This document shows positions 1-64,000 of a DNA stretch of 64,000 bases, in pieces. The notes beneath the pieces are model-generated. The model ran no database searches and was not told where the DNA came from. It saw nothing but the letters and a program-made list of their open reading frames with translations. The translations under genes and the position numbers were made by a program. Each line of letters begins with the position of its first letter. The stretch's first letter is position 1. The stretch is from Amycolatopsis balhimycina FH 1894 (GTDB lineage: Bacteria; Actinomycetota; Actinomycetes; Mycobacteriales; Pseudonocardiaceae). The DNA lies in contig NZ_KB913037.1 of NCBI RefSeq assembly GCF_000384295.1, positions 9,747,508-9,811,507 on the forward strand, in the 5' to 3' direction.

Positions 1-645
1 GGCCGCCGCCGGGCCCGAGGCCACGAGCACCGCCGGGGCGTCCGACAGCACCACGTCGGCCACCCGGCGGGTCAAATCGAACGACACCAGCTCCGACACC
101 GTCGCGGCCGGCGCCTCGACCACGTACAGGCCCGGGCCGTCGGGTCCCGCGGCCGGGACCACGAGCAGGTCGGCCACCGACGCGTCGGCGACCGTCCCCA
201 CGCGCCCGCTCAACTTGCCCTCGGGTGAGGCGGTGACCGACGACGGGAACCCCGCTCCCGGGGCCGTCGACAGCGGCACGGCCAGCGCGCCGATCGCCTG
301 CCCGGCCGCGAGCCGGCGGACGAAGCCGCCGGCCGAAGCCGAAACCAGCGCCGTCGTCGCCAGCACGACGCTGCCGAGGAACGGCACCGGCGCCACACTG
401 CGGCCCAGCTCCTCGGCCACCACGGCCACCTCGCGGGCCGACGCGCCGTGCCCGCCCAGCTCCTCCGGCACCGCCAGCCCGGCGACGCCGACCTCTTCGG
501 CCAGCGTGCGCCACAGCTTCAGGTCGTACGGCTCCGCCGTCTCCACGCGGGCCAGCAGCGCCTCGGCCGAAGCCTTGTCCGAAAGCAGGTCCCGGACCGA
601 AGCCCGCAGGTCCTCCTCGACTTCGGAATACAGCAGGTCACTCAT
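1..645 (-). CDS. Acyl-CoA dehydrogenase, N-terminal part (cut by window edge)
   Basis: The first 215 codons are visible; the C-terminus lies beyond the left edge. The N-terminal helical domain of an acyl-CoA dehydrogenase is recognisable, with an EELGG.GAS segment near residue 60 and a following VAEELGRS helix. The family oxidises acyl-CoA to enoyl-CoA using FAD. The ATG overlaps the TGA of the upstream dehydrogenase as ATGA, so it is the last visible gene of a four-gene operon and probably translationally coupled. In such operons two adjacent dehydrogenases often form a heteromeric enzyme acting on steroid, branched or CoA-activated aromatic substrates; which substrate applies here cannot be read from the sequence. 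Confidence 0.8.
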   Translation of the reverse strand, partial: MSDLLYSEVEEDLRASVRDLLSDKASAEALLARVETAEPYDLKLWRTLAEEVGVAGLAVPEELGGHGASAREVAVVAEELGRSVAPVPFLGSVVLATTALVSASAGGFVRRLAAGQAIGALAVPLSTAPGAGFPSSVTASPEGKLSGRVGTVADASVADLLVVPAAGPDGPGLYVVEAPAATVSELVSFDLTRRVADVVLSDAPAVLVASGPAAA

Positions 646-1826
646 CGGGGGAGGTCCTTCCAGGCGACGTCCTTGTCGACGCGCGGCTCCGAGGGCAGCC
701 CCAGCACGCGCTCGGCGATGATGTTGCGCAGGACCTCCGAGGTGCCGCCCTCGATGGAGTTGCCCTTCGCGCGCAGGTAGCGGTAACCGGCCTCGCGGCC
801 GGTGAAGTCGACGATCGCCGGGCGCCGGAACGACCAGTCGTCGTAGGCCAGGCCCTCTTCGCCGAGCAGCTCGACCTCCAGGCCGGTGAGGGCCTGGTTC
901 AGTTCCGAGAACGCGACCTTCATGGCCGAGCCTTCCGGCCCGGGCGCGCCCGCTGTCAGCTGCTGACGCAGCCGGGTGCCGGCCAGCCGCAGCGTTTCCG
1001 CCTCGACCCAGTGCTGGACGAGCCGGTCGCGCAGCGCCGGCGTGCGCAGCTCGGGCCGCTCACGCCAGGTCTTCGCGACGATCCCGATCAGCCCGCCTTC
1101 GCGCGGCAGGACGTACCCGCCGATCGCGACGCGCTCGTTCATCAGCGTCGTCTGCGCGACTTTCCAGCCCTCGCCGACCGCGCCGAGGCGCTGGGTGTCC
1201 GGGATCCGGACGTCGGTCAGGAAGACCTCGTTGAACTCGGCCTCGCCGGTGATCTGGCGCAGCGGCCGGACCTCGACGCCGGGCGCGGTCATGTCGCACA
1301 GGAAGTACGTCATGCCCTGGTGCTTCGGCACGTCCGGATCGGTACGGGTGACCAGGATCGCCCACTGCGACTCGTGCGCCCCGGACGTCCACACCTTCTG
1401 GCCGGTGACGACCCAGTCGTCGCCGTCACGGACGGCGCGGGTGCCGAGCGCGGCGAGGTCGGAGCCGGCGCCCGGTTCGCTGAACAGCTGGCACCACACC
1501 TCCTCGCCGGTCCACAGTGGACGCAGGAAGCGTTCGCGCTGCTCCGGCGTGCCGAAGGCGAGGATGGTCGGCGCGGCCATGCCGAGGCCGATACCGATCC
1601 GCCGAGGGTTGTTGTCCGGTGCGCCCGCGTCCGTGAAGACATCGTCCACAACGGACTGCAGCGCGCGCGGCGCGTTCTGCCCGCCGAGCCCGGCGGGGAA
1701 GTGGATCCAGGCGAGGCCGGCGTCGAACCGGGCCCGGAGGAACTCCAGGCGGTCGGTCGACGCGGGGTCGTGCGACGCCAGGAACTCGGTCGCCTGGCGG
1801 GTCAGGTCTTCGGCGGTGACAGTCAC
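642..1826 (-). CDS. Acyl-CoA dehydrogenase
   Basis: A 394-residue FAD-dependent acyl-CoA dehydrogenase. The classical signature is present around residues 135-175 ([10 protein letters not shown], then [12 protein letters not shown]). The C-terminal stretch SIEGGTSEV carries the Glu expected to be the catalytic base. The start is GTG, overlapping the previous gene's TGA as GTGA; this fits the family length much better than the longer open frame that runs on upstream. It lies between two other dehydrogenases in the same operon, so it probably works with the one at 1-645. Substrate unknown. Confidence 0.9.
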
Positions 1827-3085
1827 TTCGCGCCCTCCGAGAGGTACTTCTTCAGTTCGCGCCGGGCCAGGGAGCGCTTGTGGACCTCGTCCGGCCCGTC
1901 GGCCAGGCGCAACGTGCGGTTCCCGGCCCACATCGCGGCCAGCGGGAAGTCCTGGCTGACGCCGCCCGCGCCGTGCACCTGCACGGCCTTGTCGAGGATC
2001 CACTCGACGGCGACCGGGGTGGAGATCTTGATGGCCTGGATCTCGGTGTGCGCGCCCTGGTTGCCGACGGTATCCATCAGCCACGCGGTCTTGAGCACCA
2101 GCAGCCGCTGCTGCTCGATCTTGACGCGGGACTCGGCGATCCAGTCCTGCACCACGCCCTGCTGAGCGATCGGCTTGCCGAACGCCTCGCGCGAGATCGC
2201 GCGGCGGCACATGAGCTCCAGCGCCCGCTCGGCCATGCCGATGGCGCGCATGCAGTGGTGGATGCGGCCCGGGCCGAGCCGGGCCTGGGCGATGGCGAAC
2301 CCGTCGCCCTCGCCGGCGATGAGGTTCTCGACCGGCACGCGGACGTCCTCGAACAGCACTTCGGCGTGGCCGCCGTGGTCGCTGTCGTCGTAGCCGAAGA
2401 CGTGCATGCCGCGCTTGACCGTGACGCCCGGCGCGTCGCGGGGGACCAGGATCATGCTGTGTTGTTGCCGGCCCCCTGCGGGGGCCCCACCCCGACCAGG
2501 CTGCTTGTGCGGCGCGGCGTCCGGGTCGGTCTTGCCCATGACGATGAAGATCTTGCACGCGGGGTTCATCGCGCCGGAGATGTACCACTTGCGGCCGTTG
2601 ACGACGTACTCGTCGCCGTCGCGGCGGATGGCCGTCTCGATGTTGCGGGCGTCGGAGGAGGCGACGTCCGGCTCGGTCATCGCGAACGCCGAGCGGATTT
2701 CGCCGTTCAGCAACGGTTCCAGCCACTGCTTCTGCTGCTGCTCGGTGCCGAACATGGTCAGCACTTCCATGTTCCCGGTGTCCGGCGCGGCGCAGTTGAG
2801 CGCGGTCGGCGCGAGCCGGATGCTGCGGCCGGTGATCTCCGCCAGCGGCGCGTACTGCAGGTTCGTCAGGCCCGCGCCGTGGTCGCCGGGGAGGAAGAAG
2901 TTCCACAGGCCCCGCTTGCGCGCCTCGGCCTTGAGCTCTTCGACGACCGGCGGGATGGCCCACGGGTCGTCGCGTTCGGCGAGCTGCTGCTCGAACACCG
3001 GCTCGGCGGGGTAGATGTGCGAGTCCATGAACTCGAGGAGCTGCCCGCGCAGCTCCTCGGTCTTCTCGTCGAACGCGAAGTCCAT
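1823..3085 (-). CDS. Acyl-CoA dehydrogenase with a glycine-rich insertion
   Basis: A 420-residue acyl-CoA dehydrogenase of the type found beside phosphotransferase-family proteins. It shows [24 protein letters not shown] and a C-terminal [11 protein letters not shown] segment. The ATG directly follows the upstream TAA with no gap. Oddity: around residues 196-208, between HKQ and HSMILVPRD, there is a Pro/Gly/Arg-rich stretch of about 12 residues ([12 protein letters not shown]). From memory, relatives lack it. At DNA level it is a G/C-only inverted repeat, suggesting an in-frame insertion. It would sit on a loop, so the enzyme may still be active. Confidence 0.88.
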
Positions 3086-4111
3086 TTACTTCTCCTCTTT
3101 GAGAATCTCGTTGCCGTGCGCGATGAGCGGCGCGACCCCGGCGCCGACGCCCTCGAAGCCCGCCCCGACCGTCTGGCCCTTGCTGAAGCGGTAGTAGATG
3201 CCTTCCAGGATCACGGCGAGCTTGAAGAACGCGAAGCTGACGTACCAGTTCAGCTGCGAGACGTCCCGCCCGGAGCGCTCGGCGTAGCGGGCGACGACCT
3301 CGTCGGTGCCCGGGTAGCCCGGCGCCGAGCTGGCGTTCGACACGAACTGCAGCGACACCTTGTCGCGTTCGGCGTAGGCCACCAGCAGGGCGAGGTCGGT
3401 CAGCGGGTCGCCCAGTGTCGACATCTCCCAGTCGAGCACCGCCGAGATCCTGTCGGTCTCGTCGACCAGCACGTTGTCCAGGCGGTAGTCGCCGTGGATG
3501 ATCGACGGCTTCCCGGACACCGGCACCGCCGCCGCGAGCCGGTCGTGCAGCTCCTCGATGCCCGGCAGGTCGCGGCTGCGGGAGGCGTCGAGCTGCTTCT
3601 TCCACCGCCGCAGCTGCCGTTCCAGGAAGCCGTCCGGGCGGCCGAAGTCACCCAGCCCGACGGCGGCCGGGTCCACCGAGTGCAGGTCGACGAGCGTGTC
3701 GACCAGCGCGTCGGCGATCGCCGCGGTGCGCTCCGGGCCGAGCGCCGCGAGTTCGCCGGCGGTCCGGTAGGGCGTGCCCTCGACGAAGCTCATCACGTAG
3801 AACTGCGCGCCGACGACGTCGGTGTCCTCGCACAGCAGCAGCGCTTCGGGCACCGGCACCGCGGTGTCGCGCAGGCCGGAGATCACCCGGAACTCGCGGC
3901 TCATGTCGTGCGCGGTGGGCAGCACGTGCCCGAGCGGCGGGCGGCGCACCACCCAGCGCGACCGGCCGTCGCCCACCACGTAGGTGAGGTTCGACCGGCC
4001 GCCCTCCACGACGTCCGCGGTCAGCTCCCCGGCGACCAGCCCGGGCCGGTGCGCGTCCAGGTGGGCGCGCAGGCGGCCCAGGTCGAGACCCGGCGGGTCG
4101 GTGCGGCTCAT
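3086..4111 (-). CDS. Phosphotransferase family protein (APH-like, ACAD10/11-type)
   Basis: A 341-residue protein with the aminoglycoside-phosphotransferase fold: the catalytic loop HGDYRLDN and the metal-binding segment AVLDWEMSTLGDPLTDLA are both visible. Proteins of this family that sit next to acyl-CoA dehydrogenases are thought to phosphorylate hydroxyacyl-CoA or related metabolites, as in human ACAD10/11; the substrate here is inferred only. I chose the ATG at 4111 because a GGAGG ribosome site lies just upstream; a longer frame to 4144 would run into the palindromic operator. It is the first gene of the acyl-CoA dehydrogenase operon. Confidence 0.85.
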   Translation of the reverse strand: MSRTDPPGLDLGRLRAHLDAHRPGLVAGELTADVVEGGRSNLTYVVGDGRSRWVVRRPPLGHVLPTAHDMSREFRVISGLRDTAVPVPEALLLCEDTDVVGAQFYVMSFVEGTPYRTAGELAALGPERTAAIADALVDTLVDLHSVDPAAVGLGDFGRPDGFLERQLRRWKKQLDASRSRDLPGIEELHDRLAAAVPVSGKPSIIHGDYRLDNVLVDETDRISAVLDWEMSTLGDPLTDLALLVAYAERDKVSLQFVSNASSAPGYPGTDEVVARYAERSGRDVSQLNWYVSFAFFKLAVILEGIYYRFSKGQTVGAGFEGVGAGVAPLIAHGNEILKEEK

Positions 4112-4142
4112 CGTGCCTCCTTCAGGCTTCAACCCCGGGAGC

Positions 4143-4160
4143 ATACCGACTAGTCGGTAT
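4143..4160. promoter_or_regulatory. Perfect 18-bp palindrome, TetR-type operator
   Basis: ATACCGACTAGTCGGTAT is an exact palindrome lying 32 bp upstream of the phosphotransferase start. ACCGACTAGTCGGT-like palindromes are typical TetR-family operators in actinobacteria (family knowledge). No TetR gene is adjacent, so the regulator is elsewhere. It probably represses the dehydrogenase operon. Confidence 0.6.
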
Positions 4161-4217
4161 GACGGATAGAGCGCGTGGCGGGCGGCACTTTCACGGGAAA
4201 GTGCCGCCCTGGCGACG

Positions 4218-4670
4218 TCACGCCAGGAACCGGGTGACCCATTCGGCGACGCAAGCGGGCTTCGCCTCGCCGTCGATTTCGATCGTCCACTTCGACACCG
4301 CCTGCTTGCCGCCCGGGATGTCGGTGATCTCCACCAGCTCGGCCCCGGCGCGCACCTTCGAGCCGACCTTCACCGGCTGCGGGAAGCGGACCTTGTTGAG
4401 GCCGTAGTTGATGCCCATCTTGATCCCGTTGACCCGGTAGATCTTCGGGCCGAACGCCGACAGCAGCGACAGCGTCAGGAAGCCGTGGGCGATGGTGCCG
4501 CCGAACGGGCCCGCGGTCGCCATCGGCTCGTCGACGTGGATCCACTGGTGGTCGTCGGTGGCGTCGGCGAACTGGTTCACCCGGTCCTGGGTGACCTTCA
4601 GCCACTCGCTGTAGCCGAGGTGCTCGCCGGCCGCGGCGGCGAACTCGTCGAGGTTCTGGAACTCCCGCAT
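4218..4670 (-). CDS. MaoC-family (R)-specific enoyl-CoA hydratase
   Basis: A 150-residue single hot-dog-fold hydratase. The hydratase-2 signature is present near residues 40-62 (FADATDDHQWIHVD, then GGTIAHGFLTLSL), including the Asp and His expected to activate water. The family adds water to trans-2-enoyl-CoA giving (R)-3-hydroxyacyl-CoA. The ATG lies 5 bp downstream of the fabG-like stop, so both genes are co-transcribed and carry out consecutive steps on the same 3-hydroxyacyl intermediate. Confidence 0.9.
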   Translation of the reverse strand: MREFQNLDEFAAAAGEHLGYSEWLKVTQDRVNQFADATDDHQWIHVDEPMATAGPFGGTIAHGFLTLSLLSAFGPKIYRVNGIKMGINYGLNKVRFPQPVKVGSKVRAGAELVEITDIPGGKQAVSKWTIEIDGEAKPACVAEWVTRFLA

Positions 4671-4675
4671 CGGCC

Positions 4676-5437
4676 TCAGTCCTTCGGTCCGCCGGCGACG
4701 TAGACGACCTGGCCGGAGACGAACCCGGCGCCCTCGCTGACCAGGTACGACGTCAGGTGGGCGATGTCGTCGGGGGTGCCGACGCGCTGCACGGGGATCT
4801 GCGACGCGGCCGCCGCCTTGAAGTCCTCGAAGCTCATGCCGAGCCGTTCGGCGGTCGCCGCGGTCATGTCGGTGGCGATGAAGCCGGGCGCGATCGCGTT
4901 CGCGGTGACGTTGAACTTGCCCAGCTCGATGGCGAGGGTCTTGGTGAAGCCCTGCATGCCGGCCTTGGCGGCGGAGTAGTTGACCTGGCCGCGGTTGCCC
5001 AGTGCCGAGGTGCTCGACAGGTTGACGATCCGGCCGTACTTCTCCTGGGTCATGTACTTCTGCACCGCGCGGGTCATCAGGAACGAGCCCTTGAGGTGCA
5101 CGTCGAGCACGGAGTCCCACTCCTGCTCGGTCATCTTGAAGATCAGGTTGTCGCGGGTGATGCCGGCGTTGTTGACGAGCACAACGGGCGGCCCGAGCTC
5201 GTCGGCGACGCGGGTGACGGCCGCGTCGACCTGCTCGGCGTCACTGACGTTCAGCGCGACACCGACGGCCTTGCCGCCCTTGGCGACGATCGCCTCGGCG
5301 CCCTGCTTGACGCCGGCCTCGTCCAGGTCCAGCAGCCCGACGGCGAAGCCGTCCTCGGCCAGCCGCGCCGCAACGGCGGCGCCGATGCCACGGCCGGCAC
5401 CGGTGACCACGGCGACACGGGAAGGGGAATCGGTCAC
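4676..5437 (-). CDS. fabG: FabG-like 3-oxoacyl-ACP/CoA reductase (SDR)
   Basis: A 253-residue classical short-chain dehydrogenase. It has the NAD(P) motif TGAGRGIG near residue 11, NNAG near residue 90, and the catalytic Ser, Tyr and Lys in the NLSSTSA and YSAAKAG segments. It interconverts 3-oxoacyl and (R)-3-hydroxyacyl thioesters. The GTG start is preceded by GGAGGT at good spacing. It is first in a two-gene operon with the MaoC hydratase. A role in fatty-acid breakdown or polyhydroxyalkanoate precursor supply is more likely than core fatty-acid synthesis, given the neighbouring dehydrogenases; this is inference. Confidence 0.88.
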   Translation of the reverse strand: MTDSPSRVAVVTGAGRGIGAAVAARLAEDGFAVGLLDLDEAGVKQGAEAIVAKGGKAVGVALNVSDAEQVDAAVTRVADELGPPVVLVNNAGITRDNLIFKMTEQEWDSVLDVHLKGSFLMTRAVQKYMTQEKYGRIVNLSSTSALGNRGQVNYSAAKAGMQGFTKTLAIELGKFNVTANAIAPGFIATDMTAATAERLGMSFEDFKAAAASQIPVQRVGTPDDIAHLTSYLVSEGAGFVSGQVVYVAGGPKD

Positions 5438-5779
5438 GGGGGACCTCCTCGTCGTTGAGAAACGGGCTCGTGCCCGCCAGCCTACTAAGCGGTTGGTTTC
5501 TCGACGATACGCGGGAGGAGCCCCCGATGTGGTGCAGGCATGCGCTGGATCATAGCGGTCGGCACAGGTCAGTACACCGAACGCGACCGCCGGTTGCCCA
5601 ACGTCATCGACTCTCCGGGATCGCCTGCGGCAGGGGCCGTGCGGCGATGGCTCTGGACTGTCGATGGATTGTCGACGTCGACGTGCATGGTGTCGATGCA
5701 CGGACGAGAGGGGCCTGCCGGCGGGGGACTCCAGGAGGGCAGGCGGGACGCGTTTTCAGTGGCAAGAGGGAGAGAAAGA
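5438..5779. other. Divergent promoter region, fabG-like / lectin
   Basis: 342 bp without a gene. The left part holds the TetR-like site at 5483-5496. The right part contains an inverted repeat at 5682-5702 (CGTGCAT, 7-nt spacer, ATGCACG) and several TCGAC repeats upstream of the lectin gene. A GGGAGAG ribosome site precedes the lectin ATG. No small gene is convincing here. Confidence 0.5.
5483..5496. promoter_or_regulatory. TetR-like operator upstream of fabG-like operon
   Basis: ACTAAGCGGTTGGT is an imperfect inverted repeat (5 of 7 positions match) lying 46 bp before the FabG start and overlapping a plausible -10 element on the minus strand. It resembles the ACCAACCGGTTGGT type bound by TetR regulators of lipid genes. 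Inference from pattern only. Confidence 0.4.
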
Positions 5780-6292
5780 ATGAAGATTCGCAGTAAGGTA
5801 CTGGGATTCTTGTCGTCGGTCCCGTTGGTTGTCGCCTTGAGTGTGGCGGGGGGCGGAGTCGCCCACGCTGCCGGTGACGGTGACGTCGTCAACTTCAACA
5901 ACGTCGGTAGCGAGATGTGCGCGGAGGCCATCGGGGCCGGCAACGGCGTTCCCGTGGTCCAGCGGCCCTGCGACGGCGCGAACACCAACCAGAAGTGGGT
6001 GTTGTCCCGGCTCGGCAGTGTCTACGAGTTCTTCAACGTGGGCGCCGCGAAGTGCATGGATGTCACGGACGGCAAAAACGCCGATCACACGCCGATCCAG
6101 CTGTGGAGCTGCAACGGCAGCACGAGCATGCAGTGGACAGCCAACCCCGGCTTCGGCGGGGTCGCCCAGGTGAAGTCGCAGACCGGCGGGCGCTGTCTCG
6201 ACGTGTTCGGTGACGTGGGTCAGCAGCTGCAGCTCATTCACTGCACGGGCTTCGGCAACCTCGCGCAGGTCTGGAAATTCCCGCTGGCCTGA
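5780..6292 (+). CDS. Secreted ricin-type beta-trefoil lectin-domain protein
   Basis: A 170-residue exported protein. Residues 1-30 form a Sec signal peptide (positive start, hydrophobic core, AHA before the cut). The mature part is essentially one beta-trefoil with three QxW-type repeats ending NQKW, MQW and QVW, and paired cysteines in each lobe (for example EMCAEA...RPC and KCMDV...SC). Such domains bind galactose- or xylan-type sugars. There is no catalytic domain, so it may be a free lectin or adhesin. It stands alone and is followed by a strong terminator. Confidence 0.88.
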   Translation: MKIRSKVLGFLSSVPLVVALSVAGGGVAHAAGDGDVVNFNNVGSEMCAEAIGAGNGVPVVQRPCDGANTNQKWVLSRLGSVYEFFNVGAAKCMDVTDGKNADHTPIQLWSCNGSTSMQWTANPGFGGVAQVKSQTGGRCLDVFGDVGQQLQLIHCTGFGNLAQVWKFPLA

Positions 6293-6329
6293 ACCACCGA
6301 CGCCGGGCGCCCGGGCGCGTCGGCAGTTG

Positions 6330-6372
6330 CTCCCCTGCCTGATGATCCATTCGGGCAGGGGAGTGTTTTTCC
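6330..6372 (+). terminator. Rho-independent terminator after the lectin gene
   Basis: CTCCCCTGCC and GGCAGGGGAG form a perfect 10-bp stem around a 14-nt loop, followed directly by TGTTTTTCC. It lies 37 bp past the lectin stop. This is one of the few hairpins in the window with a clear T-run. Confidence 0.85.
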
Positions 6373-6431
6373 GTGTTCATCAGGATTTCGTCACTTTCCG
6401 GCAGGTCTCGGTCGATTGACATAAGACATCA

Positions 6432-6444
6432 TACGACTTACGTT
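6432..6444. promoter_or_regulatory. Predicted FadR/GntR operator upstream of the ABC operon
   Basis: TACGACTTACGTT is found here, 60 bp before the binding-protein gene, and again, identically, at 10406-10418 before the enolase-family gene. The surrounding bases make an imperfect inverted repeat (TACG, 5-nt spacer, CGTT). The regulator gene at 9636-10364 lies between the two sites, so it is the obvious ligand. Confidence 0.65.
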
Positions 6445-6504
6445 ATTTGAATCCCAGGGTCGACGGAGCCTCTGGGCAGTCCCCATGGGGGAGTGTGATC
6501 AGCC

Positions 6505-7821
6505 ATGATTCAGCGACGTCTGTGGCTCGTCGTCGTGGCGGCAATGGCCATGGCGGGGTGTTCGACCTCCACGAGTACCTCGACGAGTGCGCCGACCTCT
6601 CCGGGGAAGGTCGGGGGTGACCTGACCATCTGGGTGGACGCGGCGCGCCTGCCGGTGGCACAGGCCTATGCCAAGGCGCATCCCGGCGTCCACGCGAACA
6701 TCGTCACCTTCGACGGCGACGGCAACGGTGCGACCACGTTGCAGACGAAGATCCAGCTGTGGAACCGGACCGGCAAAGGCTGGCCGGACGTCATCTTCAG
6801 CGAGCAGGTCAACGACCCGGTGTGGATGGCGCAGAAGCCGTTCGACTTCGCCGCACCGGTCAAGGACCTCATCCCGCAGGACGTGCTCGGCAAGTGGCCG
6901 GCGAGTTCGACCGCCCAGTGCACGATCAACGGCACGCAGTACTGCGTGCAGGACAACCTCGCCCAGGTCGTGCTCTGGGTCAACAAGAAACTGATGGACC
7001 AATTCCATTACACGGTACCGAAAACCTGGCAGGAGTGGGCGAGCCTCGGTGACAGGGTCGCCAAGGAACACCCCGGCTACATCGTCGGGAACATCGGTGA
7101 CTCGTTCGGCCACTGGATCTACCTGTGGGGCAACCAGTGCCCGCTCGAGCAGGTGAACGGCACCGCCGTGCGCATCGATTCGACGGACTCGCACTGCACC
7201 CGCGTGGCCGGTCTGCTCGACCCGCTGATCAAGAACGGGACGGTGCCCCCGCTGAGCGTGTTCACCCCGGACTTCGCCCAGAAGTACGGCGGCGCCGACA
7301 ACAAGGTCCTGCTGATGCCGGGGCCGTCCTGGTACGCCCAGGCGGTCTTCGACCAGGCGCTGCACGTCCCGGCCAAGCAGATCACGGCCGCGCCGCCGCT
7401 GCAGTGGGGGAACGAAACGCCGGTGACCACCGGCCAGGTCGGTGGCGGGCCGTGGATCATGTCCAGGCACTCCGCCAACCTCGCGACCGCGGCGGACTTC
7501 GTCACCTGGGCCACGACCGTTTTCAACCCGAGTGGCACCGACACCCGGCCCGGCTATCCGGCCTACGCGCCGCTGGCCGCCAAGTGGCTGGAGCAACAGG
7601 CCACCAGCGCCTACTTCGCCGCCGATCCGACGCCGGCGCTCAAGGCCGCCGCGGACCAGATCTGGCCGGGCTGGAACCTGGTCTCGTACCCGGACCAGCC
7701 CGTCTGGTCCACCAGCGTGGTCACGGAGCTGGTGGCGGGAAAGCCGTTGAGCTCATTGCTGGAGCCGTTCGGGAAGGCGCTCAAGCAAGCGGCACAGGCG
7801 GCCGGATATGCGGTCAACTAA
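6505..7821 (+). CDS. ABC transporter substrate-binding lipoprotein (carbohydrate)
   Basis: A 438-residue extracellular solute-binding protein of the sugar family (SBP type 1). The signal sequence ends in a lipobox MAGC with the lipidated Cys at residue 19, followed by a Ser/Thr-rich linker. The mature part has the usual opening LTIWVDAARL and later an SEQVNDPVW segment. It would capture a sugar or sugar acid outside the membrane and deliver it to the two permeases encoded immediately downstream. The permease gene overlaps its end by 14 bp. No ATPase is encoded nearby. Expression is probably controlled by the FadR-type regulator through the site at 6432. Confidence 0.9.
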   Translation: MIQRRLWLVVVAAMAMAGCSTSTSTSTSAPTSPGKVGGDLTIWVDAARLPVAQAYAKAHPGVHANIVTFDGDGNGATTLQTKIQLWNRTGKGWPDVIFSEQVNDPVWMAQKPFDFAAPVKDLIPQDVLGKWPASSTAQCTINGTQYCVQDNLAQVVLWVNKKLMDQFHYTVPKTWQEWASLGDRVAKEHPGYIVGNIGDSFGHWIYLWGNQCPLEQVNGTAVRIDSTDSHCTRVAGLLDPLIKNGTVPPLSVFTPDFAQKYGGADNKVLLMPGPSWYAQAVFDQALHVPAKQITAAPPLQWGNETPVTTGQVGGGPWIMSRHSANLATAADFVTWATTVFNPSGTDTRPGYPAYAPLAAKWLEQQATSAYFAADPTPALKAAADQIWPGWNLVSYPDQPVWSTSVVTELVAGKPLSSLLEPFGKALKQAAQAAGYAVN

Positions 7822-8746
7822 GACCGCAGAAGCAGGCGCACCCGCCGTCAAACCGGCGGGGGCGCCTGCTTCGCGCAAACGGGGCAAGCACACGTGGCCG
7901 GGCCTGGTGTTCGTCGGGCCCTACCTGCCGTTCCTCCTCGCGTTCGGCGTCCTTCCGATGCTCTACGCGCTGGGCCTCGCCTTCACGGACGACGCGGGCG
8001 GCTGGGCCGGCTTCCGCAACTTCGCCCGCACCTTCGGTGACTACCGCTTCCTTCCCGCGTTCGGGCACGTCCTGCTCTACACGAGCGTGTGGCTCGGCTC
8101 CCTCGTCGTGCTCGTCGTCGGGCTGACGCTGCTGCTGCACGGCCGCGCGAACCGGGTCTCGTCGGCCTTCCGCTTCCTGTTCTACATCCCCGGCGCGCTC
8201 GCCGGGGCGTCGTCCGTGCTGGTCTGGCTGTTCATGCTCGACCCGGCCGTCAGCCCCGGTTCGTTCCTGGTGCGCGATGTGTTCGGGGCAAACCTCTTCG
8301 TCGAGTCGATCGCGCCCGGCAAGCTGCCCTTCATCTTCGCGATGATCGCGTTCTGGACCGGGGCCGGCGGCTGGGTCGTCATCATGTACGGCGCCCTGAA
8401 CACGATCCCGCAGGAGCTGGAGGACGCCGCGCGCATCGACGGCGCCGGCCCGGTGACGATCGCGCTGCGCATCAAGCTTCCGTTGATCCGCAAGTGGATC
8501 GCGTACATGGTGATCCTCTCCTTCGCGACCGGAACACAGCTCTTCGTCGAGCCGCAGCTGGTGAACCAGGCCAGCCTCGGCCTGGTCCCCGACACCTGGT
8601 CGTCCAACCAGCTCGCTTTCCAGCTGGCGTTCCGCTACGCGGACTTCAATGCCGCCGCCGCCATCTCCGTCGACTTGCTCGCGATCGGATTGCTCGCCGC
8701 GGCGCTCATCGTGACCCGTACCGGACTGTTCAGGACGGACGACTGA
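7808..8746 (+). CDS. Sugar ABC transporter permease (MalF type)
   Basis: A 312-residue inner-membrane permease with about six transmembrane helices. The cytoplasmic EAA loop, which docks the ATPase, is visible as LEDAARIDGAGPVTIALRIKLP near residues 212-232. It follows an Ala/Pro-rich basic N-terminus. The start overlaps the binding-protein gene by 14 bp and the stop overlaps the next start as TGATG, so the three transport genes are translationally coupled. Confidence 0.9.
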   Translation: MRSTKTAEAGAPAVKPAGAPASRKRGKHTWPGLVFVGPYLPFLLAFGVLPMLYALGLAFTDDAGGWAGFRNFARTFGDYRFLPAFGHVLLYTSVWLGSLVVLVVGLTLLLHGRANRVSSAFRFLFYIPGALAGASSVLVWLFMLDPAVSPGSFLVRDVFGANLFVESIAPGKLPFIFAMIAFWTGAGGWVVIMYGALNTIPQELEDAARIDGAGPVTIALRIKLPLIRKWIAYMVILSFATGTQLFVEPQLVNQASLGLVPDTWSSNQLAFQLAFRYADFNAAAAISVDLLAIGLLAAALIVTRTGLFRTDD

Positions 8747-9618
8747 TGCGACTCGCCGCGCGTGGCCTCCGGTTCGCGATCCTCGCCGTGTTCGCCGCGT
8801 TCTTCGTGGTGCCGCTGGCCTGGTTGATCCTCGCGCCGACGAAGTCCGACGAAGCCCTCGTCTCCAGCGACCCACTGGCTTTCGGCAGTTTCGGCCAGGT
8901 CGCGCTCGCGTGGCAGCACCTGGACGCCTTCAGCGATCACCTCTACCGCATGTGGATCGGCAACTCGCTGCTGTATGCGGTGAGTGCGACCGCGATCGTC
9001 CTGGTGACGGGGATTCCCGCCGGCTACGGCCTCGCGTTCGGGCGCTTTCCCGGCCGGCGACTGGTGCTGACCCTGACACTCGTCGTGATGATCATGCCGG
9101 CGGCGGCTCTGGTGCTCCCGATCTTCCTCGAACTCAACTCCGTGCACCTGATCGGCAACGTCCTCTCGGTGATTCTTCCGTTCGCGTTCTACCCGTTCGG
9201 GGTTTACCTCGCGTATCTCTATTACGCGACCGCGGTCCCCCGCGAACTGCTGGACGCGGCGCGCATCGACGGCTGCGACGAATGGTCCACGTTCCGGCAC
9301 ATCGCGCTGCCGCTGGCTAAGCCGGTGGTCGCGCTGGTCCTGTTCTTCAGCTTCGTGGCCGACTGGAACAACTTCTTCCTGCCCTACACCGTTCTCGCGG
9401 ATTCCACGCAGTACCCGATCCAGGTCGGCCTGTCGGACCTGCTGTCGTCGACGCCTTCGTTCAACCCCGCCGTCGGTGGCGGCGGCCAGCAGGTGAACAT
9501 CTTCCGGCCGGAACTGGCTCTCGCCACGCTGCTCGCGGTCATCCCGGTGGCGATCGTGTTCATGCTGTCGCAGCGCGCGCTGGTGCGTGGGCTGGTCGGC
9601 GGCGGGGTGAAGGAATGA
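8746..9618 (+). CDS. Sugar ABC transporter permease (MalG type)
   Basis: A 290-residue partner permease with about six membrane segments and the EAA loop LLDAARIDGCDEWSTFRHIALP near residues 175-197. MalG-type permeases pair with MalF-type ones to make the channel. The ATG overlaps the upstream TGA by one base. An energising ATPase is missing from the operon; actinobacteria often share one MsiK-like ATPase among many sugar systems (family knowledge). Confidence 0.9.
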   Translation: MRLAARGLRFAILAVFAAFFVVPLAWLILAPTKSDEALVSSDPLAFGSFGQVALAWQHLDAFSDHLYRMWIGNSLLYAVSATAIVLVTGIPAGYGLAFGRFPGRRLVLTLTLVVMIMPAAALVLPIFLELNSVHLIGNVLSVILPFAFYPFGVYLAYLYYATAVPRELLDAARIDGCDEWSTFRHIALPLAKPVVALVLFFSFVADWNNFFLPYTVLADSTQYPIQVGLSDLLSSTPSFNPAVGGGGQQVNIFRPELALATLLAVIPVAIVFMLSQRALVRGLVGGGVKE

Positions 9619-9635
9619 TCCCCGGCGGCGGGGGC

Positions 9636-10364
9636 TCAGCCGGTGGGACGGCGTCGCTGCCAGGACGTCGCGATGTGCTCGGCCATCAGCGAACCCGCCG
9701 CGTCCGGGTCTCCGGCCTCGATCGCTTCGAGCACGGCGAGGTGCTGCTGGTTCGACAGCCGGCGATGCTTGAGGGCGGAGTGACCGACGTAGCGCGGGCT
9801 GCGCCGGGCCTCGGCGTGCACCGTGTGCACGATCGCGCGTCCGAGCCGGTTCCCGGACACGAGCATGATCCGCTCGTGGAACGCCACGTCGATGTCGTCG
9901 AGGAGGTCCGGTTCCCGCACCGCCGCGTCGAGCCGGGCCATGAGATCCCGCAACTCGGCCACGTCCGCCGGGGTGGCCCGGCGCGCCGCCTCCCGGGCCA
10001 TGCTCGATTCGAGGGAGGTGCGCACGTCGATGAGCTGATCGAGAACGTCGTACCTCTGGTCGTGCCGCACGATGGCCGCCAGGAGCGCAGGATCGAGCAG
10101 GTTCCACGACTCCTGGGCCGACACCAGCGTGCCGACACCCTGCCGGGCCTTGACGAGTCCCTTGGCTTCCAGGGACTTGATCGCTTCGCGGACGACGGTC
10201 CGGCTGACCCCGAACGTTTCGCACAGCGCGGACTCGACGGGCAGCAGCTGGTCGGGCTGGATCACCCCGCTCGCGATCAGCTCGACGAGGTGGTCGACGA
10301 CGGCGTCGGCCCGGCGGCCACGCTGTGGCGGCGCGTCCGGAGGCGGAAACGCGACCGTGCTCAT
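9636..10364 (-). CDS. FadR-subfamily GntR transcriptional regulator
   Basis: A 242-residue regulator. Residues 19-78 form the GntR winged helix (LLPVESALCETFGVSRTVVREAIKSLEAKGLV), and residues 95-235 form the all-helical FCD effector domain with several His that could bind a metal (VAFHERIM, HTVHAEA, HIATSW). FCD domains usually sense small carboxylic acids. It is divergent from the enolase-family gene and convergent with the transporter genes, so it most likely controls both through the shared 13-bp core. The effector is probably the sugar acid handled by this locus. Confidence 0.9.
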   Translation of the reverse strand: MSTVAFPPPDAPPQRGRRADAVVDHLVELIASGVIQPDQLLPVESALCETFGVSRTVVREAIKSLEAKGLVKARQGVGTLVSAQESWNLLDPALLAAIVRHDQRYDVLDQLIDVRTSLESSMAREAARRATPADVAELRDLMARLDAAVREPDLLDDIDVAFHERIMLVSGNRLGRAIVHTVHAEARRSPRYVGHSALKHRRLSNQQHLAVLEAIEAGDPDAAGSLMAEHIATSWQRRRPTG

Positions 10365-10405
10365 CGATCACCTCCCCATCATTTGGCACTTTTCATCATA
10401 TGTAC

Positions 10406-10418
10406 TACGACTTACGTT
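10406..10418. promoter_or_regulatory. Predicted FadR/GntR operator between regulator and enolase-family gene
   Basis: Second copy of TACGACTTACGTT, here within a better inverted repeat (ACTACG, 5-nt spacer ACTTA, CGTTGT). Its location between two divergent genes fits autoregulation plus control of the enzyme gene. Confidence 0.65.
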
Positions 10419-10471
10419 GTCGATCTAGGCGCGGGCCCGAGACCCAACGATCGGCTCCGTGGAGGGTTGAC

Positions 10472-11656
10472 ATGCGGATCACCGGGTTCAGGAGCCTGAC
10501 GACGGTCCAGGAATGGGGCCGCCCGGTCGGGGACGCCAACGGCATCTACGCGAACGGCGTGGTGAAGGTGCCCCTCGTGCTGCTCGACACCGACGAGGGC
10601 ATCACCGGTGTCGGTTTGGGGCCGCACCCGCAGATCGAGGAGATCTTCCCGGCGATCGAAGGGGAGGATCCGCGGGGGGTGGCCGCGCTGTACGACCGGA
10701 TGCTTCGCTGGACCTTCAAGGCCGGCCACGCCGGCGCGGTCTTCGGCACGATCGGCGCCCTCGACTCCGCGTTGTGGGACATCAAGGCGAAGGCGGCCGG
10801 GCAGCCCTTGTGGCGCCTGCTCGGGGGGCGTGACCGGTGTGTGCCGGCGTACGCGTCGGGCCTCGACATCGCCTTGCCGGAAGCGGAGCTCGCCGCCACC
10901 TACCGGGCGTACGCCGAACGCGGGCTGCGCGTCGCGAAGGTCAAGGGCGGCCTCGACGTGGACCAGGACCGGCGGCGGTTGAGCCTGGTCCGGGACGTGC
11001 TGGCGGACTTCTCGCGCGGAGTGCGTCCGGGCCTGATGCTCGATGCCAACGAGTCATGGACGCGCAAGCAGGCCCTGCGCCACATCGGCGAGCTCGAGCG
11101 CACGCTCGACCTGACCTGGGTGGAAGAGCCGGTCCGCCGCTGGGACGCGCCGGGGCTCGCGGCGGTGGGGAGGGGCATCCGTGCCTCGGTGGCCACCGGG
11201 GAGAACCTCACCGGGCTGGAGCAGTTCCGCCCCCTGCTGGCGGCCGGCGCGGTGGACATCGTGCAGACCGCGTCGGTCTGGGGAGTCACCCACTTCCTGC
11301 GCGTCGCGGCGCTGGCCCACGCCCACGACCTCCCGGTCAGCCCGGTCGGCACCACGCCCGCCGGACTGGTGCACGCGGCGACCGCGGTGCCCAACCACAT
11401 CGTCAGCGAGCTGCAGGATCTGCGTCCACCCGTCGGCCTGACCGTGGACCACGAGATCGAGGACGGCGCGTTCGTGCTCGGCGACGGCCCGGGACTCGGC
11501 ATCCTGGTGGACGAGGAGGCCGTCCGCGCGCTCGGCAGCCTCCCGCGGGACGACGTGCGAACCACCCCCGGCGTCCGGCCCGAACGGGCCGGCAGGCGGC
11601 TCCTGGCCGAGCCCGCACCGGGTGACGTCCTCGCGACGCCCGTCGGGCCCGCCTGA
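10472..11656 (+). CDS. Enolase-superfamily (mandelate racemase/muconate lactonizing type) sugar-acid dehydratase or racemase
   Basis: A 394-residue TIM-barrel enzyme. Key elements in order: the Lys pair in VAKVKGG, the first metal ligand in MLDANESW, the second in WVEEPVRRWD, the third in ATGENLTG, and VDIVQT. These define a Mg-dependent enzyme that takes a proton from next to a carboxylate. Typical substrates are aldonic or uronic acids, but no subgroup motif I trust (such as PHG near the end; here PVGTTPAG) fixes the specificity. The ATG at 10472 has a GGAGGGTTGA ribosome site; the frame continues upstream but without support. It is controlled with the ABC transporter. Confidence 0.82.
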   Translation: MRITGFRSLTTVQEWGRPVGDANGIYANGVVKVPLVLLDTDEGITGVGLGPHPQIEEIFPAIEGEDPRGVAALYDRMLRWTFKAGHAGAVFGTIGALDSALWDIKAKAAGQPLWRLLGGRDRCVPAYASGLDIALPEAELAATYRAYAERGLRVAKVKGGLDVDQDRRRLSLVRDVLADFSRGVRPGLMLDANESWTRKQALRHIGELERTLDLTWVEEPVRRWDAPGLAAVGRGIRASVATGENLTGLEQFRPLLAAGAVDIVQTASVWGVTHFLRVAALAHAHDLPVSPVGTTPAGLVHAATAVPNHIVSELQDLRPPVGLTVDHEIEDGAFVLGDGPGLGILVDEEAVRALGSLPRDDVRTTPGVRPERAGRRLLAEPAPGDVLATPVGPA

Positions 11657-11664
11657 GCCCTGCG

Positions 11665-12111
11665 TCACCGTTTGCAGGGCCCGAAGTACAGGCATTCGAT
11701 CAGCGCCCGCGGGTCGAGGTACCGCGCGCGGGGCTCGAGGGTGTCGAGCAGCGGGGCGATCGGGCCGAGGTCGACGGTGCCGCCCGCGGTCAGGGGGAAG
11801 ATCCGCTCGCCGGTGTCGTGTTCGGCGCAGCCGCTGCCGCGCAGGTTGCCGGCCGCGACGACGGTGAACACCTCGTCGCCGTCGTCGCCGAAGGTGAAGT
11901 AGCTCTGCAGCCGGACCGGCGTGGCGTCGGCGACCTCGTTGATGTGCTGTCCGCCGAAGGTGGCGGGGTAGAGCCAGCCGGCGGTCGGGTCGTCGGCGAA
12001 CCAGGCCTCGCCGGGATCGCTGTCGCCGTCGAGGTGCCAGCCCCGCGCGGTGAGGAACTCGTGCACGCGGCGCTGACGGGCGAGCGCCAGTTCGGTCGGC
12101 GGCGTGGTCAT
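11665..12111 (-). CDS. Hypothetical protein (148 aa)
   Basis: I do not recognise the family. It is a soluble, acidic protein with several aromatic residues and two cysteines near the end (IECLYFGPCKR). There is no signal peptide or membrane segment. The ATG at 12111 is chosen because the sequence from MTTPPTE onward is compositionally uniform. It is encoded downstream of the DNA ligase gene on the same strand with about 107 bp between, so co-transcription is possible but not required. Coding-like third-position GC supports a real gene. Confidence 0.65.
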   Translation of the reverse strand: MTTPPTELALARQRRVHEFLTARGWHLDGDSDPGEAWFADDPTAGWLYPATFGGQHINEVADATPVRLQSYFTFGDDGDEVFTVVAAGNLRGSGCAEHDTGERIFPLTAGGTVDLGPIAPLLDTLEPRARYLDPRALIECLYFGPCKR

Positions 12112-12218
12112 CGTGCATCCCTTCGGACGAGGCGGGTTACCCGCGCTCAGTGTCGTCCCCCGGGGCGTGCCACGAACGGGTGACCCTGTCCGTGGACCGT
12201 GACGGGTGACGGCGGGTG

Positions 12219-14210
12219 CTAGACGATCCTGGCCGCGATCAGCTGCTGCCAGATCTCGCCCTGGTCGACGACCTCGACGCCGTGCTTCTCGGCCTTGGTC
12301 AGCTTGCTCGCCCCGACGTCGGCGCCGGTGATGAGCAGGTCGGTGCTCGCCGAGACCGACGACGCCGTGGTGGCGCCCGCCTTCTCGCAGAGCCGCTGGA
12401 AGGTCGGGCGCGCGACCTTCTCGCCGGAGCGCGGATCGCTGATCGTGCCGGTGACCACCACCGTCTTGCCCGCCAGCGGCGCACCGGCCGCGACGACCTG
12501 CGGCAGGTCTTCCTCCCGCACGTCGAGGGAGACGCCGGCCTCGCGCAGGCGCTCGAGTTCCGGCCGCAGCCGGGTGAGGTGCTCGATCAGCGAGGCGGCG
12601 ACCTTCGGCCCGATGTCCTCCACGGCTACGAGCCCGTCCACGCCCGCGGCCGCGACGTCTTCCAGGGAGCCGAACCCGGCCCGGCACAGGCGGGTGGCCG
12701 TGCCTTCGGACGCCATCGGGATCGCCAGCCCGATCAGCGCCCGGCGCAGGCCGACCGAGCGGCTCGTGTCGATCGACTCGATCATCCGCGTGGCCGAAAC
12801 CTCGCCGACGCGGTCGAACTCCAGCAGCCTTTCCTTGGTCAGCCGGTAGAAGTCCGACGGGTGCTCGAGAAGCCCCGCCTCGGCCAGCCGTTCGATCCAC
12901 ACCCCGCCGATCGCGTCGATGTCCGCCGCCGCCCGTGAGGCCCAGTGGATCAGCCGCCGGACGGTCTGGGCCGGGCAGGAAACGTTGGTGCAGAACAGTT
13001 CCCGGCTCTTGCCCTGCTCGGTCAGCGGCTGTCCGCACGACGGGCACGCGTCCGGCGGGACGATCTCCCGCTCGGCGCCGGTGCGTTTCGAGGCGTCCAG
13101 CACGCCGGCGACGAACGGGATCACGTCGCCGGCGCGGCGGACCAGGACGGTGTCGCCGATCTTGATGCCGCGGGCGCGGATCACCTCCTGGTTGGCCAGC
13201 GTCGCGCGGGTGACCGTCGTCCCGCCCACGAACACCGGTTCCAGCCAGGCGACCGGGGCGATCTTGCCGGTCTTGCCCACGTCCCAGACCACGTCGGCCA
13301 GCACGGTGGTCTTCTCCTCGGCCGCGAACTTGAACGCCAGCGCGCCGCGGGGCGAGCTCGACCGCGTCCCGGCGGCGGCGTAGGCGTCGCGGTCGGCCAG
13401 CCGCAGCACCGCGCCGTCGAGGTCGTAGTCCAGGTCGTTGCGCTGCCGCTCGATCTCGCCGATCACCTCCTGCGCCGACGCCGCGTCGGCGCAGCGCCGC
13501 ATGTCGGCCGCGGTGAAGCCGAGCGTGTGCAGCGCGCTGCCGAGGTCGGTCTCCGCGCTGTCGGGTTCGGTGAGCAGGTCGAAGGCGAAGAACCGCAGCC
13601 TCCGTTCGGCGACGGTGGCGGGGTCCTTGGCCCGCAGCGTGCCCGCCGCCGCGTTGCGCGGGTTGATCAGCGGCTTGTCCGGGTGCGCGGCGTTGTAGGC
13701 GGCGAACGTAGAGCGCAGCATGACCGCCTCGCCGCGGACCTCGACGCGGCCCGGTGCGCCGACGCGCTCGGGGATCCCGTCGGTCAGCGCCCGCACGAGC
13801 ACCGTGACGTCGTCGCCGGTCGTGCCGTCCCCGCGGGTGACCGCCCTGGCCAGGCGGCCGTCTTCGTACACGACGGCCAGCGACAGGCCGTCGAGCTTCG
13901 GCATGACCACCACCGGCTGGCCGGGGAAACGTTCGAAGAACGCCACGACCTGGTCCGGCGTGGTCGCCTTGTCCAGCGACAGCATCGGCCGCGAGTGCCG
14001 GATCGGCGCGTGCAGCACCGCGGGCGCGCCGACCTCGTCGAGGGGGTTCGGGTCGGGTGCCAGCTCCGGGTGCGTCCCGATCAGGCTCCGCAGCTCGTCC
14101 TCGATCGCGTCGTACTCCGCGTCGGCCACCAGCGGCGAACCGCGGTAGTAGGCGTCGCGCAGCACCACGATGCGGTCGGCGAGTTCCTGGATGCGTTCCT
14201 GAGCGTTCAC
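12219..14210 (-). CDS. ligA: NAD-dependent DNA ligase, possibly a second copy
   Basis: A 663-residue LigA-type ligase, which seals nicks using NAD. In order: the Ia domain (NAD binding, residues 1-65), the adenylation domain with the nucleotide-accepting Lys105 in PKLDG, the OB fold, a four-Cys zinc finger around 395-420 (CPSCG, then CTNVSCPAQ), helix-hairpin-helix repeats, and a C-terminal BRCT domain from about 585. It is somewhat shorter than usual actinobacterial LigA, and its wording around motifs (PKLDGLSLAVVYEDGRL) and in the BRCT differs from the housekeeping enzyme I know. It may therefore be an accessory paralogue. The start is GTG with a GAGG site. Confidence 0.88.
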   Translation of the reverse strand: MNAQERIQELADRIVVLRDAYYRGSPLVADAEYDAIEDELRSLIGTHPELAPDPNPLDEVGAPAVLHAPIRHSRPMLSLDKATTPDQVVAFFERFPGQPVVVMPKLDGLSLAVVYEDGRLARAVTRGDGTTGDDVTVLVRALTDGIPERVGAPGRVEVRGEAVMLRSTFAAYNAAHPDKPLINPRNAAAGTLRAKDPATVAERRLRFFAFDLLTEPDSAETDLGSALHTLGFTAADMRRCADAASAQEVIGEIERQRNDLDYDLDGAVLRLADRDAYAAAGTRSSSPRGALAFKFAAEEKTTVLADVVWDVGKTGKIAPVAWLEPVFVGGTTVTRATLANQEVIRARGIKIGDTVLVRRAGDVIPFVAGVLDASKRTGAEREIVPPDACPSCGQPLTEQGKSRELFCTNVSCPAQTVRRLIHWASRAAADIDAIGGVWIERLAEAGLLEHPSDFYRLTKERLLEFDRVGEVSATRMIESIDTSRSVGLRRALIGLAIPMASEGTATRLCRAGFGSLEDVAAAGVDGLVAVEDIGPKVAASLIEHLTRLRPELERLREAGVSLDVREEDLPQVVAAGAPLAGKTVVVTGTISDPRSGEKVARPTFQRLCEKAGATTASSVSASTDLLITGADVGASKLTKAEKHGVEVVDQGEIWQQLIAARIV

Positions 14211-14360
14211 GCCTCAGGACGTTACCGGGCACCACCGACACTGGGACAACCAACAAAAGCGGTTGCCGTCCCTTCGTCGCCTTGGCGTGGGACGACTGGC
14301 GGGCCGAAGCCGCGTTCGCGACGCGGTTCGTGGCCGTTCTGGAGGAGCTCCAGGGCTACG

Positions 14361-15209
14361 ATGAAGATCATGCGATTCGCCATCAAGACCTCGCCCCAGA
14401 ACACCGAATGGGCCGACATGCTCGCCGTGTGGCAGGCCGCCGACGAAATCGAGCTGTTCGAATCCGGCTGGACCTTCGACCACTTCTATCCCATTTTCTC
14501 CGATTCGACCGGGCCCTGCCTGGAGGGCTGGGTGACGCTCACCGCGCTGGCACAGGCGACCAAGCGGCTCCGGCTGGGCACGCTGGTCAGCGGCATCCAC
14601 TATCGCCACCCCGCGCTGCTGGCGAACATGGCCACGACGCTGGACATCGTCTCCGGCGGCCGGCTGGAGATCGGCATCGGCGCCGGCTGGAACGAAGAGG
14701 AATCGGGCGCGTACGGCATGCAGCTCGGTTCGGTCAAGGAGCGCAGCGACCGGTTCGAGGAAGCCTGCGAGGTCCTCGTCGGGCTGCTGACGCAGGAGAC
14801 CACGACGTTCCAGGGCGAGCACTACCAGCTCACCGACGCCCGGTGCGAGCCGAAGGGCGTGCAGCGGCCGCATCCGCCGATCTGCATCGGCGGCAGCGGC
14901 GAGAAGCGCACCCTGCGCACGGCCGCGAAGTACGCCCAGCACTGGAACTTCGTCGGCGGCTCGCCCGAAGAGTTCACCCGCAAGCGTGAGGTGCTGCACC
15001 GCCACTGCGCGGACGTCGGCCGCGACCCGGCCGAGATCACGCTGTCCTCGCACGTCCGGCTCGGCCCGGACCTCGACTACGCCCAGGTGGCCGCCGAAGC
15101 GGAGGCGCTCGGCGAAGCCGGCCTGGACCTGGCGATCGTCTACCTGCCGCCGCCGCACACCCCGGCCGTGCTGGAGCCGCTGGCGAAGGCGCTGGAACCG
15201 TTGCGCTGA
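14361..15209 (+). CDS. LLM-class (F420-dependent) oxidoreductase
   Basis: A 282-residue luciferase-like TIM barrel. It shows the typical openings (RFAIKTSPQNTEW), LRLGTLVSGIHYRHPALLANMATTLDIVSGGRLEIGIGAGW, and ICIGGSGEKRTLR. Members of this subgroup in actinobacteria use F420 rather than FMN for hydride transfer. Substrate unknown. Two in-frame ATGs lie 9 bp apart (14361 and 14370); I report the first. It is divergent from the ligase gene, 150 bp apart. Confidence 0.85.
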   Translation: MKIMRFAIKTSPQNTEWADMLAVWQAADEIELFESGWTFDHFYPIFSDSTGPCLEGWVTLTALAQATKRLRLGTLVSGIHYRHPALLANMATTLDIVSGGRLEIGIGAGWNEEESGAYGMQLGSVKERSDRFEEACEVLVGLLTQETTTFQGEHYQLTDARCEPKGVQRPHPPICIGGSGEKRTLRTAAKYAQHWNFVGGSPEEFTRKREVLHRHCADVGRDPAEITLSSHVRLGPDLDYAQVAAEAEALGEAGLDLAIVYLPPPHTPAVLEPLAKALEPLR

Positions 15210-15288
15210 ACCGGGTGCCGCCCCGGCGCCGCTGGGGCCGGTAGGCGGAGACGCGGATCCGCAGGACGCGGACGTCGAAGGCTCGCCG

Positions 15289-15345
15289 GAGGTCTTGAAT
15301 GACTCATTCAAGACCTCCCAAGACCTGAATGAGTCATTCAAGACA
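15289..15345. repeat. Intergenic hairpin repeat, double form
   Basis: 15289-15317 is a perfect 14-bp inverted repeat around one base (arm GAGGTCTTGAATGA). A second, closely related palindrome built on TGAATGAGTCATTCA follows at once. It lies 79 bp after the LLM oxidoreductase stop. It is one of six hairpins in the window with the same general design. Confidence 0.75.
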
Positions 15346-15837
15346 CCGCGGCAGCGGCCGCCACGCGCTCGGCCCGGGTGTCACCCACCTCAGTGGATCT
15401 TGCCGGGCGGACTCGGCCGGCCGGTCACCGAGCGTGGTGCGGCCGACCGGGCGAAGGGCCTCCGGGAGTTCGTCGCGCAGCGTGCTCGCCTCCGTGCCGT
15501 CTCGGTCCCTTCGCGACGGCCGGCCCGCTGGCGAGTACGCGCACCCGCCGGCGGCCGAGGTCCGCGCCCGGCGGTGTCGCGGCACTTCACGCGGAGCGCC
15601 GATATTTTGCCACAATCCGGATCGCCGCTCGCGTGATCAATGAACGACGCCACGGCTCGTCAATTTCTTTCCGTTTCGTAAATCAGGCCGTTTCACTCGA
15701 TCGGGTAATGCTTGCCCGGGTCGTGCTGAATCGATTGGCGGGCAGTGATGCCGACGGTAGGGTTCGTCCGGCGGAGAGCGGACCGATTGGCTGACGCTCT
15801 TTGTCGAACGCCCTTTTGTCTCGCGTTCGGACATTTT

Positions 15838-15894
15838 CGAGGTAGGAAGAAAACTCCGAGGCGGGAAGAAAACTCCGAGGCGGGAAGAAACACA
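15838..15894 (+). repeat. Three tandem 19-bp repeats abutting a start codon
   Basis: Three consecutive 19-nt units of the form CGAGGyrGGAAGAAAACTC occupy 15838-15856, 15857-15875 and 15876-15894. The third diverges only at its end (ACACA). The GTG of the first roadblock gene follows with no gap. Each unit carries purine-rich GAGG/GGAAG sequence that could act as a ribosome site. Confidence 0.8.
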
Positions 15895-16263
15895 GTGGAC
15901 TTCGAAGCGCTGGCCGGCGAACTGCGCAATCTCCGGGAAGGTGTCGCCGGGGTGACCGGCACGGTGCTGGCCGCGGTCGACGGGATACCCATCATCGCCG
16001 AGGCGGCCGAGGACATCGACCCGGCGAAGATCTCCGCGCTCGCCGCGGCCGACCTCGGGATCGCGCGCCAGGCGGCCGAAATGACGGGGAAAGGCGCGCT
16101 GAGCCAGACCGTGGTGTTCGGTACCGAAGGCTACATGGCCGTCTACGCCATCGGGCGGCTGGCGCTGATGGTCGTGCTCGGGGACAAAGGGCTGAACGTC
16201 GGGCGCCTGTTGTTCGAATCCCGGCCGGTCATCGAACGGATCGGCGCGATCCTGGCCGCTTAG
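15895..16263 (+). CDS. Roadblock/LC7-domain protein
   Basis: A 122-residue single-domain protein with the roadblock/LC7 alpha-beta pattern: an N-terminal helix, then the strand-turn GVTGTVLAAVDGIPI, a long helix, VVFGTEGYMAVYAIGRLALMVVLG, and a C-terminal helix. In bacteria such proteins partner small Ras-like GTPases (MglB, conservon CvnB). Here no GTPase, histidine kinase or DUF742 gene is nearby, so this is not a standard conservon. The GTG start is set by the end of the tandem repeats. It is first of three same-strand genes. Confidence 0.8.
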   Translation: MDFEALAGELRNLREGVAGVTGTVLAAVDGIPIIAEAAEDIDPAKISALAAADLGIARQAAEMTGKGALSQTVVFGTEGYMAVYAIGRLALMVVLGDKGLNVGRLLFESRPVIERIGAILAA

Positions 16264-16295
16264 CGATCCGGCCACATTCACGGAAAGGATGCAGC

Positions 16296-16667
16296 ATGAT
16301 GATGAACATCGACACAGCACTCAAGGAAGCCATGTCGATCGCCGGTGCCGTCGGCGTCGCGCTGGTCGACTACGAAAGCGGTATGTCGCTCGGTACCAGC
16401 GGGGGCGGTGACTGGCTCGACCTGGAGGTCGCCGCGGCGGGCAACACCGAGGTCGTGCGGTCGAAACTGCGGGTGATGTCTTCGCTGGCGCTCAACGACA
16501 CCATCGAGGACATCCTGATCACGCTGCACCGCCAGTACCACCTGATCCGGTTGATGAACTCGTCGAGGAATTCGCTGTTCCTGTACCTGGTGCTGGACCG
16601 CGACCGGGCGAACCTGGCGCTGGCCCGGCACTACCTGAAACGCATCGAAGCGGACCTGCAGGTGTAA
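16296..16667 (+). CDS. Roadblock-like small protein (second paralogue)
   Basis: A 123-residue protein with a layout like the preceding one: helix, a GVALVDYESGMSLGT strand-turn, a helix, ITLHRQYHLIRLMN, then SLFLYLVLDRDRANLALAR. I read it as a divergent roadblock fold, so the two could form a heterodimer. It lies 32 bp downstream, with AAAGGA as the ribosome site. The roadblock call is by pattern and weaker than for the first gene. Confidence 0.65.
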   Translation: MMMNIDTALKEAMSIAGAVGVALVDYESGMSLGTSGGGDWLDLEVAAAGNTEVVRSKLRVMSSLALNDTIEDILITLHRQYHLIRLMNSSRNSLFLYLVLDRDRANLALARHYLKRIEADLQV

Positions 16668-16685
16668 CCCGGGGAGGAGGAGCCG

Positions 16686-17354
16686 ATGGCCGGAGGTGGC
16701 TCGCGAGCCGCACTCGTCATCGGTTCGGCGCTGATGCACGACCTCGGTTCGCTGTTCCCGGTGACGATGACCCTCGCCGGCGAGGAGCTGGCGTTCACGT
16801 TCGTGTCGTCGTGCCCGTCACCCGACGCCGTCGAGGACTGGGTGCGGCTGCGGTCGGGCACCGTCGTGGCCGGCCGGGTGGTGCGGTTCTTCGTCGACGC
16901 GGACGGGCGGCGGATCCGCGTCGAGCTCGCCGGGACGCCGGTCCGGGCCCTGGTCGTGCTGGCCGAGGAGGTGACCGCGGCGGCGGTGAACGCCCCGCGC
17001 CTCGGCCGCTGGCAGGACCAGATGCCCTGCACCGTGCGGGTCGCGATGGACGAGCTCGCGCGGATGCTTTCGCGGTGCCGTCACCGCGCCGGCGGCGCCG
17101 AGCCGCTGATCGACCTGGAACTCGCCTACCGGCCGGACCGCGACCACGAGGTGCGGCTCGCCGGTGCGCACGAACGGGTGCGCCCGTTCATCGCACCGGT
17201 CCGCCCGGTGCTCGCGCTGCGCTGGCGGTCGGCGACGCCGGAGCAGCGCAAGGCGTTCCTCGACGAGCTCCCGGACGGCACCCCGGCCCGCGGGTGGCTC
17301 CGCCGCCGGCGCACCGCCCGGGTCATGGGGCTGGAACTGGACGTCCCGGCCTGA
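16686..17354 (+). CDS. Hypothetical protein of the roadblock cassette (222 aa)
   Basis: Not recognised. It is soluble, with no signal or membrane segment. The N-terminal half is beta-rich (VTMTLAGEELAFTFVSS, VVRFFVDADGRRIRVEL); the C-terminal half is Arg-rich with repeated short helices and ends with a basic patch (GWLRRRRTARVMG). It starts 18 bp after the second roadblock gene with a strong GGAGGAGG site, so the three form an operon. It may be the effector or output partner of the roadblock pair; that is conjecture. Confidence 0.7.
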   Translation: MAGGGSRAALVIGSALMHDLGSLFPVTMTLAGEELAFTFVSSCPSPDAVEDWVRLRSGTVVAGRVVRFFVDADGRRIRVELAGTPVRALVVLAEEVTAAAVNAPRLGRWQDQMPCTVRVAMDELARMLSRCRHRAGGAEPLIDLELAYRPDRDHEVRLAGAHERVRPFIAPVRPVLALRWRSATPEQRKAFLDELPDGTPARGWLRRRRTARVMGLELDVPA

Positions 17355-17382
17355 GGAGACGTCCTGGTCGCACGAAAGGGTC

Positions 17383-17961
17383 TCACGAAAAGGCCTGCCG
17401 GCAGAGGCGGGCGACGCCCGCGCGGACGCGCTGTTCGCCGAGGCCGGGCAGGATCGCCGTGACGTGCTCGGCGGCGAGCGGCGCGAGCAGGGCGTGGGCG
17501 GTGTGGTCGGGGTCGGGCGTGCCGGCGAGCAGGATCGTCAGGTGCCGGTGCCAGAACCGGTAGGCGCCGATCCGGTACCGGGCCCCCGGGGCCGCGGTCT
17601 CCGACATCCGCACCACGGGCAGGTGCTCGAACAGGTAGTCGAGGTAGGCCTCGGCGAAGGCGGCGAGGCGTTCGGCAGGCGGCACGCCGGGGCCCAGCGG
17701 CGGCGGCCCGTGCAGGATCCCTTCCTGGAGCACGCGTTCCCGGGCGTCCAGCAACGCGGCGGCCAGCCCGGCCTTGTCGCCGAAGCGGCGGAAGAGCGTG
17801 CCCTTGCCGACGCCCGCGGCCGCCGCCACCTGGTCCATGGACACCGCGTCGACGCCGTGTTCGGCGAAGAGCCCGGCCGCCGCGTCCAGGATGGCCGCCC
17901 GGTTGCGGGCGGCGTCCGCGCGCTCCTTGGGCGGGGGCGCGCGAAGCAAGTCGAGCGGCAT
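17383..17961 (-). CDS. TetR-family transcriptional regulator
   Basis: A 192-residue regulator. The N-terminal helix-turn-helix (residues 14-60) reads AAILDAAAGLFAEHGVDAVSMDQVAAAAGVGKGTLFRRFGDKAGL. The C-terminal ligand domain is helical. I prefer the ATG at 17961 over an upstream GTG at 18000 because the two palindromic operators would otherwise lie partly inside the coding region; no good ribosome site distinguishes them. It is divergent from the rhodanese gene and probably represses both. Confidence 0.8.
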   Translation of the reverse strand: MPLDLLRAPPPKERADAARNRAAILDAAAGLFAEHGVDAVSMDQVAAAAGVGKGTLFRRFGDKAGLAAALLDARERVLQEGILHGPPPLGPGVPPAERLAAFAEAYLDYLFEHLPVVRMSETAAPGARYRIGAYRFWHRHLTILLAGTPDPDHTAHALLAPLAAEHVTAILPGLGEQRVRAGVARLCRQAFS

Positions 17962-17969
17962 TGCGAAAT

Positions 17970-17983
17970 CGGACTGCGGTCCG
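17970..17983. promoter_or_regulatory. TetR operator, copy 1
   Basis: CGGACTGCGGTCCG, arms CGGAC/GTCCG, between the divergent TetR and rhodanese genes and close to the TetR start. It has the same arms as copy 2 at 18004. Confidence 0.55.
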
Positions 17984-18003
17984 CTATCTTCGGGAAGCAC
18001 AGC

Positions 18004-18017
18004 CGGACTATAGTCCG
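18004..18017. promoter_or_regulatory. TetR operator, copy 2 (perfect palindrome)
   Basis: CGGACTATAGTCCG is an exact 14-bp palindrome 20 bp before the rhodanese ATG. Its TATAGT centre may double as the -10 element, so binding would block transcription directly. Confidence 0.65.
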
Positions 18018-18036
18018 ATTATCCCGAGGGAGCGAC

Positions 18037-18363
18037 ATGACCGCACTCATCACCCGTGACGAGCTCAAGGCCGCGATCGACGAGGGCGCCGTGACGGTGG
18101 TCGACGCGCTCGGCGGCGAGTACTACGCCAAGCAGCACCTGCCCGGCGCCGTCGCCCTGGTCCTGGCCGACGTCGGCGCGCAGGCGGCCGCCGTGCTGCC
18201 CGATCGGGCCGCCCCGATCGTCACCTACTGCGCCAACCCCGCGTGCCCCAACAGCGGGCAGGTGGCCGACCGGCTCACCGCCCTGGGCTACGCCGACGTC
18301 CGCAAGTACCGCGAGGGCATCGAGGACTGGGTGGCGGCGGGCCTGCCCACCGAGTCGGCCTGA
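18037..18363 (+). CDS. Single-domain rhodanese-like sulfurtransferase
   Basis: A 108-residue protein with one rhodanese domain. The catalytic Cys is Cys65 in the active-site loop YCANPACPNS; the substrate-side segment VVDALGGEYYAKQHLPGAVAL is typical. Such proteins carry a persulfide on the Cys and pass sulfur to acceptors such as thiols or cyanide. It is divergent from the TetR gene and probably repressed by it in response to a reactive compound. A long hairpin follows the stop by 13 bp. Confidence 0.88.
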   Translation: MTALITRDELKAAIDEGAVTVVDALGGEYYAKQHLPGAVALVLADVGAQAAAVLPDRAAPIVTYCANPACPNSGQVADRLTALGYADVRKYREGIEDWVAAGLPTESA

Positions 18364-18376
18364 CCCGCCGGGCGGA

Positions 18377-18435
18377 AAGTTCGTGATGGCCACCTTGAGG
18401 AACTTCAAGTTCCTCAAGGTGGCCATCACGAACTT
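18377..18435. repeat. Intergenic hairpin repeat (perfect 29-bp arms)
   Basis: 59 nt in all: two perfect 29-nt arms separated by one base. The arm starts AAGTTCGTGATGGCCACC. It begins 13 bp after the rhodanese stop and ends 9 bp before the stop of the opposing hydrolase remnant, so it fills a convergent gap and could terminate transcription from both sides. There is no T-run. Closely related to the copy at 38798. Confidence 0.85.
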
Positions 18436-18444
18436 CGGGTGTCG

Positions 18445-18757
18445 TCAGCGCAGCTTGCCGAAGAACGCGCGGACGTCGTCGACGAGCAGGTCGGGCGCCT
18501 CCATCGCGGCGAAGTGACCGCCGCGGCCGAACTCGGAACAGTGCACGATCGTGTGCTCCCGCTCGAGCGGGCCGCGGATCGACACGTCCAGGGGGAACAC
18601 CGCGACGCCGGTCGGCACCGGCGACCGCTCGCTCGCGCCCCAGGCTCCGGCGTGCGCGGTCTCGTAGTAGCAGTTGGCCGAGGACCCGGCGGTGCCGGTC
18701 AGCCAGTACAGCATCACGTTGGTGAGCAGCAGGTCCCGGTCCACGGCGTCCTCCGGT
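18445..18757 (-). pseudogene. 3' remnant of an epoxide hydrolase-like alpha/beta hydrolase
   Basis: Roughly the last 104 codons of an epoxide-hydrolase family protein are intact and in frame: DLLLTNVMLYWLTGTAGSSA, YYETAHAG, VPTGVAVFPLD and the catalytic-His region SEFGRGGHFAAMEAPDLLVDDVRAFF. The nucleophile half is absent. Upstream of about 18757 the sequence turns into the end of an unrelated gene on the other strand. The fragment lacks its own start and promoter, so it is a pseudogene left by a deletion. Confidence 0.8.
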
Positions 18758-18999
18758 ACCAGGCTCGCTTCACCCTGCACGTCAGCGCCGAGACGGCGGC
18801 GGAACGCATCGCACCGGCCACGGGGGCGCTGGAGCCGATCGACGAGCGCAGCTGCACCTTGCGTACGGGGTCGGATTCGCTCGACGAGCTGGCCATCTAC
18901 GTGGCGGGGAAAGGGTTCGACTTCGAGGTGCACGAGCCGCCGGAGCTGGTCGAGCACGTGCGGGTACTGGCGGCGCGGTTCGGCAGGGCGGCCGGCTGA
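18758..18999 (+). pseudogene. 3' remnant of a WYL-domain (YafY-type) transcriptional regulator
   Basis: About 80 codons matching the C-terminal WCX extension of WYL regulators: FTLHVSAETAAERI, TGALEPIDERSCTLRTGSDSLDELAIYVAGKGFDF, HEPPELVEHVRVLAARF. The helix-turn-helix and WYL core are missing. The boundary with the hydrolase remnant (18757 +/- 8) is the deletion scar. WYL regulators and the enzymes they control are often divergent, which is just the arrangement that one internal deletion would collapse into this. Confidence 0.75.
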
Positions 19000-19509
19000 G
19001 CGAGGGCAGGCGACGCCACTGTCCACAGAGGATTCCGTGGCTTCCGTCCCGCGCGCGTGACGAAAGCTACCTGGCCGTGGTGAGTGCCGCGGTCGGGTGG
19101 GAGAAGAGTCCTGCGCCGCCTGCTGCGCTACCGCCGTGGCCGGCGGGGGACGACGGTCCCGTTCCTGTCGAAGACGGGCCGACCCCCCGGCCTGGCCGAT
19201 GGTGCGCCCGGCCGCGTCGAAGTGAAGGTGTCGAACGCTTTTCCGGCCTTGCCGCGCCCCGCGATCGGCCGTTGCACTTCGTCGGCCCGAGAGTTATGTT
19301 AGCGCTCACAATCGCTCCGCTTATGCCGTCCGAGTGCGTCGGACCGAGTGAGGAGGTTGGCAACGGCGCCGGCCCACGCACCTCGTTGTTCAGCAACTCC
19401 ACGGCATGCACCGCCGTGCTCGCGGGTTCCCGTGTGCGCGCCGGCGTGCCGGTGAAGTCATGCCCCGCCGGAAATCCGGCAGTTTCCCCGAACGCAACGG
19501 GAGAGATCA
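19000..19509. other. Intergenic region upstream of the arabinofuranosidase
   Basis: 510 bp with no convincing gene. The only clear element is the LacI-type operator at 19297-19310. A GGGAGA ribosome site directly precedes the ATG at 19510. Confidence 0.5.
19297..19310. promoter_or_regulatory. LacI-family operator upstream of GH54 gene
   Basis: TGTTAGCGCTCACA is a 14-bp palindrome centred on AGCGCT with one mismatch. TGTTAGCGCTAACA-like sites are the usual operators of actinobacterial LacI repressors that control glycosidase genes. No LacI gene is adjacent; the nearest in the window is at 39844-40875. Confidence 0.65.
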
Positions 19510-21051
19510 ATGGCACGACAGTCGAGATTTCACTTTTCGCAGGCCGTCATCGCGGCCGGGATGCTCGCCGCGGGCCTCCTGGCCGGTGTCGGCACCTCGC
19601 AGGCGGCCACGCAGGGGCCGTGCGACATCTACGCGGCCGGCGGCACGCCGTGCGTGGCCGCGCACAGCACCACGAGGGCGTTGTACGGCGCCTACACCGG
19701 CCCGCTGTACCAGGTCCGGCGCGCCTCGGACAACACCACCCGCGACATCGCCCCGCTGGCCGCCGGCGGCGTCGCCAACGCGGCGGCGCAGGATTCCTTC
19801 TGCGCCGGAACGACTTGCCTGATCACGATCATCTACGACCAGTCCGGCCGGAACAACCGGCTGACGCAGGCACCTCCCGGCGGCTTCAACGGCCCGGCCG
19901 CGGGCGGGTACGACAACCTCGCCAACGCCACTTCGGCCCCGATCACCGTCGGTGGTCACAAGGCTTACGGCGTCTACGTGGCGCCGGGAACGGGCTACCG
20001 CAACAACAACACCAACGGCGTCGCCACCGGTGACCAGCCGGAAGGCATGTACGCGATCTTCGACGGCACGCACTACAACGGCGGCTGCTGCTTCGACTAC
20101 GGCAACGCCGAGCGCAACAGCCGGGACAACGGCAACGGCACGATGGAGGCCATCTACTTCGGCAACATCAAGGTCTGGGGCTACGGCGCCGGAAACGGCC
20201 CGTGGATCATGGCCGACCTCGAGAACGGCCTGTTCTCCGGGGTCAACCAGCACTACAACGCCAACGACCCGAGCATCAGCCACCGCTTCCTGACCGCCAT
20301 CGTCAAGGGCGGCCAGAACCGGTGGGCCATCCGCGGCGGCAACGCCCAGTCCGGTGGTGTGTCGACGTTCTACGACGGAGTGCGTCCCAACGTCTCGGGC
20401 TACAACCCGATGAAGAAGGAAGGCGCCATCATCCTGGGCATCGGCGGCGACAACAGCGTCGGCGCCCGCGGCACCTTCTACGAAGGCGTGATGACCTCGG
20501 GGTATCCGTCGGACGCCACCGAGAACGCGGTGCAGGCCAACATCACCGCGGCCGGGTACGCCACCGGTTCGGCCGGGACCGGCCTGACGCCGGGCACGTC
20601 CGTCTCGCTGCGCGCCACCACCGCCTGCTGCACCGACCGCTACATCCACCACACCGGGTCCACAGTGGACACCGCGGTCGTCACCAGTGGCAGCTCCGCG
20701 ACCGAGAAGGGCAACGCGTCCTGGACCGTGCGGGCCGGGCTGGCCGACAGCTCGTGTGTGTCGTTCGAGTCCAAGAACACCGCGGGGCAGTATCTGCGGC
20801 ACCAGAACTACCAGCTCCACCTGCAGGGCAACGACGGGAGCGCGCTCTTCGGCCAGGACGCCACGTTCTGCCCGGAGGCCGGCCGCAGCGGGCAGGGTGC
20901 CTCGCTCCGGTCGGTGAACTTCCCCGACCGGTATGTCCGCCACTACAACAACATCGTCTACATCGCGGCCAACGGCGGCTCCAACGCCTTCGACAGCACC
21001 AACGCCTACAACGACGACGTGAGCTGGGCCGTCAGCTCTCCTTGGTCCTGA
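19510..21051 (+). CDS. abfB: Secreted alpha-L-arabinofuranosidase, GH54 with CBM42
   Basis: A 513-residue exported enzyme. Residues 1-32 are a Sec signal. Residues 35-350 are the GH54 catalytic domain; the predicted nucleophile is Glu238 in MADLENGLFSG and the acid/base Asp314 in IGGDNSVGAR. Their 76-residue spacing equals that of Glu221 and Asp297 in the fungal enzyme AkAbfB (from memory). Residues 362-513 are the AbfB arabinose-binding module (CBM42), with RYIHHTGS, QYLRHQNYQLHL and RYVRHYNNIVYI repeats. It removes arabinose side chains from arabinan and arabinoxylan. It is probably repressed by a LacI protein. Confidence 0.93.
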   Translation: MARQSRFHFSQAVIAAGMLAAGLLAGVGTSQAATQGPCDIYAAGGTPCVAAHSTTRALYGAYTGPLYQVRRASDNTTRDIAPLAAGGVANAAAQDSFCAGTTCLITIIYDQSGRNNRLTQAPPGGFNGPAAGGYDNLANATSAPITVGGHKAYGVYVAPGTGYRNNNTNGVATGDQPEGMYAIFDGTHYNGGCCFDYGNAERNSRDNGNGTMEAIYFGNIKVWGYGAGNGPWIMADLENGLFSGVNQHYNANDPSISHRFLTAIVKGGQNRWAIRGGNAQSGGVSTFYDGVRPNVSGYNPMKKEGAIILGIGGDNSVGARGTFYEGVMTSGYPSDATENAVQANITAAGYATGSAGTGLTPGTSVSLRATTACCTDRYIHHTGSTVDTAVVTSGSSATEKGNASWTVRAGLADSSCVSFESKNTAGQYLRHQNYQLHLQGNDGSALFGQDATFCPEAGRSGQGASLRSVNFPDRYVRHYNNIVYIAANGGSNAFDSTNAYNDDVSWAVSSPWS

Positions 21052-21056
21052 TCCGG

Positions 21057-21101
21057 GCTTTCGCACGCCTCGCCCGCCGGCCGGGCGAGGCGTGCGAAAG
21101 C
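21057..21101. terminator. Long GC-rich hairpin after GH54 gene
   Basis: Perfect 20-bp arms beginning GCTTTCGCACGCCTCGCC enclose a short CCGGC loop, 5 bp after the stop. There is no T-run, but the strength and position fit a terminator. Confidence 0.7.
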
Positions 21102-21198
21102 GCTTTCCTGCCGGCGTCTTGTCAGCGTGGGCGACGCCGCGCTACCTTCGGCTGGGAACGCTCCCTGCGGGAGAGCGTTGTGAGGAAAGGACGACCGG

Positions 21199-22437
21199 AT
21201 GCGTCTCCGCCGAACCGCTGTTGTCTTCGCTGTTTCCGCGTCGCTGCTGACCCCGGCGATCGCGGACGCCGCCCCGGCCGAGGAAGCCTGGGCGCACTCG
21301 GTCACGGTGACGGAGTCCGCGCTCGAAGGAGTGCACGGCACCGCGCCCGACGTCACGGTCCGCAACGTGCTCACCGTGACGGCGAGCGGGACCGGGCTGC
21401 GGGTCCGGCTGAGCAACCCGTTCGGGGCCACCGCGCTGACCGTGCGGTCGGTGTGGGCCGGGCTCCAGCCGTCGACGGATTCGCCGGCGCTGGTGCCGGG
21501 GTCGAACCGCCGTGCCACGTTCGGGTTCCGGCACGCGGTGACGATCCCGCCGGGCGGCAGCGCGTGGACCGACCCGCTGCCGTTGTCCGTGCGACGCGGC
21601 GACCACGTCGCGGTCAGCGTGTACGCCCCCGGTTCCCCGATCGACGACCACACGTTCCCGCCGCCGGAGACCGACACGCCGGGATCGTTCCTCTCGACCG
21701 GCCCGGGCGACGCCGGGGCGAACGTGCCGGGCACCGCCTACGGCCCGTTTTCCCGTGGCGTGCTGTGGTGGGTGGACGCGATCAGTGCCGTCTCCGCCGC
21801 CCGCGGCACCATCGTCGCCCTCGGAGACTCGATCACCGACGGCTACAACGCCTTCGGCGGCGGCCCGCGCTGGACCGACGTGCTCGCCGCGCGCATCGCG
21901 ACCCGGCCGCCGGGACGGCGGCTGTCGGTGGCCAACGCCGGGATCAGCGGCAACACCGTCAGCGTCCAGCCGAACCCGTACGACCCGACCGGGCAGTGCT
22001 GCGGCCCGCCGGCGCCGCTGCGGCTCGACCGTGACGTGCTTTCCCTGCCGGGCGTGCGGTACGTCCTGCTCCTGGAGGGGACGAACGACCTCGGCGGCGG
22101 CGACAACGCGGCCCCGGCGCCGGCTTCCCAGGTCATCGACGCCATGCGGACCATCGCCGGGCGGGTGCACGCGGCCGGGCGCAAGATCGTCGGCGCGACC
22201 ATCCTGCCGATGTGCAACGCCGCCGGCAGCGCGAAGGAACAGGCCCGGCTCGCCGTCAACGCGTGGATCCGCACGTCCGGCACGTTCGACGCGGTGCTCG
22301 ACTTCGAGTCCGTGCTCCGCGACCCCGCCGACCCGACGGTGATCCGCGCCGACTGGCGGACCGACTGCTACCACCCCAACGCCGAAGGCGACCGGCTGCT
22401 CGGCGAGTCGATCGACCTCCGGGCGTTCGGGCTCTGA
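21199..22437 (+). CDS. Secreted SGNH/GDSL hydrolase
   Basis: A 412-residue exported hydrolase. Residues 1-25 are a signal peptide. Residues 30-195 form a beta-rich N-terminal region, then the SGNH fold starts: block I GDSITDG with nucleophile Ser211, the block II glycine in NAGISGN, block III GTND, and block V DCYHPN giving Asp389 and His392. This type of secreted two-part enzyme is usually a carbohydrate or lipid esterase. Following the arabinofuranosidase on the same strand suggests a deacetylase or feruloyl-type esterase on plant polysaccharide, though a hairpin separates them. Confidence 0.88.
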   Translation: MRLRRTAVVFAVSASLLTPAIADAAPAEEAWAHSVTVTESALEGVHGTAPDVTVRNVLTVTASGTGLRVRLSNPFGATALTVRSVWAGLQPSTDSPALVPGSNRRATFGFRHAVTIPPGGSAWTDPLPLSVRRGDHVAVSVYAPGSPIDDHTFPPPETDTPGSFLSTGPGDAGANVPGTAYGPFSRGVLWWVDAISAVSAARGTIVALGDSITDGYNAFGGGPRWTDVLAARIATRPPGRRLSVANAGISGNTVSVQPNPYDPTGQCCGPPAPLRLDRDVLSLPGVRYVLLLEGTNDLGGGDNAAPAPASQVIDAMRTIAGRVHAAGRKIVGATILPMCNAAGSAKEQARLAVNAWIRTSGTFDAVLDFESVLRDPADPTVIRADWRTDCYHPNAEGDRLLGESIDLRAFGL

Positions 22438-22462
22438 GCCCGGGAGCTGGCATCATGCGGTC

Positions 22463-23206
22463 ATGACGGAGGTGTCGAGTGCGGCGGGGTTCGCGTTGCG
22501 CGCCGCAGGGGGAAGCGTGGTGGGCCGGCGCTACGCGGACAACTTCGACGTGGTGCACCTGCGGGAGGAGCCGTTGCTGGCCGTCGTCGCCGACGGCATG
22601 GGCGACGGCGAAGGCAGCCGCGCGGCCGGCCGGACCGGAGTCGCCGTCTTCGGGGAGCAGCTGTCGGCCGCCGAAGGCGCTGTCGACGCCGCGACGCTGC
22701 GGGTGGCCGTCGCGCGGGCCCAGGCGGAGGTCCGTGCGGCCGGGCGGCGGATCGGCGGGTTGACCGGGTGCACGCTGACGGCGCTGGTGGCGGCCGGGAC
22801 CGCCCTGTGGATCGTCCAGCTCGGCGACTCCCGCGCCTACCGGCTGCGGGACGGGCTGCTGGAGCTGCTGACCACCGACCACACGATGGCGTGGCTCGGC
22901 GCCGTCAACGGCTGGTACGCGTTCGACTCGCCCGAAGCGCGGGCCGCGCGTTACCAGCTGACCCGCTACCTCGGGCATCCCGCGCAGCCCGAGCCGGACG
23001 TGCTCAACATCGCGCCGCGTCCCGGCGACGTCCTGCTGCTGTGCAGTGACGGCGTCGCGGAGCAGGTTCCCTACCAGCGCATCCAGGAGGTGCTGGCGTC
23101 GTCCGCGCCCCCGGCGGAGCAGGTCGGCAGGCTCCTGGCCGACGCCGACGCGGCGGGCGGCCAGGACAACGCGAGCGCGGTGGTCGTCCGGGTGATCCCG
23201 GCCTGA
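22463..23206 (+). CDS. PP2C-family Ser/Thr protein phosphatase
   Basis: A 247-residue soluble PP2C domain. The metal-binding motifs are visible: ADGMGDGEGS near residue 45, VQLGDSRAYRLRDG near 118, LCSDGVAEQV near 194 and GGQDNASAV near 234, all with their Asp residues. It lacks membrane or sensor domains. It starts 25 bp after the hydrolase gene, so it may be co-transcribed, although a functional link is not obvious. It could counteract Ser/Thr kinases such as those at 41027-43986; this is inference. Confidence 0.9.
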   Translation: MTEVSSAAGFALRAAGGSVVGRRYADNFDVVHLREEPLLAVVADGMGDGEGSRAAGRTGVAVFGEQLSAAEGAVDAATLRVAVARAQAEVRAAGRRIGGLTGCTLTALVAAGTALWIVQLGDSRAYRLRDGLLELLTTDHTMAWLGAVNGWYAFDSPEARAARYQLTRYLGHPAQPEPDVLNIAPRPGDVLLLCSDGVAEQVPYQRIQEVLASSAPPAEQVGRLLADADAAGGQDNASAVVVRVIPA

Positions 23207-23390
23207 CCCCGGGATCACCCGAACGCGGGACAGTGCGGGGACTTCCAGGTCTGGCCTCGCGCGGCCTGTCGCAGGACACTGGAGCCAAGTCACGGAGACG
23301 GAGGGCCTCGGCCCCGGGCGCCGCTGGCCCAGGTTCGCGGCCCGGTTCAAACCAGAGCCCCGCCGCGGACCGCCCGCCGCCCCGGGTGGC

Positions 23391-23918
23391 TCAGTGGGCG
23401 AGCAGCTTGACCGCCACCACCGCGAGGGCGATCGCCATCTCCACGACGAAGAGCAGCAGCTTGACCGCCCACCGGACGTCGGCGCGCCGCGTGGCGGACA
23501 GGGCCAGCGCGGCGATGGTGAGCACCAGCGAGAGGGCGGCGATCCACAGCGCCGTGCTCAGCGACAGCCAGCCGAGCGCCGCGGCGCCGACACTGAGGAC
23601 GGGCAGCAGGGCGGTCTCCAGGACGTGGCCCGCCGCCAGGAGGATGTGGCGGAGGTCCTGGCCGCGCGGGAAGTGGCCGTGCGCGATCCGGTGCGCGCTG
23701 ATGTCCGCGAACCCGCCGGCCAGGCAGAGGGCGCCCATCGCGGCCGCGATGTCGGCGACGGCTTCGGCCGCGGACGTGCCGTCGGCGTAGTTCAGCAGGA
23801 GCACCACGGTCGACAGGCCCACCAGTGTCGCGTAGACGCGTTCCCGCAGGGCGGCCACCAGGGGCGGACGTTCCGCGGGCGCGGAACCGGCCGGAGCCTG
23901 CGTCCGGGCTTCGTTCAT
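23391..23918 (-). CDS. Integral membrane protein of unknown function
   Basis: 175 residues with about five hydrophobic segments (roughly 28-46, 52-70, 90-110, 117-139 and 149-172) after a short Ala/Pro-rich cytoplasmic start. I do not recognise the family. It ends AVVAVKLLAH. It is followed on the same strand by nothing obvious and is preceded by the hairpin at 23982-24040. Confidence 0.7.
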   Translation of the reverse strand: MNEARTQAPAGSAPAERPPLVAALRERVYATLVGLSTVVLLLNYADGTSAAEAVADIAAAMGALCLAGGFADISAHRIAHGHFPRGQDLRHILLAAGHVLETALLPVLSVGAAALGWLSLSTALWIAALSLVLTIAALALSATRRADVRWAVKLLLFVVEMAIALAVVAVKLLAH

Positions 23919-23981
23919 GGGAGGACCTTAGCTGTCCGCCTCGACGAACCCGGTGTTCAAGATCAGGCGGCCCGCCGTGGC

Positions 23982-24040
23982 GACGTCGTGAACGACTCTT
24001 TCCTCTCGTCCGACGACAGGAAAGAGTCGTTCACGACGTC
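23982..24040. repeat. Intergenic hairpin repeat (23-bp arms)
   Basis: 59 nt: perfect 23-nt arms (start GACGTCGTGAACGACTCTTT) around a 13-nt centre that can itself pair (TCGTC/GACGA). It starts 64 bp upstream of the membrane-protein ATG and lies 16 bp beyond the stop of the minus-strand lipoprotein gene, where it could terminate transcription. Closely related to the copy at 50523. Confidence 0.85.
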
Positions 24041-24056
24041 CGGCGCCGCCGCGTGG

Positions 24057-24452
24057 TCAGAGCCCGCACGCCTTGGTGAGCGCGGACACCTGCTCGGTCC
24101 GCTTCTGCAGCCAGGCGGCCGGGGCGTTGGCGAGGTCCTCGACCGTGGTCTGGCGCAGGGATCCGGCCAGGGTGTCGATCGCGCCGCCGACCGTGGTGTT
24201 CGCGGCTCGGGAGGCCAGTTCGGACAGTTCGCCGGCGGCCGCGTGGGCGCGGTCGGCCGCGGCCCGCGGGTCGGTGAGGTCCGGCACGGTCGCCGTGATC
24301 CGCACCGCGTCCGCGCAGACCGCGGCGGACGACGCGGCGTTGCCGGCCTGGCCGGCGGTTTCGGAGGCCTGCTGGGCGACGCCGCAGCCGGTGAGGGCCA
24401 GCAGGAGGCCGCCGCCGAGGACGGCCGTCGCGAGTCGTTTCGTCGAACGCAT
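24057..24452 (-). CDS. Small lipoprotein of unknown function
   Basis: 131 residues. The signal sequence ends in the lipobox LTGC with Cys23. The mature part is Ala-rich and predicted helical, with two further cysteines (AVCADAV and TKACGL) that could form a disulfide. No enzyme motif. It lies 24 bp downstream of terC on the same strand and may be co-transcribed. Confidence 0.78.
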   Translation of the reverse strand: MRSTKRLATAVLGGGLLLALTGCGVAQQASETAGQAGNAASSAAVCADAVRITATVPDLTDPRAAADRAHAAAGELSELASRAANTTVGGAIDTLAGSLRQTTVEDLANAPAAWLQKRTEQVSALTKACGL

Positions 24453-24476
24453 GGTGAAACCTTTCCGGGGGAGGGG

Positions 24477-25403
24477 TCAGGCGCCGGAGCGCGCGGTGGC
24501 GCGCGTCCGGATCAGGCTGGCGGCGAACGCCGTCCCGAGGATCACGCCGACCACGGCCAGCGAGAGCGCGGTCGGGATCTTGTAGAGGTCGAGCAGCAGC
24601 ATCTTCACGCCCACCCAGACCAGCACCAGGGCGAGGCCGAGCTTGAGGTAGACGAACCGGTGCATGACGTCGGCGAGCAGGAAGTACATCGCCCGCAGGC
24701 CGAGGATCGCGAAGGCGTTCGACGTGAACACCAGGAACGGTTCTTGGGTGACGGCGAAGATCGCCGGGATCGAGTCGACCGCGAAGACGATGTCGGTGAC
24801 CTCGATCAGTACCAGGACGGTGAGCAGCGGGGTGGCCACCCAGCGGCCGCCTTGGCGCACGAGGAACTTCTTGCCGTGGTAGCGGTCGGTGGACGGGACG
24901 ATCCGGCGGAACGTCCGCAGGAAGACGTTCTGCTCGTAGTCGGCGGTCTCGTTCCGGTGCAGCGCCATCCGCGCGCCGGTGATGACGAGGAAAGCGCCGA
25001 AGACGTAGAGGATCCACGCGAAACTCGCGATCAGGGCCGAACCCGCGGCGATGAACACCGCCCGGAACACCAGGGCGCCGAGCACGCCGTAGAACAGGAT
25101 GCGGTGCTGGTGCTCGCGGGGGACGGCGAAGTACCCGAAGATGATCGCGAACACGAAGACGTTGTCGACTGCGAGGGACTTCTCGATGACGTAGCCGGCG
25201 AAGTACTGTCCCGCGAACTCCGCGCCCCAAGCCCACCAGACGACGGCGCCGAAGGCGAGCCCGAGCGCGACCCACACCGCGGACCACGCGAGTGCTTCCC
25301 GCACGCCGACGACGTGCGCGCGGCGATGGGCGAGCAGGTCGATCGCGAGCATGGCCAGGATGACGCCGAGCACGGCGGCCCAGGCCCAGATCGGGACGGT
25401 CAC
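24477..25403 (-). CDS. TerC/Alx-family membrane protein
   Basis: 308 residues with about eight to nine membrane helices. The conserved acidic segments of the family are present: YVIEKSLAVDNVFVFAIIFGYF and LIEVTDIVFAVDSIPAIFAVTQEPFLVF. TerC proteins are linked to metal export, particularly manganese, and metallation of exported proteins. The GTG start at 25403 has an ideal GGAGGAG site; upstream residues in frame belong to the leader. Control by the riboswitch just upstream is expected. Confidence 0.9.
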   Translation of the reverse strand: MTVPIWAWAAVLGVILAMLAIDLLAHRRAHVVGVREALAWSAVWVALGLAFGAVVWWAWGAEFAGQYFAGYVIEKSLAVDNVFVFAIIFGYFAVPREHQHRILFYGVLGALVFRAVFIAAGSALIASFAWILYVFGAFLVITGARMALHRNETADYEQNVFLRTFRRIVPSTDRYHGKKFLVRQGGRWVATPLLTVLVLIEVTDIVFAVDSIPAIFAVTQEPFLVFTSNAFAILGLRAMYFLLADVMHRFVYLKLGLALVLVWVGVKMLLLDLYKIPTALSLAVVGVILGTAFAASLIRTRATARSGA

Positions 25404-25428
25404 GACAGACTCCTCCGGTTCGGTGACG

Positions 25429-25530
25429 AACCAGAGGTCTCCCCGGCCACACGGGTGTGGCGCCGGCACCGGGCTGCGCTGGGGCAGCCGGACTGACGAT
25501 GCCGGACCGGGCGGGTACTCCCCTCCGTAC
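25429..25530 (-). promoter_or_regulatory. yybP-ykoY-type manganese riboswitch
   Basis: On the minus strand the leader reads GGGGAGTACCCG (ending at 25523), a central GTCAGTC, then GCCGGGGAGACC (GAGACC at 25436-25441), 30-40 nt before the terC ribosome site. The 5' GGGGAGTA and 3' GAGACC boxes are the conserved Mn-binding ends of yybP-ykoY RNA, and this class very often precedes terC. The call rests on motif reading; a covariance-model search was not possible. Confidence 0.75.
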
Positions 25531-25587
25531 CTCCAGAATGACGAACTGGACTTCGTCTGTCAAGTTCGGACGTCTACTGTGGCCGGT

Positions 25588-25911
25588 ATGGCTTCGTGGA
25601 CGTTCCTCAGCAACCACGCGCACGTCCTGCTGTGCGTGGCCGCGGACCCGGACCGGACGTTGCACGACATCGCCGAGCACGTGGGGATCACCGAACGCGG
25701 GGTGCAGCTCATCCTCGCTGACCTGATCGCGGAGGGCTACCTCGAACGCGAGCGGGTCGGGCGGCGCAACCACTACAAGATCCACCCGGAAGGCCGGCTG
25801 CGCCACCCCCTGGAAGCCCACCACCGGGTGGCCGACCTGGTCGAGGCGCTCGGCCTCGACACCGGCGAGCGCGTTCCGCCGGGCGGTGCCGAGGCGGGTT
25901 CGCCGACGTGA
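25588..25911 (+). CDS. Winged helix-turn-helix regulator (MarR/ArsR-like)
   Basis: A 107-residue protein consisting mostly of a winged helix: WTFLSNHAHVLLCVAADPDRTLHDIAEHVGITERGVQLILADLIAEGYLERERVGRRNHYKI (residues 3-66), then a short helical tail. It is divergent from terC. Chosen ATG at 25588 because the upstream frame overlaps the terC leader. Target unknown. Confidence 0.82.
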   Translation: MASWTFLSNHAHVLLCVAADPDRTLHDIAEHVGITERGVQLILADLIAEGYLERERVGRRNHYKIHPEGRLRHPLEAHHRVADLVEALGLDTGERVPPGGAEAGSPT

Positions 25912-25982
25912 CCGGCCTTTCGTGAGTCAGGGCGCGAAAACGGCGGGGAACCCGGAGGCTCCCCGCCGTGGCGCCGGAGGGC

Positions 25983-26840
25983 TCAGCCGGCGTCGACGAT
26001 CTCGGCCACGGTGACGCCGATCGGAGTGCTCGGGCGTCCGGTCAGGGCGTGGAAGTCGGGCGTGGTCTCGGCCAGGAGGCCGTCCTTGATGTTGGCGTCC
26101 AGGGCGGCGACGAAGCCGGCGACCGGCTCCGGGAGACCGGCCTGGGCCAGGGCCTTGGCGTGCTCGTCGGCCGGGAGGTCGGTGTAGGTGATCTCGCGGC
26201 CGGTGGCCTTGCCGATCTCGGCGGCGAGTTCCGCGTTCGACCAGGCGACGTCCCCGGTGAGCTCGTAGATCTTGCCTTCGTGGCCTTCGCCGGTGAGCAC
26301 GGCGACCGCCGCCGCGGCGTAATCCGCGCGCGCGGCGCTGGCGACGCGGCCTTCGCCGGCGCTGCCGACGAAGCTGCCGGTGGCGACGGCCTGCTTGATC
26401 GTGTCGAGGTAGTTCTCGTTGTACCAGTTGTTGCGCAGGATCGTGGCGGGCAGGCCGGACGCCTGGATCAGCTCCTCGGTCGCCTTGTGCTCCGGGGCCA
26501 GCACGAGCGCGGACGTCGTCGCCTGCGGGGCGCTGGTGTAGACGAGGTGGCCGACGCCGGCCTGCTTGGCCGCCTCGATGACCGCCTGGTGCTGCGCCGC
26601 CCGCTGGCCGACCTCGCTGCTGGAGACCAGCAGCACCTTGTCGGCGCCCTTGAACGCGGTGACCAGGCTGCCGGGGTCGGTGTAGTCGGCGCGCCGGATC
26701 TCGACGCCGCGCTCGGCGAGGTCGGCGGCCTTTTCCGGGCTGCGCACCGCGGCGGCGACCTGGTCTGCGGGCAGCTTCTCGAGCAGGCCTTCCACGACGA
26801 GCTTGCCGAGGTGGCCGGTGGCGCCGGTGACGACGATCAT
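25983..26840 (-). CDS. NmrA/QorB-like NAD(P)H:quinone oxidoreductase
   Basis: A 285-residue atypical SDR. The N-terminal Rossmann motif is VTGATGHLG (Gly6, Gly9, Gly12 from the chosen ATG). Other features are LVYTSAPQATTSALVLAPEHKATEE and NNWYNENY, typical of E. coli QorB-like quinone reductases. The ATG at 26840 is preceded by AAGGAG at good distance, so I prefer it to a TTG 21 bp upstream. It is divergent from an HxlR regulator, the usual pairing for electrophile- and quinone-responsive genes. Confidence 0.88.
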   Translation of the reverse strand: MIVVTGATGHLGKLVVEGLLEKLPADQVAAAVRSPEKAADLAERGVEIRRADYTDPGSLVTAFKGADKVLLVSSSEVGQRAAQHQAVIEAAKQAGVGHLVYTSAPQATTSALVLAPEHKATEELIQASGLPATILRNNWYNENYLDTIKQAVATGSFVGSAGEGRVASAARADYAAAAVAVLTGEGHEGKIYELTGDVAWSNAELAAEIGKATGREITYTDLPADEHAKALAQAGLPEPVAGFVAALDANIKDGLLAETTPDFHALTGRPSTPIGVTVAEIVDAG

Positions 26841-26882
26841 GATGGCTCCTTGAAGTTTCAACTACCGTGTCCCTTGGAGGAT

Positions 26883-26903
26883 GTACTAACTTTTCGAAAG
26901 TAC
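26883..26903. promoter_or_regulatory. HxlR-type operator
   Basis: A 21-bp element bounded by GTAC at each end with CTTTTCGAAAG in the middle, located between the quinone reductase and HxlR genes. QorR-like HxlR regulators bind GTAC-flanked palindromes of this kind (family knowledge). Confidence 0.55.
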
Positions 26904-26944
26904 AAACTGATTGTTAGTGTAGTCACATCCGCAGTGCAAACTCC

Positions 26945-26972
26945 TGGGTAGTATCAGCTGGGTAGTATCAGA
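26945..26972 (+). repeat. 14-bp direct repeat in the HxlR promoter
   Basis: TGGGTAGTATCAGC is followed at once by TGGGTAGTATCAGA, 13 of 14 bases identical. TAGTAT may serve as the -10 element of the HxlR gene, so the duplication may have doubled the promoter. Confidence 0.7.
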
Positions 26973-27016
26973 CTGTGGACGCACAGCGGACGGAACTCGG
27001 CGAAGGAGGTGACGGG

Positions 27017-27412
27017 ATGCCCGACTTCGAGCACGATGCCCTGGTCGCGGACGTGTTCAGCGCCGCGTGTGCTTCGCGCACGTTGCTGGAACACGTCACC
27101 GGCAGATGGGGCGTCCTGGCGCTCGTCGCGCTCAACGACGGTGTCTTCCGGTTCAACGCGCTGCGCCGCCGCGTGCAGGGGGTCAGCGAGAAGATGCTCG
27201 CCCAGACGCTGCAGGCGCTCGAGCGCGACGGCTTCGTGCACCGGGAAGCCCGCCCGACCATCCCGCCGCACGTCGAATACAGCCTCACGCCGGCGGGCCG
27301 GGAGGTCGCGGGGCGGCTGCTGGGGCTGATCGAGTTCCTGGAGGCCGGTGTTCCGGCCGCCATGGCGGCTCAAGCTCGTTACGACGAAGCGAAAGCCGGT
27401 AGCGCGGGATAG
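27017..27412 (+). CDS. HxlR-family transcriptional regulator
   Basis: A 131-residue winged helix regulator: LLEHVTGRWGVLALVALNDGVFRFNALRRRVQGVSEKMLAQTLQALERDGFVHREA (residues 23-78), then VEYSLTPAGREV. HxlR proteins commonly sense quinones or aldehydes through a Cys; one Cys lies at the start (SAACASR). ATG 27017 is favoured by an excellent GGAGGTGA site; an upstream GTG at 26975 lies inside the promoter repeat. It probably controls the divergent quinone reductase. Confidence 0.9.
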   Translation: MPDFEHDALVADVFSAACASRTLLEHVTGRWGVLALVALNDGVFRFNALRRRVQGVSEKMLAQTLQALERDGFVHREARPTIPPHVEYSLTPAGREVAGRLLGLIEFLEAGVPAAMAAQARYDEAKAGSAG

Positions 27413-27421
27413 GGAAGCCGC

Positions 27422-29074
27422 TCAGGCTTCGGGGGAAGACGTCGAGTACCACGCCGCGGAATCACCCGGCAGATCCCCCTCGAACCGCGTGCTCCCGAGC
27501 ACGACCTCGCCCCATCCGGCGGGCGGCGTGAACGGCGCGCTGCCGGTGTTGACCACGCACACCAGTTCCCCGCGCCGGAAAGCGAGCACGGCGTCCTCCC
27601 CGGTGCCGAGCCACTCCACCGCTCCCGGCTCGCCGAGGCCGCGGTCCCGCCGAGCGCGCAGGGCCCGGCGGTAGAGGTGCAGCGTCGACGCGTCGTCCTT
27701 CTCCTGCACGTCGGCGGCGTACCCCGCGAACCACTCCGGTTGCGGCAGCCACGGCACCCCCGTGCCGAACCCGAAAGCCGGGGCCGCCGCGGTCCAGGGC
27801 AGCGGGACACGGCAGCCGTCGCGGCCCTTTTCCTGCCCGCCGGTGCGGTGGAACACCGGGTCCTGGCGGGCTTCGTCAGGCAGGTCGAGCACCTCCGGCA
27901 GGCCGAGTTCCTCGCCCTGGTAAAGGAACACCGAGCCCGGCAGGGCGAGCAGCAGGAGCAGCGCGGCGCGGGCGCGTCGTTCGCCCAGCGCGGTGTCGAC
28001 CTCGCCGCGCGGGCGCATCAGGGCGGCGAACGCGTCGTTGCTGGCCGGCGCCGGCTCGGGACGGACGATGCCGTAGCGGGTGACGGCCCGGTGCACGTCG
28101 TGGTTGGCCAGCGTCCACGCCGCCGGGGCGCCGTGGGCGGCGGTGCGGGCCGCGGCGCGGTCGACGGCACCGCGCAGCGCCGGCGCTGCCCACGGCTGGA
28201 CCAGCAGGTCGAAGGAAAAGGCCTGGTGCAGCTCGTCCGGGCGCAGGTAGTGGTCGAGGTCGGCCGGGTCGGGGACCCACACCTCGCCGACGAGCAGCAG
28301 GTCGCGCTCGGGGCCGTAGCCCGCCGCGAGCGCGCGCCAGCGGCGGAAGATCTCGTGGACCTCCGGCTGGTTCCAGCTGCGGGCGTTGTAGCCGCCGCCG
28401 TCCCAGTCCCGCAGGGCCGCGTCCTTGATCATCCCGTGGCACACGTCGATGCGGAACCCGTCGACCCCGCGGTCGAACCAGAACCGCAGGACGTCGTCGA
28501 AGTAGGCGAGGACCTCCGGGTTGCGCCAGTCGAAGTCCGGCTGCTCGCGGGTGAACAGGTGCAGGTACCACTGCCCGGGCGTGCCGTCGGGTTCGGTGAC
28601 GCGGGTCCAGGCGGGCCCGCCGAAGACCGACTGCCAGTTGTTCGGCGGCTGGTCGCCGAGGCCGTCGCGGAAGAGGAACTTCGCGCGTTCGGGCGTGCCG
28701 GGGCCGGCGGCGAGCGCCGCGGTGAACCACGGGTGCCGATCCGAGCAGTGGTTCGGGACGAGGTCCATGAGGATCCGCAGCCCACGGGCGTGCGCGTCGG
28801 CGACCAGCCGGTCGAACGTCTCGAGGCTGCCGTACTCGGGGTTGACGGCGCGGTAGTCGGCGATGTCGTAGCCGTGGTCCGCCTGCGGCGAGGGGTAGCA
28901 GGGGTTGAGCCAGACGGCGTCGGCGCCGAGCCCGGCGATGTGGTCGAGCCGCCGGATCACCCCGCCGAGGTCGCCGACGCCGTCGCCGTCACTGTCGGCG
29001 AACGAGCGGACGTACAGCTGGTAGACGACCGCGTCGTCCCAGAACGAGCGCGGGCGGGAGGAAATTCGTGACAC
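27422..29074 (-). CDS. GH13 alpha-glucosidase-like enzyme
   Basis: A 550-residue glycoside hydrolase of family 13, oligo-1,6/alpha-glucosidase branch, no signal peptide, so cytoplasmic. Catalytic residues: nucleophile Asp210 in GFRIDVCHG, acid/base Glu264 in LLVGEVW, stabiliser Asp326 in LANHDVHR. The beta3 region DLVPNHCSDRHPWF and the calcium-like loop DSDGDGVGDLGG are also seen. The start is GTG with a weak ribosome site, 27 bp after the DUF2264 gene, so it is last in the six-gene operon. It would cleave imported alpha-glucosides. Confidence 0.92.
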   Translation of the reverse strand: MSRISSRPRSFWDDAVVYQLYVRSFADSDGDGVGDLGGVIRRLDHIAGLGADAVWLNPCYPSPQADHGYDIADYRAVNPEYGSLETFDRLVADAHARGLRILMDLVPNHCSDRHPWFTAALAAGPGTPERAKFLFRDGLGDQPPNNWQSVFGGPAWTRVTEPDGTPGQWYLHLFTREQPDFDWRNPEVLAYFDDVLRFWFDRGVDGFRIDVCHGMIKDAALRDWDGGGYNARSWNQPEVHEIFRRWRALAAGYGPERDLLLVGEVWVPDPADLDHYLRPDELHQAFSFDLLVQPWAAPALRGAVDRAAARTAAHGAPAAWTLANHDVHRAVTRYGIVRPEPAPASNDAFAALMRPRGEVDTALGERRARAALLLLLALPGSVFLYQGEELGLPEVLDLPDEARQDPVFHRTGGQEKGRDGCRVPLPWTAAAPAFGFGTGVPWLPQPEWFAGYAADVQEKDDASTLHLYRRALRARRDRGLGEPGAVEWLGTGEDAVLAFRRGELVCVVNTGSAPFTPPAGWGEVVLGSTRFEGDLPGDSAAWYSTSSPEA

Positions 29075-29101
29075 CCCGGGATCTTCGCACGCATCCCTCG
29101 G

Positions 29102-31018
29102 TCATGCGGGCAAGGGGACTTCGGCGGAGACACCGTCGGGCCACGTCAACGTGACGTGGCGGCCGTCCGCGGTGATCGCCAGGGACGGATCGGCCTCATC
29201 CGGGCCACCACGGTCCAGGACCACCACGGCGGCGAACACGGCTCCCGGTGCCGGGGGTCCGTCCGTGGCGACGAACGGGATCGCGGTCCACTCGCCCAAG
29301 GGCGAGATGCCGGCTTCGACGGCCACGTCCGCCGTGGTGAAGCCGCGCAAGGAACGCACCTCCGACCGCAGGGCCGGTGTCCGCGCGGCGGCTGCCCCCG
29401 GCTCGGTCACCGGCCGGGTCGCGTCCGACACCGGCCAGCCGCTGAGCCGCAGCGACCGGACCGGGACGTCGGCGGTGCCGAGCCGGGCGAGTCTCACCTC
29501 GATCCCGTCCCGCACCACGGAAACCACCGTCAGCACCGGCCCCGGCACCACCGGTCCGCTGCGGCCGGAGCCGTGGTCCGGGGAGTCGTCGCCGTCGGTG
29601 TCGACCCAGCGGACCCGGCCCGTTGACGCCGCGGCCAGCACGCCGCCCGGCAATTCCGTCGTGTAGCACGTTTCGAAGCCCGCGCGGTGGCTCGCCCGGC
29701 CGTCCGCGTCCAGCACGACCACCGTGTTGTCGGGGACGGAACCGAGCGGCGGGACCGTGGCCGTCGAGTACCCGAGCCGGGCGTAGAGCGGGGAATCGGC
29801 CCGCTGGTCGCCGGGGTGGGCGTGGTCCGTGCCGTGGTTGACCACCAGGGCGATGCCGTCGCGGCGCCGTCCCGACACCAGCCAGCCGGGCGCGACGACG
29901 ACCCGGGCGACGTCGCCGGTCTCGATCGGGAGCGGCTCCTCGACGTCCGTCCACACGGGATGGTGCGCGGGCAGTGCGAGTCCCAGCATCCCTTTGGCCG
30001 CCCAATACGGCGACCCGGGCCCGGAGTACGCCTGGCGCATGGCGGGCCAGGCGTGCTGCCAGCCGAGGGTCAGCAGGCCGTCGGGCGCGCCCCGGTCGGC
30101 GAAGTGCCGCACCATCCCGCCGGCCACCCGGCGCGTCAGGCCGGGGGACAGGCTTGACGTCCCGGTGAACGCGCCGACCCAGAACGGCGCGGCGGCGGCG
30201 AAGCGGTACACCAGGCTGCGGCCCTGCAACAGCGGCGAGCCGTCGGTGCCCACCAGCCGCACCGCGTCGTCGAGATAATCCCGGAGATCCGAAGCCCATT
30301 GCTGGCGGAGGGAGCCGGGGCACAGCGTGCCGGTGACGTCGAACAAGTGCGTCCACAGCAACGGGTACAGGTGCAGGGCCCAGCCCGTGTAGTGGTCGTA
30401 GGCGCGTTCTGCGCCGTCGCTGAGCCAGCCGCCCGGACGCCGCAGCGACGCGTGCACGGCGAGGTCCTCCTCGACGTCCGACGCCGACCACGGGCCGCCT
30501 GCCTCGCGCAGGAACGACTCCACGACGATCCGGAACCACACCCAGTTGATCGGCGGGTAGGGCTGCCCGATCACCGTCGCGAGCCAGGCGACGACCCGGT
30601 CGCGGACGGCGTCGTCCAGGCGGTCCCACAGCCACGGCCGGGTCAGCTGGAGCACCAGCGCGATCGACGCGGCCTCCACTTTGGACTGGCCGAGCTCGTC
30701 GGGCCGGGCCCACGCCTCGGGCGAGGCCGGGTCGGTCCCGGCGGCCAGCCCGCGCGCGTAGTGCTCGAGCAGGCCGCCGGGGTCCGCGCCGCCCTCCCCG
30801 GCGACGCGGAAGCCGGCGAGCAGGAAGGTCCGGGCGAACCCTTCCAGCCCGTCGGAGCCGCGGCCGTTGCGGCTGGCCGGGCCGGGCAGGTCGATCCGGG
30901 CGCCGCCCGGCGAGCGGTACCGGCCGGCCGCCGCGAGCAGCCGGTCCGCCAGCGCGGTCCAGTGCCCGCGCGTCCAGCCGGTGTACGGCGAGAGCCGCCG
31001 GTCCTCGACGGCGGTCAT
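29102..31018 (-). CDS. DUF2264-domain protein
   Basis: A 638-residue soluble protein whose N-terminal 370 residues match DUF2264 by pattern: YTGWTRGHWTALADRLL, NGRGSDGLEGFARTFLLAGFR, PPINWVWFRIVVESFLR, DHYTGWALHLYPLLW. The C-terminal 250 residues are beta-rich. The helical part resembles the (alpha/alpha)6 folds of polysaccharide lyases and hydrolases, but no activity is established to my knowledge. It is translationally coupled to the hydroxyacid dehydrogenase (ATGA). The context, with sugar uptake, GH13 and heparinase-like genes, suggests action on imported oligosaccharide, perhaps uronic-acid containing. Confidence 0.82.
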   Translation of the reverse strand: MTAVEDRRLSPYTGWTRGHWTALADRLLAAAGRYRSPGGARIDLPGPASRNGRGSDGLEGFARTFLLAGFRVAGEGGADPGGLLEHYARGLAAGTDPASPEAWARPDELGQSKVEAASIALVLQLTRPWLWDRLDDAVRDRVVAWLATVIGQPYPPINWVWFRIVVESFLREAGGPWSASDVEEDLAVHASLRRPGGWLSDGAERAYDHYTGWALHLYPLLWTHLFDVTGTLCPGSLRQQWASDLRDYLDDAVRLVGTDGSPLLQGRSLVYRFAAAAPFWVGAFTGTSSLSPGLTRRVAGGMVRHFADRGAPDGLLTLGWQHAWPAMRQAYSGPGSPYWAAKGMLGLALPAHHPVWTDVEEPLPIETGDVARVVVAPGWLVSGRRRDGIALVVNHGTDHAHPGDQRADSPLYARLGYSTATVPPLGSVPDNTVVVLDADGRASHRAGFETCYTTELPGGVLAAASTGRVRWVDTDGDDSPDHGSGRSGPVVPGPVLTVVSVVRDGIEVRLARLGTADVPVRSLRLSGWPVSDATRPVTEPGAAAARTPALRSEVRSLRGFTTADVAVEAGISPLGEWTAIPFVATDGPPAPGAVFAAVVVLDRGGPDEADPSLAITADGRHVTLTWPDGVSAEVPLPA

Positions 31019-32028
31019 GCCTGCACGGCCAGGGAATGCCGGGTCACCGGGGCCCGGGGCGGCAGGCCGGCGGCGTAGCGCTCGAGCTCGCCGATCGCCT
31101 CCGCGCTCATGCGGCGGGTCTCCGAACCCAGCGACCCCGCGATGTGCGGCGTCAGCACCACGTTCGGCAGGTCGTAGAGCGGGGAGCCCGCGGGTAGCGG
31201 CTCCGGCTCGGTGACGTCGAGGACAGCGTGGAGGCCGTCGGCTTCGCAGGCGCGTTCGAGGGCCGCGGTGTCGACGAGCGCCCCCCGCGCGGTGTTGATC
31301 AGCACAGCTCCGGGCGGCAGGGCGGCCAGCTCCGCGGCACTGATCATGTGCCGGGTTTCCGGCAGCGACGGCGCGTGCAGGCTCAGTACATCGGCCTGGG
31401 GCAGCGCTTCGGCCAGGCCGGCCGGCTCGGCGCCGGCCGCGAGGATCTCGCCGGCGTCGACGACCGGGTCCACGACGAGGACACGGGCGATGTCCAGCTG
31501 CCGCAGCAGCGCGGCGACCCGGCGGCCGACGCGGGAGAAGCCGACCAGCACGACCGTCCGGTCCCGGCCGGACAGCTCGCCCCGCTGGTCCCGGTAGCGC
31601 CAGTCCTCCCGGAACTTCCGGGCGTCGGCGGCCAGGAAGGGCACCTTCTTGAACGCCCAGAGGATCGCGCCCAGGGTGTACTGGGCGACCGGCTCGGCGT
31701 TGGCGTCGGCGGCGGTGGTGACCCGCACGCCCCGGTCGAAGACCGCCGCGCCGACGTGGTCGCGGACGCTGCCCGCCGCGTGCAGCACCGCCCGCAGGTT
31801 CGGCGCGGCCCGCAGCACCGCGTCGTCCAGCGGGGGACAGCCCCACGAGGTGATCAGCACCTCCACCTCCGCCAGCCGCGCCCGGACCCGCGCCGAAGCG
31901 AGTTCGTCCGTGCACAGTGGTTCGCCGAGCCGGGCCGTGGCGCGCAGCCGCTGCAGTTCCGCTTCGCCGAACTGCAGCCGCATCGTGTCGTGCCCCATCA
32001 CCAGCAGGGTCTCCGGCCGCCGGGTCAC
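31015..32028 (-). CDS. D-2-hydroxyacid dehydrogenase (NAD-dependent)
   Basis: 337 residues of the D-isomer-specific hydroxyacid dehydrogenase family. NAD site: VVLVGFSRVGRRVAALL, where the usual GxGxxG appears as GFSRVG. Catalytic residues: Arg in INTARGALVD, Glu in TEPEPLP, His in TPHIAGS. The family reduces 2-ketoacids such as glyoxylate, hydroxypyruvate or sugar-derived ketoacids. Start GTG overlaps the permease stop as GTGA. In this operon it may process an acid released from the polysaccharide. Confidence 0.9.
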   Translation of the reverse strand: MTRRPETLLVMGHDTMRLQFGEAELQRLRATARLGEPLCTDELASARVRARLAEVEVLITSWGCPPLDDAVLRAAPNLRAVLHAAGSVRDHVGAAVFDRGVRVTTAADANAEPVAQYTLGAILWAFKKVPFLAADARKFREDWRYRDQRGELSGRDRTVVLVGFSRVGRRVAALLRQLDIARVLVVDPVVDAGEILAAGAEPAGLAEALPQADVLSLHAPSLPETRHMISAAELAALPPGAVLINTARGALVDTAALERACEADGLHAVLDVTEPEPLPAGSPLYDLPNVVLTPHIAGSLGSETRRMSAEAIGELERYAAGLPPRAPVTRHSLAVQA

Positions 32029-32942
32029 TTGACGCTGCCCGCCGCCAGCCCGGACCGCCATTGCCGGTGCAGCAGGACGAACGCGACCACCAGCGGCAGC
32101 ACGGCCAGCAGCGAGCCGGTGATGACGAGCGGGTTGTACTGCGGGAACTGGGTCACGCGCGTGCTCCACTGGTACAGGCCGAGGCTCATCGGGAACAGCT
32201 TCGGGTCGGTGAGCATCACCAGCGGCAGGAAGAAGTTGTTCCAGATCCCGACGAACTGGAACAGGAAGATCGTCACCAGGCCGGGCCGCATCATCGGCAG
32301 CGCGATGGTGAAGAACGTCCGCAGTTCGCCCGCGCCGTCGGTCCTGGCGGCTTCCAGGACTTCGCCGGGCACCGCGGCCTCCGCGTAGACGCGGGCGAGG
32401 TAGACGCCGAAGGGGTTGGTCAGCAAGGGAACGAACACCGCCCAGAACGTCCCGACCACGTGGAGCTGCGAGGCCAGCAGGTACAGCGGCAACGCCAGTG
32501 CCGTGGTCGGCACCAGGACCCCGGCCAGCGTCACCGCGAACAGCGCGCGCCGTCCCGGGAAGTCGAGCTTCGCGATCGCGTACCCGCACGCCGCGCAGAT
32601 GAACGAGCCGAGCACCGCGCCGAGGCCGGCGTACAGCAGCGAGTTGCGGATCCAGGCGAGGAAGACGCCGTTCTCCTGGGTGAACAGGGCGCTGAGGTTC
32701 GCGCCGAGGTTGAACTGCCCGAACTCGAACGCGCCGGTCGTGGAGAAGTCGCCGACGGACTTGGTGGCCGAGGTGATCAGCCAGACCAGCGGCAGCACCG
32801 CGTACAGCGCGGCCAGCACCAGCAGGACGTGCACGACCGTGCGTGACGTCCACCGCGACGCTGCTTTCCGGGGGTTCCGGGTGGCGGAGCCCCCGGCCCG
32901 AGGCGAAGCCTCGGATGTCGCAGCAGGGGACAGGGCAGTCAC
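32025..32942 (-). CDS. Carbohydrate ABC transporter permease (MalG type)
   Basis: 305 residues with about six membrane helices and the ATPase-docking EAA loop EVLEAARTDGAGELRTFFTIALP. The first 35 residues are an Ala/Ser/Arg-rich cytoplasmic tail. GTG start overlapping the upstream TGA. Partner of the MalF-type permease encoded just before it. Confidence 0.9.
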   Translation of the reverse strand: MTALSPAATSEASPRAGGSATRNPRKAASRWTSRTVVHVLLVLAALYAVLPLVWLITSATKSVGDFSTTGAFEFGQFNLGANLSALFTQENGVFLAWIRNSLLYAGLGAVLGSFICAACGYAIAKLDFPGRRALFAVTLAGVLVPTTALALPLYLLASQLHVVGTFWAVFVPLLTNPFGVYLARVYAEAAVPGEVLEAARTDGAGELRTFFTIALPMMRPGLVTIFLFQFVGIWNNFFLPLVMLTDPKLFPMSLGLYQWSTRVTQFPQYNPLVITGSLLAVLPLVVAFVLLHRQWRSGLAAGSVK

Positions 32943-33874
32943 CGGGACCTCCGGTTGGACAGGCGCATGACCAGCGCCGAGAGCAGGGCGGAAACGACGG
33001 CCAGCAGCACGGACGCGGCGGCGGCGCGGCCGTAGTCGTTGGCGATGAACGCGGCTTCGTACACATAGAGACTCGGGGACCAGGTGCTCGTCACCGAACC
33101 GGTGAACCCGCGCAGCACCAGGGGTTCGGTGAACAGCTGCAGGGAACCGATGACGGTGAACACCAGGGCGACGAACATCGTCGGCCGGATCATCGGGACC
33201 TTGACCGACCACGCCGTCCGGATGCCGCCTGCCCCGTCGGCCCGCGCGGCCTCGAGGACGTCGCGGGGGACCGCCTGCAGCGCGGTGTAGAAGATGATCA
33301 TGTTGTAGCCGACCCACTGCCAGGTCGCGATGTTCACGATCGAGGGCAGGATGCCGGTCTTGCCCAGCGGGTCGAACGGCAGGAGCGCGGTCAGGCGTGA
33401 GTTCGGGCTGTACAGGTAGGCCCAGACGAGCCCGGTGATCACGGTCGGCACGGCGTAGGGCAGGAAGACCGCCAGGGACCACAGCCGCTTGAGGCGCACC
33501 ACGGCGGAGTCGATCAGCAGCGCGAGGCCGAGCGCCAGGCCGAGCATGATCGGGATGTGCACCAGCACGAACAAGGCCACGTTGCCGAGACTGGCGTGGA
33601 ACGCGCTGTCGGTGAGGACGTCGAGGTAGTTGCCGAGGGCGACGAAGGCCTGGTGCGGGCCCGAGAACCCCAAGCCGGACAACCGATCGGTGAACAGGCT
33701 CAGGTAGAGCGCGTACCCGATCGGCACGAGCACGGTGAGCGTCAGCAGGATCGCGAACGGGGCCGCCAGGGCGAGACCGGCGCGGCCGCGGTTCCGCCGC
33801 TCGCGGACCGGGCCGGCCGGGCGGCCGGCGCGCGCCGGGGCGCTCGCGGCGCGCTCGGGGGTGAGGACGGTCAT
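32939..33874 (-). CDS. Carbohydrate ABC transporter permease (MalF type)
   Basis: 311 residues with about six membrane helices and the EAA loop DVLEAARADGAGGIRTAWSVKVP. ATG overlaps the binding-protein TGA by one base. No ATPase gene in this operon either, so the system must borrow one encoded elsewhere. Confidence 0.9.
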   Translation of the reverse strand: MTVLTPERAASAPARAGRPAGPVRERRNRGRAGLALAAPFAILLTLTVLVPIGYALYLSLFTDRLSGLGFSGPHQAFVALGNYLDVLTDSAFHASLGNVALFVLVHIPIMLGLALGLALLIDSAVVRLKRLWSLAVFLPYAVPTVITGLVWAYLYSPNSRLTALLPFDPLGKTGILPSIVNIATWQWVGYNMIIFYTALQAVPRDVLEAARADGAGGIRTAWSVKVPMIRPTMFVALVFTVIGSLQLFTEPLVLRGFTGSVTSTWSPSLYVYEAAFIANDYGRAAAASVLLAVVSALLSALVMRLSNRRSR

Positions 33875-35181
33875 CAGGCTTTTCCTTCCAGCACGGTCAA
33901 TCCCCGCTCGCGGAGCGCGGTGACGGCGTCGGCCTGCGTCTGCCGGACGGCGGTGGCCAGGGTGGTGCCGCCCGTCTTCACTCCGCTCATCCGGTCGACG
34001 ACGGTGGAGAAGATCCGCAGGGCGTTGGGGCCCCACGTCCAGTCCGGGACGCGCAGAGCGGCTTCGTCGAGGACGTCGTACACCGGGGCGCCGAGGAAGA
34101 ACCCGCCCTTGTACGCCTTCCTCGCGACGTCCCGGCTCGGCAGGTAGCCGGGGAAGGGCGTGGTGAACGTGGTGCCGATCTTCGCCACGGCCGGGTCGGT
34201 GCTCAGCCAGCGCAGGAACTTCACGGCCGCCTCGGGCACTTTGCTTTCGGCGGAGACGGCGAACGCGCTGCCGCCCTGCGCGCCGTTGGCCGGCACGCCG
34301 GCCCAGGCCGGCATGGTGGTGACCGCCCACCGGCCCTTGTCCTGCGGGATGGACTTGTTCAGCGTGCCGACGCTCCAGGAAGCGCCGAGCAGGCCCCACA
34401 ACCGGCCGGTGTGCATGGCCCCGATCCAGTCCTGGTCGCCGGTGGGCGCGGTGGCGACGAGGCCGTCGCGGATCATGCCCTGCCAGAAGTCCGCCGTGCG
34501 CAGCGTGCCTTCGCCACTGATGTTCACCCGCCACGACCCGCCGTCGACGCGCCACCACGGATCGCCTGCCTGCCAGCACATCCCGGCGAAGAACGAGCCG
34601 TCGTTGAGCGGGAACGTCGTCACGCGCGCGGCCGGGTCCGCCTTCTTCACGGCCTGTGCCGCGGCGCGGAACTCGTCCCACGTGCGCGGAACCGCGATCC
34701 CGTGCCGGTCGAACAGGTCCTTGCGGTAGTAGAGGACCATCGGCGCCAGGTCCATCGGCACCGCCCAGGTGCGCCCGCCGGGCCGGACGCCCTGCCAAGC
34801 TGCGGGAGAGTAGCCGCGCTCGAGGTCGGCCAGGTCGTCGGTCAGGTCCCGCAGGCTGCCCGTGGTGAGCAGCTGCGGCAGGCCTTGGTACTCGGCGTGC
34901 AGGATGTCCGGCGCGTTGTGGGCGCGCAACGCGTTGGTCTGCTGGGCGTAGCCGCCCTTGAGACCGGACGCGATCACGTTGAGCTCCACCGAGATGTCCG
35001 GGTGCGCGGCGTTGAAGGCGGCGACGTACTTGTCCATGCCGGTCAGCCACGACCAGACGCTGACGCGGGTGGCGCCGGACGCCGTGGTCGTCGACGACCC
35101 GCACGCGCCGAGCAGGCCCCCGGCCGCGAGCCCGGCCGAGGCGGAAAGGAACGTCCGGCGGGTGAACCCCTGAAGCTTCAT
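33874..35181 (-). CDS. Tat-exported sugar-binding lipoprotein of an ABC transporter
   Basis: 435 residues. The N-terminus is a Tat lipoprotein signal: FTRRTFL twin arginine at residues 8-9, hydrophobic stretch, and lipobox LGAC with Cys27. The mature protein is a carbohydrate-binding SBP (VSVWSWLTGMDKYVAAFNAAHPDISV opening, DILHAEYQGLPQLL). It is the first gene of the operon 35181-27422. The ATG at 35181 has GGAGGAG five bases away; a longer frame upstream enters the promoter. Confidence 0.9.
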   Translation of the reverse strand: MKLQGFTRRTFLSASAGLAAGGLLGACGSSTTTASGATRVSVWSWLTGMDKYVAAFNAAHPDISVELNVIASGLKGGYAQQTNALRAHNAPDILHAEYQGLPQLLTTGSLRDLTDDLADLERGYSPAAWQGVRPGGRTWAVPMDLAPMVLYYRKDLFDRHGIAVPRTWDEFRAAAQAVKKADPAARVTTFPLNDGSFFAGMCWQAGDPWWRVDGGSWRVNISGEGTLRTADFWQGMIRDGLVATAPTGDQDWIGAMHTGRLWGLLGASWSVGTLNKSIPQDKGRWAVTTMPAWAGVPANGAQGGSAFAVSAESKVPEAAVKFLRWLSTDPAVAKIGTTFTTPFPGYLPSRDVARKAYKGGFFLGAPVYDVLDEAALRVPDWTWGPNALRIFSTVVDRMSGVKTGGTTLATAVRQTQADAVTALRERGLTVLEGKA

Positions 35182-35253
35182 TGCTCCTCCGTCGAAGTGA
35201 TGGCTGTCACTTTCGGGCTGTGCCATAGTGCGAGTCAACAATTTGCGTCAGAG

Positions 35254-35270
35254 ACGATCACAAACGATCA
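35254..35270. promoter_or_regulatory. Direct-repeat operator between divergent sugar operons
   Basis: Two ACGATCA heptamers start exactly 10 bp apart, i.e. on the same DNA face, in the 109-bp gap between the binding-protein and heparinase-like genes. Direct repeats are typical of DeoR-type regulators; the DeoR-LacI hybrid at 37084 is the likely ligand. Confidence 0.5.
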
Positions 35271-35290
35271 GAACCGAAAGGGTGGCGGTG

Positions 35291-37084
35291 GTGCGACTCT
35301 TCGACGATCGTTCCGTGGCTCCGCGGCCACCGGTCCCGGACGTGCGCGACCGGACGGTCTGGGACGCCGTGGACGGCGCCGTGATCCTCGCCGAAGCCGA
35401 GGCCGTGCTCGCGCGTCCGGCACCGGTCCTGACGGCGACGGCATGGGCCAGGACGTTCCGCGACGGCATCCGGACCGACTACGAAGACGCGGCCCGCGAG
35501 CTGCGCGAACGCGTGACACTGCTGGTACTGGCCGCGGTACTCACCGGCGAGGTGCCGCCGGGGCCGGTGCCGTTCCTGGACGGCGCGATCGACGGGCTGG
35601 TCGCCCTCGCGGAGGCCACCACCTGGTGCTGGGCACCCCACGACCGGCATGCGGCCGCGCGCGAGGAAGTGCTGGCCGATCCCGGTGATCCGTTCCTCGA
35701 CCTGGGCGCGGCCGAGGTCGCGTCGCTGTTCGCCTGGGCCGACCACGTGCTGGGCCCGCACCTCGACCTCCGCGCACCAGGGCTGCGCAGACGTTTGCGA
35801 CGCGAGGTCGAGATCCGCGTCCTGACGCCGTTCGAGCGCGTCCGCGACTGGCACTGGCTCGGCCTCGACGGCGACGCGCACAACTGGAACCCGTGGATCC
35901 ACAGCGCCGTCCTCGCCGCCGCGCTCCTGCTCGTGGCCGACGACGAGCGGCGCCGGCGGCTGGTGCGGCTGGTGATCGAAGGGCTCGAGCACTACGTCGC
36001 GGTCCTGCCCGACGACGGCGGCGTCGACGAGGGGGTCGCCTATTGGTGGCACGGCGCCTGCCGGCTGCTGGAGTGCCTCGACTTGCTCGCCGACGCGGGG
36101 GACCTGCCCGTGCTGCCCGCGCTGATCCGCTTCCCGCACCGGATGCACTTGGGTGACGACGCGTACGTCAACGCCGGAGACGCTCCGGCCCGCCTGTCAC
36201 CGGCCCAGCCGTGGCACGTCCTGTACCGGTGGGGCGAGCGGTTCGGCGACGACGAGGTCCGGGCCCACGCGGTGAGCCGGGCGCGCGCGGGCGGGCGGCT
36301 CGTGTGGCCGTCGGCCGGTCTCGGCCGGGCTCTGTCCGGCTTGGCCGACCCGGACTGGCGGAAGGCGGAACCGGACGGGACCTGGCTGGCCCGCGAGGAG
36401 TGGCTGCCGCGGGTGCAGGTGCTGGTGGCCCGGGAGACGGCGGGCACGCCGCGCGGGCTGACCGTGGCGGTCAAGGCCGGGCACAACGGCGAGCGGCACA
36501 ACCACCTCGACGTCGGGTCCTACTGGGTGGCCGTCGACGGGGTGCCGGTCGTGGTGGACGCCGGCCAGCCGACCTACACGGCGGACAGCTTCGGGCCGGA
36601 CCGGTACCGGGCCTGGCCGTTGCGTGGTGAGTGGCACAACGTGCCCGAGCCGGGCGTCACGCAGGAACCGGGGGAGACCTTCGGGGCGCGGGACGTCCGG
36701 GTCGAGCTCACCGCGGCCTCGGCGACGCTGTCCGCGGACCTCGCCGGCGCCTACCCGGGTGTGCCGCGCTGGATCCGGTCGGTGCGCCTGGTCCGGGGCC
36801 CCCACGCACACATCCTGGTGACGGATGACGAGAGCGTCCGGCCGGTCCGGCTTCGGCACGTCCTCGCGGGCGACGTCGAGCTGGGGGACGGCGAAGCGTT
36901 CGTGTCCCTCGCCGGCACGCGGGTTCTGCGGCTGAGCTGGGACGCCCGGTGCACCACCGCCGAACTCGAGCGGCGGCCGCTGGACGACCCGCTGCTGCGG
37001 GCCTCCTGGGGCGATCACCTCAGCCGGCTCACGCTGCTGGTGCGCGACGGCCCGGCGCGGGTCCGGCTGGAGCAGGTCCGGTGA
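35291..37084 (+). CDS. Heparinase II/III-like polysaccharide lyase
   Basis: 597 residues. N-terminal two thirds are an (alpha/alpha) toroid (LDGDAHNWNPWIHSAVLAAALLLVADDERRRRLV, DEGVAYWWHGACRLLE). The C-terminal beta-sandwich is the heparinase II/III-like domain with the diagnostic GHNGERHNHLDVGSYWV, then VVVDAGQPTYTADSFGPDRY and GEWHNVP. Such enzymes cleave uronic-acid polysaccharides such as alginate or glycosaminoglycans. There is no signal peptide, so it acts on imported oligomers. GTG 35291 is preceded by AAAGGG; a GTG 9 bp earlier is possible. Confidence 0.82.
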   Translation: MRLFDDRSVAPRPPVPDVRDRTVWDAVDGAVILAEAEAVLARPAPVLTATAWARTFRDGIRTDYEDAARELRERVTLLVLAAVLTGEVPPGPVPFLDGAIDGLVALAEATTWCWAPHDRHAAAREEVLADPGDPFLDLGAAEVASLFAWADHVLGPHLDLRAPGLRRRLRREVEIRVLTPFERVRDWHWLGLDGDAHNWNPWIHSAVLAAALLLVADDERRRRLVRLVIEGLEHYVAVLPDDGGVDEGVAYWWHGACRLLECLDLLADAGDLPVLPALIRFPHRMHLGDDAYVNAGDAPARLSPAQPWHVLYRWGERFGDDEVRAHAVSRARAGGRLVWPSAGLGRALSGLADPDWRKAEPDGTWLAREEWLPRVQVLVARETAGTPRGLTVAVKAGHNGERHNHLDVGSYWVAVDGVPVVVDAGQPTYTADSFGPDRYRAWPLRGEWHNVPEPGVTQEPGETFGARDVRVELTAASATLSADLAGAYPGVPRWIRSVRLVRGPHAHILVTDDESVRPVRLRHVLAGDVELGDGEAFVSLAGTRVLRLSWDARCTTAELERRPLDDPLLRASWGDHLSRLTLLVRDGPARVRLEQVR

Positions 37085-38202
37085 TGCTCGCGTCGGAACG
37101 GCACCAGCTGATCCTTTCGCTGGTGCGCGAGCACGGCGCGATCCGGCTCGCCGAACTCGTCGAGCGGCTCGGCGTCACCGCGGTGACCGTGCGCCGGGAC
37201 GTCACCGAGCTGGCCGACCGCGGGCTGCTGACGCGCGTGCACGGCGGGGTCACGCTGACCCGGCCCCGCGGTGGCCACCCGGAGCCGGGGCGGGCCGCCT
37301 CGGTGTTCGGCCCGGCCGTGCCCGGCGCGCTGGTCGGCATGGTCGCGCCGTCCGTGGAGTACTACTGGCCGACGGTGATCCAGGGCGCCCAGTCCACTGT
37401 GGCCACGGCGGGCGGGCGGCTGGTCCTGCGCGCCTCCAGCTACGACGCGGCGGAGGACCGCCGTCAGATCACGAAGCTCCTCGAACGCGGGGTGCAGACG
37501 TTGCTGGCCGCGCCGGCCACCAGGGGCCGCGGTGCCCTGGATCTGCTGCGCTGGCTGGGCACGCTGAACGTCCCGGTGGTGCTCGTCGAACGCCTGCCCC
37601 CGCCGGAGCTGCCGACGCTGGCCCTGGACGCCGCCACGACGGCCCACGCGCTCGGCGCCGGTTTGGCCGTCCGCCACCTGGTTTCCCTGGGCCACCGCGG
37701 GGTCGGGCTCGTCACCTCGCGCTCCAGCCCGCACAGCCCGGCCGTGCGCACCGGCTGGCGCGAGACGACCGCGTCACTGGGCCTGGACGCCGGCGCGGCG
37801 CTGGATCTCGACGTCCCGGCCTACGGCTCCCGGGGCTGGGCGGGCGAGTACGACACGTTGCTGGACCGCTGCCGCCGGGCCGGCGTCGGCGCCCTGCTCG
37901 TGCACGCCGACCGCGAGGCCATCGGCCTGATCGAACGGGCCCGCGACGGCGGCATCGCGGTGCCCGGCGAGCTGGCGGTGGTCTCCTACGACGACGAGGT
38001 CGCCGCGGCGTCGGACCCGCCGCTGACCGCGGTGTGCCCGCCGAAGCACCGGCTCGGCGCGGTGGCCGCGGAACTCGCGCTGGCCCGGCTCGCCGACACG
38101 ACCGAGCGGCCCGTGCACCGGCTGCAGCTCTGGCCGACGCTCGTGGTTCGCGAGTCGTGCGGCGGGGCGCCGGAATTCACGCCGGAACTCGCGGCGGAGT
38201 GA
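37084..38202 (+). CDS. DeoR-type HTH fused to LacI-type sugar-binding domain
   Basis: 372 residues. Residues 1-60 are a DeoR winged helix (RHQLILSLVREHGAIRLAELVERLGVTAVTVRRDVTELADRGLLTRVHGG). Residues 80-355 are a periplasmic-binding-protein-like sensor as in LacI (GALVGMVAPSVEYYWPTVIQGAQ, LGHRGVGLVTSRSS, VVSYDDEVAAASDPPLTAV). The ATG overlaps the heparinase-like stop by one base. It probably senses a sugar of this locus and controls both divergent operons. This domain pairing is less common than LacI-LacI. Confidence 0.88.
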   Translation: MLASERHQLILSLVREHGAIRLAELVERLGVTAVTVRRDVTELADRGLLTRVHGGVTLTRPRGGHPEPGRAASVFGPAVPGALVGMVAPSVEYYWPTVIQGAQSTVATAGGRLVLRASSYDAAEDRRQITKLLERGVQTLLAAPATRGRGALDLLRWLGTLNVPVVLVERLPPPELPTLALDAATTAHALGAGLAVRHLVSLGHRGVGLVTSRSSPHSPAVRTGWRETTASLGLDAGAALDLDVPAYGSRGWAGEYDTLLDRCRRAGVGALLVHADREAIGLIERARDGGIAVPGELAVVSYDDEVAAASDPPLTAVCPPKHRLGAVAAELALARLADTTERPVHRLQLWPTLVVRESCGGAPEFTPELAAE

Positions 38203-38376
38203 AATCGTCGAATTCGAGCACCCTTTTCAGGGGGTACGGCCAAACGGCGGATCCGGTTGTGTCGAAGCGGTAACGACCGGATCGCGATCTCGGGATTTAC
38301 AAGATGTGGACCACCTCCTACTCTCCGCGAACGGGACATGCGGCTCTTCGCATGTGGGGAATCGGAGGTGGTTCGG

Positions 38377-38787
38377 TTGACGCGCCCGACGGGGGCAACG
38401 GCCAGGCAGCAGATTTCGGTTCAGGAATTGATTCAGCGGGTGCGCGCGGAGAATTCCGCGCCCGCCACGGCGGACCGCGTCGACCAGCGCGTCCGGGCGG
38501 TCGTGGCACGGGAAAAGGGCCGCGCACAGCCGGACAGCGTCACGCGGTGGCTGGTGGTGGGCGCGGGGGTGGTGACCGCGCTGAGCGCGTTCGCGCTGGT
38601 TTCGTTCGCGGTGAGCGACGATCCGGAGCCGGTACCGGCGACCCAGCCGGGCCGTCCGCCGGCGGTATCGGTGCCGATCACGTTCGCCGGCACCCGGACG
38701 GTCACCGAAACGGTGGAGCCGCCGATTTCAACGTTTTATCTACCGTACGGCTCGCCTTACGGCAGCTATTACACGCCGGCGAAGTAG
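38377..38787 (+). CDS. Small single-pass membrane protein with Pro/Tyr-rich outer tail
   Basis: 136 residues from a TTG start that has a perfect GGAGGTGG site 7 bases before it; a longer start at ATG 38338 is possible. The cytoplasmic part has ISVQELIQRVRAEN and is charged. One membrane helix spans residues 58-79. The outside tail is rich in Pro and Thr and ends with YLPYGSPYGSYYTPAK. Family not recognised. It is convergent with the pseudokinase gene, sharing a bidirectional hairpin. Its small size and cytoplasmic helix suggest a regulatory or substrate role for nearby kinases; conjecture. Confidence 0.6.
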   Translation: MTRPTGATARQQISVQELIQRVRAENSAPATADRVDQRVRAVVAREKGRAQPDSVTRWLVVGAGVVTALSAFALVSFAVSDDPEPVPATQPGRPPAVSVPITFAGTRTVTETVEPPISTFYLPYGSPYGSYYTPAK

Positions 38788-38797
38788 GCGCCCGCAA

Positions 38798-38854
38798 AGT
38801 TCGTGAAGGCCACCTTGAGGAACATAGAGTTCCTCAAGGTGGCCTTCACGAACT
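38798..38854. repeat. Intergenic hairpin repeat (26-bp arms)
   Basis: 57 nt: perfect 26-nt arms starting AGTTCGTGAAGGCCACC around a 5-nt loop. It starts 10 bp past one stop and ends 9 bp before the opposing stop, thus filling a convergent gap. The arms differ from those at 18377 mainly by compensated T-to-A type changes in both arms, so pairing has been kept. Confidence 0.85.
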
Positions 38855-38863
38855 ACGGAAATC

Positions 38864-39730
38864 TCAGGAAGTGAATCGGAGCGCGAGGCGGCGGAGGGCG
38901 GCGTGGGTCGTCACCGCCGTGCCGAGAGCGACGACGAGCACGGTGCCGGTCACCAGGACACGCGTGCGGGCCCTGGTGGCGCGGGCCGGGAGCTCGGCGA
39001 GCGGACGGGCCACGGCGAGGCCGGTGAGCGTCCGTTCCGCTTCGGCCATCGTCGGCCGGGCCGCCGGCTCGTGCCGCAGCAGTGCGAGCACGGCGTCGAG
39101 GACCGGCCCGCCGGCCGACGGCGGCACGCTGGTGCCCGGCGGCCGCCCTTCGAGGGCGAAGTAGAGGGTGGCGCCGAGGGAAAAGACGTCCGCGGGACAC
39201 GCCGGGGGAGCGCCCGCGGTTACCTCCGGGGCGGGGAACGGGCCGTCGCCCAGCCCGAAGCCGTCGATCTTCGCGGTCCCGTCCCCGGTGACGAGCACCC
39301 GGCCCGGCCCGATCCCGCGGTGCAGGATGCCGTCGGCGTGCGCGGCCGCCAGCGCCGAAGCCAGCTGGGCGCCGAGCGCCGCGACGCGGTCTGACGGGAA
39401 GCTCCCGTGCTGCTCGAGGAGGGCGGCCAGCGTCCGGGTCGCCAGGTACTCCGTCACGACGTACGGGGTGATGTCCTGCTCGAAGACGTCGTGCACGACG
39501 ACCGCATGCGGGTGCCGCAGCCGGATGGCCACGCGCGCTTCGCGGATCGCCTTGGCCCGGACGCGGTCCGAGTGGGCCGCGTCGAACGGGCAGCCGGGCG
39601 GCAGCCGCTTGACGGTGACGAACCGCTCGAGCAGCTCGTCGCGGGCCCGCCACACCGTGCCCCCGTCGCCGTCGCCGAGGGGGTCGAGCAGGCGGTACCG
39701 CCCGGCCAGGTCTGCTTTTTTCGCTGCCAC
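38864..39730 (-). CDS. Membrane-anchored Ser/Thr pseudokinase
   Basis: 288 residues from GTG 39730. It has a PknB-type kinase fold (Gly loop LGDGDGG, Lys41 in VTVK, APEV, the DVFSLGATLYFALEGRPP helix) but the catalytic elements are lost: HRD is HRG (Gly139), the metal-binding Asn is Arg144, and DFG is GFG (Gly157). One membrane helix follows at 257-275, with almost no outside domain. It is therefore a pseudokinase, probably a scaffold or allosteric partner of the two intact kinases nearby. Frame and length are intact, so it is not a decaying gene. Confidence 0.85.
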   Translation of the reverse strand: MAAKKADLAGRYRLLDPLGDGDGGTVWRARDELLERFVTVKRLPPGCPFDAAHSDRVRAKAIREARVAIRLRHPHAVVVHDVFEQDITPYVVTEYLATRTLAALLEQHGSFPSDRVAALGAQLASALAAAHADGILHRGIGPGRVLVTGDGTAKIDGFGLGDGPFPAPEVTAGAPPACPADVFSLGATLYFALEGRPPGTSVPPSAGGPVLDAVLALLRHEPAARPTMAEAERTLTGLAVARPLAELPARATRARTRVLVTGTVLVVALGTAVTTHAALRRLALRFTS

Positions 39731-39756
39731 CCGTATTCCCCCGTCCACGTCGTCGG

Positions 39757-39776
39757 CCTCACTGGGGAATACGGCC
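39757..39776 (-). promoter_or_regulatory. Conserved upstream element, pseudokinase copy
   Basis: On the minus strand GGCCGTATTCCCCAGTGAGG, matching 17 of 20 bases of the element at 42403-42422 upstream of the first CBM2-kinase. It lies about 27 bp before the start in both cases, so it may be a shared promoter or operator. Confidence 0.45.
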
Positions 39777-39843
39777 GAGAGGCGCAATGGGTTCGGTGGA
39801 TCGGCCTATTGTTCCGGCCGGCCCGCCGGTGCGGGAAGCGCTT

Positions 39844-40875
39844 TCAGCGAACGGCGGCGGCGGTGGTTTCGCCGGGGACGAAGGCCGGGGTGACCGATTC
39901 CGGCCCGGCCGTCGAACCGTCGAGCCGGCGCACGGCCAGTTCGACGGCCAGCGCGCCCAGTTCACGGGCCGGGATCACCACCGCGGCCGGCGGGATCCGC
40001 TGGTGGCGGGCCACGGTGTCCGAGCACACGGCCACGACGGAGACGTCGGCGGGGACCCGCAGCCCGCGGTCCCGCAGCGCCGCCAGGACCAGGGGAAGTG
40101 CCGCTTCGTCGTGGACGACCAGGCCGGTCGCCTCGCCGGCGGTGAGGACGTCGTCCAGGCAGCCGCCGACGTCTTCGGCCGCCGGCGCGCACGGCCGGGA
40201 GACCACGCGCACGCCGCGCCGGACGGCGGTGATCCGGAAGCCTTCGGCGAAGTCCGCCAGGTACCCCGGCCGGCGACCCGACGGCTCCAGGTGGGCGATC
40301 GAGCGGTGGCCGAGGTCGGCGAGGTGGGTGGCGCAGGCCTGGCCGGCCGGTGTGCAGTCGAGCGTCACCGAGGCCAGGCCGTGGTGCCGCCCGGGTGCGC
40401 CGACCAGCACCGCGGGGCGGCCCGAGGCGAGCAGCACGGGCACGCGCGGGTCGTCGTCACCGGCGTCCAGCACGATCACCGCGTCGGCCAGCGCGGCCGA
40501 CGTCACCCGGTGCAGGCCCGACGTGCCTTCGTCGTCGGTGACCAGGAGCAGGTCGAACCCGAGCTCGCGGGCCGCGCCCGCGGCCGCGGCGAAGAACTCC
40601 ATCTCCACCCCCGGGTGCCGGTCGCCGTGCAGCGGCACCGCGACCGCGAGGACACCGGCGCGGGTCGTGGGGAAGCCGGCGCGGCGCCGGTAGCCGAGGG
40701 TCCGGATGGTCTCCTCGACCCGCCGCCTCGTCGCCGCGGAGATCGTCCGCTTCCCGGTGATCACGTAGGACACCGTGCTCGCCGAGACACCGGCGGCGTT
40801 CGCCACGTCGGTGATCGTCACCGCGCCACGGCCGGCGCCGGACGGCTCGTCCGCCGCGTCGCGGGAGTTCGTCAT
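39844..40875 (-). CDS. LacI-family transcriptional regulator
   Basis: 343 residues. Residues 18-65 form the LacI headpiece (VTITDVANAAGVSASTVSYVITGKRTISAATRRRVEETIRTLGYRR) including the hinge. The rest is the sugar-sensing domain. It lies between the pseudokinase and the first CBM2-kinase, on the same strand. A LacI-like half-palindrome upstream suggests autoregulation. It could also act on the operator before the GH54 gene; unproven. Confidence 0.9.
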   Translation of the reverse strand: MTNSRDAADEPSGAGRGAVTITDVANAAGVSASTVSYVITGKRTISAATRRRVEETIRTLGYRRRAGFPTTRAGVLAVAVPLHGDRHPGVEMEFFAAAAGAARELGFDLLLVTDDEGTSGLHRVTSAALADAVIVLDAGDDDPRVPVLLASGRPAVLVGAPGRHHGLASVTLDCTPAGQACATHLADLGHRSIAHLEPSGRRPGYLADFAEGFRITAVRRGVRVVSRPCAPAAEDVGGCLDDVLTAGEATGLVVHDEAALPLVLAALRDRGLRVPADVSVVAVCSDTVARHQRIPPAAVVIPARELGALAVELAVRRLDGSTAGPESVTPAFVPGETTAAAVR

Positions 40876-40925
40876 TGTGGAGCACTTTCTCGGAGCCCAT
40901 TGTCCGGTCCGTTGTCCGGCCGGGA

Positions 40926-40937
40926 GTTAGCGTTAAC
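40926..40937. promoter_or_regulatory. LacI-type operator upstream of the LacI gene
   Basis: GTTAGCGTTAAC is a 12-bp palindrome with one mismatched pair, 51 bp before the LacI start. Similar core to the GH54 site (TTAGCG). Confidence 0.55.
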
Positions 40938-41026
40938 ACGATCAAGGGAAGGCTGACCATAATGCCCGGCAACGGCGCTGGTCAAGCCACCATCGTCGGA
41001 TTGCGGAAGAACGTCCCCATCGCGAT

Positions 41027-42376
41027 TCATCCCGCCGGGCGGCAGTCGGTCACGGGTATCCCGCGGCGGCCGCCGCGGGCCAGGGCGACGAAGCCGAAGG
41101 TGGTCGTTTCGCCGGGGCGCAGCACCGCGTTCCACTCGGCGCTCGTGATCGCCGAGGTGCTCCCGGTCCGCACCAGCGTGCCGTTCCACAGGTCGTCGAT
41201 GCTCGTCCCGGCCGGGTTCGCCCAGCTGACCGTCCAGCCGGCGAGACCGGCGCGCCCGCTGTTGCGGACGGTCACCAGGCCCTGGAAGCCGCCGTCCCAG
41301 GACTTCACGACCTGGTAGCGCGCGGCGCAGGCCGGCGGACCGGCCACGACGGACGTGACCGCCGTGGAAGACGGCGCCGAAGCGAGCTGGGCCGGGGCGC
41401 TCGCGGGTTCCCGGCGCGGCGGGATCGACATCGCCACCACGATCGCGGCCGTGGTCAGGACCAGCGCGGTGCCGGCGAAAACCACCCGGGAGCGACGGGA
41501 GCGGCGGGGGCGGGCCGGCCCGGGCTCGGGCGGTTGCGGTGTGCTCGGCAGGGCCGCTCCCGGGAGGGTGGAGCGGGTGAACAGCCGGGCGGCCTCGGCC
41601 ATCGTGGGCCGGGCGGCCGGATCGGAGTGGAGGAGCCGGAGGACGACGTCGGTGGCCGGGCCGCCGGTGCGCGGCGGGATGATGTCGCCGCTGCCGACGC
41701 GTTTGAGCAGGGCCAGCTGGTTGTCGTCGGTGCCGAACGGCGGCCGCCCTTCGAGTGCGGTGTAGAGCGTCGCGCCGAGTGAGTAGACGTCGGAGGGGAA
41801 GCCGGGTTCGGCGCCGTCCGCGACCTCCGGGGCCAGGTAGGCCGGCGTGCCGACGACCAGCCCGCGTCCGGTGGCGCTGCCTTCGCCGCGCGCGTGGGCG
41901 ACCCCGAAGTCGGTGATCTTCGCCGCGCCGTCGGTGGTGACGAGGACGTTGTTGGGACTGATGTCGCGGTGCACCACGCCTTCCGCGTGCGCCGCGGCCA
42001 GCGCCGAGGCGAGCTGGCCGCCCAGCTCCGCCGCGTATTCCGGCACCAGCGGGCCCTCTTCCTCGAGGAGCTCGGTGAGCGTGCGGGACGGCAGGTACTC
42101 CATCGCGATGTACGACATGGACTCGTGCTCGACGACGTCGTACACGACGACCGCGTGCGGGTGCCGCAGGCGGGCGGCGACGCGGGCCTCCCGGATCGTC
42201 CGCTCGCGGGTGCGCTCCGCGGCCGCCGGGCCGGCGGGGGACTCCGGGAAGAGCTGCTTGATCGCGACCACGCGGCCGAGCCGTTCGTCCTTCGCCCGCC
42301 AGACGGCTCCCATCGCGCCGTGACCCGCCCGGCCGAGTACGCGATAGCGGTCGGCGATCACTGCCCCTTCGTACAC
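41027..42376 (-). CDS. Membrane Ser/Thr protein kinase with extracellular CBM2 module
   Basis: 449 residues from GTG 42376 (AGGGGAG site 7 bases upstream). Residues 10-265 are an intact PknB-type kinase: Lys40 in VAIK, Asp138 in HRDISPNN, Asp156 in DFG, APEV. Residues 298-317 are the membrane helix. Residues 350-446 form a bacterial type 2 carbohydrate-binding module (cellulose/chitin/xylan binding) bounded by Cys350 and Cys445, with exposed-type tryptophans 360, 381, 397 and 415. The architecture implies that polysaccharide or cell-wall glycan binding outside controls phosphorylation inside. Tandem with a second kinase of the same design. Confidence 0.88.
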   Translation of the reverse strand: MYEGAVIADRYRVLGRAGHGAMGAVWRAKDERLGRVVAIKQLFPESPAGPAAAERTRERTIREARVAARLRHPHAVVVYDVVEHESMSYIAMEYLPSRTLTELLEEEGPLVPEYAAELGGQLASALAAAHAEGVVHRDISPNNVLVTTDGAAKITDFGVAHARGEGSATGRGLVVGTPAYLAPEVADGAEPGFPSDVYSLGATLYTALEGRPPFGTDDNQLALLKRVGSGDIIPPRTGGPATDVVLRLLHSDPAARPTMAEAARLFTRSTLPGAALPSTPQPPEPGPARPRRSRRSRVVFAGTALVLTTAAIVVAMSIPPRREPASAPAQLASAPSSTAVTSVVAGPPACAARYQVVKSWDGGFQGLVTVRNSGRAGLAGWTVSWANPAGTSIDDLWNGTLVRTGSTSAITSAEWNAVLRPGETTTFGFVALARGGRRGIPVTDCRPAG

Positions 42377-42402
42377 GAACAAGCTCCCCTCAGCCGGTGT
42401 GA

Positions 42403-42422
42403 CCTCATCGGGGAACACGGCC
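42403..42422 (-). promoter_or_regulatory. Conserved upstream element, CBM2-kinase copy
   Basis: On the minus strand GGCCGTGTTCCCCGATGAGG, 27 bp before the kinase start; 17 of 20 bases identical to the element before the pseudokinase. Suggests shared control of the two genes. Confidence 0.45.
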
Positions 42423-42560
42423 GGTTCCGGCGCCGAGTTCGGCCAACCGGCGGGAATCACTCACCTGGGTGGGGGATACGGAATAGCGTTCGACGATTTC
42501 GCTCCGGATCCCGGAATGGTGTTGAGCCGCTACGGAAAAAAGGCCGACCCGGTTGTGTCG

Positions 42561-42580
42561 GAACGATAACGGTATCGTTC
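42561..42580. terminator. Short hairpin after the second CBM2-kinase
   Basis: GAACGATA and TATCGTTC form a perfect 8-bp stem around ACGG, 5 bp beyond the kinase stop. No T-run, so it may be an operator rather than a terminator. Confidence 0.35.
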
Positions 42581-42585
42581 GCCGC

Positions 42586-43986
42586 TCAGTTCGTCCGGCA
42601 GCTCACGACCGGGACGGCGCCGCGGCCGCCGGTGCGGATTTCGTTCAGCCCGAAGGAAGCCGACGCGCCCGGTTCGAGCAGCGCGTTCCAGCCCGCGTCC
42701 GTGACGGTCACCGACGAGCCGTCCTGGGTCAGGGTGCCGTTCCAGAGGTCCCGGATGCCGGTGCCGGCGGCCAGCACCCACGTCACCGTCCAGCCGCTCA
42801 GGCGCGCCGGCCGGTCGTTGTGGACGGTCACCTGCGCCTGCGCCCCGTCCGGCCAGGCGCTCGTCACCTCGTAGCGCGCGGTGCACCCGCCCTGGGCCGG
42901 TGCGGTGGTGGTGGGGTGCGGCGACGACGACGGCGTCGGTGGCGTCTCGGCGGCCCGGAGCCGCGTTGCCAGAGCCGCCGTCGTGGTGCTGCTGACGGTG
43001 TGGTCCGCGGTGACGGTCGTCGCCGGGTACTGGATGGGCGCCGCGGTGGTCTCGGGCCCGTCGGTGAGGGTGACGCCGGTCACCACGCCGGCGCAGGTCA
43101 AGCTCACGGCGAGGGCGGACACCGCGACGCGGCGGAGCCGGGATCGGCGGGGGACGTCCGCGTCGGCCGGGCGGCCCACCGAGGCCAGCAGCTCCACCGT
43201 CTCCTGCATCGACGGGCGCGCGGCGGGGTCGCGTTCGAGCATCCGCATCAGCACCCCGGTGAGCGGGCCGCCGTGGGCGGGCGGGGCGAGCTGGTTTTCG
43301 GTGATCCGCCGGAGCAGGGTGATCGGGTCGTCGCTGGTGCCGAACGGCGGAGTGCCCTCCAGGGCGGTGTAGAGCGTGGCGCCGAGCGAATACACGTCCG
43401 ACGGCAGGCCGGCCTCGCCGCCGCGGGCGACCTCCGGAGCCACGTAGGGGAGGGTGCCGACGACGACGTCTTCCTCGGCGGCGGGGTGCTCGCCGAGCGC
43501 GCGCGACACCCCGAAGTCGGTGATCCGGGCGGTGCCGTCGCCGGTGACGAGCACGTTGTTCGGCGTCACGTCCCGGTGCAGGATCCAGTCCCCGTGCGCG
43601 GCGGCCAGTGCCGCGCCGACCTGCCGCCCGAGCCGGAGCACGTCGCACCGCGGCAGCGGTCCCCGTTCGACGAGCAGGTCGGTCAGCGACCGGGCGGGCA
43701 CGTACTCCATGACCAGGTACATCGAGCCGGCGTCTTCGAACACGTCGTAAACCGCGATGGCGTTCGGGTGCCGGAGCCGGGAAGCCAGCCGCGCTTCACG
43801 CAGCGCCCGGTCGCAGGTTTCGGCGGCCGTGCCGGGGTCGGTCGACGGCTCCCGCAGGAACTGCTTGACCGCCACCACGCGGTCCAGCCGCTCGTCCCTG
43901 GCCCGCCACACGAGGCTCGTCGCGCCCCGGCCGAGGTGTCCCAGGAGCCGGTATCGCCCGTTCACGAGCTGTTCCTCGAAAGCCAC
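42586..43986 (-). CDS. Second membrane Ser/Thr protein kinase with extracellular CBM2 module
   Basis: 466 residues from GTG 43986 (AGGGG site). Intact kinase domain, residues 11-270: Gly loop LGRGATS, Lys41, Asp139 in HRDVTPNN, Asp157 in DFG, APEV. Membrane helix 287-306, a Thr/Pro/Ser-rich spacer 311-367, then a CBM2 module 368-463 with terminal Cys368 and Cys463 and tryptophans 378, 399, 403, 415 and 433. Compared with the first kinase the outer linker is longer, so the module would stand further from the membrane. The two probably arose by duplication and may heterodimerise. Confidence 0.88.
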   Translation of the reverse strand: MAFEEQLVNGRYRLLGHLGRGATSLVWRARDERLDRVVAVKQFLREPSTDPGTAAETCDRALREARLASRLRHPNAIAVYDVFEDAGSMYLVMEYVPARSLTDLLVERGPLPRCDVLRLGRQVGAALAAAHGDWILHRDVTPNNVLVTGDGTARITDFGVSRALGEHPAAEEDVVVGTLPYVAPEVARGGEAGLPSDVYSLGATLYTALEGTPPFGTSDDPITLLRRITENQLAPPAHGGPLTGVLMRMLERDPAARPSMQETVELLASVGRPADADVPRRSRLRRVAVSALAVSLTCAGVVTGVTLTDGPETTAAPIQYPATTVTADHTVSSTTTAALATRLRAAETPPTPSSSPHPTTTAPAQGGCTARYEVTSAWPDGAQAQVTVHNDRPARLSGWTVTWVLAAGTGIRDLWNGTLTQDGSSVTVTDAGWNALLEPGASASFGLNEIRTGGRGAVPVVSCRTN

Positions 43987-44395
43987 CCATACCCCTGCGC
44001 CGGTCGACGATTGCCAAAACGCTCTGCTTTTTAGCAGATGATCGGCTTCGGGTGGGGCTTCGGCGGCAACCGTTATCGGAATCGATGCGTTCGACGGTCG
44101 TTTTGTATTCCGAACATTGGGGGTACCGGTGTCCGGGATCGACGGATTCGCCGTGTCCGGATTCCGGCGGGGAGGCGCGGTGGTGTGGTTGACGGGTCGT
44201 AGGCCGGCCGGCGGCCGGGTGATCGGCAGGCGGCGTGGGAGCAGCCGCCGGTGCAGGTGAGGGCGTACCGTGTGGGACACCGCGGTTCAACCGGTAGCCG
44301 CCCGCTCGTTCCCCTGCGCCCGCCCCGCAGGTGGCGCGGGGGCGGGCCCGCTGCCCGGATCCCCGGCGCCACCCCCTCGCTCCGAGGAGGTCCTT
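43987..44395. other. Divergent promoter region, kinase / STAS genes
   Basis: 409 bp without a convincing gene. A relatively AT-rich patch spans 44010-44120. It includes a small hairpin at 44023-44038 (TCTGCT, TTTT, AGCAGA) close to the kinase start. The right part is GC-rich with a strong GAGGAGG site for the STAS gene. Confidence 0.5.
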
Positions 44396-44806
44396 GTGCT
44401 CGACCAGATCGCCGCGCCGAGCTCCCGCGTCGACGTTCCCACCGTGATGACCCTGCGGGTGACCGCCACGGCGGAAGCCACGGTCGTCACCGTCCGCGGG
44501 GAGATCGACCTGCCGGTGCTCGGCCGGCTGAGGAGCCGGGTGGGGGACGAGATCGACCTCGCGCCGCGGGCGCTCGTGCTGGACCTCATGGAGGTCGTCT
44601 TCTGCGGCGCCGGCGGGATCACTGAGCTGCTGGTCGCCGCTTCGGAAGCCCACGTCAGCGGGGTGTCGTTCGCCATCGCCACGGATCGGCGGGCCGTGCT
44701 GCGCCCGGTCCGGGTCCTGCGGCTGGAGCAGGCGCTGCCGATCCACCACAGTGTTCCCGCCGCCCTGGACTGGCTGGCCGTGCTGCCCCGGCTCCGCCGC
44801 CCCTGA
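44396..44806 (+). CDS. STAS-domain protein (anti-sigma-factor antagonist-like)
   Basis: 136 residues. The STAS fold is seen from residue 19: VTATAEATVVTVRGEIDLPVLGRLRSRV, then ALVLDLMEVVFCGAGGITELLVAA. In classical antagonists such as SpoIIAA the loop reads D-S-S/A-G with a phosphorylatable Ser; here it is CGAGG, so that Ser is missing and phosphorylation control is unlikely. GTG start with GAGGAGG five bases before. The next gene follows 22 bp downstream. Confidence 0.8.
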   Translation: MLDQIAAPSSRVDVPTVMTLRVTATAEATVVTVRGEIDLPVLGRLRSRVGDEIDLAPRALVLDLMEVVFCGAGGITELLVAASEAHVSGVSFAIATDRRAVLRPVRVLRLEQALPIHHSVPAALDWLAVLPRLRRP

Positions 44807-44828
44807 CCCCCGGAGGAGGTGAGCCGCC

Positions 44829-45125
44829 GTGCCCGAGCGCCGTGACCCGTACGTCGTGCTGGGCGTCGCCGCGACCGCGACGGACCGCGAGCTCGCCGCC
44901 GCCTTCCGCCGCCGGGTCCGGGAGGCGCACCCCGACGCCCCGGGCGGCGACGGCGACCGCCTCGCCGCGGTGGTGGCGGCCTACGAACTGCTGCGTGACC
45001 CCCGCCGGCGCGCCGAGTTCGACCGTCGCCGCACGCGCGGGGTCCCAGTGGCGGTCCGCCGTCACCCCGGCCGGACCGCGGACGCGCCGGACCTGCGTGC
45101 GGGACCGGTGCGCCACCACTCCTAG
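44829..45125 (+). CDS. Short J-domain protein
   Basis: 98 residues. The J domain is complete: RDPYVVLGVAATATDRELAAAFRRRVREAHPDAP with the HPD motif that triggers DnaK ATPase, then YELLRDPRRRAEFDRRR. No zinc or C-terminal substrate domain, only a basic tail. It would be a specialised DnaK co-chaperone. GTG start with GGAGGAGGTGAG. Operon with the STAS gene is likely. Confidence 0.82.
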   Translation: MPERRDPYVVLGVAATATDRELAAAFRRRVREAHPDAPGGDGDRLAAVVAAYELLRDPRRRAEFDRRRTRGVPVAVRRHPGRTADAPDLRAGPVRHHS

Positions 45126-45153
45126 CGCCAGGACCTCCGGCGTCCCAGACCCG

Positions 45154-46137
45154 TCACCGGTTCTCCAGCCGCTCCCGCTGCGGCGCCACGACGTACTTGG
45201 GGTCCTTTGTGGACGCGACGCCCGCCTCGAACACCCCGAACCGCTGCAGCACGCTCCCGGCGACCAGCGCCGTTCCCGCGGCCACGGAGACCGCGCGGCC
45301 GCGGTGCCCGAGCAGCGTGCCGGCCAAACCGGCGGCGGTCAGCCGTTCGGACCACTTCCGCAAGCGGTGCGCTTTGCCGGTGGTGTAAGCCTCCGCTACG
45401 AGCCCGAGCCGCTTTTCCAGCACCTTCGACGCCACCAGCTCGGTCGCCGCGCCGAAGGCGGCAAGCGCGCGGGCGGGACCCGCTTCCGCCACCGGCACCA
45501 GGGCCATCGCGAAGCCGCCGGAACTCGCGGCCGCCGAGCCGACGAAGACGAATGGCAGCTGCGCGTGCGCTTCGTGCCAGGCCGGGACCGCGGTCTGCGA
45601 CAGCAGCACGGCCGTATAGGACGCGACCGCCGGGGCGACGACCGCGGAGGAGAGCCCCGCGGGCCGGGCCGCCGCGCGCAGCAGCCTGCCGGGCAAGGTG
45701 CGGCGCAGCCCGGACGGCAGCACCTCGGCGGCCGCGGCGAGGCCCACCCCGGGCCCATAGGCGGTGAGGATCCAGGTGCCCACGCTCATCGGCGACGTCG
45801 GTTTCGCCACGCGCAGCATGTGGTGGAACCGCTCCGGCCGCCCGAGGTCGGCGACGAGCAGGTACGCACTCGCCAGCAGCGCCGCGAGGGAACCGGTCCG
45901 CCCGGCCCGGCGCAGGGCCGGCCGCCCCGTCAGGTCCGCGCCGGCGGCCAGCAGCGCGGTGCCCGCCGACAGCCCGCCGGTGAACAGGTACGCCGGCACC
46001 TTCCACTCCCACACCGGCGGCTTGAGCACCGGACGGCCGTAGTACGACCGGAACTCGGCCGGGGGCACCATCAGCTCTTCCCGGGAGCGGCGCTTGCGGC
46101 GGCCGAAGGGCCGGCCGGCGGCCTGGGCGTCGCTCAT
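45154..46137 (-). CDS. NrfD-type membrane subunit of formate dehydrogenase
   Basis: 327 residues with about eight membrane helices, polysulfide-reductase NrfD family (YLFTGGLSAGTALLAAGADL, DLGRPERFHHMLRVAKPTSPMSVGTWIL). This subunit would pass electrons from the iron-sulfur subunit to menaquinone. Translationally coupled to the beta subunit through ATGA and last in the three-gene operon. Confidence 0.88.
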   Translation of the reverse strand: MSDAQAAGRPFGRRKRRSREELMVPPAEFRSYYGRPVLKPPVWEWKVPAYLFTGGLSAGTALLAAGADLTGRPALRRAGRTGSLAALLASAYLLVADLGRPERFHHMLRVAKPTSPMSVGTWILTAYGPGVGLAAAAEVLPSGLRRTLPGRLLRAAARPAGLSSAVVAPAVASYTAVLLSQTAVPAWHEAHAQLPFVFVGSAAASSGGFAMALVPVAEAGPARALAAFGAATELVASKVLEKRLGLVAEAYTTGKAHRLRKWSERLTAAGLAGTLLGHRGRAVSVAAGTALVAGSVLQRFGVFEAGVASTKDPKYVVAPQRERLENR

Positions 46138-47165
46138 CGGCGCCGTCCCCCGAACGCCGCGACCGCGGCCGCGAGCAGCGCCGAGGCGGCCATCCCGGCG
46201 TACTTCCACATGGCGGGCAGCTCCCGGGTCGGTACCACCGGGTCCGGCGGCAGCCCGTAGACCTCGGGTTCGTCGAGCAGCAGGAAGAACGCGCCGTTGC
46301 CGCCGACGCCGTCTTCGGGGTCGTGGCCGTAGAGCCGGGCCTCGGTGACCCCGCGCTCGTGCAGTTCCTCGACGCGGCGGGCCGCCCGCTCGCGCAGCTC
46401 GTCGAGCTCGCCGAACTGGATCGAGTCCGTCGGGCAGGCCTTGGCACACGCCGGTTCCAGGCCGTCGTGCAGCCGGTCGTAACAGAGCGTGCACTTCTGC
46501 GCCCGCCCGTCGCCCGGACGGCGGTCGATGACCCCGTACGGGCAGCCGGAAACGCAGTAGCCGCAGCCGTTGCAGATGTCCTGCTGCACCACGACCGTGC
46601 CGAACTCGGTGCGGAACAGCGCGCCGGTCGGGCAGACGTCGAGGCAGCCCGCGTGCGTGCAGTGCTTGCAGACGTCCGACGCCATCAGCCAGCGGAAGTC
46701 GGTGCGCCCCTCGGCGCCGGTCTTCGCGCCCGGCAGGTCGAACGACGGCATCCCGAGGTCTTCCGGCGCCCGCGGCAGCGGAGAAGTGCCCAGCTCGCCG
46801 CCGCCGCGTGGGGCGTCTCGCAGCTCGTCGGCGACGAACGCGGTGGTGACATCGATCGCGGACGGCCCGGTCGGCAGCCCCTCGAGCCCGGCCGACTGCT
46901 CGCCGAGCGGGCGCCGCTGCTCGATGAACGCGACGTGCCGCCACGAGTTCGCGCCCAGCGCGCCGGTGTTGTCGAACGACATCCCGAGCAGGTCGAGCCC
47001 GTCCTCGGGCACGTGGTTCCACTCCTTGCAGGCGACTTCGCAGGCCTTGCAGCCGATGCACACCGACGTGTCGGTGAAGAACCCGGCACGCGGCGGGTGC
47101 CCGGTGTGCCCGGCCTCGGCGGCGACGTCCGGCAGCGGCCCGGACAGCCGGTTCTCGGCGCTCAT
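46134..47165 (-). CDS. Formate dehydrogenase iron-sulfur (beta) subunit
   Basis: 343 residues with four [4Fe-4S] Cys groups: CIGCKACEVACKEWN near residue 36, CKHCTHAGCLDVCPTGA, CNGCGYCVSGCPYG, and CTLCYDRLHDGLEPACAKACP. A C-terminal helix (AGMAASALLAAAVAAFGG) could anchor it in the membrane. It wires the catalytic subunit to the NrfD-like subunit. Overlaps both neighbours by 4 bp. Confidence 0.92.
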   Translation of the reverse strand: MSAENRLSGPLPDVAAEAGHTGHPPRAGFFTDTSVCIGCKACEVACKEWNHVPEDGLDLLGMSFDNTGALGANSWRHVAFIEQRRPLGEQSAGLEGLPTGPSAIDVTTAFVADELRDAPRGGGELGTSPLPRAPEDLGMPSFDLPGAKTGAEGRTDFRWLMASDVCKHCTHAGCLDVCPTGALFRTEFGTVVVQQDICNGCGYCVSGCPYGVIDRRPGDGRAQKCTLCYDRLHDGLEPACAKACPTDSIQFGELDELRERAARRVEELHERGVTEARLYGHDPEDGVGGNGAFFLLLDEPEVYGLPPDPVVPTRELPAMWKYAGMAASALLAAAVAAFGGRRR

Positions 47166-50100
47166 GATGGGTCCTCCGTCGTGTGGCCGGGTTCGACGTG
47201 CGGGACCTGGTGGACCGTCGCCACCCGGGTTCCCGTCTCCGGGGTGATGCCCGCCCGGGCGCGGTACTGCGCCAGCAACGCGGTCAGCGCGGCACCGCGC
47301 GGCCGCCGTCCGGGCCGGACGTCGCAGGTGGCGACCTTGCTCTCCTGGATGAACACGTTCGGGTCCACGACCACGCCGAGCAGGTCGTTGACGACGTCCC
47401 GCGAGACCAGCCCGGCCGAACCCCAGTGGTAGGGCAGCCACACCTGGTGCACGACCCGGTCCTGCACCCGCAGCGGCGCCATCCGGTCGGTCACCATGAC
47501 CCGCGCCTCGACGGCCGCCCGCGCGGTGATCACGTGCGCCCAGCCCAGGTGCGCCAGCCCGCGCAGTTCCGCCAGCTCGGGGGAGACCTCGACGAACAGG
47601 TCCGGCTGCAGCTCCGACAGGTACGGCAGCGTCCGGCTCATCCCGCCGGCGGTGTGGTGCTCGGTCAGCCGTGCGGCGGTGAACACGAACGGGAACACCT
47701 CGCCGCCTTCCTCGGGCGGCGACGGGTGGGACGGGTTGTCCCGGCGGCCGTAGACCTTCCGCGCCGGGTTGCCCTGCTGGGTGTAGAACGGGTTGCGGAA
47801 CGGCGATTCGTGCGGCTCGTAGTGTGTCGGCAGCGGGCCGTCGGCCAGCCCCGACGGGGCGAACAGCCACGCCTTGCCGTCCGACTGCATGACGAACGGG
47901 TCGTCGCCGCGCAGCGCGGCCGGCCCCACGGCACCCGGCGGCGGCACGTGGTCCGGCGGCTTGGTCTTCTCGAAGTCGGGGACGTCGTGCCCGGTCCATT
48001 CGCGACGGCCGGCGTCCCACCACACGAGGGCTTTGCGCTCGCTCCACGGCCGTCCCCGGGGGTCGGCGGACGCGCGGTTGTAGAGCACCCGCCGGTTCAG
48101 CGGCCAGACCCAGCCCCACTCGAGGGCGGTGAAGTCCTGCTCGAACCGGGACTTCCGGCGGGCGGCCTGGTTGACGCCGCCGGCGTAGACGCCGCTGTAG
48201 ATCCAGCAGCCGCACGACGTACTGCCGTCCGCCTTGAGATCGAGGTAGCCGGACAGCTCCTTGCCGGTGGTGAGGTCGAGGCCGTTGATCCGCCGCAGGA
48301 CGTCCTCGGCCGACGGCTCGTCGCCGTGCACCTCGTGGTCCCAGGCGAGGTCGAGCACCGGGCGGTCGCGCTCGTCGGCGGAGCCGGCCAGCCGCTCCCG
48401 GACCAGCCGCCCGAGGTGGTGGAAGAACCACAGCTCCGACCGCTGGTCGCCGGACGGCTCGACGGCCTTTTCGCGCCACTGCAGCATGCGCTGGGTCTGG
48501 GTGAACGTCCCTTCCTTCTCCACGTGCGAGGCGGCGGGGAAGAAGAACACCTCGGTGCGGCACCGCTCCGGCGCGATTTCGCCGGTCTCGATCTCGGGCG
48601 CGTCCTTCCAGAAGGTGGCGCTCTCGATCATCGTCAGGTCCCGGACGACCAGCCAGTCGAGGTTGGCCATGCCGAGCCGCTGCAGGCGGCCGTGCGCGGA
48701 GCCGACGGCCGGGTTCTGCCCGAGCAGGAAGTAGCCGGACACCTTGCCGTCGACCATGTCCATCACGGTGCGGTAGGTGCCGTGGTCGCCGTTGATCCGC
48801 GGCAGGTAATCGAAGCAGAAGTCGTTGTCAGGCGTGGCTTTCTCGCCCCAGTACTCCTTCAGCAGCGACACGGTGTAGGCGTCGGCGTTGCGCCAGAAGC
48901 CCTTCTGCTTGTCGCCGCGGATGCTGTCGATGTACTCGTCGAGTGTCGTGTGCTCCGGGGTCGGCATCGGCAGGTAGCCGGGCAGCAGGTTGAACAGCGT
49001 CGGGATGTCGGTCGAGCCCTGGATGCTGGCGTGCCCGCGCAGGGCGAACACCCCGCCGCCGGGCCGGCCGATGTTGCCCAGCAGCAGCTGGATGATCGAG
49101 CCCGCGCGGATGTACTGCGCACCGACACTGTGCTGGGTCCAGCCCACGCTGTAGACCAGCGCGGCGGTGCGTTCGCGGCCCGAGTTGCGCGTCCACGCGT
49201 CACAGACCCGCTGGAAGAGCTCCTTCGGCGTCCCGCAGGTGGCCTCGACCATCTCCGGCGTGTAGCGGGCGAAGTGGCGCTTGAGGATCTGGAACACGCA
49301 CCGCGGGTGCTGCAGCGTCGGGTCGGCGGCGATCTCTTCGCTGCCGCCTTCGAGCACCGGGCCGCCGGAGCCGTGCTGGTCGGCCGGCGACGTCTCCTTG
49401 CCGTGGCCCGTCCCGTCCGGCGGCCGGACGCTCTCGTAGTGCCAGGTCGACGGGTCGTACGCGGCCTTGGCCTCGTCGTAGCCGCTGAAGAGGCCGTCGA
49501 GGTCCTCGGTGTCCCGGAAGTCCTCGCGTACCAGGAACGAGGCGTTGGTGTAGGCGACGACGTACTCCCGGAAGTCCAGGTCGTTGCTCAGGATGTGGTG
49601 GATCACCCCGCCGAGGAACGCGATGTCCGTGCCGGCGCGCAGCGGGACGTGGGCGTCGGCGAGCGCGCTCGTCCGGGTGAAGCGCGGGTCGATGTGGAAG
49701 ACCTCGGCCCCGCGGGCCTTCGCCTCCATCACCCACTGGAACCCCACCGGGTGCGCCTCGGCCATGTTCGAGCCCATGATGACCACGCAGTCGGAGTTCT
49801 GCAGGTCCTGCTGGTAGTCCGTCGCACCGCCGCGACCGAAGGAGGTCCCCAGACCGGGAACCGTGGCGGAGTGTCAAATCCGGGCCTGGTTCTCGATCTG
49901 GATCGCGCCGAGCGCGGTGAAGAGCTTCTTGATCAGGTAGTTCTCTTCGTTGTCGAGGGTGGCACCGCCGAGGCTCGCGATGCCCATGGTGCGCCGCAGC
50001 GGCGCGCCGCGAGAGTCGGTCTCCTGCCAGCCCTTGCGCCGGGCGTCCAGCACACGGTCGGCGACCATGGCCATCGCCGTGCCGAGGTCCAGGTCGGTCC

Positions 50101-50443
50101 ACTCGGTCGCGTAGGGGGCGCGGTAGCGGACCTTCTGCTCGCGCTGCGGCCCGGTGACCAGCTGCAGGCTCGCCGAACCCTTGGGGCACAGGCGCCCGCG
50201 GGAGATCGGGCTGTGCGGGTCGCCTTCGATCTGCACGACCCGCTCGTCCTTGACGAAGACCTGCTGGCCGCACCCGACGGCGCAATACGGGCAAACCGAC
50301 CGGGCCACCCGGTCGGCGCTCGCCGTGCGCGGGGTGAGGGCCGCCGACCGCGGGGACTCCGCCGCCTTGCCCCGCCCGAGCGGGTCGGTTCCGGTCAGCT
50401 GGCGGTACACGGGCCAGGACTCGAGCCACTTCCGTGGTCCCAC
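47162..50443 (-). CDS. Selenocysteine formate dehydrogenase, catalytic (alpha) subunit
   Basis: 1,093 codons read through an in-frame TGA at 49874-49876, which I interpret as selenocysteine 190. Before it, residues 51-86 carry the [4Fe-4S] motif CPYCAVGCGQ...CPKG; around it the sequence NQARI-U-HSATVPGLG is the molybdopterin-ligating site of FDH-N/O enzymes, where Sec or Cys binds Mo/W. A SECIS hairpin follows directly. After it come VVIMGSNMAEAHP and the long molybdopterin domains. GTG 50443 is chosen because GGGAGGT lies 7 bases upstream. No Tat signal is visible, so it is cytoplasmic. Function: oxidise formate to CO2. selA, selB, selC and selD are not in this window and must be elsewhere. 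Confidence 0.85.
49844..49876 (-). other. SECIS element with UGA selenocysteine codon
   Basis: On the mRNA, UGA (49876-49874) is followed by a hairpin at 49862-49844: GGUUCCC, loop GGUCU, GGGGACC. The loop GGUCUG lies at nucleotides 22-27 counted from the U of UGA, the same spacing and loop as in the E. coli fdhF SECIS (recalled). This is what SelB needs to insert selenocysteine. Confidence 0.85.
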
Positions 50444-50522
50444 GCCCACCTCCCGACCGCGACCCGGCGGCCGCTTCCGAACGGGCGGCTACCCGGGTCT
50501 CCTCGAGCCTAAACCGCCGGAC

Positions 50523-50575
50523 GTCATGAACGACTCTTTCCTGTCATCCGGCGACAGGAAAGAGTCGTTCATGAC
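50523..50575. repeat. Intergenic hairpin repeat (23-bp arms)
   Basis: 53 nt: perfect 23-nt arms starting GTCATGAACGACTCTTTCC around a 7-nt loop, 27 bp beyond the MFS stop on the minus strand. Almost the same arm sequence as at 23982, with the same substitution in both arms (GTGAAC/ATGAAC). Confidence 0.85.
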
Positions 50576-50602
50576 ACTTCGTCCAGGGGTCAGGTCCAGG
50601 GG

Positions 50603-52111
50603 TCAGGTGGAGAACGGTGAGGACGCGCCTTCCGCGCGGGTGCGGCCACGGCGGCCGGCCACGGCCAGGGGCTGGGCGATGTCCTCCAGGGACTTGCCTT
50701 CCGCGTCCACGGCGAGGAACCGCGCGACCAGGCCGCCGGCGATCATGACGGCCGCGCCGATCAGGTAGCCGACGAACAGGCGGACCGGGTGGTCGCCGGT
50801 GCCGATGAGCGCGCCGTAGATCACCGGTCCCAGCGCGCCGAAGCACTGCGCGATCGCGAAGAACACCGCGATCGCCTTCGCCCGCACCTCCAGCGGGAAG
50901 ATCTCGCTCACCGTCAGGTAGCCCGCACTGGCGCCCGCGGAGGCGAAGAAGAAGATCACGCACCACGCGATGGTCTGCGTGACCGCGTTGAGCCACCCGG
51001 CGTAGAACAGCCCCGCGGTCACGGCGAGCAGGAGCCCGGACACGACGTACGTGCCCGAGATCATCTTCCGCCGCCCGATGGTGTCGAAGAGGTGGCCGAT
51101 CGTGAACGGGCCGACCAGGTTGCCCACCGCGAACGCGATCAGGTAGATCGGCGTGGCCGCCGACGAAACCCCGTAGAACTTGCCCAGCACCAGCGTGTAG
51201 GTGAAGAAGATCGCGTTGTACAGGAACGACTGGCTGATCATCAGCGAGGCGCCCAGGATCGCCCGTGACGGGTAGTCGCGGAACAGCACCCTGGCCAAGG
51301 CGACGTACCCGATCCGCTCGGCCGGCGTCACCTCGATCGCCTTCTTCTCGTCGACCGGCGGCAGCTCGCGGCCCGACTCCGCCACCTCGTGCTCGATCTG
51401 GGCGATCGACTCTTCGGCGGCGTCGGCCTTGCCGTGCATGATCTGCCACCGCGGGCTCTCCGGCAGGTGCCGCCGCACCAGCAGGATCACCAGCCCGAGC
51501 ACCGGGCCGATCAGGAAGCCCAGCCGCCAGCCCAGCGACAGGTCCATCCGGTTGAGCAGGATGTACGTGCCGATCGTGCCCAGCACGGCCCCGGCCCAGT
51601 AGGTGCCGTTGACCGCGATGTCGACGCGGCCCCGGAAGCGGGCCGGGATCAGCTCGTCGATCGCGGAGTTGATCGCGGCGTACTCGCCGCCGATGCCCAT
51701 GCCGGCGACGAACCGGGTCGCGTACAGGAAGATCACCCAGCCGGCGCCGTTGCCGAGGGTCAGCGCGGTCAGCCCGCTGCCGACGAGGTAGACGGCCAGG
51801 GTGAGCATGAACAGGTTCCGGCGCCCCAGTTTGTCGGACAGGCTGCCGAAGAACAGCGCGCCGACCACTTCGCCGGCGAGGTAGATCGTCGCGAGCAACC
51901 CGACCGCCGCCGACGACATGTTCAGCGTCTCGGGTTTGGTGAGCGTGTCGGCGACCGCGCTGGCCACCGTGATTTCCAAGCCGTCCAGGATCCAGGCCAC
52001 GCCGAGCGCGACCACCATCCGCGTGTGGAACCGGGACCAGGGCAACCGGTCGATGCGTGCCGGGATCAGCGTCCGCACCCCGGACGACGCCGGTACGGGT
52101 GTTGCCGCCAT
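50603..52111 (-). CDS. MFS transporter, sugar/metabolite-proton symporter type
   Basis: 502 residues with twelve predicted membrane helices. Family signatures: GSLSDKLGRRNLFM after helix 2, GMGIGGEYAAINSAIDELIPARFRGR in helix 4-5, LPESPRW before the central loop, and GHLFDTIGRRKM. This wording is typical of aromatic acid or sugar symporters. ATG 52111 has AAGGAGG. It lies just upstream of the formate dehydrogenase operon but is separated by a hairpin, so a shared role is not implied. Confidence 0.9.
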   Translation of the reverse strand: MAATPVPASSGVRTLIPARIDRLPWSRFHTRMVVALGVAWILDGLEITVASAVADTLTKPETLNMSSAAVGLLATIYLAGEVVGALFFGSLSDKLGRRNLFMLTLAVYLVGSGLTALTLGNGAGWVIFLYATRFVAGMGIGGEYAAINSAIDELIPARFRGRVDIAVNGTYWAGAVLGTIGTYILLNRMDLSLGWRLGFLIGPVLGLVILLVRRHLPESPRWQIMHGKADAAEESIAQIEHEVAESGRELPPVDEKKAIEVTPAERIGYVALARVLFRDYPSRAILGASLMISQSFLYNAIFFTYTLVLGKFYGVSSAATPIYLIAFAVGNLVGPFTIGHLFDTIGRRKMISGTYVVSGLLLAVTAGLFYAGWLNAVTQTIAWCVIFFFASAGASAGYLTVSEIFPLEVRAKAIAVFFAIAQCFGALGPVIYGALIGTGDHPVRLFVGYLIGAAVMIAGGLVARFLAVDAEGKSLEDIAQPLAVAGRRGRTRAEGASSPFST

Positions 52112-52304
52112 GACAACCTCCTTGAGAGCCAACCGCCTCGCGTGACTTCCCCCTCCGTCGCCTGGCGAAACACGCTCGGGGCCGCGGACGGTCTTGGCGG
52201 AGTCTTTCCCCGCTCTTGTCCGCGCGCCGGGATTCCGCTTCCCACCGTCGTTCCACAGTGGATTCGCCGGCGAATCCCGCCCAGGAGGCGAAATGCGCCG
52301 CAGG

Positions 52305-52784
52305 TCAGCGGCCGGTGGTGCCGTCGACCAGCTCACGGAGGATGTCGGCGTGTCCGGCGTGCCTGCCGGTCTCTTCGATCAGGTGGACCAGGGCCCAGCG
52401 CATCGACGGCGCGCGGCCGCGCCGCACCGGTTGCGTGAGGTCGGTGCAGGCGTCGATGACCGCGTCCGCCTCGGCGCACGCGGTCCGGTAGCCGGCGAGG
52501 ATCGAGGCGGCGGTCTCGTCCGGCCGGGGCCGGAACGTGCCGGGCCAGCCGGCCGGGGCCTCGCCGAGGAAGGTGAACCGCTCCACCGCGGTCAGGTGCC
52601 GGACCAGGCCCAGCAGCGACGTCCCGGACGGCACGCCGGGGGTGCGTACCCGCGGTTCCGGGACGCCCTCGGCCTTGGCGGCCACCGCCTCCCGCAGGTA
52701 GTCGAGGAACCCGCGCAACACGGCCTTCTCGTCCGCGCCGGTGCGCGGGGGCGGGGTGTCACGGCGTCGGTGGGTGACGGGCAT
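52305..52784 (-). CDS. DinB/DUF664-family protein
   Basis: 159 residues of the DinB-like four-helix bundle: VLRGFLDYLREAVAAKAEGV, LLGLVRHLTAVERFTFLG, and RWALVHLIEETGRHAGHADILRELVDG. The spaced His residues (RHL, VHL, RHAGH) form the usual metal site. In actinobacteria the family includes mycothiol-dependent transferases. Divergent from the XRE-cupin regulator; GGAGGA site before ATG 52784. Confidence 0.88.
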   Translation of the reverse strand: MPVTHRRRDTPPPRTGADEKAVLRGFLDYLREAVAAKAEGVPEPRVRTPGVPSGTSLLGLVRHLTAVERFTFLGEAPAGWPGTFRPRPDETAASILAGYRTACAEADAVIDACTDLTQPVRRGRAPSMRWALVHLIEETGRHAGHADILRELVDGTTGR

Positions 52785-52847
52785 GCGAGTCCTCCTGGGG
52801 TCGGTGCCCGCCACCTTCGCCCGGCACTCGCGGTTCCGGCATGCTTT

Positions 52848-52864
52848 CTTGCCGTTCCGGCAAG
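52848..52864. promoter_or_regulatory. Operator upstream of XRE-cupin regulator
   Basis: CTTGCC, 5-nt spacer, GGCAAG: a clean inverted repeat overlapping the likely start of transcription, just before GTG 52873. A nearby TTCCGGCA copy lies upstream. Likely autoregulatory. Confidence 0.55.
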
Positions 52865-52872
52865 ATGGCGGG

Positions 52873-53451
52873 GTGAGCGACGACTTCGAGGACGTGCTGC
52901 ACGCCGTCGGCCCCCGGCTGCGGGCGCTGCGGCGGCACCGCGGGATGACGCTGGCCGAGCTCGCCGCCACGACCGGGGTGTCGGAGAGCACGCTGTCGCG
53001 GCTGGAAAGCGGGCTGCGGCGGGCCAGCCTGGAGCTGCTCCTGCCGCTGGCCCGCGCGTACGACGTCCCGCTGGACGACCTCGTCGGCGCGCCCCGCACC
53101 GGCGACCCCCGCATCCACCTGACGCCGATCCACCGCCACGGCATGACGTTCGTGCCGCTGTCCCGCCGTCCGGGTGGCATGCAGGCGTACAAGATGATCA
53201 TCCCGGGCAGTGGCGAGCGCCTCGACCCGGACCACAAGACCCACGAAGGCCACGAGTGGCTCTACGTGCTCCACGGGCGGCTGCGGCTGGTCCTCGGTGA
53301 GCACGACCTGGTGCTGCCGCCGGGCGAGGCGGCGGAGTTCGACACGACCGTCCCGCACTGGCTCGGCAGCGCCGACGGGAAGGCGGTCGAGCTGCTCATC
53401 CTCTTCGGGCGGTACGGCGAGCGGGCGCATCTGCGGACCTCGGCCCGCTGA
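52873..53451 (+). CDS. XRE-family regulator with cupin sensor domain
   Basis: 192 residues. Residues 12-70 form the HTH (LRALRRHRGMTLAELAATTGVSESTLSRLESGLRRASLELLLPLARAYDVPLDDLVG). Residues 100-185 form a single cupin (HKTHEGHEWLYVLHGRLRLVLGEHDLVLPPGEAAEFDTTVPHWL) with the His and Glu of a metal site. GTG start chosen at the usual distance before the HTH. Regulates itself and perhaps the divergent DinB-like gene. Confidence 0.88.
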   Translation: MSDDFEDVLHAVGPRLRALRRHRGMTLAELAATTGVSESTLSRLESGLRRASLELLLPLARAYDVPLDDLVGAPRTGDPRIHLTPIHRHGMTFVPLSRRPGGMQAYKMIIPGSGERLDPDHKTHEGHEWLYVLHGRLRLVLGEHDLVLPPGEAAEFDTTVPHWLGSADGKAVELLILFGRYGERAHLRTSAR

Positions 53452-53459
53452 CCCCGGTG

Positions 53460-53490
53460 TTGCCTTGACGTCGGCGTCAAGGTCTAGCTT
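53460..53490 (+). promoter_or_regulatory. MerR-type promoter with 19-bp spacer
   Basis: -35 TTGCCT (53460-53465), -10 TAGCTT (53485-53490), separated by 19 bp, with the palindrome CCTTGACG/CGTCAAGG centred in the spacer. Long-spacer promoters with this palindrome are the hallmark of MerR-family activators. The start codon lies only 7 bp beyond the -10, so the mRNA is probably leaderless. Confidence 0.7.
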
Positions 53491-53497
53491 CGGCGGT

Positions 53498-54352
53498 GTG
53501 AAGTTCGGGATCACTTACAGCACCCCGTCGTTCGGCGCCGACCCGGAGCGGCTCGCGGCGTTCGCGCGGCACGCGGAGGAGTGCGGGTTCGAGTCGTTGT
53601 ACCTGCCGGAACACGTCGCGCTGTATCCGGGCGTCAGGATCGGGCCGATGGAGCTGCCGCCGTCGCTGCCCTACGCGGATCCGCTGGAGTGCCTGAGCTT
53701 CGCCGCCGCCGTCACGCGGCGCATCCTGCTCGGCACCGGTGTCCTGCTGCTGCCGTACCACCACCCCGTGGTGCTGGCCAAGCGGCTGGCGACCGTCGAC
53801 GTGCTGTCCGGCGGCCGCATGCGGCTGCTCACGGTCGGCGTCGGCGCGCTGCCCGGCGAAGCGAAGGCGGCCGGCGTCGACTTCGCGACCCGCGGCCGCC
53901 GGGCGGACGAGGCGATCGACGTCCTGCGGCTGCTGTGGGCGGGCGGGGAGGAGGGCGTCAGCTTCGACGGCGAGTTCTACGCCTTCGACGACGCTTGCGT
54001 GTTCCCGAAGCCGGTGGGCGTCCGGGAACTGCCCGTCCACGTCGGCGGTTCGAGCGCGGCCGCGGCCCGGCGTGCCGGGCGACGCGGCAACGGCTGGTTC
54101 CCGGGCGGCATGCTGCCGCCGGACGAGCGGCGCCGCCAGCTCGAGCTCGTCCGGACCACGGCGGCCGAAGCGGGCCGCGACCCCGATGCCGTCCAGTACA
54201 CCCGGTGGGGCTCGCTCGGTATGTCCACAAAGGACGTCGAGGTACTGGCAGCGCAGGGAGTGACCCGGATCGTCGTCACGCCCACCACGGCCGAGCCCGG
54301 CCGGGCGCACGAGGAGATGGCGGCGTTCGCCGAGCGGTTCACGTTGGCCTGA
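53498..54352 (+). CDS. LLM-class (F420-dependent) oxidoreductase
   Basis: 284 residues, luciferase-like fold: GITYSTPSFGADPERLAAFARHAEECGFESLYLPEHVAL, ILLGTGVLLLPYHHPVVLAKRLATVDVLSGGRMRLLTVGVG, LPVHVGGSSAAAARRAGRRGNGWFPGG. This is the TIGR03619-like group of actinobacterial F420 enzymes; substrate unknown. GTG start with no ribosome site, in keeping with leaderless translation from the MerR-type promoter. Confidence 0.88.
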   Translation: MKFGITYSTPSFGADPERLAAFARHAEECGFESLYLPEHVALYPGVRIGPMELPPSLPYADPLECLSFAAAVTRRILLGTGVLLLPYHHPVVLAKRLATVDVLSGGRMRLLTVGVGALPGEAKAAGVDFATRGRRADEAIDVLRLLWAGGEEGVSFDGEFYAFDDACVFPKPVGVRELPVHVGGSSAAAARRAGRRGNGWFPGGMLPPDERRRQLELVRTTAAEAGRDPDAVQYTRWGSLGMSTKDVEVLAAQGVTRIVVTPTTAEPGRAHEEMAAFAERFTLA

Positions 54353-54817
54353 GGGCGGTTCAGTGGCAGAGGGCGCGCGAGCGACGCACGTCACGTCCGT
54401 CGGCCGGAACATCGGCGCGGGCGCGACGTTGTAGAGAGTGTCGGTACGGCGGTGTCCCCGGGCCTCACCCCTTGCCTTCACGGCTCTGCCTTTTCAAAGA
54501 AGGCGGTAATGCAGGAGCCGTGTTGTGCCTTTCGCCGCGAGGCGACCCCCGTACCGGCCTCGAACTCCCGCTTCCGCTCGCAGGTCGACCCCCCTCGGAC
54601 CTCCGCTGGGCGGAAGCGGGACTTTTTCGCGCGTCCTGACGTGTTTGCCGCCCACCGCCCCGGGTACGCCCTGCGCGGCGATGGCCGCCCGGTGGTCGAG
54701 TTCAGCCCGTGGTCTCCACAAACCCGGGCACCCGGGCGGTCACCGCTGTTCCCGCGCGCTATCAGGGGTGTCACGTCGCCGTCGAACCGGGCCGGACGGT
54801 TTCGCGCGTGGTTTCGG
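54353..54817. other. Intergenic region between convergent genes
   Basis: 465 bp with no gene I can support. It contains the hairpin at 54567-54625 and, before it, a shorter one around 54488-54512 (GCCTT/AAGGC). Base composition at third positions does not favour any frame. Confidence 0.5.
54567..54625 (+). terminator. Hairpin with T-run
   Basis: CCCGCTTCCGC and GCGGAAGCGGG form a perfect 11-bp stem; the interior can form a second stem (AGGTC/GACCT). ACTTTTTCG follows on the plus strand. Fits a terminator for transcripts coming from the oxidoreductase, though 215 bp away. Confidence 0.6.
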
Positions 54818-55390
54818 TCATCGGTCCTCCAGGTGACGGGCGAGGTGCTGCTGGTTTTCGACGAGCCGCAGGCACAGGTGCCGCAGCCGGGCGGTTTCGG
54901 CGGCGGTGAACCCGCGGAAGAGAGCGGCCATCGCCAGCTGCGAAGGCCGCCGGAACTCCGCCAGCCACGTCCGCCCGTCCTCGGTGATCCGGACCAGCAC
55001 GGACCGCCGGTCGCGGGGGTCGGGGACGCGCACCGCGTGCCCGGCCCGCTCCAGGGTGTCGACCAGGCCGGTGACGTTCCGGGAGCTGACCCCGGCGGCG
55101 GCGGCGAGGTCCTTGATGTTCGAGCCGGCGGTCTCTGCGCCGGGGATGTCCGAGCCGGAGCCGAGGCCGGCGAGCCGGATGAGGATGTCGAGCGCGCCGG
55201 GGCTGAGGCCGCGGCTGTCCGTCCCATGGGAGCGCAGCTGGTCCAGGCCGCGCGCGGCGGCTCGGACGGCCGCGGCCGTCTCCAGCACGGTGGTGTCGTC
55301 GCCGAGGGTGAACCCGGCCAGTGCGGTCCGGACGCCGGGGGAGTAGAGCAGGTCCTCCGCGTCCCGGGCGAGGTTGGGTACGTCATTCAT
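54818..55390 (-). CDS. MarR-family transcriptional regulator
   Basis: 190 residues. The winged helix spans about 65-150: LSPGALDILIRLAGLGSG, IKDLAAAAGVSSRNVTGLVDTLERAGHAVRVPDPRDRRSVLVRITEDGR. The DPRDRRS wing is diagnostic of MarR. ATG 55390. Divergent from the phospholipase gene 164 bp away, which is a possible target. Confidence 0.9.
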   Translation of the reverse strand: MNDVPNLARDAEDLLYSPGVRTALAGFTLGDDTTVLETAAAVRAAARGLDQLRSHGTDSRGLSPGALDILIRLAGLGSGSDIPGAETAGSNIKDLAAAAGVSSRNVTGLVDTLERAGHAVRVPDPRDRRSVLVRITEDGRTWLAEFRRPSQLAMAALFRGFTAAETARLRHLCLRLVENQQHLARHLEDR

Positions 55391-55393
55391 AGT

Positions 55394-55418
55394 GAAGCAC
55401 TACATTAGTACATGCTTC
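55394..55418. promoter_or_regulatory. MarR autoregulatory operator
   Basis: GAAGCA and TGCTTC flank an AT-rich centre containing TAC/GTA, 3 bp upstream of the MarR start. It is the most AT-rich stretch nearby and overlaps the likely -10 region. Confidence 0.5.
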
Positions 55419-55554
55419 CGTACTTCCGTCAAGGCCTGTCCGGCCGGAGTCGTTTACCAGGGTTTCGCCCGGAGTTAGCCTCGGGCCCGGCAAAGGTTCT
55501 CGAAGCCCCGCACATACTGGCCCGGCTCTCCACCCCGACACCCCCGGAGTCTTC

Positions 55555-57567
55555 ATGACGGACGTCAACCGACGGCGGTTCCTGCAGCTGGCCGGCGGCA
55601 CCGCCGCCCTTACCGCGCTGTCCACGAGCATCGCCCGCGCGGCGGAGATCCCCGCCTTCCGGCGCACCGGCACGCTCGCCGACGTCGAGCACGTCGTGGT
55701 CCTCATGCAGGAGAACCGGTCGTTCGACCACTACTTCGGCACGCTGCGCGGGGTCCGCGGCTTCGGCGACCCGCGGCCGGCCACCCTGCCCTCCGGGAAG
55801 GTGGTGTGGGAGCAGTCGGACGGCAAGCGCGACATCCTGCCGTTCCGCCCCGAAGCGGACAACCTGGGCCTGCAGTTCATCCAGGACCTGCCGCACAGCT
55901 GGAACGACACGCACGCGGCGTGGAACGGCGGGAAGTACGACAAGTGGGTGCCCGCGAAGGGCTCGACCACGATGGCGTACCTGACGCGCGAGGACATCCC
56001 GTTCCACTACGCGCTGGCCGACACGTTCACGATCTGCGACGCCTACCACTGCTCGTTCATGGGCTCGACCGACCCGAACCGCTACTACATGTGGACCGGG
56101 TACACGGGCAACGACGGCAAGGGCGGTGGCCCGGTCCTCGGCAACGACGAGAAGGGCTATTCCTGGACGACCTACCCCGAGCGGCTCGAAAAGGCCGGGG
56201 TGTCGTGGAAGATCTACCAGGACGTCGGCGACGGCCTCGACGCCGCCGGCGGCTGGGGCTGGATCGACGACGCCTACCGCGGCAACTACGGCGACAACTC
56301 GCTGCTGTACTTCGACTCCTACCGCAACGCCAAGCCCGGCGATCCCTTATACGACAAGGCCCGCACGGGCACGAACGCCAAGGCCGGCGAAGGCTACTTC
56401 GACCAGCTCCGCGCGGACGTCAAGGCCGGGAAGCTGCCGCAGGTCTCGTGGATCACCGCCCCGGAGGCGTTCTGCGAGCACCCGAACTGGCCGGTGAACT
56501 ACGGCGCCTGGTACATCGCGCAGGTGCTCGACGCGCTGACCGCCAACCCGGACGTGTGGAGCAAGACCGCGCTGCTCATCACCTACGACGAGAACGACGG
56601 CTTCTTCGACCACGTCGTCCCGCCGTACGCGTCGGCCGGTCAGTCCACTGTGGACACCTCGGGCGAGATCTTCGCGGGGTCGGCGTCACACCCGGCCGGC
56701 CCGTACGGGCTCGGCCAGCGCGTCCCGATGCTCGTGGTGTCGCCGTGGAGCAAGGGCGGCTGGGTGTGCTCCGAGACGTTCGACCACACGTCGATCATCC
56801 GGTTCATCGAGCGCCGCTTCGGCGTGCGGGAGCCGAACATCTCGGCCTGGCGCCGGTCGGTGTGCGGCGACCTGACGTCGGCGTTCGACTTCGCGCGGAC
56901 CGACACCGCCGTGCCGAAGCTGCCGGACACCGCCGGCTACCTCCCACCGGACCGCGAGCGGCACCCGGACTACGTGCCCGCGGTCCCGGCCCACGGCGTG
57001 CTGCCGAAGCAGGAACACGGGCTGCGGCCGGCCCGGGCACTGCCGTACGACCTGGCCGCCGACGCCCGGCTCGCCGGTGACCACCTCACGGTGACGTTCG
57101 CGAACCACGGCCGGGCGGGGGCCACGTTCTACGTCGTCACGCCGTCGGGTGAGCCGCGGACGTACACGGCGGGTGCCGGCCGTTCGCTGGCCGCCGCGCT
57201 GCCGGCGTCCGGTGGATACGACTACACCGCCTACGGCCCGAACGGTTTCGTGCGGCAGTTCCGGGGGAGCGGCGCCGGGCCCGAGGTGAGCGTGCGCTGC
57301 TCCGGCTCCGGCCTCGAACTGGTGCTGACGAACTCCGGGACCACCACCGTGAAGCTGACCTTGACGGACGCTTATGGGCGGCGCTCGGTGACGCGCTCGC
57401 TGCGACCGGGTGCGCGGGTCGTCGAGGTCGTGGAGACCCGGCGGAGCGGCAACTGGTACGACGTCTCGGTCTCCTCCGACCACGACCCGAAGTTCCTGCG
57501 CCGCCTCGCGGGACACGGGGAGACCGGCCGGCCGAGCACGAGCGACCCGGCGATCCTGACGGACTGA
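55555..57567 (+). CDS. Tat-exported phospholipase C (phosphoesterase family)
   Basis: 670 residues. Tat signal NRRRFLQLAGG at residues 5-15, predicted cut near ARA-AE. Catalytic domain starts with VEHVVVLMQENRSFDHYFGTL, then FTICDAYHCSFMGSTDPNRYYMWTG, TYDENDGFFDHVVPP, and SPWSKGGWVCSETFDHTSIIRFIERRFG. Two small C-terminal DUF756-type repeats follow (from about 490), as in Pseudomonas and mycobacterial PLCs. It hydrolyses phosphatidylcholine-type lipids outside the cell, perhaps for phosphate. Closely followed by a hairpin. Confidence 0.92.
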   Translation: MTDVNRRRFLQLAGGTAALTALSTSIARAAEIPAFRRTGTLADVEHVVVLMQENRSFDHYFGTLRGVRGFGDPRPATLPSGKVVWEQSDGKRDILPFRPEADNLGLQFIQDLPHSWNDTHAAWNGGKYDKWVPAKGSTTMAYLTREDIPFHYALADTFTICDAYHCSFMGSTDPNRYYMWTGYTGNDGKGGGPVLGNDEKGYSWTTYPERLEKAGVSWKIYQDVGDGLDAAGGWGWIDDAYRGNYGDNSLLYFDSYRNAKPGDPLYDKARTGTNAKAGEGYFDQLRADVKAGKLPQVSWITAPEAFCEHPNWPVNYGAWYIAQVLDALTANPDVWSKTALLITYDENDGFFDHVVPPYASAGQSTVDTSGEIFAGSASHPAGPYGLGQRVPMLVVSPWSKGGWVCSETFDHTSIIRFIERRFGVREPNISAWRRSVCGDLTSAFDFARTDTAVPKLPDTAGYLPPDRERHPDYVPAVPAHGVLPKQEHGLRPARALPYDLAADARLAGDHLTVTFANHGRAGATFYVVTPSGEPRTYTAGAGRSLAAALPASGGYDYTAYGPNGFVRQFRGSGAGPEVSVRCSGSGLELVLTNSGTTTVKLTLTDAYGRRSVTRSLRPGARVVEVVETRRSGNWYDVSVSSDHDPKFLRRLAGHGETGRPSTSDPAILTD

Positions 57568-57599
57568 GCCGCTCACCCGGCCGGGGCAGTCTTCCCGTA

Positions 57600-57656
57600 A
57601 GGCCGTGAATGGCACATTGAGAGACTCTATGTCCCTCAATGTGCCATTCACGGCCT
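57600..57656. repeat. Intergenic hairpin repeat (22-bp arms)
   Basis: 57 nt: perfect 22-nt arms starting AGGCCGTGAATGGCACATT, with an inner GAC/GTC pairing. It starts 32 bp after the phospholipase stop and ends 4 bp before the opposing methyltransferase stop, filling the convergent gap. Confidence 0.85.
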
Positions 57657-57660
57657 CGAA

Positions 57661-58641
57661 TCAGGCGACGCCGAATTCCAAAGCCGTGCGGCCGTTCGAG
57701 ACTGGCGTTGTGGTGCGGAGGGTGAGACCGCTGCCGGCCGCGAGGGCGGTCAGCTCGTCGACGGTCCGTTCGCGGCCCGCGAAGCACATCAGCATGAACA
57801 GGTCGATCGCCGTGTCGGAGCCCTGGTTCCGCACGGGCTCGACCACCACGACCGTGCCGTCCGGCGCCGCGGCCTCGCGGCACCTCACCAGGATCCGGCG
57901 GGCGTGGTCGTCGTCCCAGTCGTGCAGGATGTCCGACACCAGGTAGGCGTCCGCCCCGGCCGGCAGCGGGTCGAAGAAGCTGCCCGCCACGGCGCCGGCC
58001 CGGTCCGCGAGCCCGGCGGCCGCGAACCGCTCGGTGGCTTCGGCGGCCGACGGCGCCAGGTCCAGCACGTCGCCGCGTAGTTCGGGGTGGGCGAGCAGGA
58101 TCGCTTCGAGCAGCGTCCCGTTGCCGCCGCCGACGTCGAGGATCCGGGGGAAACGGCCCCAGCCGAACCGCTCGGCGATCTGCGGGGCCTGTGCTTGGAA
58201 GCGCCAGCGCATCTGGGCGTCGAACGAGCGCCGCAGCGCCGGTTCGGCGTCGATGTCCGTCCAGAATTCGCGTCCGTACCGCCGCTCGTAGGCGGGCGCG
58301 CCGGTGGTGATCGTCTCCAGCAGGTCGGCGAAGGCCAGCTCGGCCCGCCCGCCCGCGCACCGGATGTCGAGCAGCGGCTTGATCCCCTCCGGGGCGTCTT
58401 CCGCGAGCTGGGCGCCGAGGTCGGTGGGCCGGTAGCGGCCGGACTCGGCGGCGAAGACGCCGATCGCCACCAGGTGGTCGAGCAGGCACCGCAGGGCCGG
58501 CGCGGAGCTGCCGGTCGCGGTGGCGAGCTGCTCCGCGGTCGCGCCCGCGGGGCCCGCGTGTTCGACGAGATCGAGCGTCGCGGCCACCCGGATGGCCATC
58601 GGGGTGGCCAGGCCGGCCATGGCGAGGATCGACGGGGTCAC
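57661..58641 (-). CDS. SAM-dependent O-methyltransferase (hydroxyneurosporene/AcnB-type)
   Basis: 326 residues. N-terminal dimerisation winged helix (GLATPMAIRVAATLDLVEHAGPAGATAEQLATATGSSAPALRCLLDHLVAIGVF), then SAM domain with ILDVGGGNGTLLEAIL, and the catalytic-His region LVSDILHDWDDDHARRIL. Family members methylate hydroxyls on natural products. GTG 58641 has no ribosome site, and a TAGCCT element lies just upstream, so the mRNA may be leaderless. No biosynthetic cluster is visible around it. Confidence 0.85.
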   Translation of the reverse strand: MTPSILAMAGLATPMAIRVAATLDLVEHAGPAGATAEQLATATGSSAPALRCLLDHLVAIGVFAAESGRYRPTDLGAQLAEDAPEGIKPLLDIRCAGGRAELAFADLLETITTGAPAYERRYGREFWTDIDAEPALRRSFDAQMRWRFQAQAPQIAERFGWGRFPRILDVGGGNGTLLEAILLAHPELRGDVLDLAPSAAEATERFAAAGLADRAGAVAGSFFDPLPAGADAYLVSDILHDWDDDHARRILVRCREAAAPDGTVVVVEPVRNQGSDTAIDLFMLMCFAGRERTVDELTALAAGSGLTLRTTTPVSNGRTALEFGVA

Positions 58642-58701
58642 CGGGCCCAGGCTAACGAGGAAGGCTGGTTCCTCGTAGCGCTTTTCACTACGCTGGCTCG
58701 A

Positions 58702-58715
58702 TCGGTAAACCGAAC
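58702..58715. promoter_or_regulatory. XRE-cupin operator, copy before the regulator
   Basis: TCGGTAAACCGAAC, 15 bp before ATG 58730. It differs by two bases from the site at 59380-59393 before the hydroxyproline operon. Shared core TCGsTAwACCGAAC. Confidence 0.65.
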
Positions 58716-58729
58716 AGAAGGGGGGACCG

Positions 58730-59353
58730 ATGGACGCTTTACCGAACGACGCCGAAGACGGCCACCCGTCGATCCGGGACATGCTGGCGGTGAACCTGCG
58801 GGCCGCCCGCTCCGCCCGGGGCCTGTCGCTCTCCGAGCTGGCGCGGCGGTCGGGGATCGGCAAGGCGACCCTGTCCCAGCTGGAAGCGGGCACCGGCAAC
58901 CCGACGATCGAGACCGTGTTCAGCCTGTCCAGGGTCCTCGAGGTGGCCATCTCCGACCTGCTCGACCACCGGCCCCGCGGCGGCCTGACCGTCGTGCGCG
59001 CGGCGGACGTCGAGGTGCTCCGCGGCGAAGGCGTCGACCTGCGGCCGCTGCGCCGGATCGAAGCCGAGAACAGCGTCTTCGAGGTGTACGACCAGGTGGT
59101 CCGCGGGGACTCGCCGCAGCGGTCTCAGGGCCACGTCGGCGTCGAGCACACCGTCGTGCAGACCGGCGGCCTGCGGGTCGAGGTGGCGGGCCGGACCGTG
59201 GACCTCGGGCCCGGCGACTACGTCGCGTTCGACGCCCGCGAGCCGCACAGCTACACCGCGCTGGCCGCTCCCGTGCACTCGGTGCTGCTGTTGCAGTACC
59301 GCGCGGACGAGCGGCTCGACGGCAGGCCGCACCCGGTCCCGGTGGCGGATTGA
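58730..59353 (+). CDS. XRE-family regulator with cupin domain, hydroxyproline operon
   Basis: 207 residues. HTH at residues 20-75 (LRAARSARGLSLSELARRSGIGKATLSQLEAGTGNPTIETVFSLSRVLEVAISDLL), cupin at 115-190 (HTVVQTGGLRVEVAGRTVDLGPGDYVAFDAREPHSY). A GGGGGA site precedes ATG 58730. It lies just before the hydroxyproline genes and both have the same operator, so it is very likely their regulator. Confidence 0.9.
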   Translation: MDALPNDAEDGHPSIRDMLAVNLRAARSARGLSLSELARRSGIGKATLSQLEAGTGNPTIETVFSLSRVLEVAISDLLDHRPRGGLTVVRAADVEVLRGEGVDLRPLRRIEAENSVFEVYDQVVRGDSPQRSQGHVGVEHTVVQTGGLRVEVAGRTVDLGPGDYVAFDAREPHSYTALAAPVHSVLLLQYRADERLDGRPHPVPVAD

Positions 59354-59377
59354 CACCCTTCGCGACCGAGACCTATC

Positions 59378-59393
59378 GTTCGCTATACCGAAC
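59378..59393. promoter_or_regulatory. XRE-cupin operator, copy before the catabolic operon
   Basis: GTTCG and CGAAC flank CTATAC; TATACC in the middle is a plausible -10, 12 bp before ATG 59406, so binding would block RNA polymerase. Confidence 0.65.
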
Positions 59394-59405
59394 GCTGGAG
59401 GCGCG

Positions 59406-60572
59406 ATGAACCGAACGCGGGTGGTGGTGATCGGCGCCGGCATCGTCGGCGCCGCGTGCGCGCGTGAGCTCGCCTCGGCCGGCTTCGACGTCGTGGTCCT
59501 CGACCGCGGCCGGCCGGCGGGCGGCACCACCTCGCACGGTGAGGGCAACGTCCTGGTTTCGGACAAGGGACCGGGCGCCGAGCTCGCGCTCGCTCAACTG
59601 TCGGCCCGGCTGTGGCCGCGGCTGCTGGCCGAGATCGCCGGCGCCGACCCGCGGGCGGCGGCCGCGACGGAGTACGACCCCAAGGGCGGCATCGTCGTCG
59701 CCACCACGGAAGCCGGGGCCCGCGCGCTCACCGCGTTCGCCGCCGAGCAGGCCGCGGCGGGCGTCCGCACCGAGCGGCTGTCCGCGGCGGAGGTCGCGGC
59801 GGCCGAACCCGCGCTGACCCGGGAGGTGACCGCGGCCGTCCGCTACCCGGAAGACGCGCAGGTGCAGCCGGCCGGCGCGACGCTGGCCCTGCTGGGCTCG
59901 GCGCTCGCCCACGGCGCCCGGCTGCGCACGGACACCGAAGTGACCGGCGCGGTCGTCCACGGCGGCCGGCTCGCCGGGGTCCGCGTACCCGGCGAAGTGG
60001 TCGAGGCGGACATCGTCGTGAACGCGGCGGGCCCGTGGTCCGGGCTCGTTTCGGCCCGGCTGGGCGCCCCGATCGCCGTCCGGCCCCGGCGCGGCGAGGT
60101 GCTGGTGACCACGCCGATGCCCGGCGTGGTGCGCCACAAGGTCTACGACGCCGACTACGTCGGGGCGGTCGGGACCGGCAGCGGCGAGCTGCAGACGTCC
60201 GCGGTGGTGGAGTCGACACGGGGCGGCACCGTGCTGATCGGCTCGTCGCGCCGCCAGGCAGGCTTCGACGACGCGATCCGGCCCGACGTGCTGGGCGCCA
60301 TCGCGGCCAAGGCCGTGCGGCTGTTCCCGGCCCTGGCCGACGCCGCAGTGATGCGGGCCTACGGCGGCTTCCGGCCGTACGTCGACGACCACCTCCCGGT
60401 GCTGGGCGAGGACCCGCGGCTGGGCAACCTCTGGCACGCGACCGGCCACGAAGGCGCGGGGATCGGCCTGAGCGTCGGCACCGCGCGGCTGCTGCGTGAG
60501 CTGCTCACCGGGGAAGAACCGTCGATGCCGGTCGGGGAGTTCACTGTGGACCGTCCGGCGGTGGTGGCGTGA
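59406..60572 (+). CDS. D-hydroxyproline dehydrogenase, FAD (beta-like) subunit
   Basis: 388 residues, DAO/glycine-oxidase family. FAD motif VVVIGAGIVGAACARELASAGFDVVVLDRG at residues 5-34; C-terminal GHEGAGIGLSVGTARLL. It is followed in overlapping order by a small [2Fe-2S] protein and an alpha-type FAD protein, exactly the three-subunit layout of D-hydroxyproline dehydrogenases (HcnABC/LhpBEF-like). It would oxidise cis-4-hydroxy-D-proline to pyrroline-4-hydroxy-2-carboxylate. Substrate assigned from the operon. Confidence 0.85.
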   Translation: MNRTRVVVIGAGIVGAACARELASAGFDVVVLDRGRPAGGTTSHGEGNVLVSDKGPGAELALAQLSARLWPRLLAEIAGADPRAAAATEYDPKGGIVVATTEAGARALTAFAAEQAAAGVRTERLSAAEVAAAEPALTREVTAAVRYPEDAQVQPAGATLALLGSALAHGARLRTDTEVTGAVVHGGRLAGVRVPGEVVEADIVVNAAGPWSGLVSARLGAPIAVRPRRGEVLVTTPMPGVVRHKVYDADYVGAVGTGSGELQTSAVVESTRGGTVLIGSSRRQAGFDDAIRPDVLGAIAAKAVRLFPALADAAVMRAYGGFRPYVDDHLPVLGEDPRLGNLWHATGHEGAGIGLSVGTARLLRELLTGEEPSMPVGEFTVDRPAVVA

Positions 60573-60835
60573 GCGACCGGCCGATCGAGATCACCGTCGA
60601 CGGCGAAACCGTGGCGGGTGTCGCGGGCCGGACGATCGCCGGCGTGCTGCTGGCGTCCGGGCGGACGTCGTGGCGCACCACGCGGTCCGGCGCGCCGCGG
60701 GGCGTGTTCTGCGGGATCGGCGCCTGTTTCGACTGCCTGCTCACCGTGAACGGCGTGCCGGACGTCCGCGCCTGCCGCCGCCGCGCCGCCGACGGCGACG
60801 AGGTCCGGACCCAGTCCCGGGAGGAGGGCGCGTGA
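60569..60835 (+). CDS. D-hydroxyproline dehydrogenase, [2Fe-2S] (gamma-like) subunit
   Basis: 88 residues. A ferredoxin-like fold with cluster ligands in FCGIGACFDCLLTVNG and a further Cys in RACRRR. Small proteins like this are the electron-transfer link in HcnA-type amino-acid dehydrogenases. Overlaps both neighbours by 4 bp (GTGA on each side). Confidence 0.85.
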   Translation: MSDRPIEITVDGETVAGVAGRTIAGVLLASGRTSWRTTRSGAPRGVFCGIGACFDCLLTVNGVPDVRACRRRAADGDEVRTQSREEGA

Positions 60836-62127
60836 CGCGGGTGGTCGTCATCGGGGCCGGGCCCGCGGGACTCGCCGCCGCCGAGCAAGCGTTGCGTGCC
60901 GGGGCCGAAGTCGCCGTCCTGGACCAGGCGGACGCGCCGGGCGGCCAGTACCACCGGACGCAGGCGGGGGCGCGGCACGGCTTCGAGGCGCTGCTGAGCC
61001 GGTGCGAGTGGTGGCCCGAGAGCACGGTCTGGGCGCTGGACGGCAGGCGGGTCCACGTCCTGCGCGGCCCGGCCGACGGCACCGGGCGGCGGCGGCACGT
61101 TCTCGAGCCCGACGCGCTGGTCCTCGCCACCGGCGCCCACGACCGGGTCCTGCCGTTCCCCGGCTGGCAGCTGCCCGGCGTCTTCACCGCGGGCGCCGCG
61201 CAGGCGCTGGCCAAGGGGGAGTGGGTGGCCGCCGGACGGCGGGTGCTCGTCGCCGGGGCCGGGCCGTTCCTGCTGCCGGTCGCCGAATCGCTGCTGGACG
61301 TCGGCGCCGAGGTGCTCGCCGTCCTGGAGGCAAACCCGGCCTCGACTGTCCTCAAAGGATGGTCGTGGCGCGCGGCCGCGCACGTCGGCAAGACGGGCGA
61401 ACTGGTCCGTTACGCCGGCACGCTGGCCCGGCACCGCGTGCCCTACCGCATGGGCCGCGCCGTCGTCGAAGCCCGCGGGGACGACCGGGTCCGCGAAGTC
61501 GTCACCGCCCGCGTCCGCGCGGACTGGTCGGTCGTCCCCGGCACCGAACGGACCTACGCAGTCGACGCCGTCTGCGTCGGGCACGGCTTCGTGCCGCAGC
61601 CCGAACTCGCCGTCGCGGCGGGCTGCGCGCTCGACGGCGGGTTCGTCCGGGTCGACGGCGACCAGCGCACCAGCGTCCCCGGCGTGTTCGCCGCCGGCGA
61701 GATCACCGGCATCGGCGGCGCGGTGACCGCGGCGGCGGAAGGCGCCGTCGCCGGCTGCGTCGCGGCCGGCGGCCGACCGGCCCCCGCCCTGCTCCGAACG
61801 CGCGATCGGGCCCGCGCGTTCGCCGGACGGCTCGCCGCCGCCCATCCGATCGGCGCGGCCTGGCCCGGCTGGCTGCGCGCGGACACGATCGTCTGCCGCT
61901 GCGAGGAAACCACCTACGGCGACCTGAAGAACGCCGCCGCCGGCCCGGCCGCGCCGGGCCCGCACGCGCTCAAGCTCGGCACCCGCGCCGGGCTCGGCCC
62001 CTGCCAGGGCCGGATGTGCGGGCCGGCCGTCGCCGACCTCTGCGGGGGTGCCGAGCGGCACCACCGTCCGATCGCCCAGCCGATCCGGCTGGGCGAGCTC
62101 GCCGATCCGAAGGAGACCGACGCATGA
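60832..62127 (+). CDS. D-hydroxyproline dehydrogenase, alpha-like subunit
   Basis: 431 residues, pyridine-nucleotide-disulfide oxidoreductase-like. Two dinucleotide motifs: VVVIGAGPAGLAAAEQAL at the start and VLVAGAGPFLLPVAESLL near residue 138. The C-terminus has a BFD-like [2Fe-2S] site (CRCEETTYGDLKNA, then GPCQGRMCG). HcnB-type subunit. GTG start overlapping the upstream TGA, with GGAGGG site. Confidence 0.85.
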   Translation: MTRVVVIGAGPAGLAAAEQALRAGAEVAVLDQADAPGGQYHRTQAGARHGFEALLSRCEWWPESTVWALDGRRVHVLRGPADGTGRRRHVLEPDALVLATGAHDRVLPFPGWQLPGVFTAGAAQALAKGEWVAAGRRVLVAGAGPFLLPVAESLLDVGAEVLAVLEANPASTVLKGWSWRAAAHVGKTGELVRYAGTLARHRVPYRMGRAVVEARGDDRVREVVTARVRADWSVVPGTERTYAVDAVCVGHGFVPQPELAVAAGCALDGGFVRVDGDQRTSVPGVFAAGEITGIGGAVTAAAEGAVAGCVAAGGRPAPALLRTRDRARAFAGRLAAAHPIGAAWPGWLRADTIVCRCEETTYGDLKNAAAGPAAPGPHALKLGTRAGLGPCQGRMCGPAVADLCGGAERHHRPIAQPIRLGELADPKETDA

Positions 62128-63035
62128 GCACCCGCGACCTCGGCGGCGTGGTCGTCGCCGCCGCTTTGCCCTACCGGGCCGACGACGCCGCGCCCGCCGG
62201 GCTGGCCGTCGACTACGACACCTACGCCGAGCACTGCCGGTGGCTCGTCGACAACGGCTGCCGCGGGGTCGGCCCGAACGGTTCCCTCGGCGAGTACTCC
62301 TCGCTCACCGACGACGAGCGCCGCCGCGTCGCCCGCACCGCGATCGAGGCCGTCGGGGCCGACGGGATCGTCGTCGTCGGCGTCCACGGCCCCGGCGCGC
62401 ACCAGGCCCGGTACTGGGCCGAAGCGGCGGCCGAGGACGGCGCGCACGGCGTGCTCTGCCTCCCGCCGACGCTCTACCGCGCCAACCGCGGCGAAGTCCT
62501 CGCCCACTTCGAAGCCGTCGCGTCCGTCGGGCTGCCGGTGATGGTCTACAACAACCCCTTCGACACCAAGGTCGACCTCACGCCGGACCTGCTGGCCGAG
62601 ATCGCGCAGATCGACAACGTCGTGGCCGTCAAGGAGTTCTCCGGCGACGTCCGGCGCGTGCTGGAGATCTGCGAGCGGGCACCCGGGCTGGCCGTGATCG
62701 GCGGCGCCGACGACGTCGTCCTGGAAAGCCTGCTGATGGGCGCCACCGGCTGGTTCGCCGGGTTCCCCAACGTGTTCCCGGCCGAGTCGGCGCGCCTGTT
62801 CGAGCTGGCCACGGCGGGCAAGCTCGACGAAGCCCGTGCGCTGTACGAGCCGCTGGTGGCCGCGTTCCGCTGGGACTCGCGCACCGAGTTCGTCCAGGCC
62901 ATCAAGCTCGGCATGGACATGGTCGGCCGCCACGGCGGCCCGTGCCGCCCGCCGCGAGGCCCGCTTTCGGACGCCCAACGCGAGCAGGTCCGCGCCGACA
63001 TGGGCCGCGCGCTCGCGGCGCTGGGGGTGGCGTAG
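62124..63035 (+). CDS. DHDPS-family pyrroline-4-hydroxy-2-carboxylate deaminase
   Basis: 303 residues, dihydrodipicolinate-synthase/NAL superfamily TIM barrel. Schiff-base Lys170 in VVAVKEFSGD and Tyr142 in VMVYNNPFDTK are present; GVGPNGSLGEYSSLT is the substrate loop. In hydroxyproline operons this enzyme deaminates and dehydrates the pyrroline to 2-oxoglutarate semialdehyde. ATGA overlap with the preceding gene. Confidence 0.87.
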   Translation: MSTRDLGGVVVAAALPYRADDAAPAGLAVDYDTYAEHCRWLVDNGCRGVGPNGSLGEYSSLTDDERRRVARTAIEAVGADGIVVVGVHGPGAHQARYWAEAAAEDGAHGVLCLPPTLYRANRGEVLAHFEAVASVGLPVMVYNNPFDTKVDLTPDLLAEIAQIDNVVAVKEFSGDVRRVLEICERAPGLAVIGGADDVVLESLLMGATGWFAGFPNVFPAESARLFELATAGKLDEARALYEPLVAAFRWDSRTEFVQAIKLGMDMVGRHGGPCRPPRGPLSDAQREQVRADMGRALAALGVA

Positions 63036-64000
63036 GTGCGGTCCTCACGCGCGATCACGGCGGTCGATTCGCACACCGAAGGCATGCCGACCCGGGTGGT
63101 GACCGGCGGGGTGGGCACGATCCCCGGCGCCACGATGGCCGAGCGCCGCCGCTACTTCATCGAAAACCTCGACCACCTCCGGCAGTTCCTGATGAACGAG
63201 CCCCGCGGCCACTCGGCGATGAGCGGCGCGATCCTGCAGCCGCCCTGCCGGGAGGACGCCGACTGGGGTGTCGTCTACATCGAGGTGTCCGGCTGCCTGC
63301 CGATGTGCGGCCACGGCACGATCGGCGTGGCCACGGTGCTGGTGGAGACCGGCATGGTCGAGGTGACCGAGCCGGTGACGGTGGTGCGCCTGGACACCCC
63401 GGCCGGGCTGGTGCGCGCCGAGGTCTCCGTCCGGGACGGGCGGGCCGAACGCGTCAAGCTGCGCAACGTCGCGTCGTTCCTCGCCGAGCGCGACGCCGTG
63501 GTGGACGTGCCCGGTTTCGGCGAGGTCCGCTACGACCTCGCCTACGGCGGCAACTTCTACGCCATTCTCGAACTGTCCCAAGTGGACATTCCGTTCGAGC
63601 GGACGGAGAAGGACCGGATCCTTTCGGCGGGCCTGGCGATCATGGGCGCGATCAACGAGCAGCGGCCGCCGAAGCACCCGGCCGACCAGCTGATCGGCGG
63701 CTGCAAGCACGTCCAGTTCCTCGCGCCGGGCTCGGACGCGCGGGCGTCGCGGAACGCGATGGCCATCCACCCGGGCTGGTTCGACCGGTCACCCTGCGGC
63801 ACCGGCACGTCCGCCCGGATGGCCCAGCTGCACGCCCGCGGCGAGCTGCCGCTGCACACGCCGTTCGAGAACAGCTCGTTCATCGGCACCACGTTCACGG
63901 GCGAGCTGGCCGGGGAAACGGAGGTGGGCGGAGTGCCCGCCGTGATCCCGGAGTTCTCCGGCCGCGCCTGGATCACCGGCACCGCCACGTACCTGCTCGA
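63036..64000 (+). CDS. 4-hydroxyproline 2-epimerase (proline racemase family), cut by window edge
   Basis: 321 residues visible, missing the C-terminal end. Both catalytic cysteines are present: Cys91 in MCGHGTIG and Cys254 in SPCGTGTSA. Having both indicates an epimerase/racemase, not the trans-3-hydroxyproline dehydratase, where the first is Thr (family knowledge). With the dehydrogenase and deaminase genes before it, the substrate is trans-4-hydroxy-L-proline. GTG immediately follows the upstream TAG. Confidence 0.88.
   Translation, partial: MRSSRAITAVDSHTEGMPTRVVTGGVGTIPGATMAERRRYFIENLDHLRQFLMNEPRGHSAMSGAILQPPCREDADWGVVYIEVSGCLPMCGHGTIGVATVLVETGMVEVTEPVTVVRLDTPAGLVRAEVSVRDGRAERVKLRNVASFLAERDAVVDVPGFGEVRYDLAYGGNFYAILELSQVDIPFERTEKDRILSAGLAIMGAINEQRPPKHPADQLIGGCKHVQFLAPGSDARASRNAMAIHPGWFDRSPCGTGTSARMAQLHARGELPLHTPFENSSFIGTTFTGELAGETEVGGVPAVIPEFSGRAWITGTATYLL

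Follow-up and report, generated by a model that had tools for sequence, protein, structure and literature searches.

Could a bacterium recognize insoluble cellulose by contact, through receptor kinases with a carbohydrate-binding module outside the cell, and could such kinases be allied to a repressor encoded beside them? To our knowledge, aerobic non-cellulosomal bacteria have no established means of detecting insoluble cellulose; in the usual models, soluble oligomers are sensed via LacI repressors. An alternative model, described in PMC4711584, invokes CBM-bearing anti-sigma factors. The question is raised by a locus within a 64,000-nucleotide stretch of the Amycolatopsis balhimycina FH 1894 genome (contig NZ_KB913037.1; hereafter the window), which encodes two kinases (K1 and K2), a membrane pseudokinase, the LacI-family protein LacI-1 and a small membrane protein, smTM1 (Table 1).

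Table 1. Features of the kinase-LacI locus, in window positions.
Feature	Position	Strand	Remarks
K1, predicted single-pass receptor Ser/Thr kinase ending in CBM2	41027..42376	-	likely start GTG 42376, 449 aa; longest ORF to 42460; Pfam (ORF 41027-42460): Pkinase 159 bits, CBM_2 82.1 bits
CBM2 module of K1	41072..41329	-	residues 378-463 of the 477-aa ORF; Pfam, PDB sequence matches, beta-strands in model
K2, predicted single-pass receptor Ser/Thr kinase ending in CBM2	42586..43986	-	likely start GTG 43986, 466 aa; longest ORF to 44280; Pfam (ORF 42586-44280): Pkinase 163 bits, CBM_2 85.5 bits
CBM2 module of K2	42619..42885	-	residues 466-554 of the 564-aa ORF; Pfam
Membrane pseudokinase (predicted), no ectodomain, groups with K1	38864..39748	-	likely start GTG 39748, 294 aa; longest ORF to 39787; Pfam (ORF 38864-39787): Pkinase 82 bits
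LacI-1, LacI-family, candidate repressor of arabinoside/galactoside regulon	39844..40875	-	
Palindrome GTTAGCGTTAAC in LacI promoter, putative autoregulatory operator	40926..40937	.	GTTARCGYTAAC upstream of LacI-1 in 20/20 genomes
K1-box, conserved element upstream of K1	42550..42571	-	CCGTA element continues to ~42530; 15/15 K1 genomes
Second K1-box copy, upstream of small membrane protein	38254..38275	-	inverted relative to that gene
smTM1, small single-pass membrane protein, Pro/Tyr-rich tail	38377..38787	+	likely start TTG 38377, after GGAGG, 136 aa

The Pfam search, the catalytic motifs and the hydropathy profiles bear out the sequence-only reading of two intact Ser/Thr kinases ending in an extracellular CBM2, with a LacI regulator (LacI and Peripla_BP_3 matches, i.e. 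HTH plus sugar-binding domain) and a small membrane protein among them; its outer limits, 38377..43986, agree with the likely starts of smTM1 and K2. No Pfam match was found for smTM1, and no Rfam match in 26000-46000. K1 and K2 of the window retain VAIK/VAVK, HRDxxPNN and DFG; the beta-3 Lys, HRD, catalytic-loop Asn and DFG are present in 15/15 K1 rows and in 13/15 K2 rows, G067 having escaped the HRD pattern and the G043 row being short. The best hydrophobic stretch is followed by 133 residues in K1 and 161 in K2 (12 in the pseudokinase), and hydropathy predicts a single transmembrane segment with an extracellular C-terminal domain in both kinases. By sequence criteria K1 and K2 would be Hanks-type receptor Ser/Thr kinases, with predicted kinase activity; the label 'phosphorelay', proposed earlier, does not apply to Ser/Thr kinases and is dropped. 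Neither protein gave a Pfam match to PASTA repeats or, at E 0.01, to the RsgI domain.

The CBM_2 profile scores of both ectodomains (82.1 and 85.5 bits) lie above the curated cut-off of 24. In an alignment of 122 kinase ectodomain rows (the window K1 and the third CBM2 kinase of this genome, K3, at 10.10 Mb, each entered twice) the Cys pair, Gly21, Trp18, Trp39, Trp43 and Trp55 are found in 122/122 and Trp73 in 120/122; the three Trp of the binding face are kept in 122, 122 and 120 rows, and all three together in 120. The xylan-binding CBM2b type is marked by Arg replacing Gly after the first face Trp, a position at which every row has Gly21. Judged by the subfamily criterion given in PMC9996879, the modules carry the three exposed Trp of CBM2a, including the stretch missing in CBM2b. 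The nearest solved CBM2s by sequence are 6f7e (7e-17) and 1exg (2e-12), while 1e5b and 1xbd, both from xylanase D, match no better than 0.9 and 4.7. Among the non-kinase CBM2s of the genome, 18/20 were aligned (L022 and L023 omitted). The sequence-only reading had pointed to the Cys and Trp of these ectodomains; the alignment supports it and adds that the cellulose-type face is complete, and the kinase CBM2s are predicted to be of the cellulose-binding (CBM2a) type.

CBM2 kinases are not confined to this locus. A hand count gave kinase-CBM2 matches in at least 48/80 Amycolatopsis genomes, a lower bound from matches down to about 2.8e-81 that takes in two with an internal stop (G074, G007), and named matches occur in Prauserella and Saccharomonospora. 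A. mediterranei S699, a laboratory strain, encodes a K1 with 76% identity. Our literature search found no paper on kinase-CBM2 proteins, some of which are already annotated as such in their sources. In two genomes (G002 and G033) a CBM2 kinase adjoins a different LacI.

The comparison of gene neighbourhoods revealed that K2, LacI and K1 occur together in all 15 genomes with K1 (related genomes, whose kinship the counts disregard), so that LacI is indeed a fixed neighbour of the kinases. This includes the divergent G067, in which the order is rearranged and K2, LacI, K1 and the pseudokinase lie within ~7 kb although the flanks differ. The conserved set thus comprises K2, LacI and K1, joined by the pseudokinase wherever this has been retained. 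The sequence-only reading had cast the kinases as a glycan-sensing module for the adjoining heparinase/DUF2264 locus (27422-38202), which is indeed adjacent in 14/15 K1 genomes; the opposite flank, however, is likewise conserved in those 14 (STAS in 14/14, NrfD in 12), a distance of 0.94 Mb separates the heparinase-like gene from K1 in G067, G071 and G015 possess that gene but lack K1, and the locus carries its own DeoR/LacI-type regulator (36949-38202, Pfam). We regard this functional union as very improbable. Of the expected joint conservation, the association of LacI, K2 and K1 stood, whereas the sugar locus proved separable, and 5/15 K1 genomes have no pseudokinase or just a truncated or fragmentary one, which is therefore not obligatory.

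In the pseudokinase of the window, HRD is replaced by HRG, the Asn by R and DFG by GFG, but the beta-3 Lys is retained; in none of 30 pseudokinases are the HRD Asp, the Asn and the DFG Asp kept together. As had been proposed, it appears to be a true pseudokinase by loss of catalytic residues, with lack of catalysis predicted, and its structural model is kinase-like. In the midpoint-rooted kinase tree, calculated without K2 of G043 (stop from the chosen start), P0163 (insufficient length once cropped) and P0089, P0167 and P0174 (start pattern absent), the pseudokinases form one clade, which groups with K1. Over one common set of nine genomes (G067 and G065 omitted), their median omega is 0.34, and the values for K1, K2 and LacI are 0.32-0.38. 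Such a series, with catalytic losses that differ by lineage, is a natural setting in which to test what bacterial kinases do without catalysis.

What does LacI-1 control? The palindrome GTTARCGYTAAC lies upstream of its gene in 20/20 LacI-1 genomes, and the genome of the window contains 15 exact sites (0 for the reversed control). Each of the 14 sites besides LacI's own adjoins a gene for sugar transport, an epimerase or a carbohydrate enzyme, 12 of them beside arabinosidase- or galactosidase-type genes. Among gene labels, the GH43 of L093 scored below its Pfam cut-off, and a neighbour labelled 'FeS' had no Pfam match. Seven or more sites occur in 20/20 LacI-1 genomes versus 5/60 others. Where LacI-1 is lacking, as many as 11 sites go with LacI-2-like paralogues (42-54%), and the palindrome may therefore be shared; one such paralogue (52%) is also encoded in this genome. 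By co-occurrence LacI-1 is a candidate binder, with GTTAGCGCTAAC as the putative LacI-1/LacI-2 target sequence and arabinose, galactose or their oligomers as possible releasing ligands. The cellulose-repressor box, whose consensus we take to be TGGGAGCGCTCCCA, was considered and rejected, with one 2-mismatch site in the window and 0.57 expected by chance.

Five genomes possess LacI-1 and 7-10 operators with neither K1 nor the pseudokinase anywhere; there LacI lies between TerC and NrfD, and the 20-kb stretch holds neither kinases nor sugar-locus genes. The regulon thus stands without the kinases. Or perhaps the kinases and LacI-1 are independent neighbours kept by descent, the CBM2 kinases serving as all-purpose receptors on the cell surface in this genus (K3, which lies elsewhere, would be an example)? 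These five genomes fit such a view, as do the conservation of both flanks of the K1 set in 14/15, another CBM2-kinase match in at least 33/65 genomes without K1 (48 minus 15) and the varying neighbours in the few such loci inspected. Against it, G067 keeps the whole set despite its different flanks, and an N-terminal tail is common to the kinase-linked LacI proteins but missing from the five others, though these are one clade and therefore one event. We consider independence quite possible, if on the doubtful side. As a phosphorylation site the tail was discarded, there being no conserved Ser/Thr within it, and no phosphoacceptor unique to kinase-linked LacI was found.

The region upstream of K1 contains, in 15/15 K1 genomes, a rare 42-base element (K1-box), which also occurs at the genes for two small membrane proteins rich in Pro and Tyr. 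When 84,980 species genomes were scanned, its matches were limited to these three gene positions, in Amycolatopsis, and one unrelated place. The second copy is present in the 5/15 K1 genomes that have smTM1 there. No K1-box or operator copy links the kinases to the regulon, and none of the former was found upstream of K2 (G038, G065 and G054 lacked the anchor and were left out of the K2-upstream alignment). Near K3 and the CBM2 genes of this genome other than K1, only a 3-mismatch core match (L001) and a 4-mismatch box match (L026) were detected. The ECF-sigma promoter pattern AAC-N17-CGT fits the K1-box upstream of K1, but at each of the two small-protein genes the box has the reverse orientation.

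Another copy of the K1-box is flanked by a MurJ gene and the second small membrane protein, which could speak for kinases that steer growth or the envelope rather than feeding. Cellulose-like glucan at hyphal tips is known from Streptomyces, and the CBM2 might bind the cell's own surface glucan or chitin-like polymers; the ChiC CBM2 (2rtt) is also among the sequence matches, and in a Foldseek search with whole K1, in which the best 50 matches are all kinases, the top solved folds are PknA, Stk1 and PknB. The constant neighbour, however, is a LacI, with the palindrome at enzymes for polysaccharide side chains, and we hold this reading to be distinctly unlikely.

The explanation that we favour, tentatively and at somewhat less than an even chance, is that K1 and K2 act as receptor kinases for contact with the plant wall and are allied to the LacI-1 hemicellulose regulon. 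Their extracellular CBM2a would grip crystalline cellulose (or chitin), binding would cluster the receptors or hold them in place, and kinase domains on the cytoplasmic side would phosphorylate cytosolic targets. LacI-1 would be an autoregulated repressor acting on the palindrome and silencing arabinosidases, galactosidases and a GH6-CBM2 cellulase until released by wall-derived sugars; to the same response, wall contact would be added by the kinases as a second input, LacI-1 being one candidate for their substrate. The pseudokinase, which is related to K1 but devoid of ectodomain and catalytic residues, may modulate K1 via its kinase-fold face, and K1 would be expressed with the two small membrane proteins through the K1-box. 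The full version, a contact-gated Ser/Thr phosphorylation switch in which CBM2a kinases sense insoluble cellulose and, with the pseudokinase, gate the LacI repressor, K1 being co-controlled with the small proteins by a dedicated element, we judge unlikely; if true, enzyme secretion would need both wall contact and released sugar. For a soil actinomycete such as Amycolatopsis, the locus suggests a possible way of sensing contact with plant material, and a receptor kinase with a predicted cellulose grip, widespread in the genus and here encoded next to a regulator whose operator set is defined, would make contact sensing testable with few genes.

Comparison with known systems places K1 and K2 next to the PknA/PknB class of actinobacterial receptor kinases, with which they share the kinase fold, the catalytic motifs, the single hydrophobic stretch and an extracellular sensor, and from which they differ in having CBM2 instead of PASTA or other ectodomains. 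Bacterial pseudokinases are known, e.g. the MviN/MurJ pseudokinase domain, likewise a membrane kinase fold without catalytic residues; the one described here is stand-alone and related to an adjoining intact kinase. The CBM2s of secreted cellulases and LPMOs (6f7e, 1exg) agree in fold family, disulfide Cys and face Trp, whereas here the module is joined to a kinase and has a short C-terminus; the copper MMH motif, as given in PMC12703677, is by eye absent from the kinase CBM2s. The bifidobacterial LacI-family regulators of arabino-oligosaccharide use resemble LacI-1 in having DNA motifs at arabinosidase genes, but AbfR is described with one or two genes, against 15 sites here, and only here do receptor kinases adjoin the regulator, as far as the available part of PMC5928203 goes. 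A parallel in architecture is RsgI of Clostridium thermocellum, an anti-sigma factor with an extracellular CBM and a proposed biomass sensor (PMC4711584): both are membrane proteins that end in an external CBM and signal from their intracellular part, while K1 and K2 have a kinase output instead of a sigma-factor-binding one, CBM2 instead of CBM3, and no RsgI domain.

The window genes form a real signalling set (see table), and the domain reading made from the sequence alone holds: the receptor kinases K1 and K2 both comprise a kinase, then one hydrophobic stretch, then a CBM2 module. The closest named K1 comes from Amycolatopsis vastitatis (93% identity in a database match). The AlphaFold2 model of K1 (mean pLDDT 71, pTM 0.56) reveals the kinase domain and a separate strand-rich domain (residues 378–475; pLDDT mostly 82–91, down to 56 at 461–470), with the linker and transmembrane part left without prediction, and its top whole-chain Foldseek matches are PknA, Stk1 and PknB. 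A STAS protein gene (44270–44806) diverges from K2; its motif, read by eye as FCGAGG, presumably has the usual phosphorylatable Ser replaced. The smTM1 and pseudokinase genes converge, and between them lies a 25-base perfect inverted repeat with a 5-base loop (38799–38853), perhaps a terminator, with a near copy at 18379–18433 in the window; a 17-base part of it directly follows two CBM2 enzyme genes (L001, L011).

Coordinates of the signalling genes and their relatives (window positions unless stated)
Feature	Position	Strand	Remark
K2, receptor kinase	42586-43986	minus	first in transcription order
K1, receptor kinase	41027-42376	minus	second in transcription order
LacI-1, LacI regulator	39844-40875	minus	third in transcription order
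Pseudokinase	38864-39748	minus	fourth in transcription order
smTM1, small Pro/Tyr-rich membrane protein	38377-38787	plus	136 residues
smTM2, small Pro/Tyr-rich membrane protein	L083:6220-6735 (G000:C1 ~8.24 Mb)		inverted K1-box ~85 bp upstream
K3	10.10 Mb of own genome		third CBM2 kinase

Scans of the host genome (10.86 Mb, single contig) identified 23 CBM2 places and 23 kinase places, which coincide in K1, K2 and K3. A K1 match extends to the end of its CBM2 in at least 48 of the 80 Amycolatopsis genomes. Since PF00553 is present in 119 of the best 120 database matches to K1, and one such protein is named 'Protein kinase domain/Cellulose binding domain', the architecture is already visible in annotation; literature searches limited to open-licence papers found no study of it. 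In two other genomes (G002 and G033; L075:5815-12105 and L076:8049-14423) a CBM2 kinase gene and a different LacI gene converge, with an ABC sugar transporter close by, the kinase and LacI identities in L075 being confirmed by Pfam.

We aligned 122 kinase CBM2s (119 of the 120 database matches, the window K1 and K2, and K3; K1 and K3 are thereby counted twice). Both Cys residues and Trp18, 39, 43 and 55 are invariant in all 122; at position 73, 120 have Trp and two have Tyr. Of the 18 aligned non-kinase CBM2s from the host genome, 11 have Trp there and 7 have Tyr, so the binding face of the kinase modules is not decayed. PDB sequence searches matched 6f7e at 7e-17 ('putative secreted cellulose binding protein', which we take to be the ScLPMO10C module) and 1exg at 2e-12, with the xylanase D modules 1e5b and 1xbd at 0.9 and 4.7. 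The ligand is probably cellulose but may be chitin, because the ChiC module 2rtt is also among the matches (1.2e-11). A Gly/Arg position is a further criterion separating CBM2a from CBM2b. According to excerpts of PMC9996879, CBM2b modules are without a stretch bearing an exposed Trp and bind xylan, and one CBM2a without several C-terminal residues binds arabinosyl groups too. The kinase CBM2s are also short at the C-terminus (the Pfam match stops at 86 and 89 of 101), which by analogy with that excerpted case may serve as a lead only.

The pseudokinases form a single clade (100/100) that groups with K1 (100/99) in the midpoint-rooted tree. Among 30 of them the HRD-Asp is kept in 3, the DFG-Asp in 6, the Asn in 7 and the beta-3 Lys in 6, the first three are never kept jointly (0/30), and the residues lost differ between lineages. 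The median omega of 0.34, versus 0.32–0.38 for K1, K2 and LacI (simple counting method), says that the retained copies are under constraint. Five of the 15 genomes with K1 yielded no full pseudokinase: G065 has a truncated copy and G050 a fragment, and no copy was found in G043, G077 or G054. The 294-residue form ends 12 residues after its hydrophobic stretch and hence cannot sense the outside by itself; that it modulates K1 is a reading to which we give slightly less than even weight.

The sequence-only reading had coupled the kinases to the neighbouring heparinase/DUF2264 sugar locus (27422–38202). K1 orthologues (at least 66% identity) occur in 15 of the 80 genomes, and in 14 of them the locus indeed lies beside K1: one flank carries a heparinase-like gene (PF07940 19.4 bits, below the cut-off of 24; shortened in G043), a solute-binding protein, two permeases, a 2-hydroxyacid dehydrogenase, a DeoR/LacI gene and usually the DUF2264 gene, and the other carries STAS (14/14) and NrfD with a molybdopterin gene (12). 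These 14 are one lineage with a conserved region. The linkage does not extend to G067 (K1 66%), where a segment of ~7 kb holds K2, LacI, K1 and the pseudokinase with none of either flank's genes, and 0.94 Mb separate the heparinase-like gene from K1; G071 and G015 possess the latter gene (65%) but lack K1. The sugar locus is not supported as the partner, and the LacI regulon and the K1-box, a conserved element upstream of K1, are better supported. In five genomes (G024, G041, G016, G047, G069) LacI-1 sits between TerC and NrfD, and its 20-kb stretch gave no match to K1, K2, the pseudokinase or the sugar-locus genes. These five form a single clade (100/100, midpoint root), which implies one gain or one loss; the midpoint root with G067 outside would favour loss, but the G067 branch is long. 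The window NrfD and molybdopterin oxidoreductase genes (45154–49786, one unassigned gene between) are those that adjoin LacI-1 in the five genomes.

GTTARCGYTAAC stands in the LacI-1 promoter of every kinase-linked genome (15/15) and of the 5 other LacI-1 genomes. The host genome has 15 exact sites versus none in the reversed control, and 14 are away from LacI-1, next to genes assigned by Pfam as GH54 (3, one shared with a GH78-like N-domain gene), GH62 (2), GH27-type Melibiase_2 (2), GH127, GH43-like (30.7 bits, cut-off 32.2), an AbfB-domain protein, GH59 together with GH6-CBM2, GH35, an aldose epimerase, and another LacI with a sugar-binding protein (one each). A site with one mismatch (19298–19309) precedes the window GH54 gene (19510–21051), and G067 has two exact sites by a GH54 gene 8–9 kb from LacI. 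Site numbers per genome are 8–20 with kinase-linked LacI-1 (n=15), 7–10 with LacI-1 alone (n=5), 0–11 with only LacI-2-like proteins (n=24; LacI-2 is a LacI-1 paralogue) and 0–2 with neither at 1e-45 (n=36); at least seven occur in 20/20 LacI-1 genomes versus 5/60 others (raw counts, 80 related genomes). On these site sets and counts, a predicted regulon of arabinose- and galactose-releasing enzymes marked by GTTARCGYTAAC is well supported, LacI-1 is its likely regulator, and LacI-2 may share it. All 15 kinase-linked LacI-1 proteins begin with an acidic tail (MTNxRDVADE..., about a dozen residues) that is missing from the other five (0/5).

The K1-box, CGTTAYCGNTYCGNCACAACCG(GATC)...CCGTA (42 bases in total), lies upstream of K1 in 15/15 genomes including G067; in G065 its 22-base part deviates at one position. 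A second copy (38254–38275) beside smTM1 is present in 5/5 genomes with smTM1 there and 0/10 others. Allowing up to two mismatches, the host genome has three sites (control 0), the third at 8240113, ahead of smTM2 between MurJ and GH18 genes. A 25-base form matched 16 stretches in 84,980 species genomes. Fifteen belong to Amycolatopsis, where seven lie at K1, six at smTM2 and two at smTM1; the other is at an unrelated place in an alphaproteobacterial MAG. On 6 named Amycolatopsis contigs the inverted box and smTM2 again stand between MurJ and GH18 genes. Ahead of K1, AAC-N17-CGT looks like an ECF-sigma promoter, but the box has the opposite orientation at both small-protein genes, so it may be either an operator or a promoter. 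A predicted membrane protein, not a kinase (L002, G000:C1:2570473-2573775), has an outer CBM2 in place of the Pro/Tyr tail and an N-terminal VDELL-type stretch resembling smTM2 by eye.

Beyond these observed parts, their conservation and their operator and box sets, we somewhat favour the kinases as wall-contact sensors, while their coupling to LacI-1 is rather doubtful. Their closest working analogue, as presented in excerpts of PMC4711584, is the RsgI sensor, which likewise bears an external CBM; its output differs, and neither K1 nor K2 belongs to the RsgI group.
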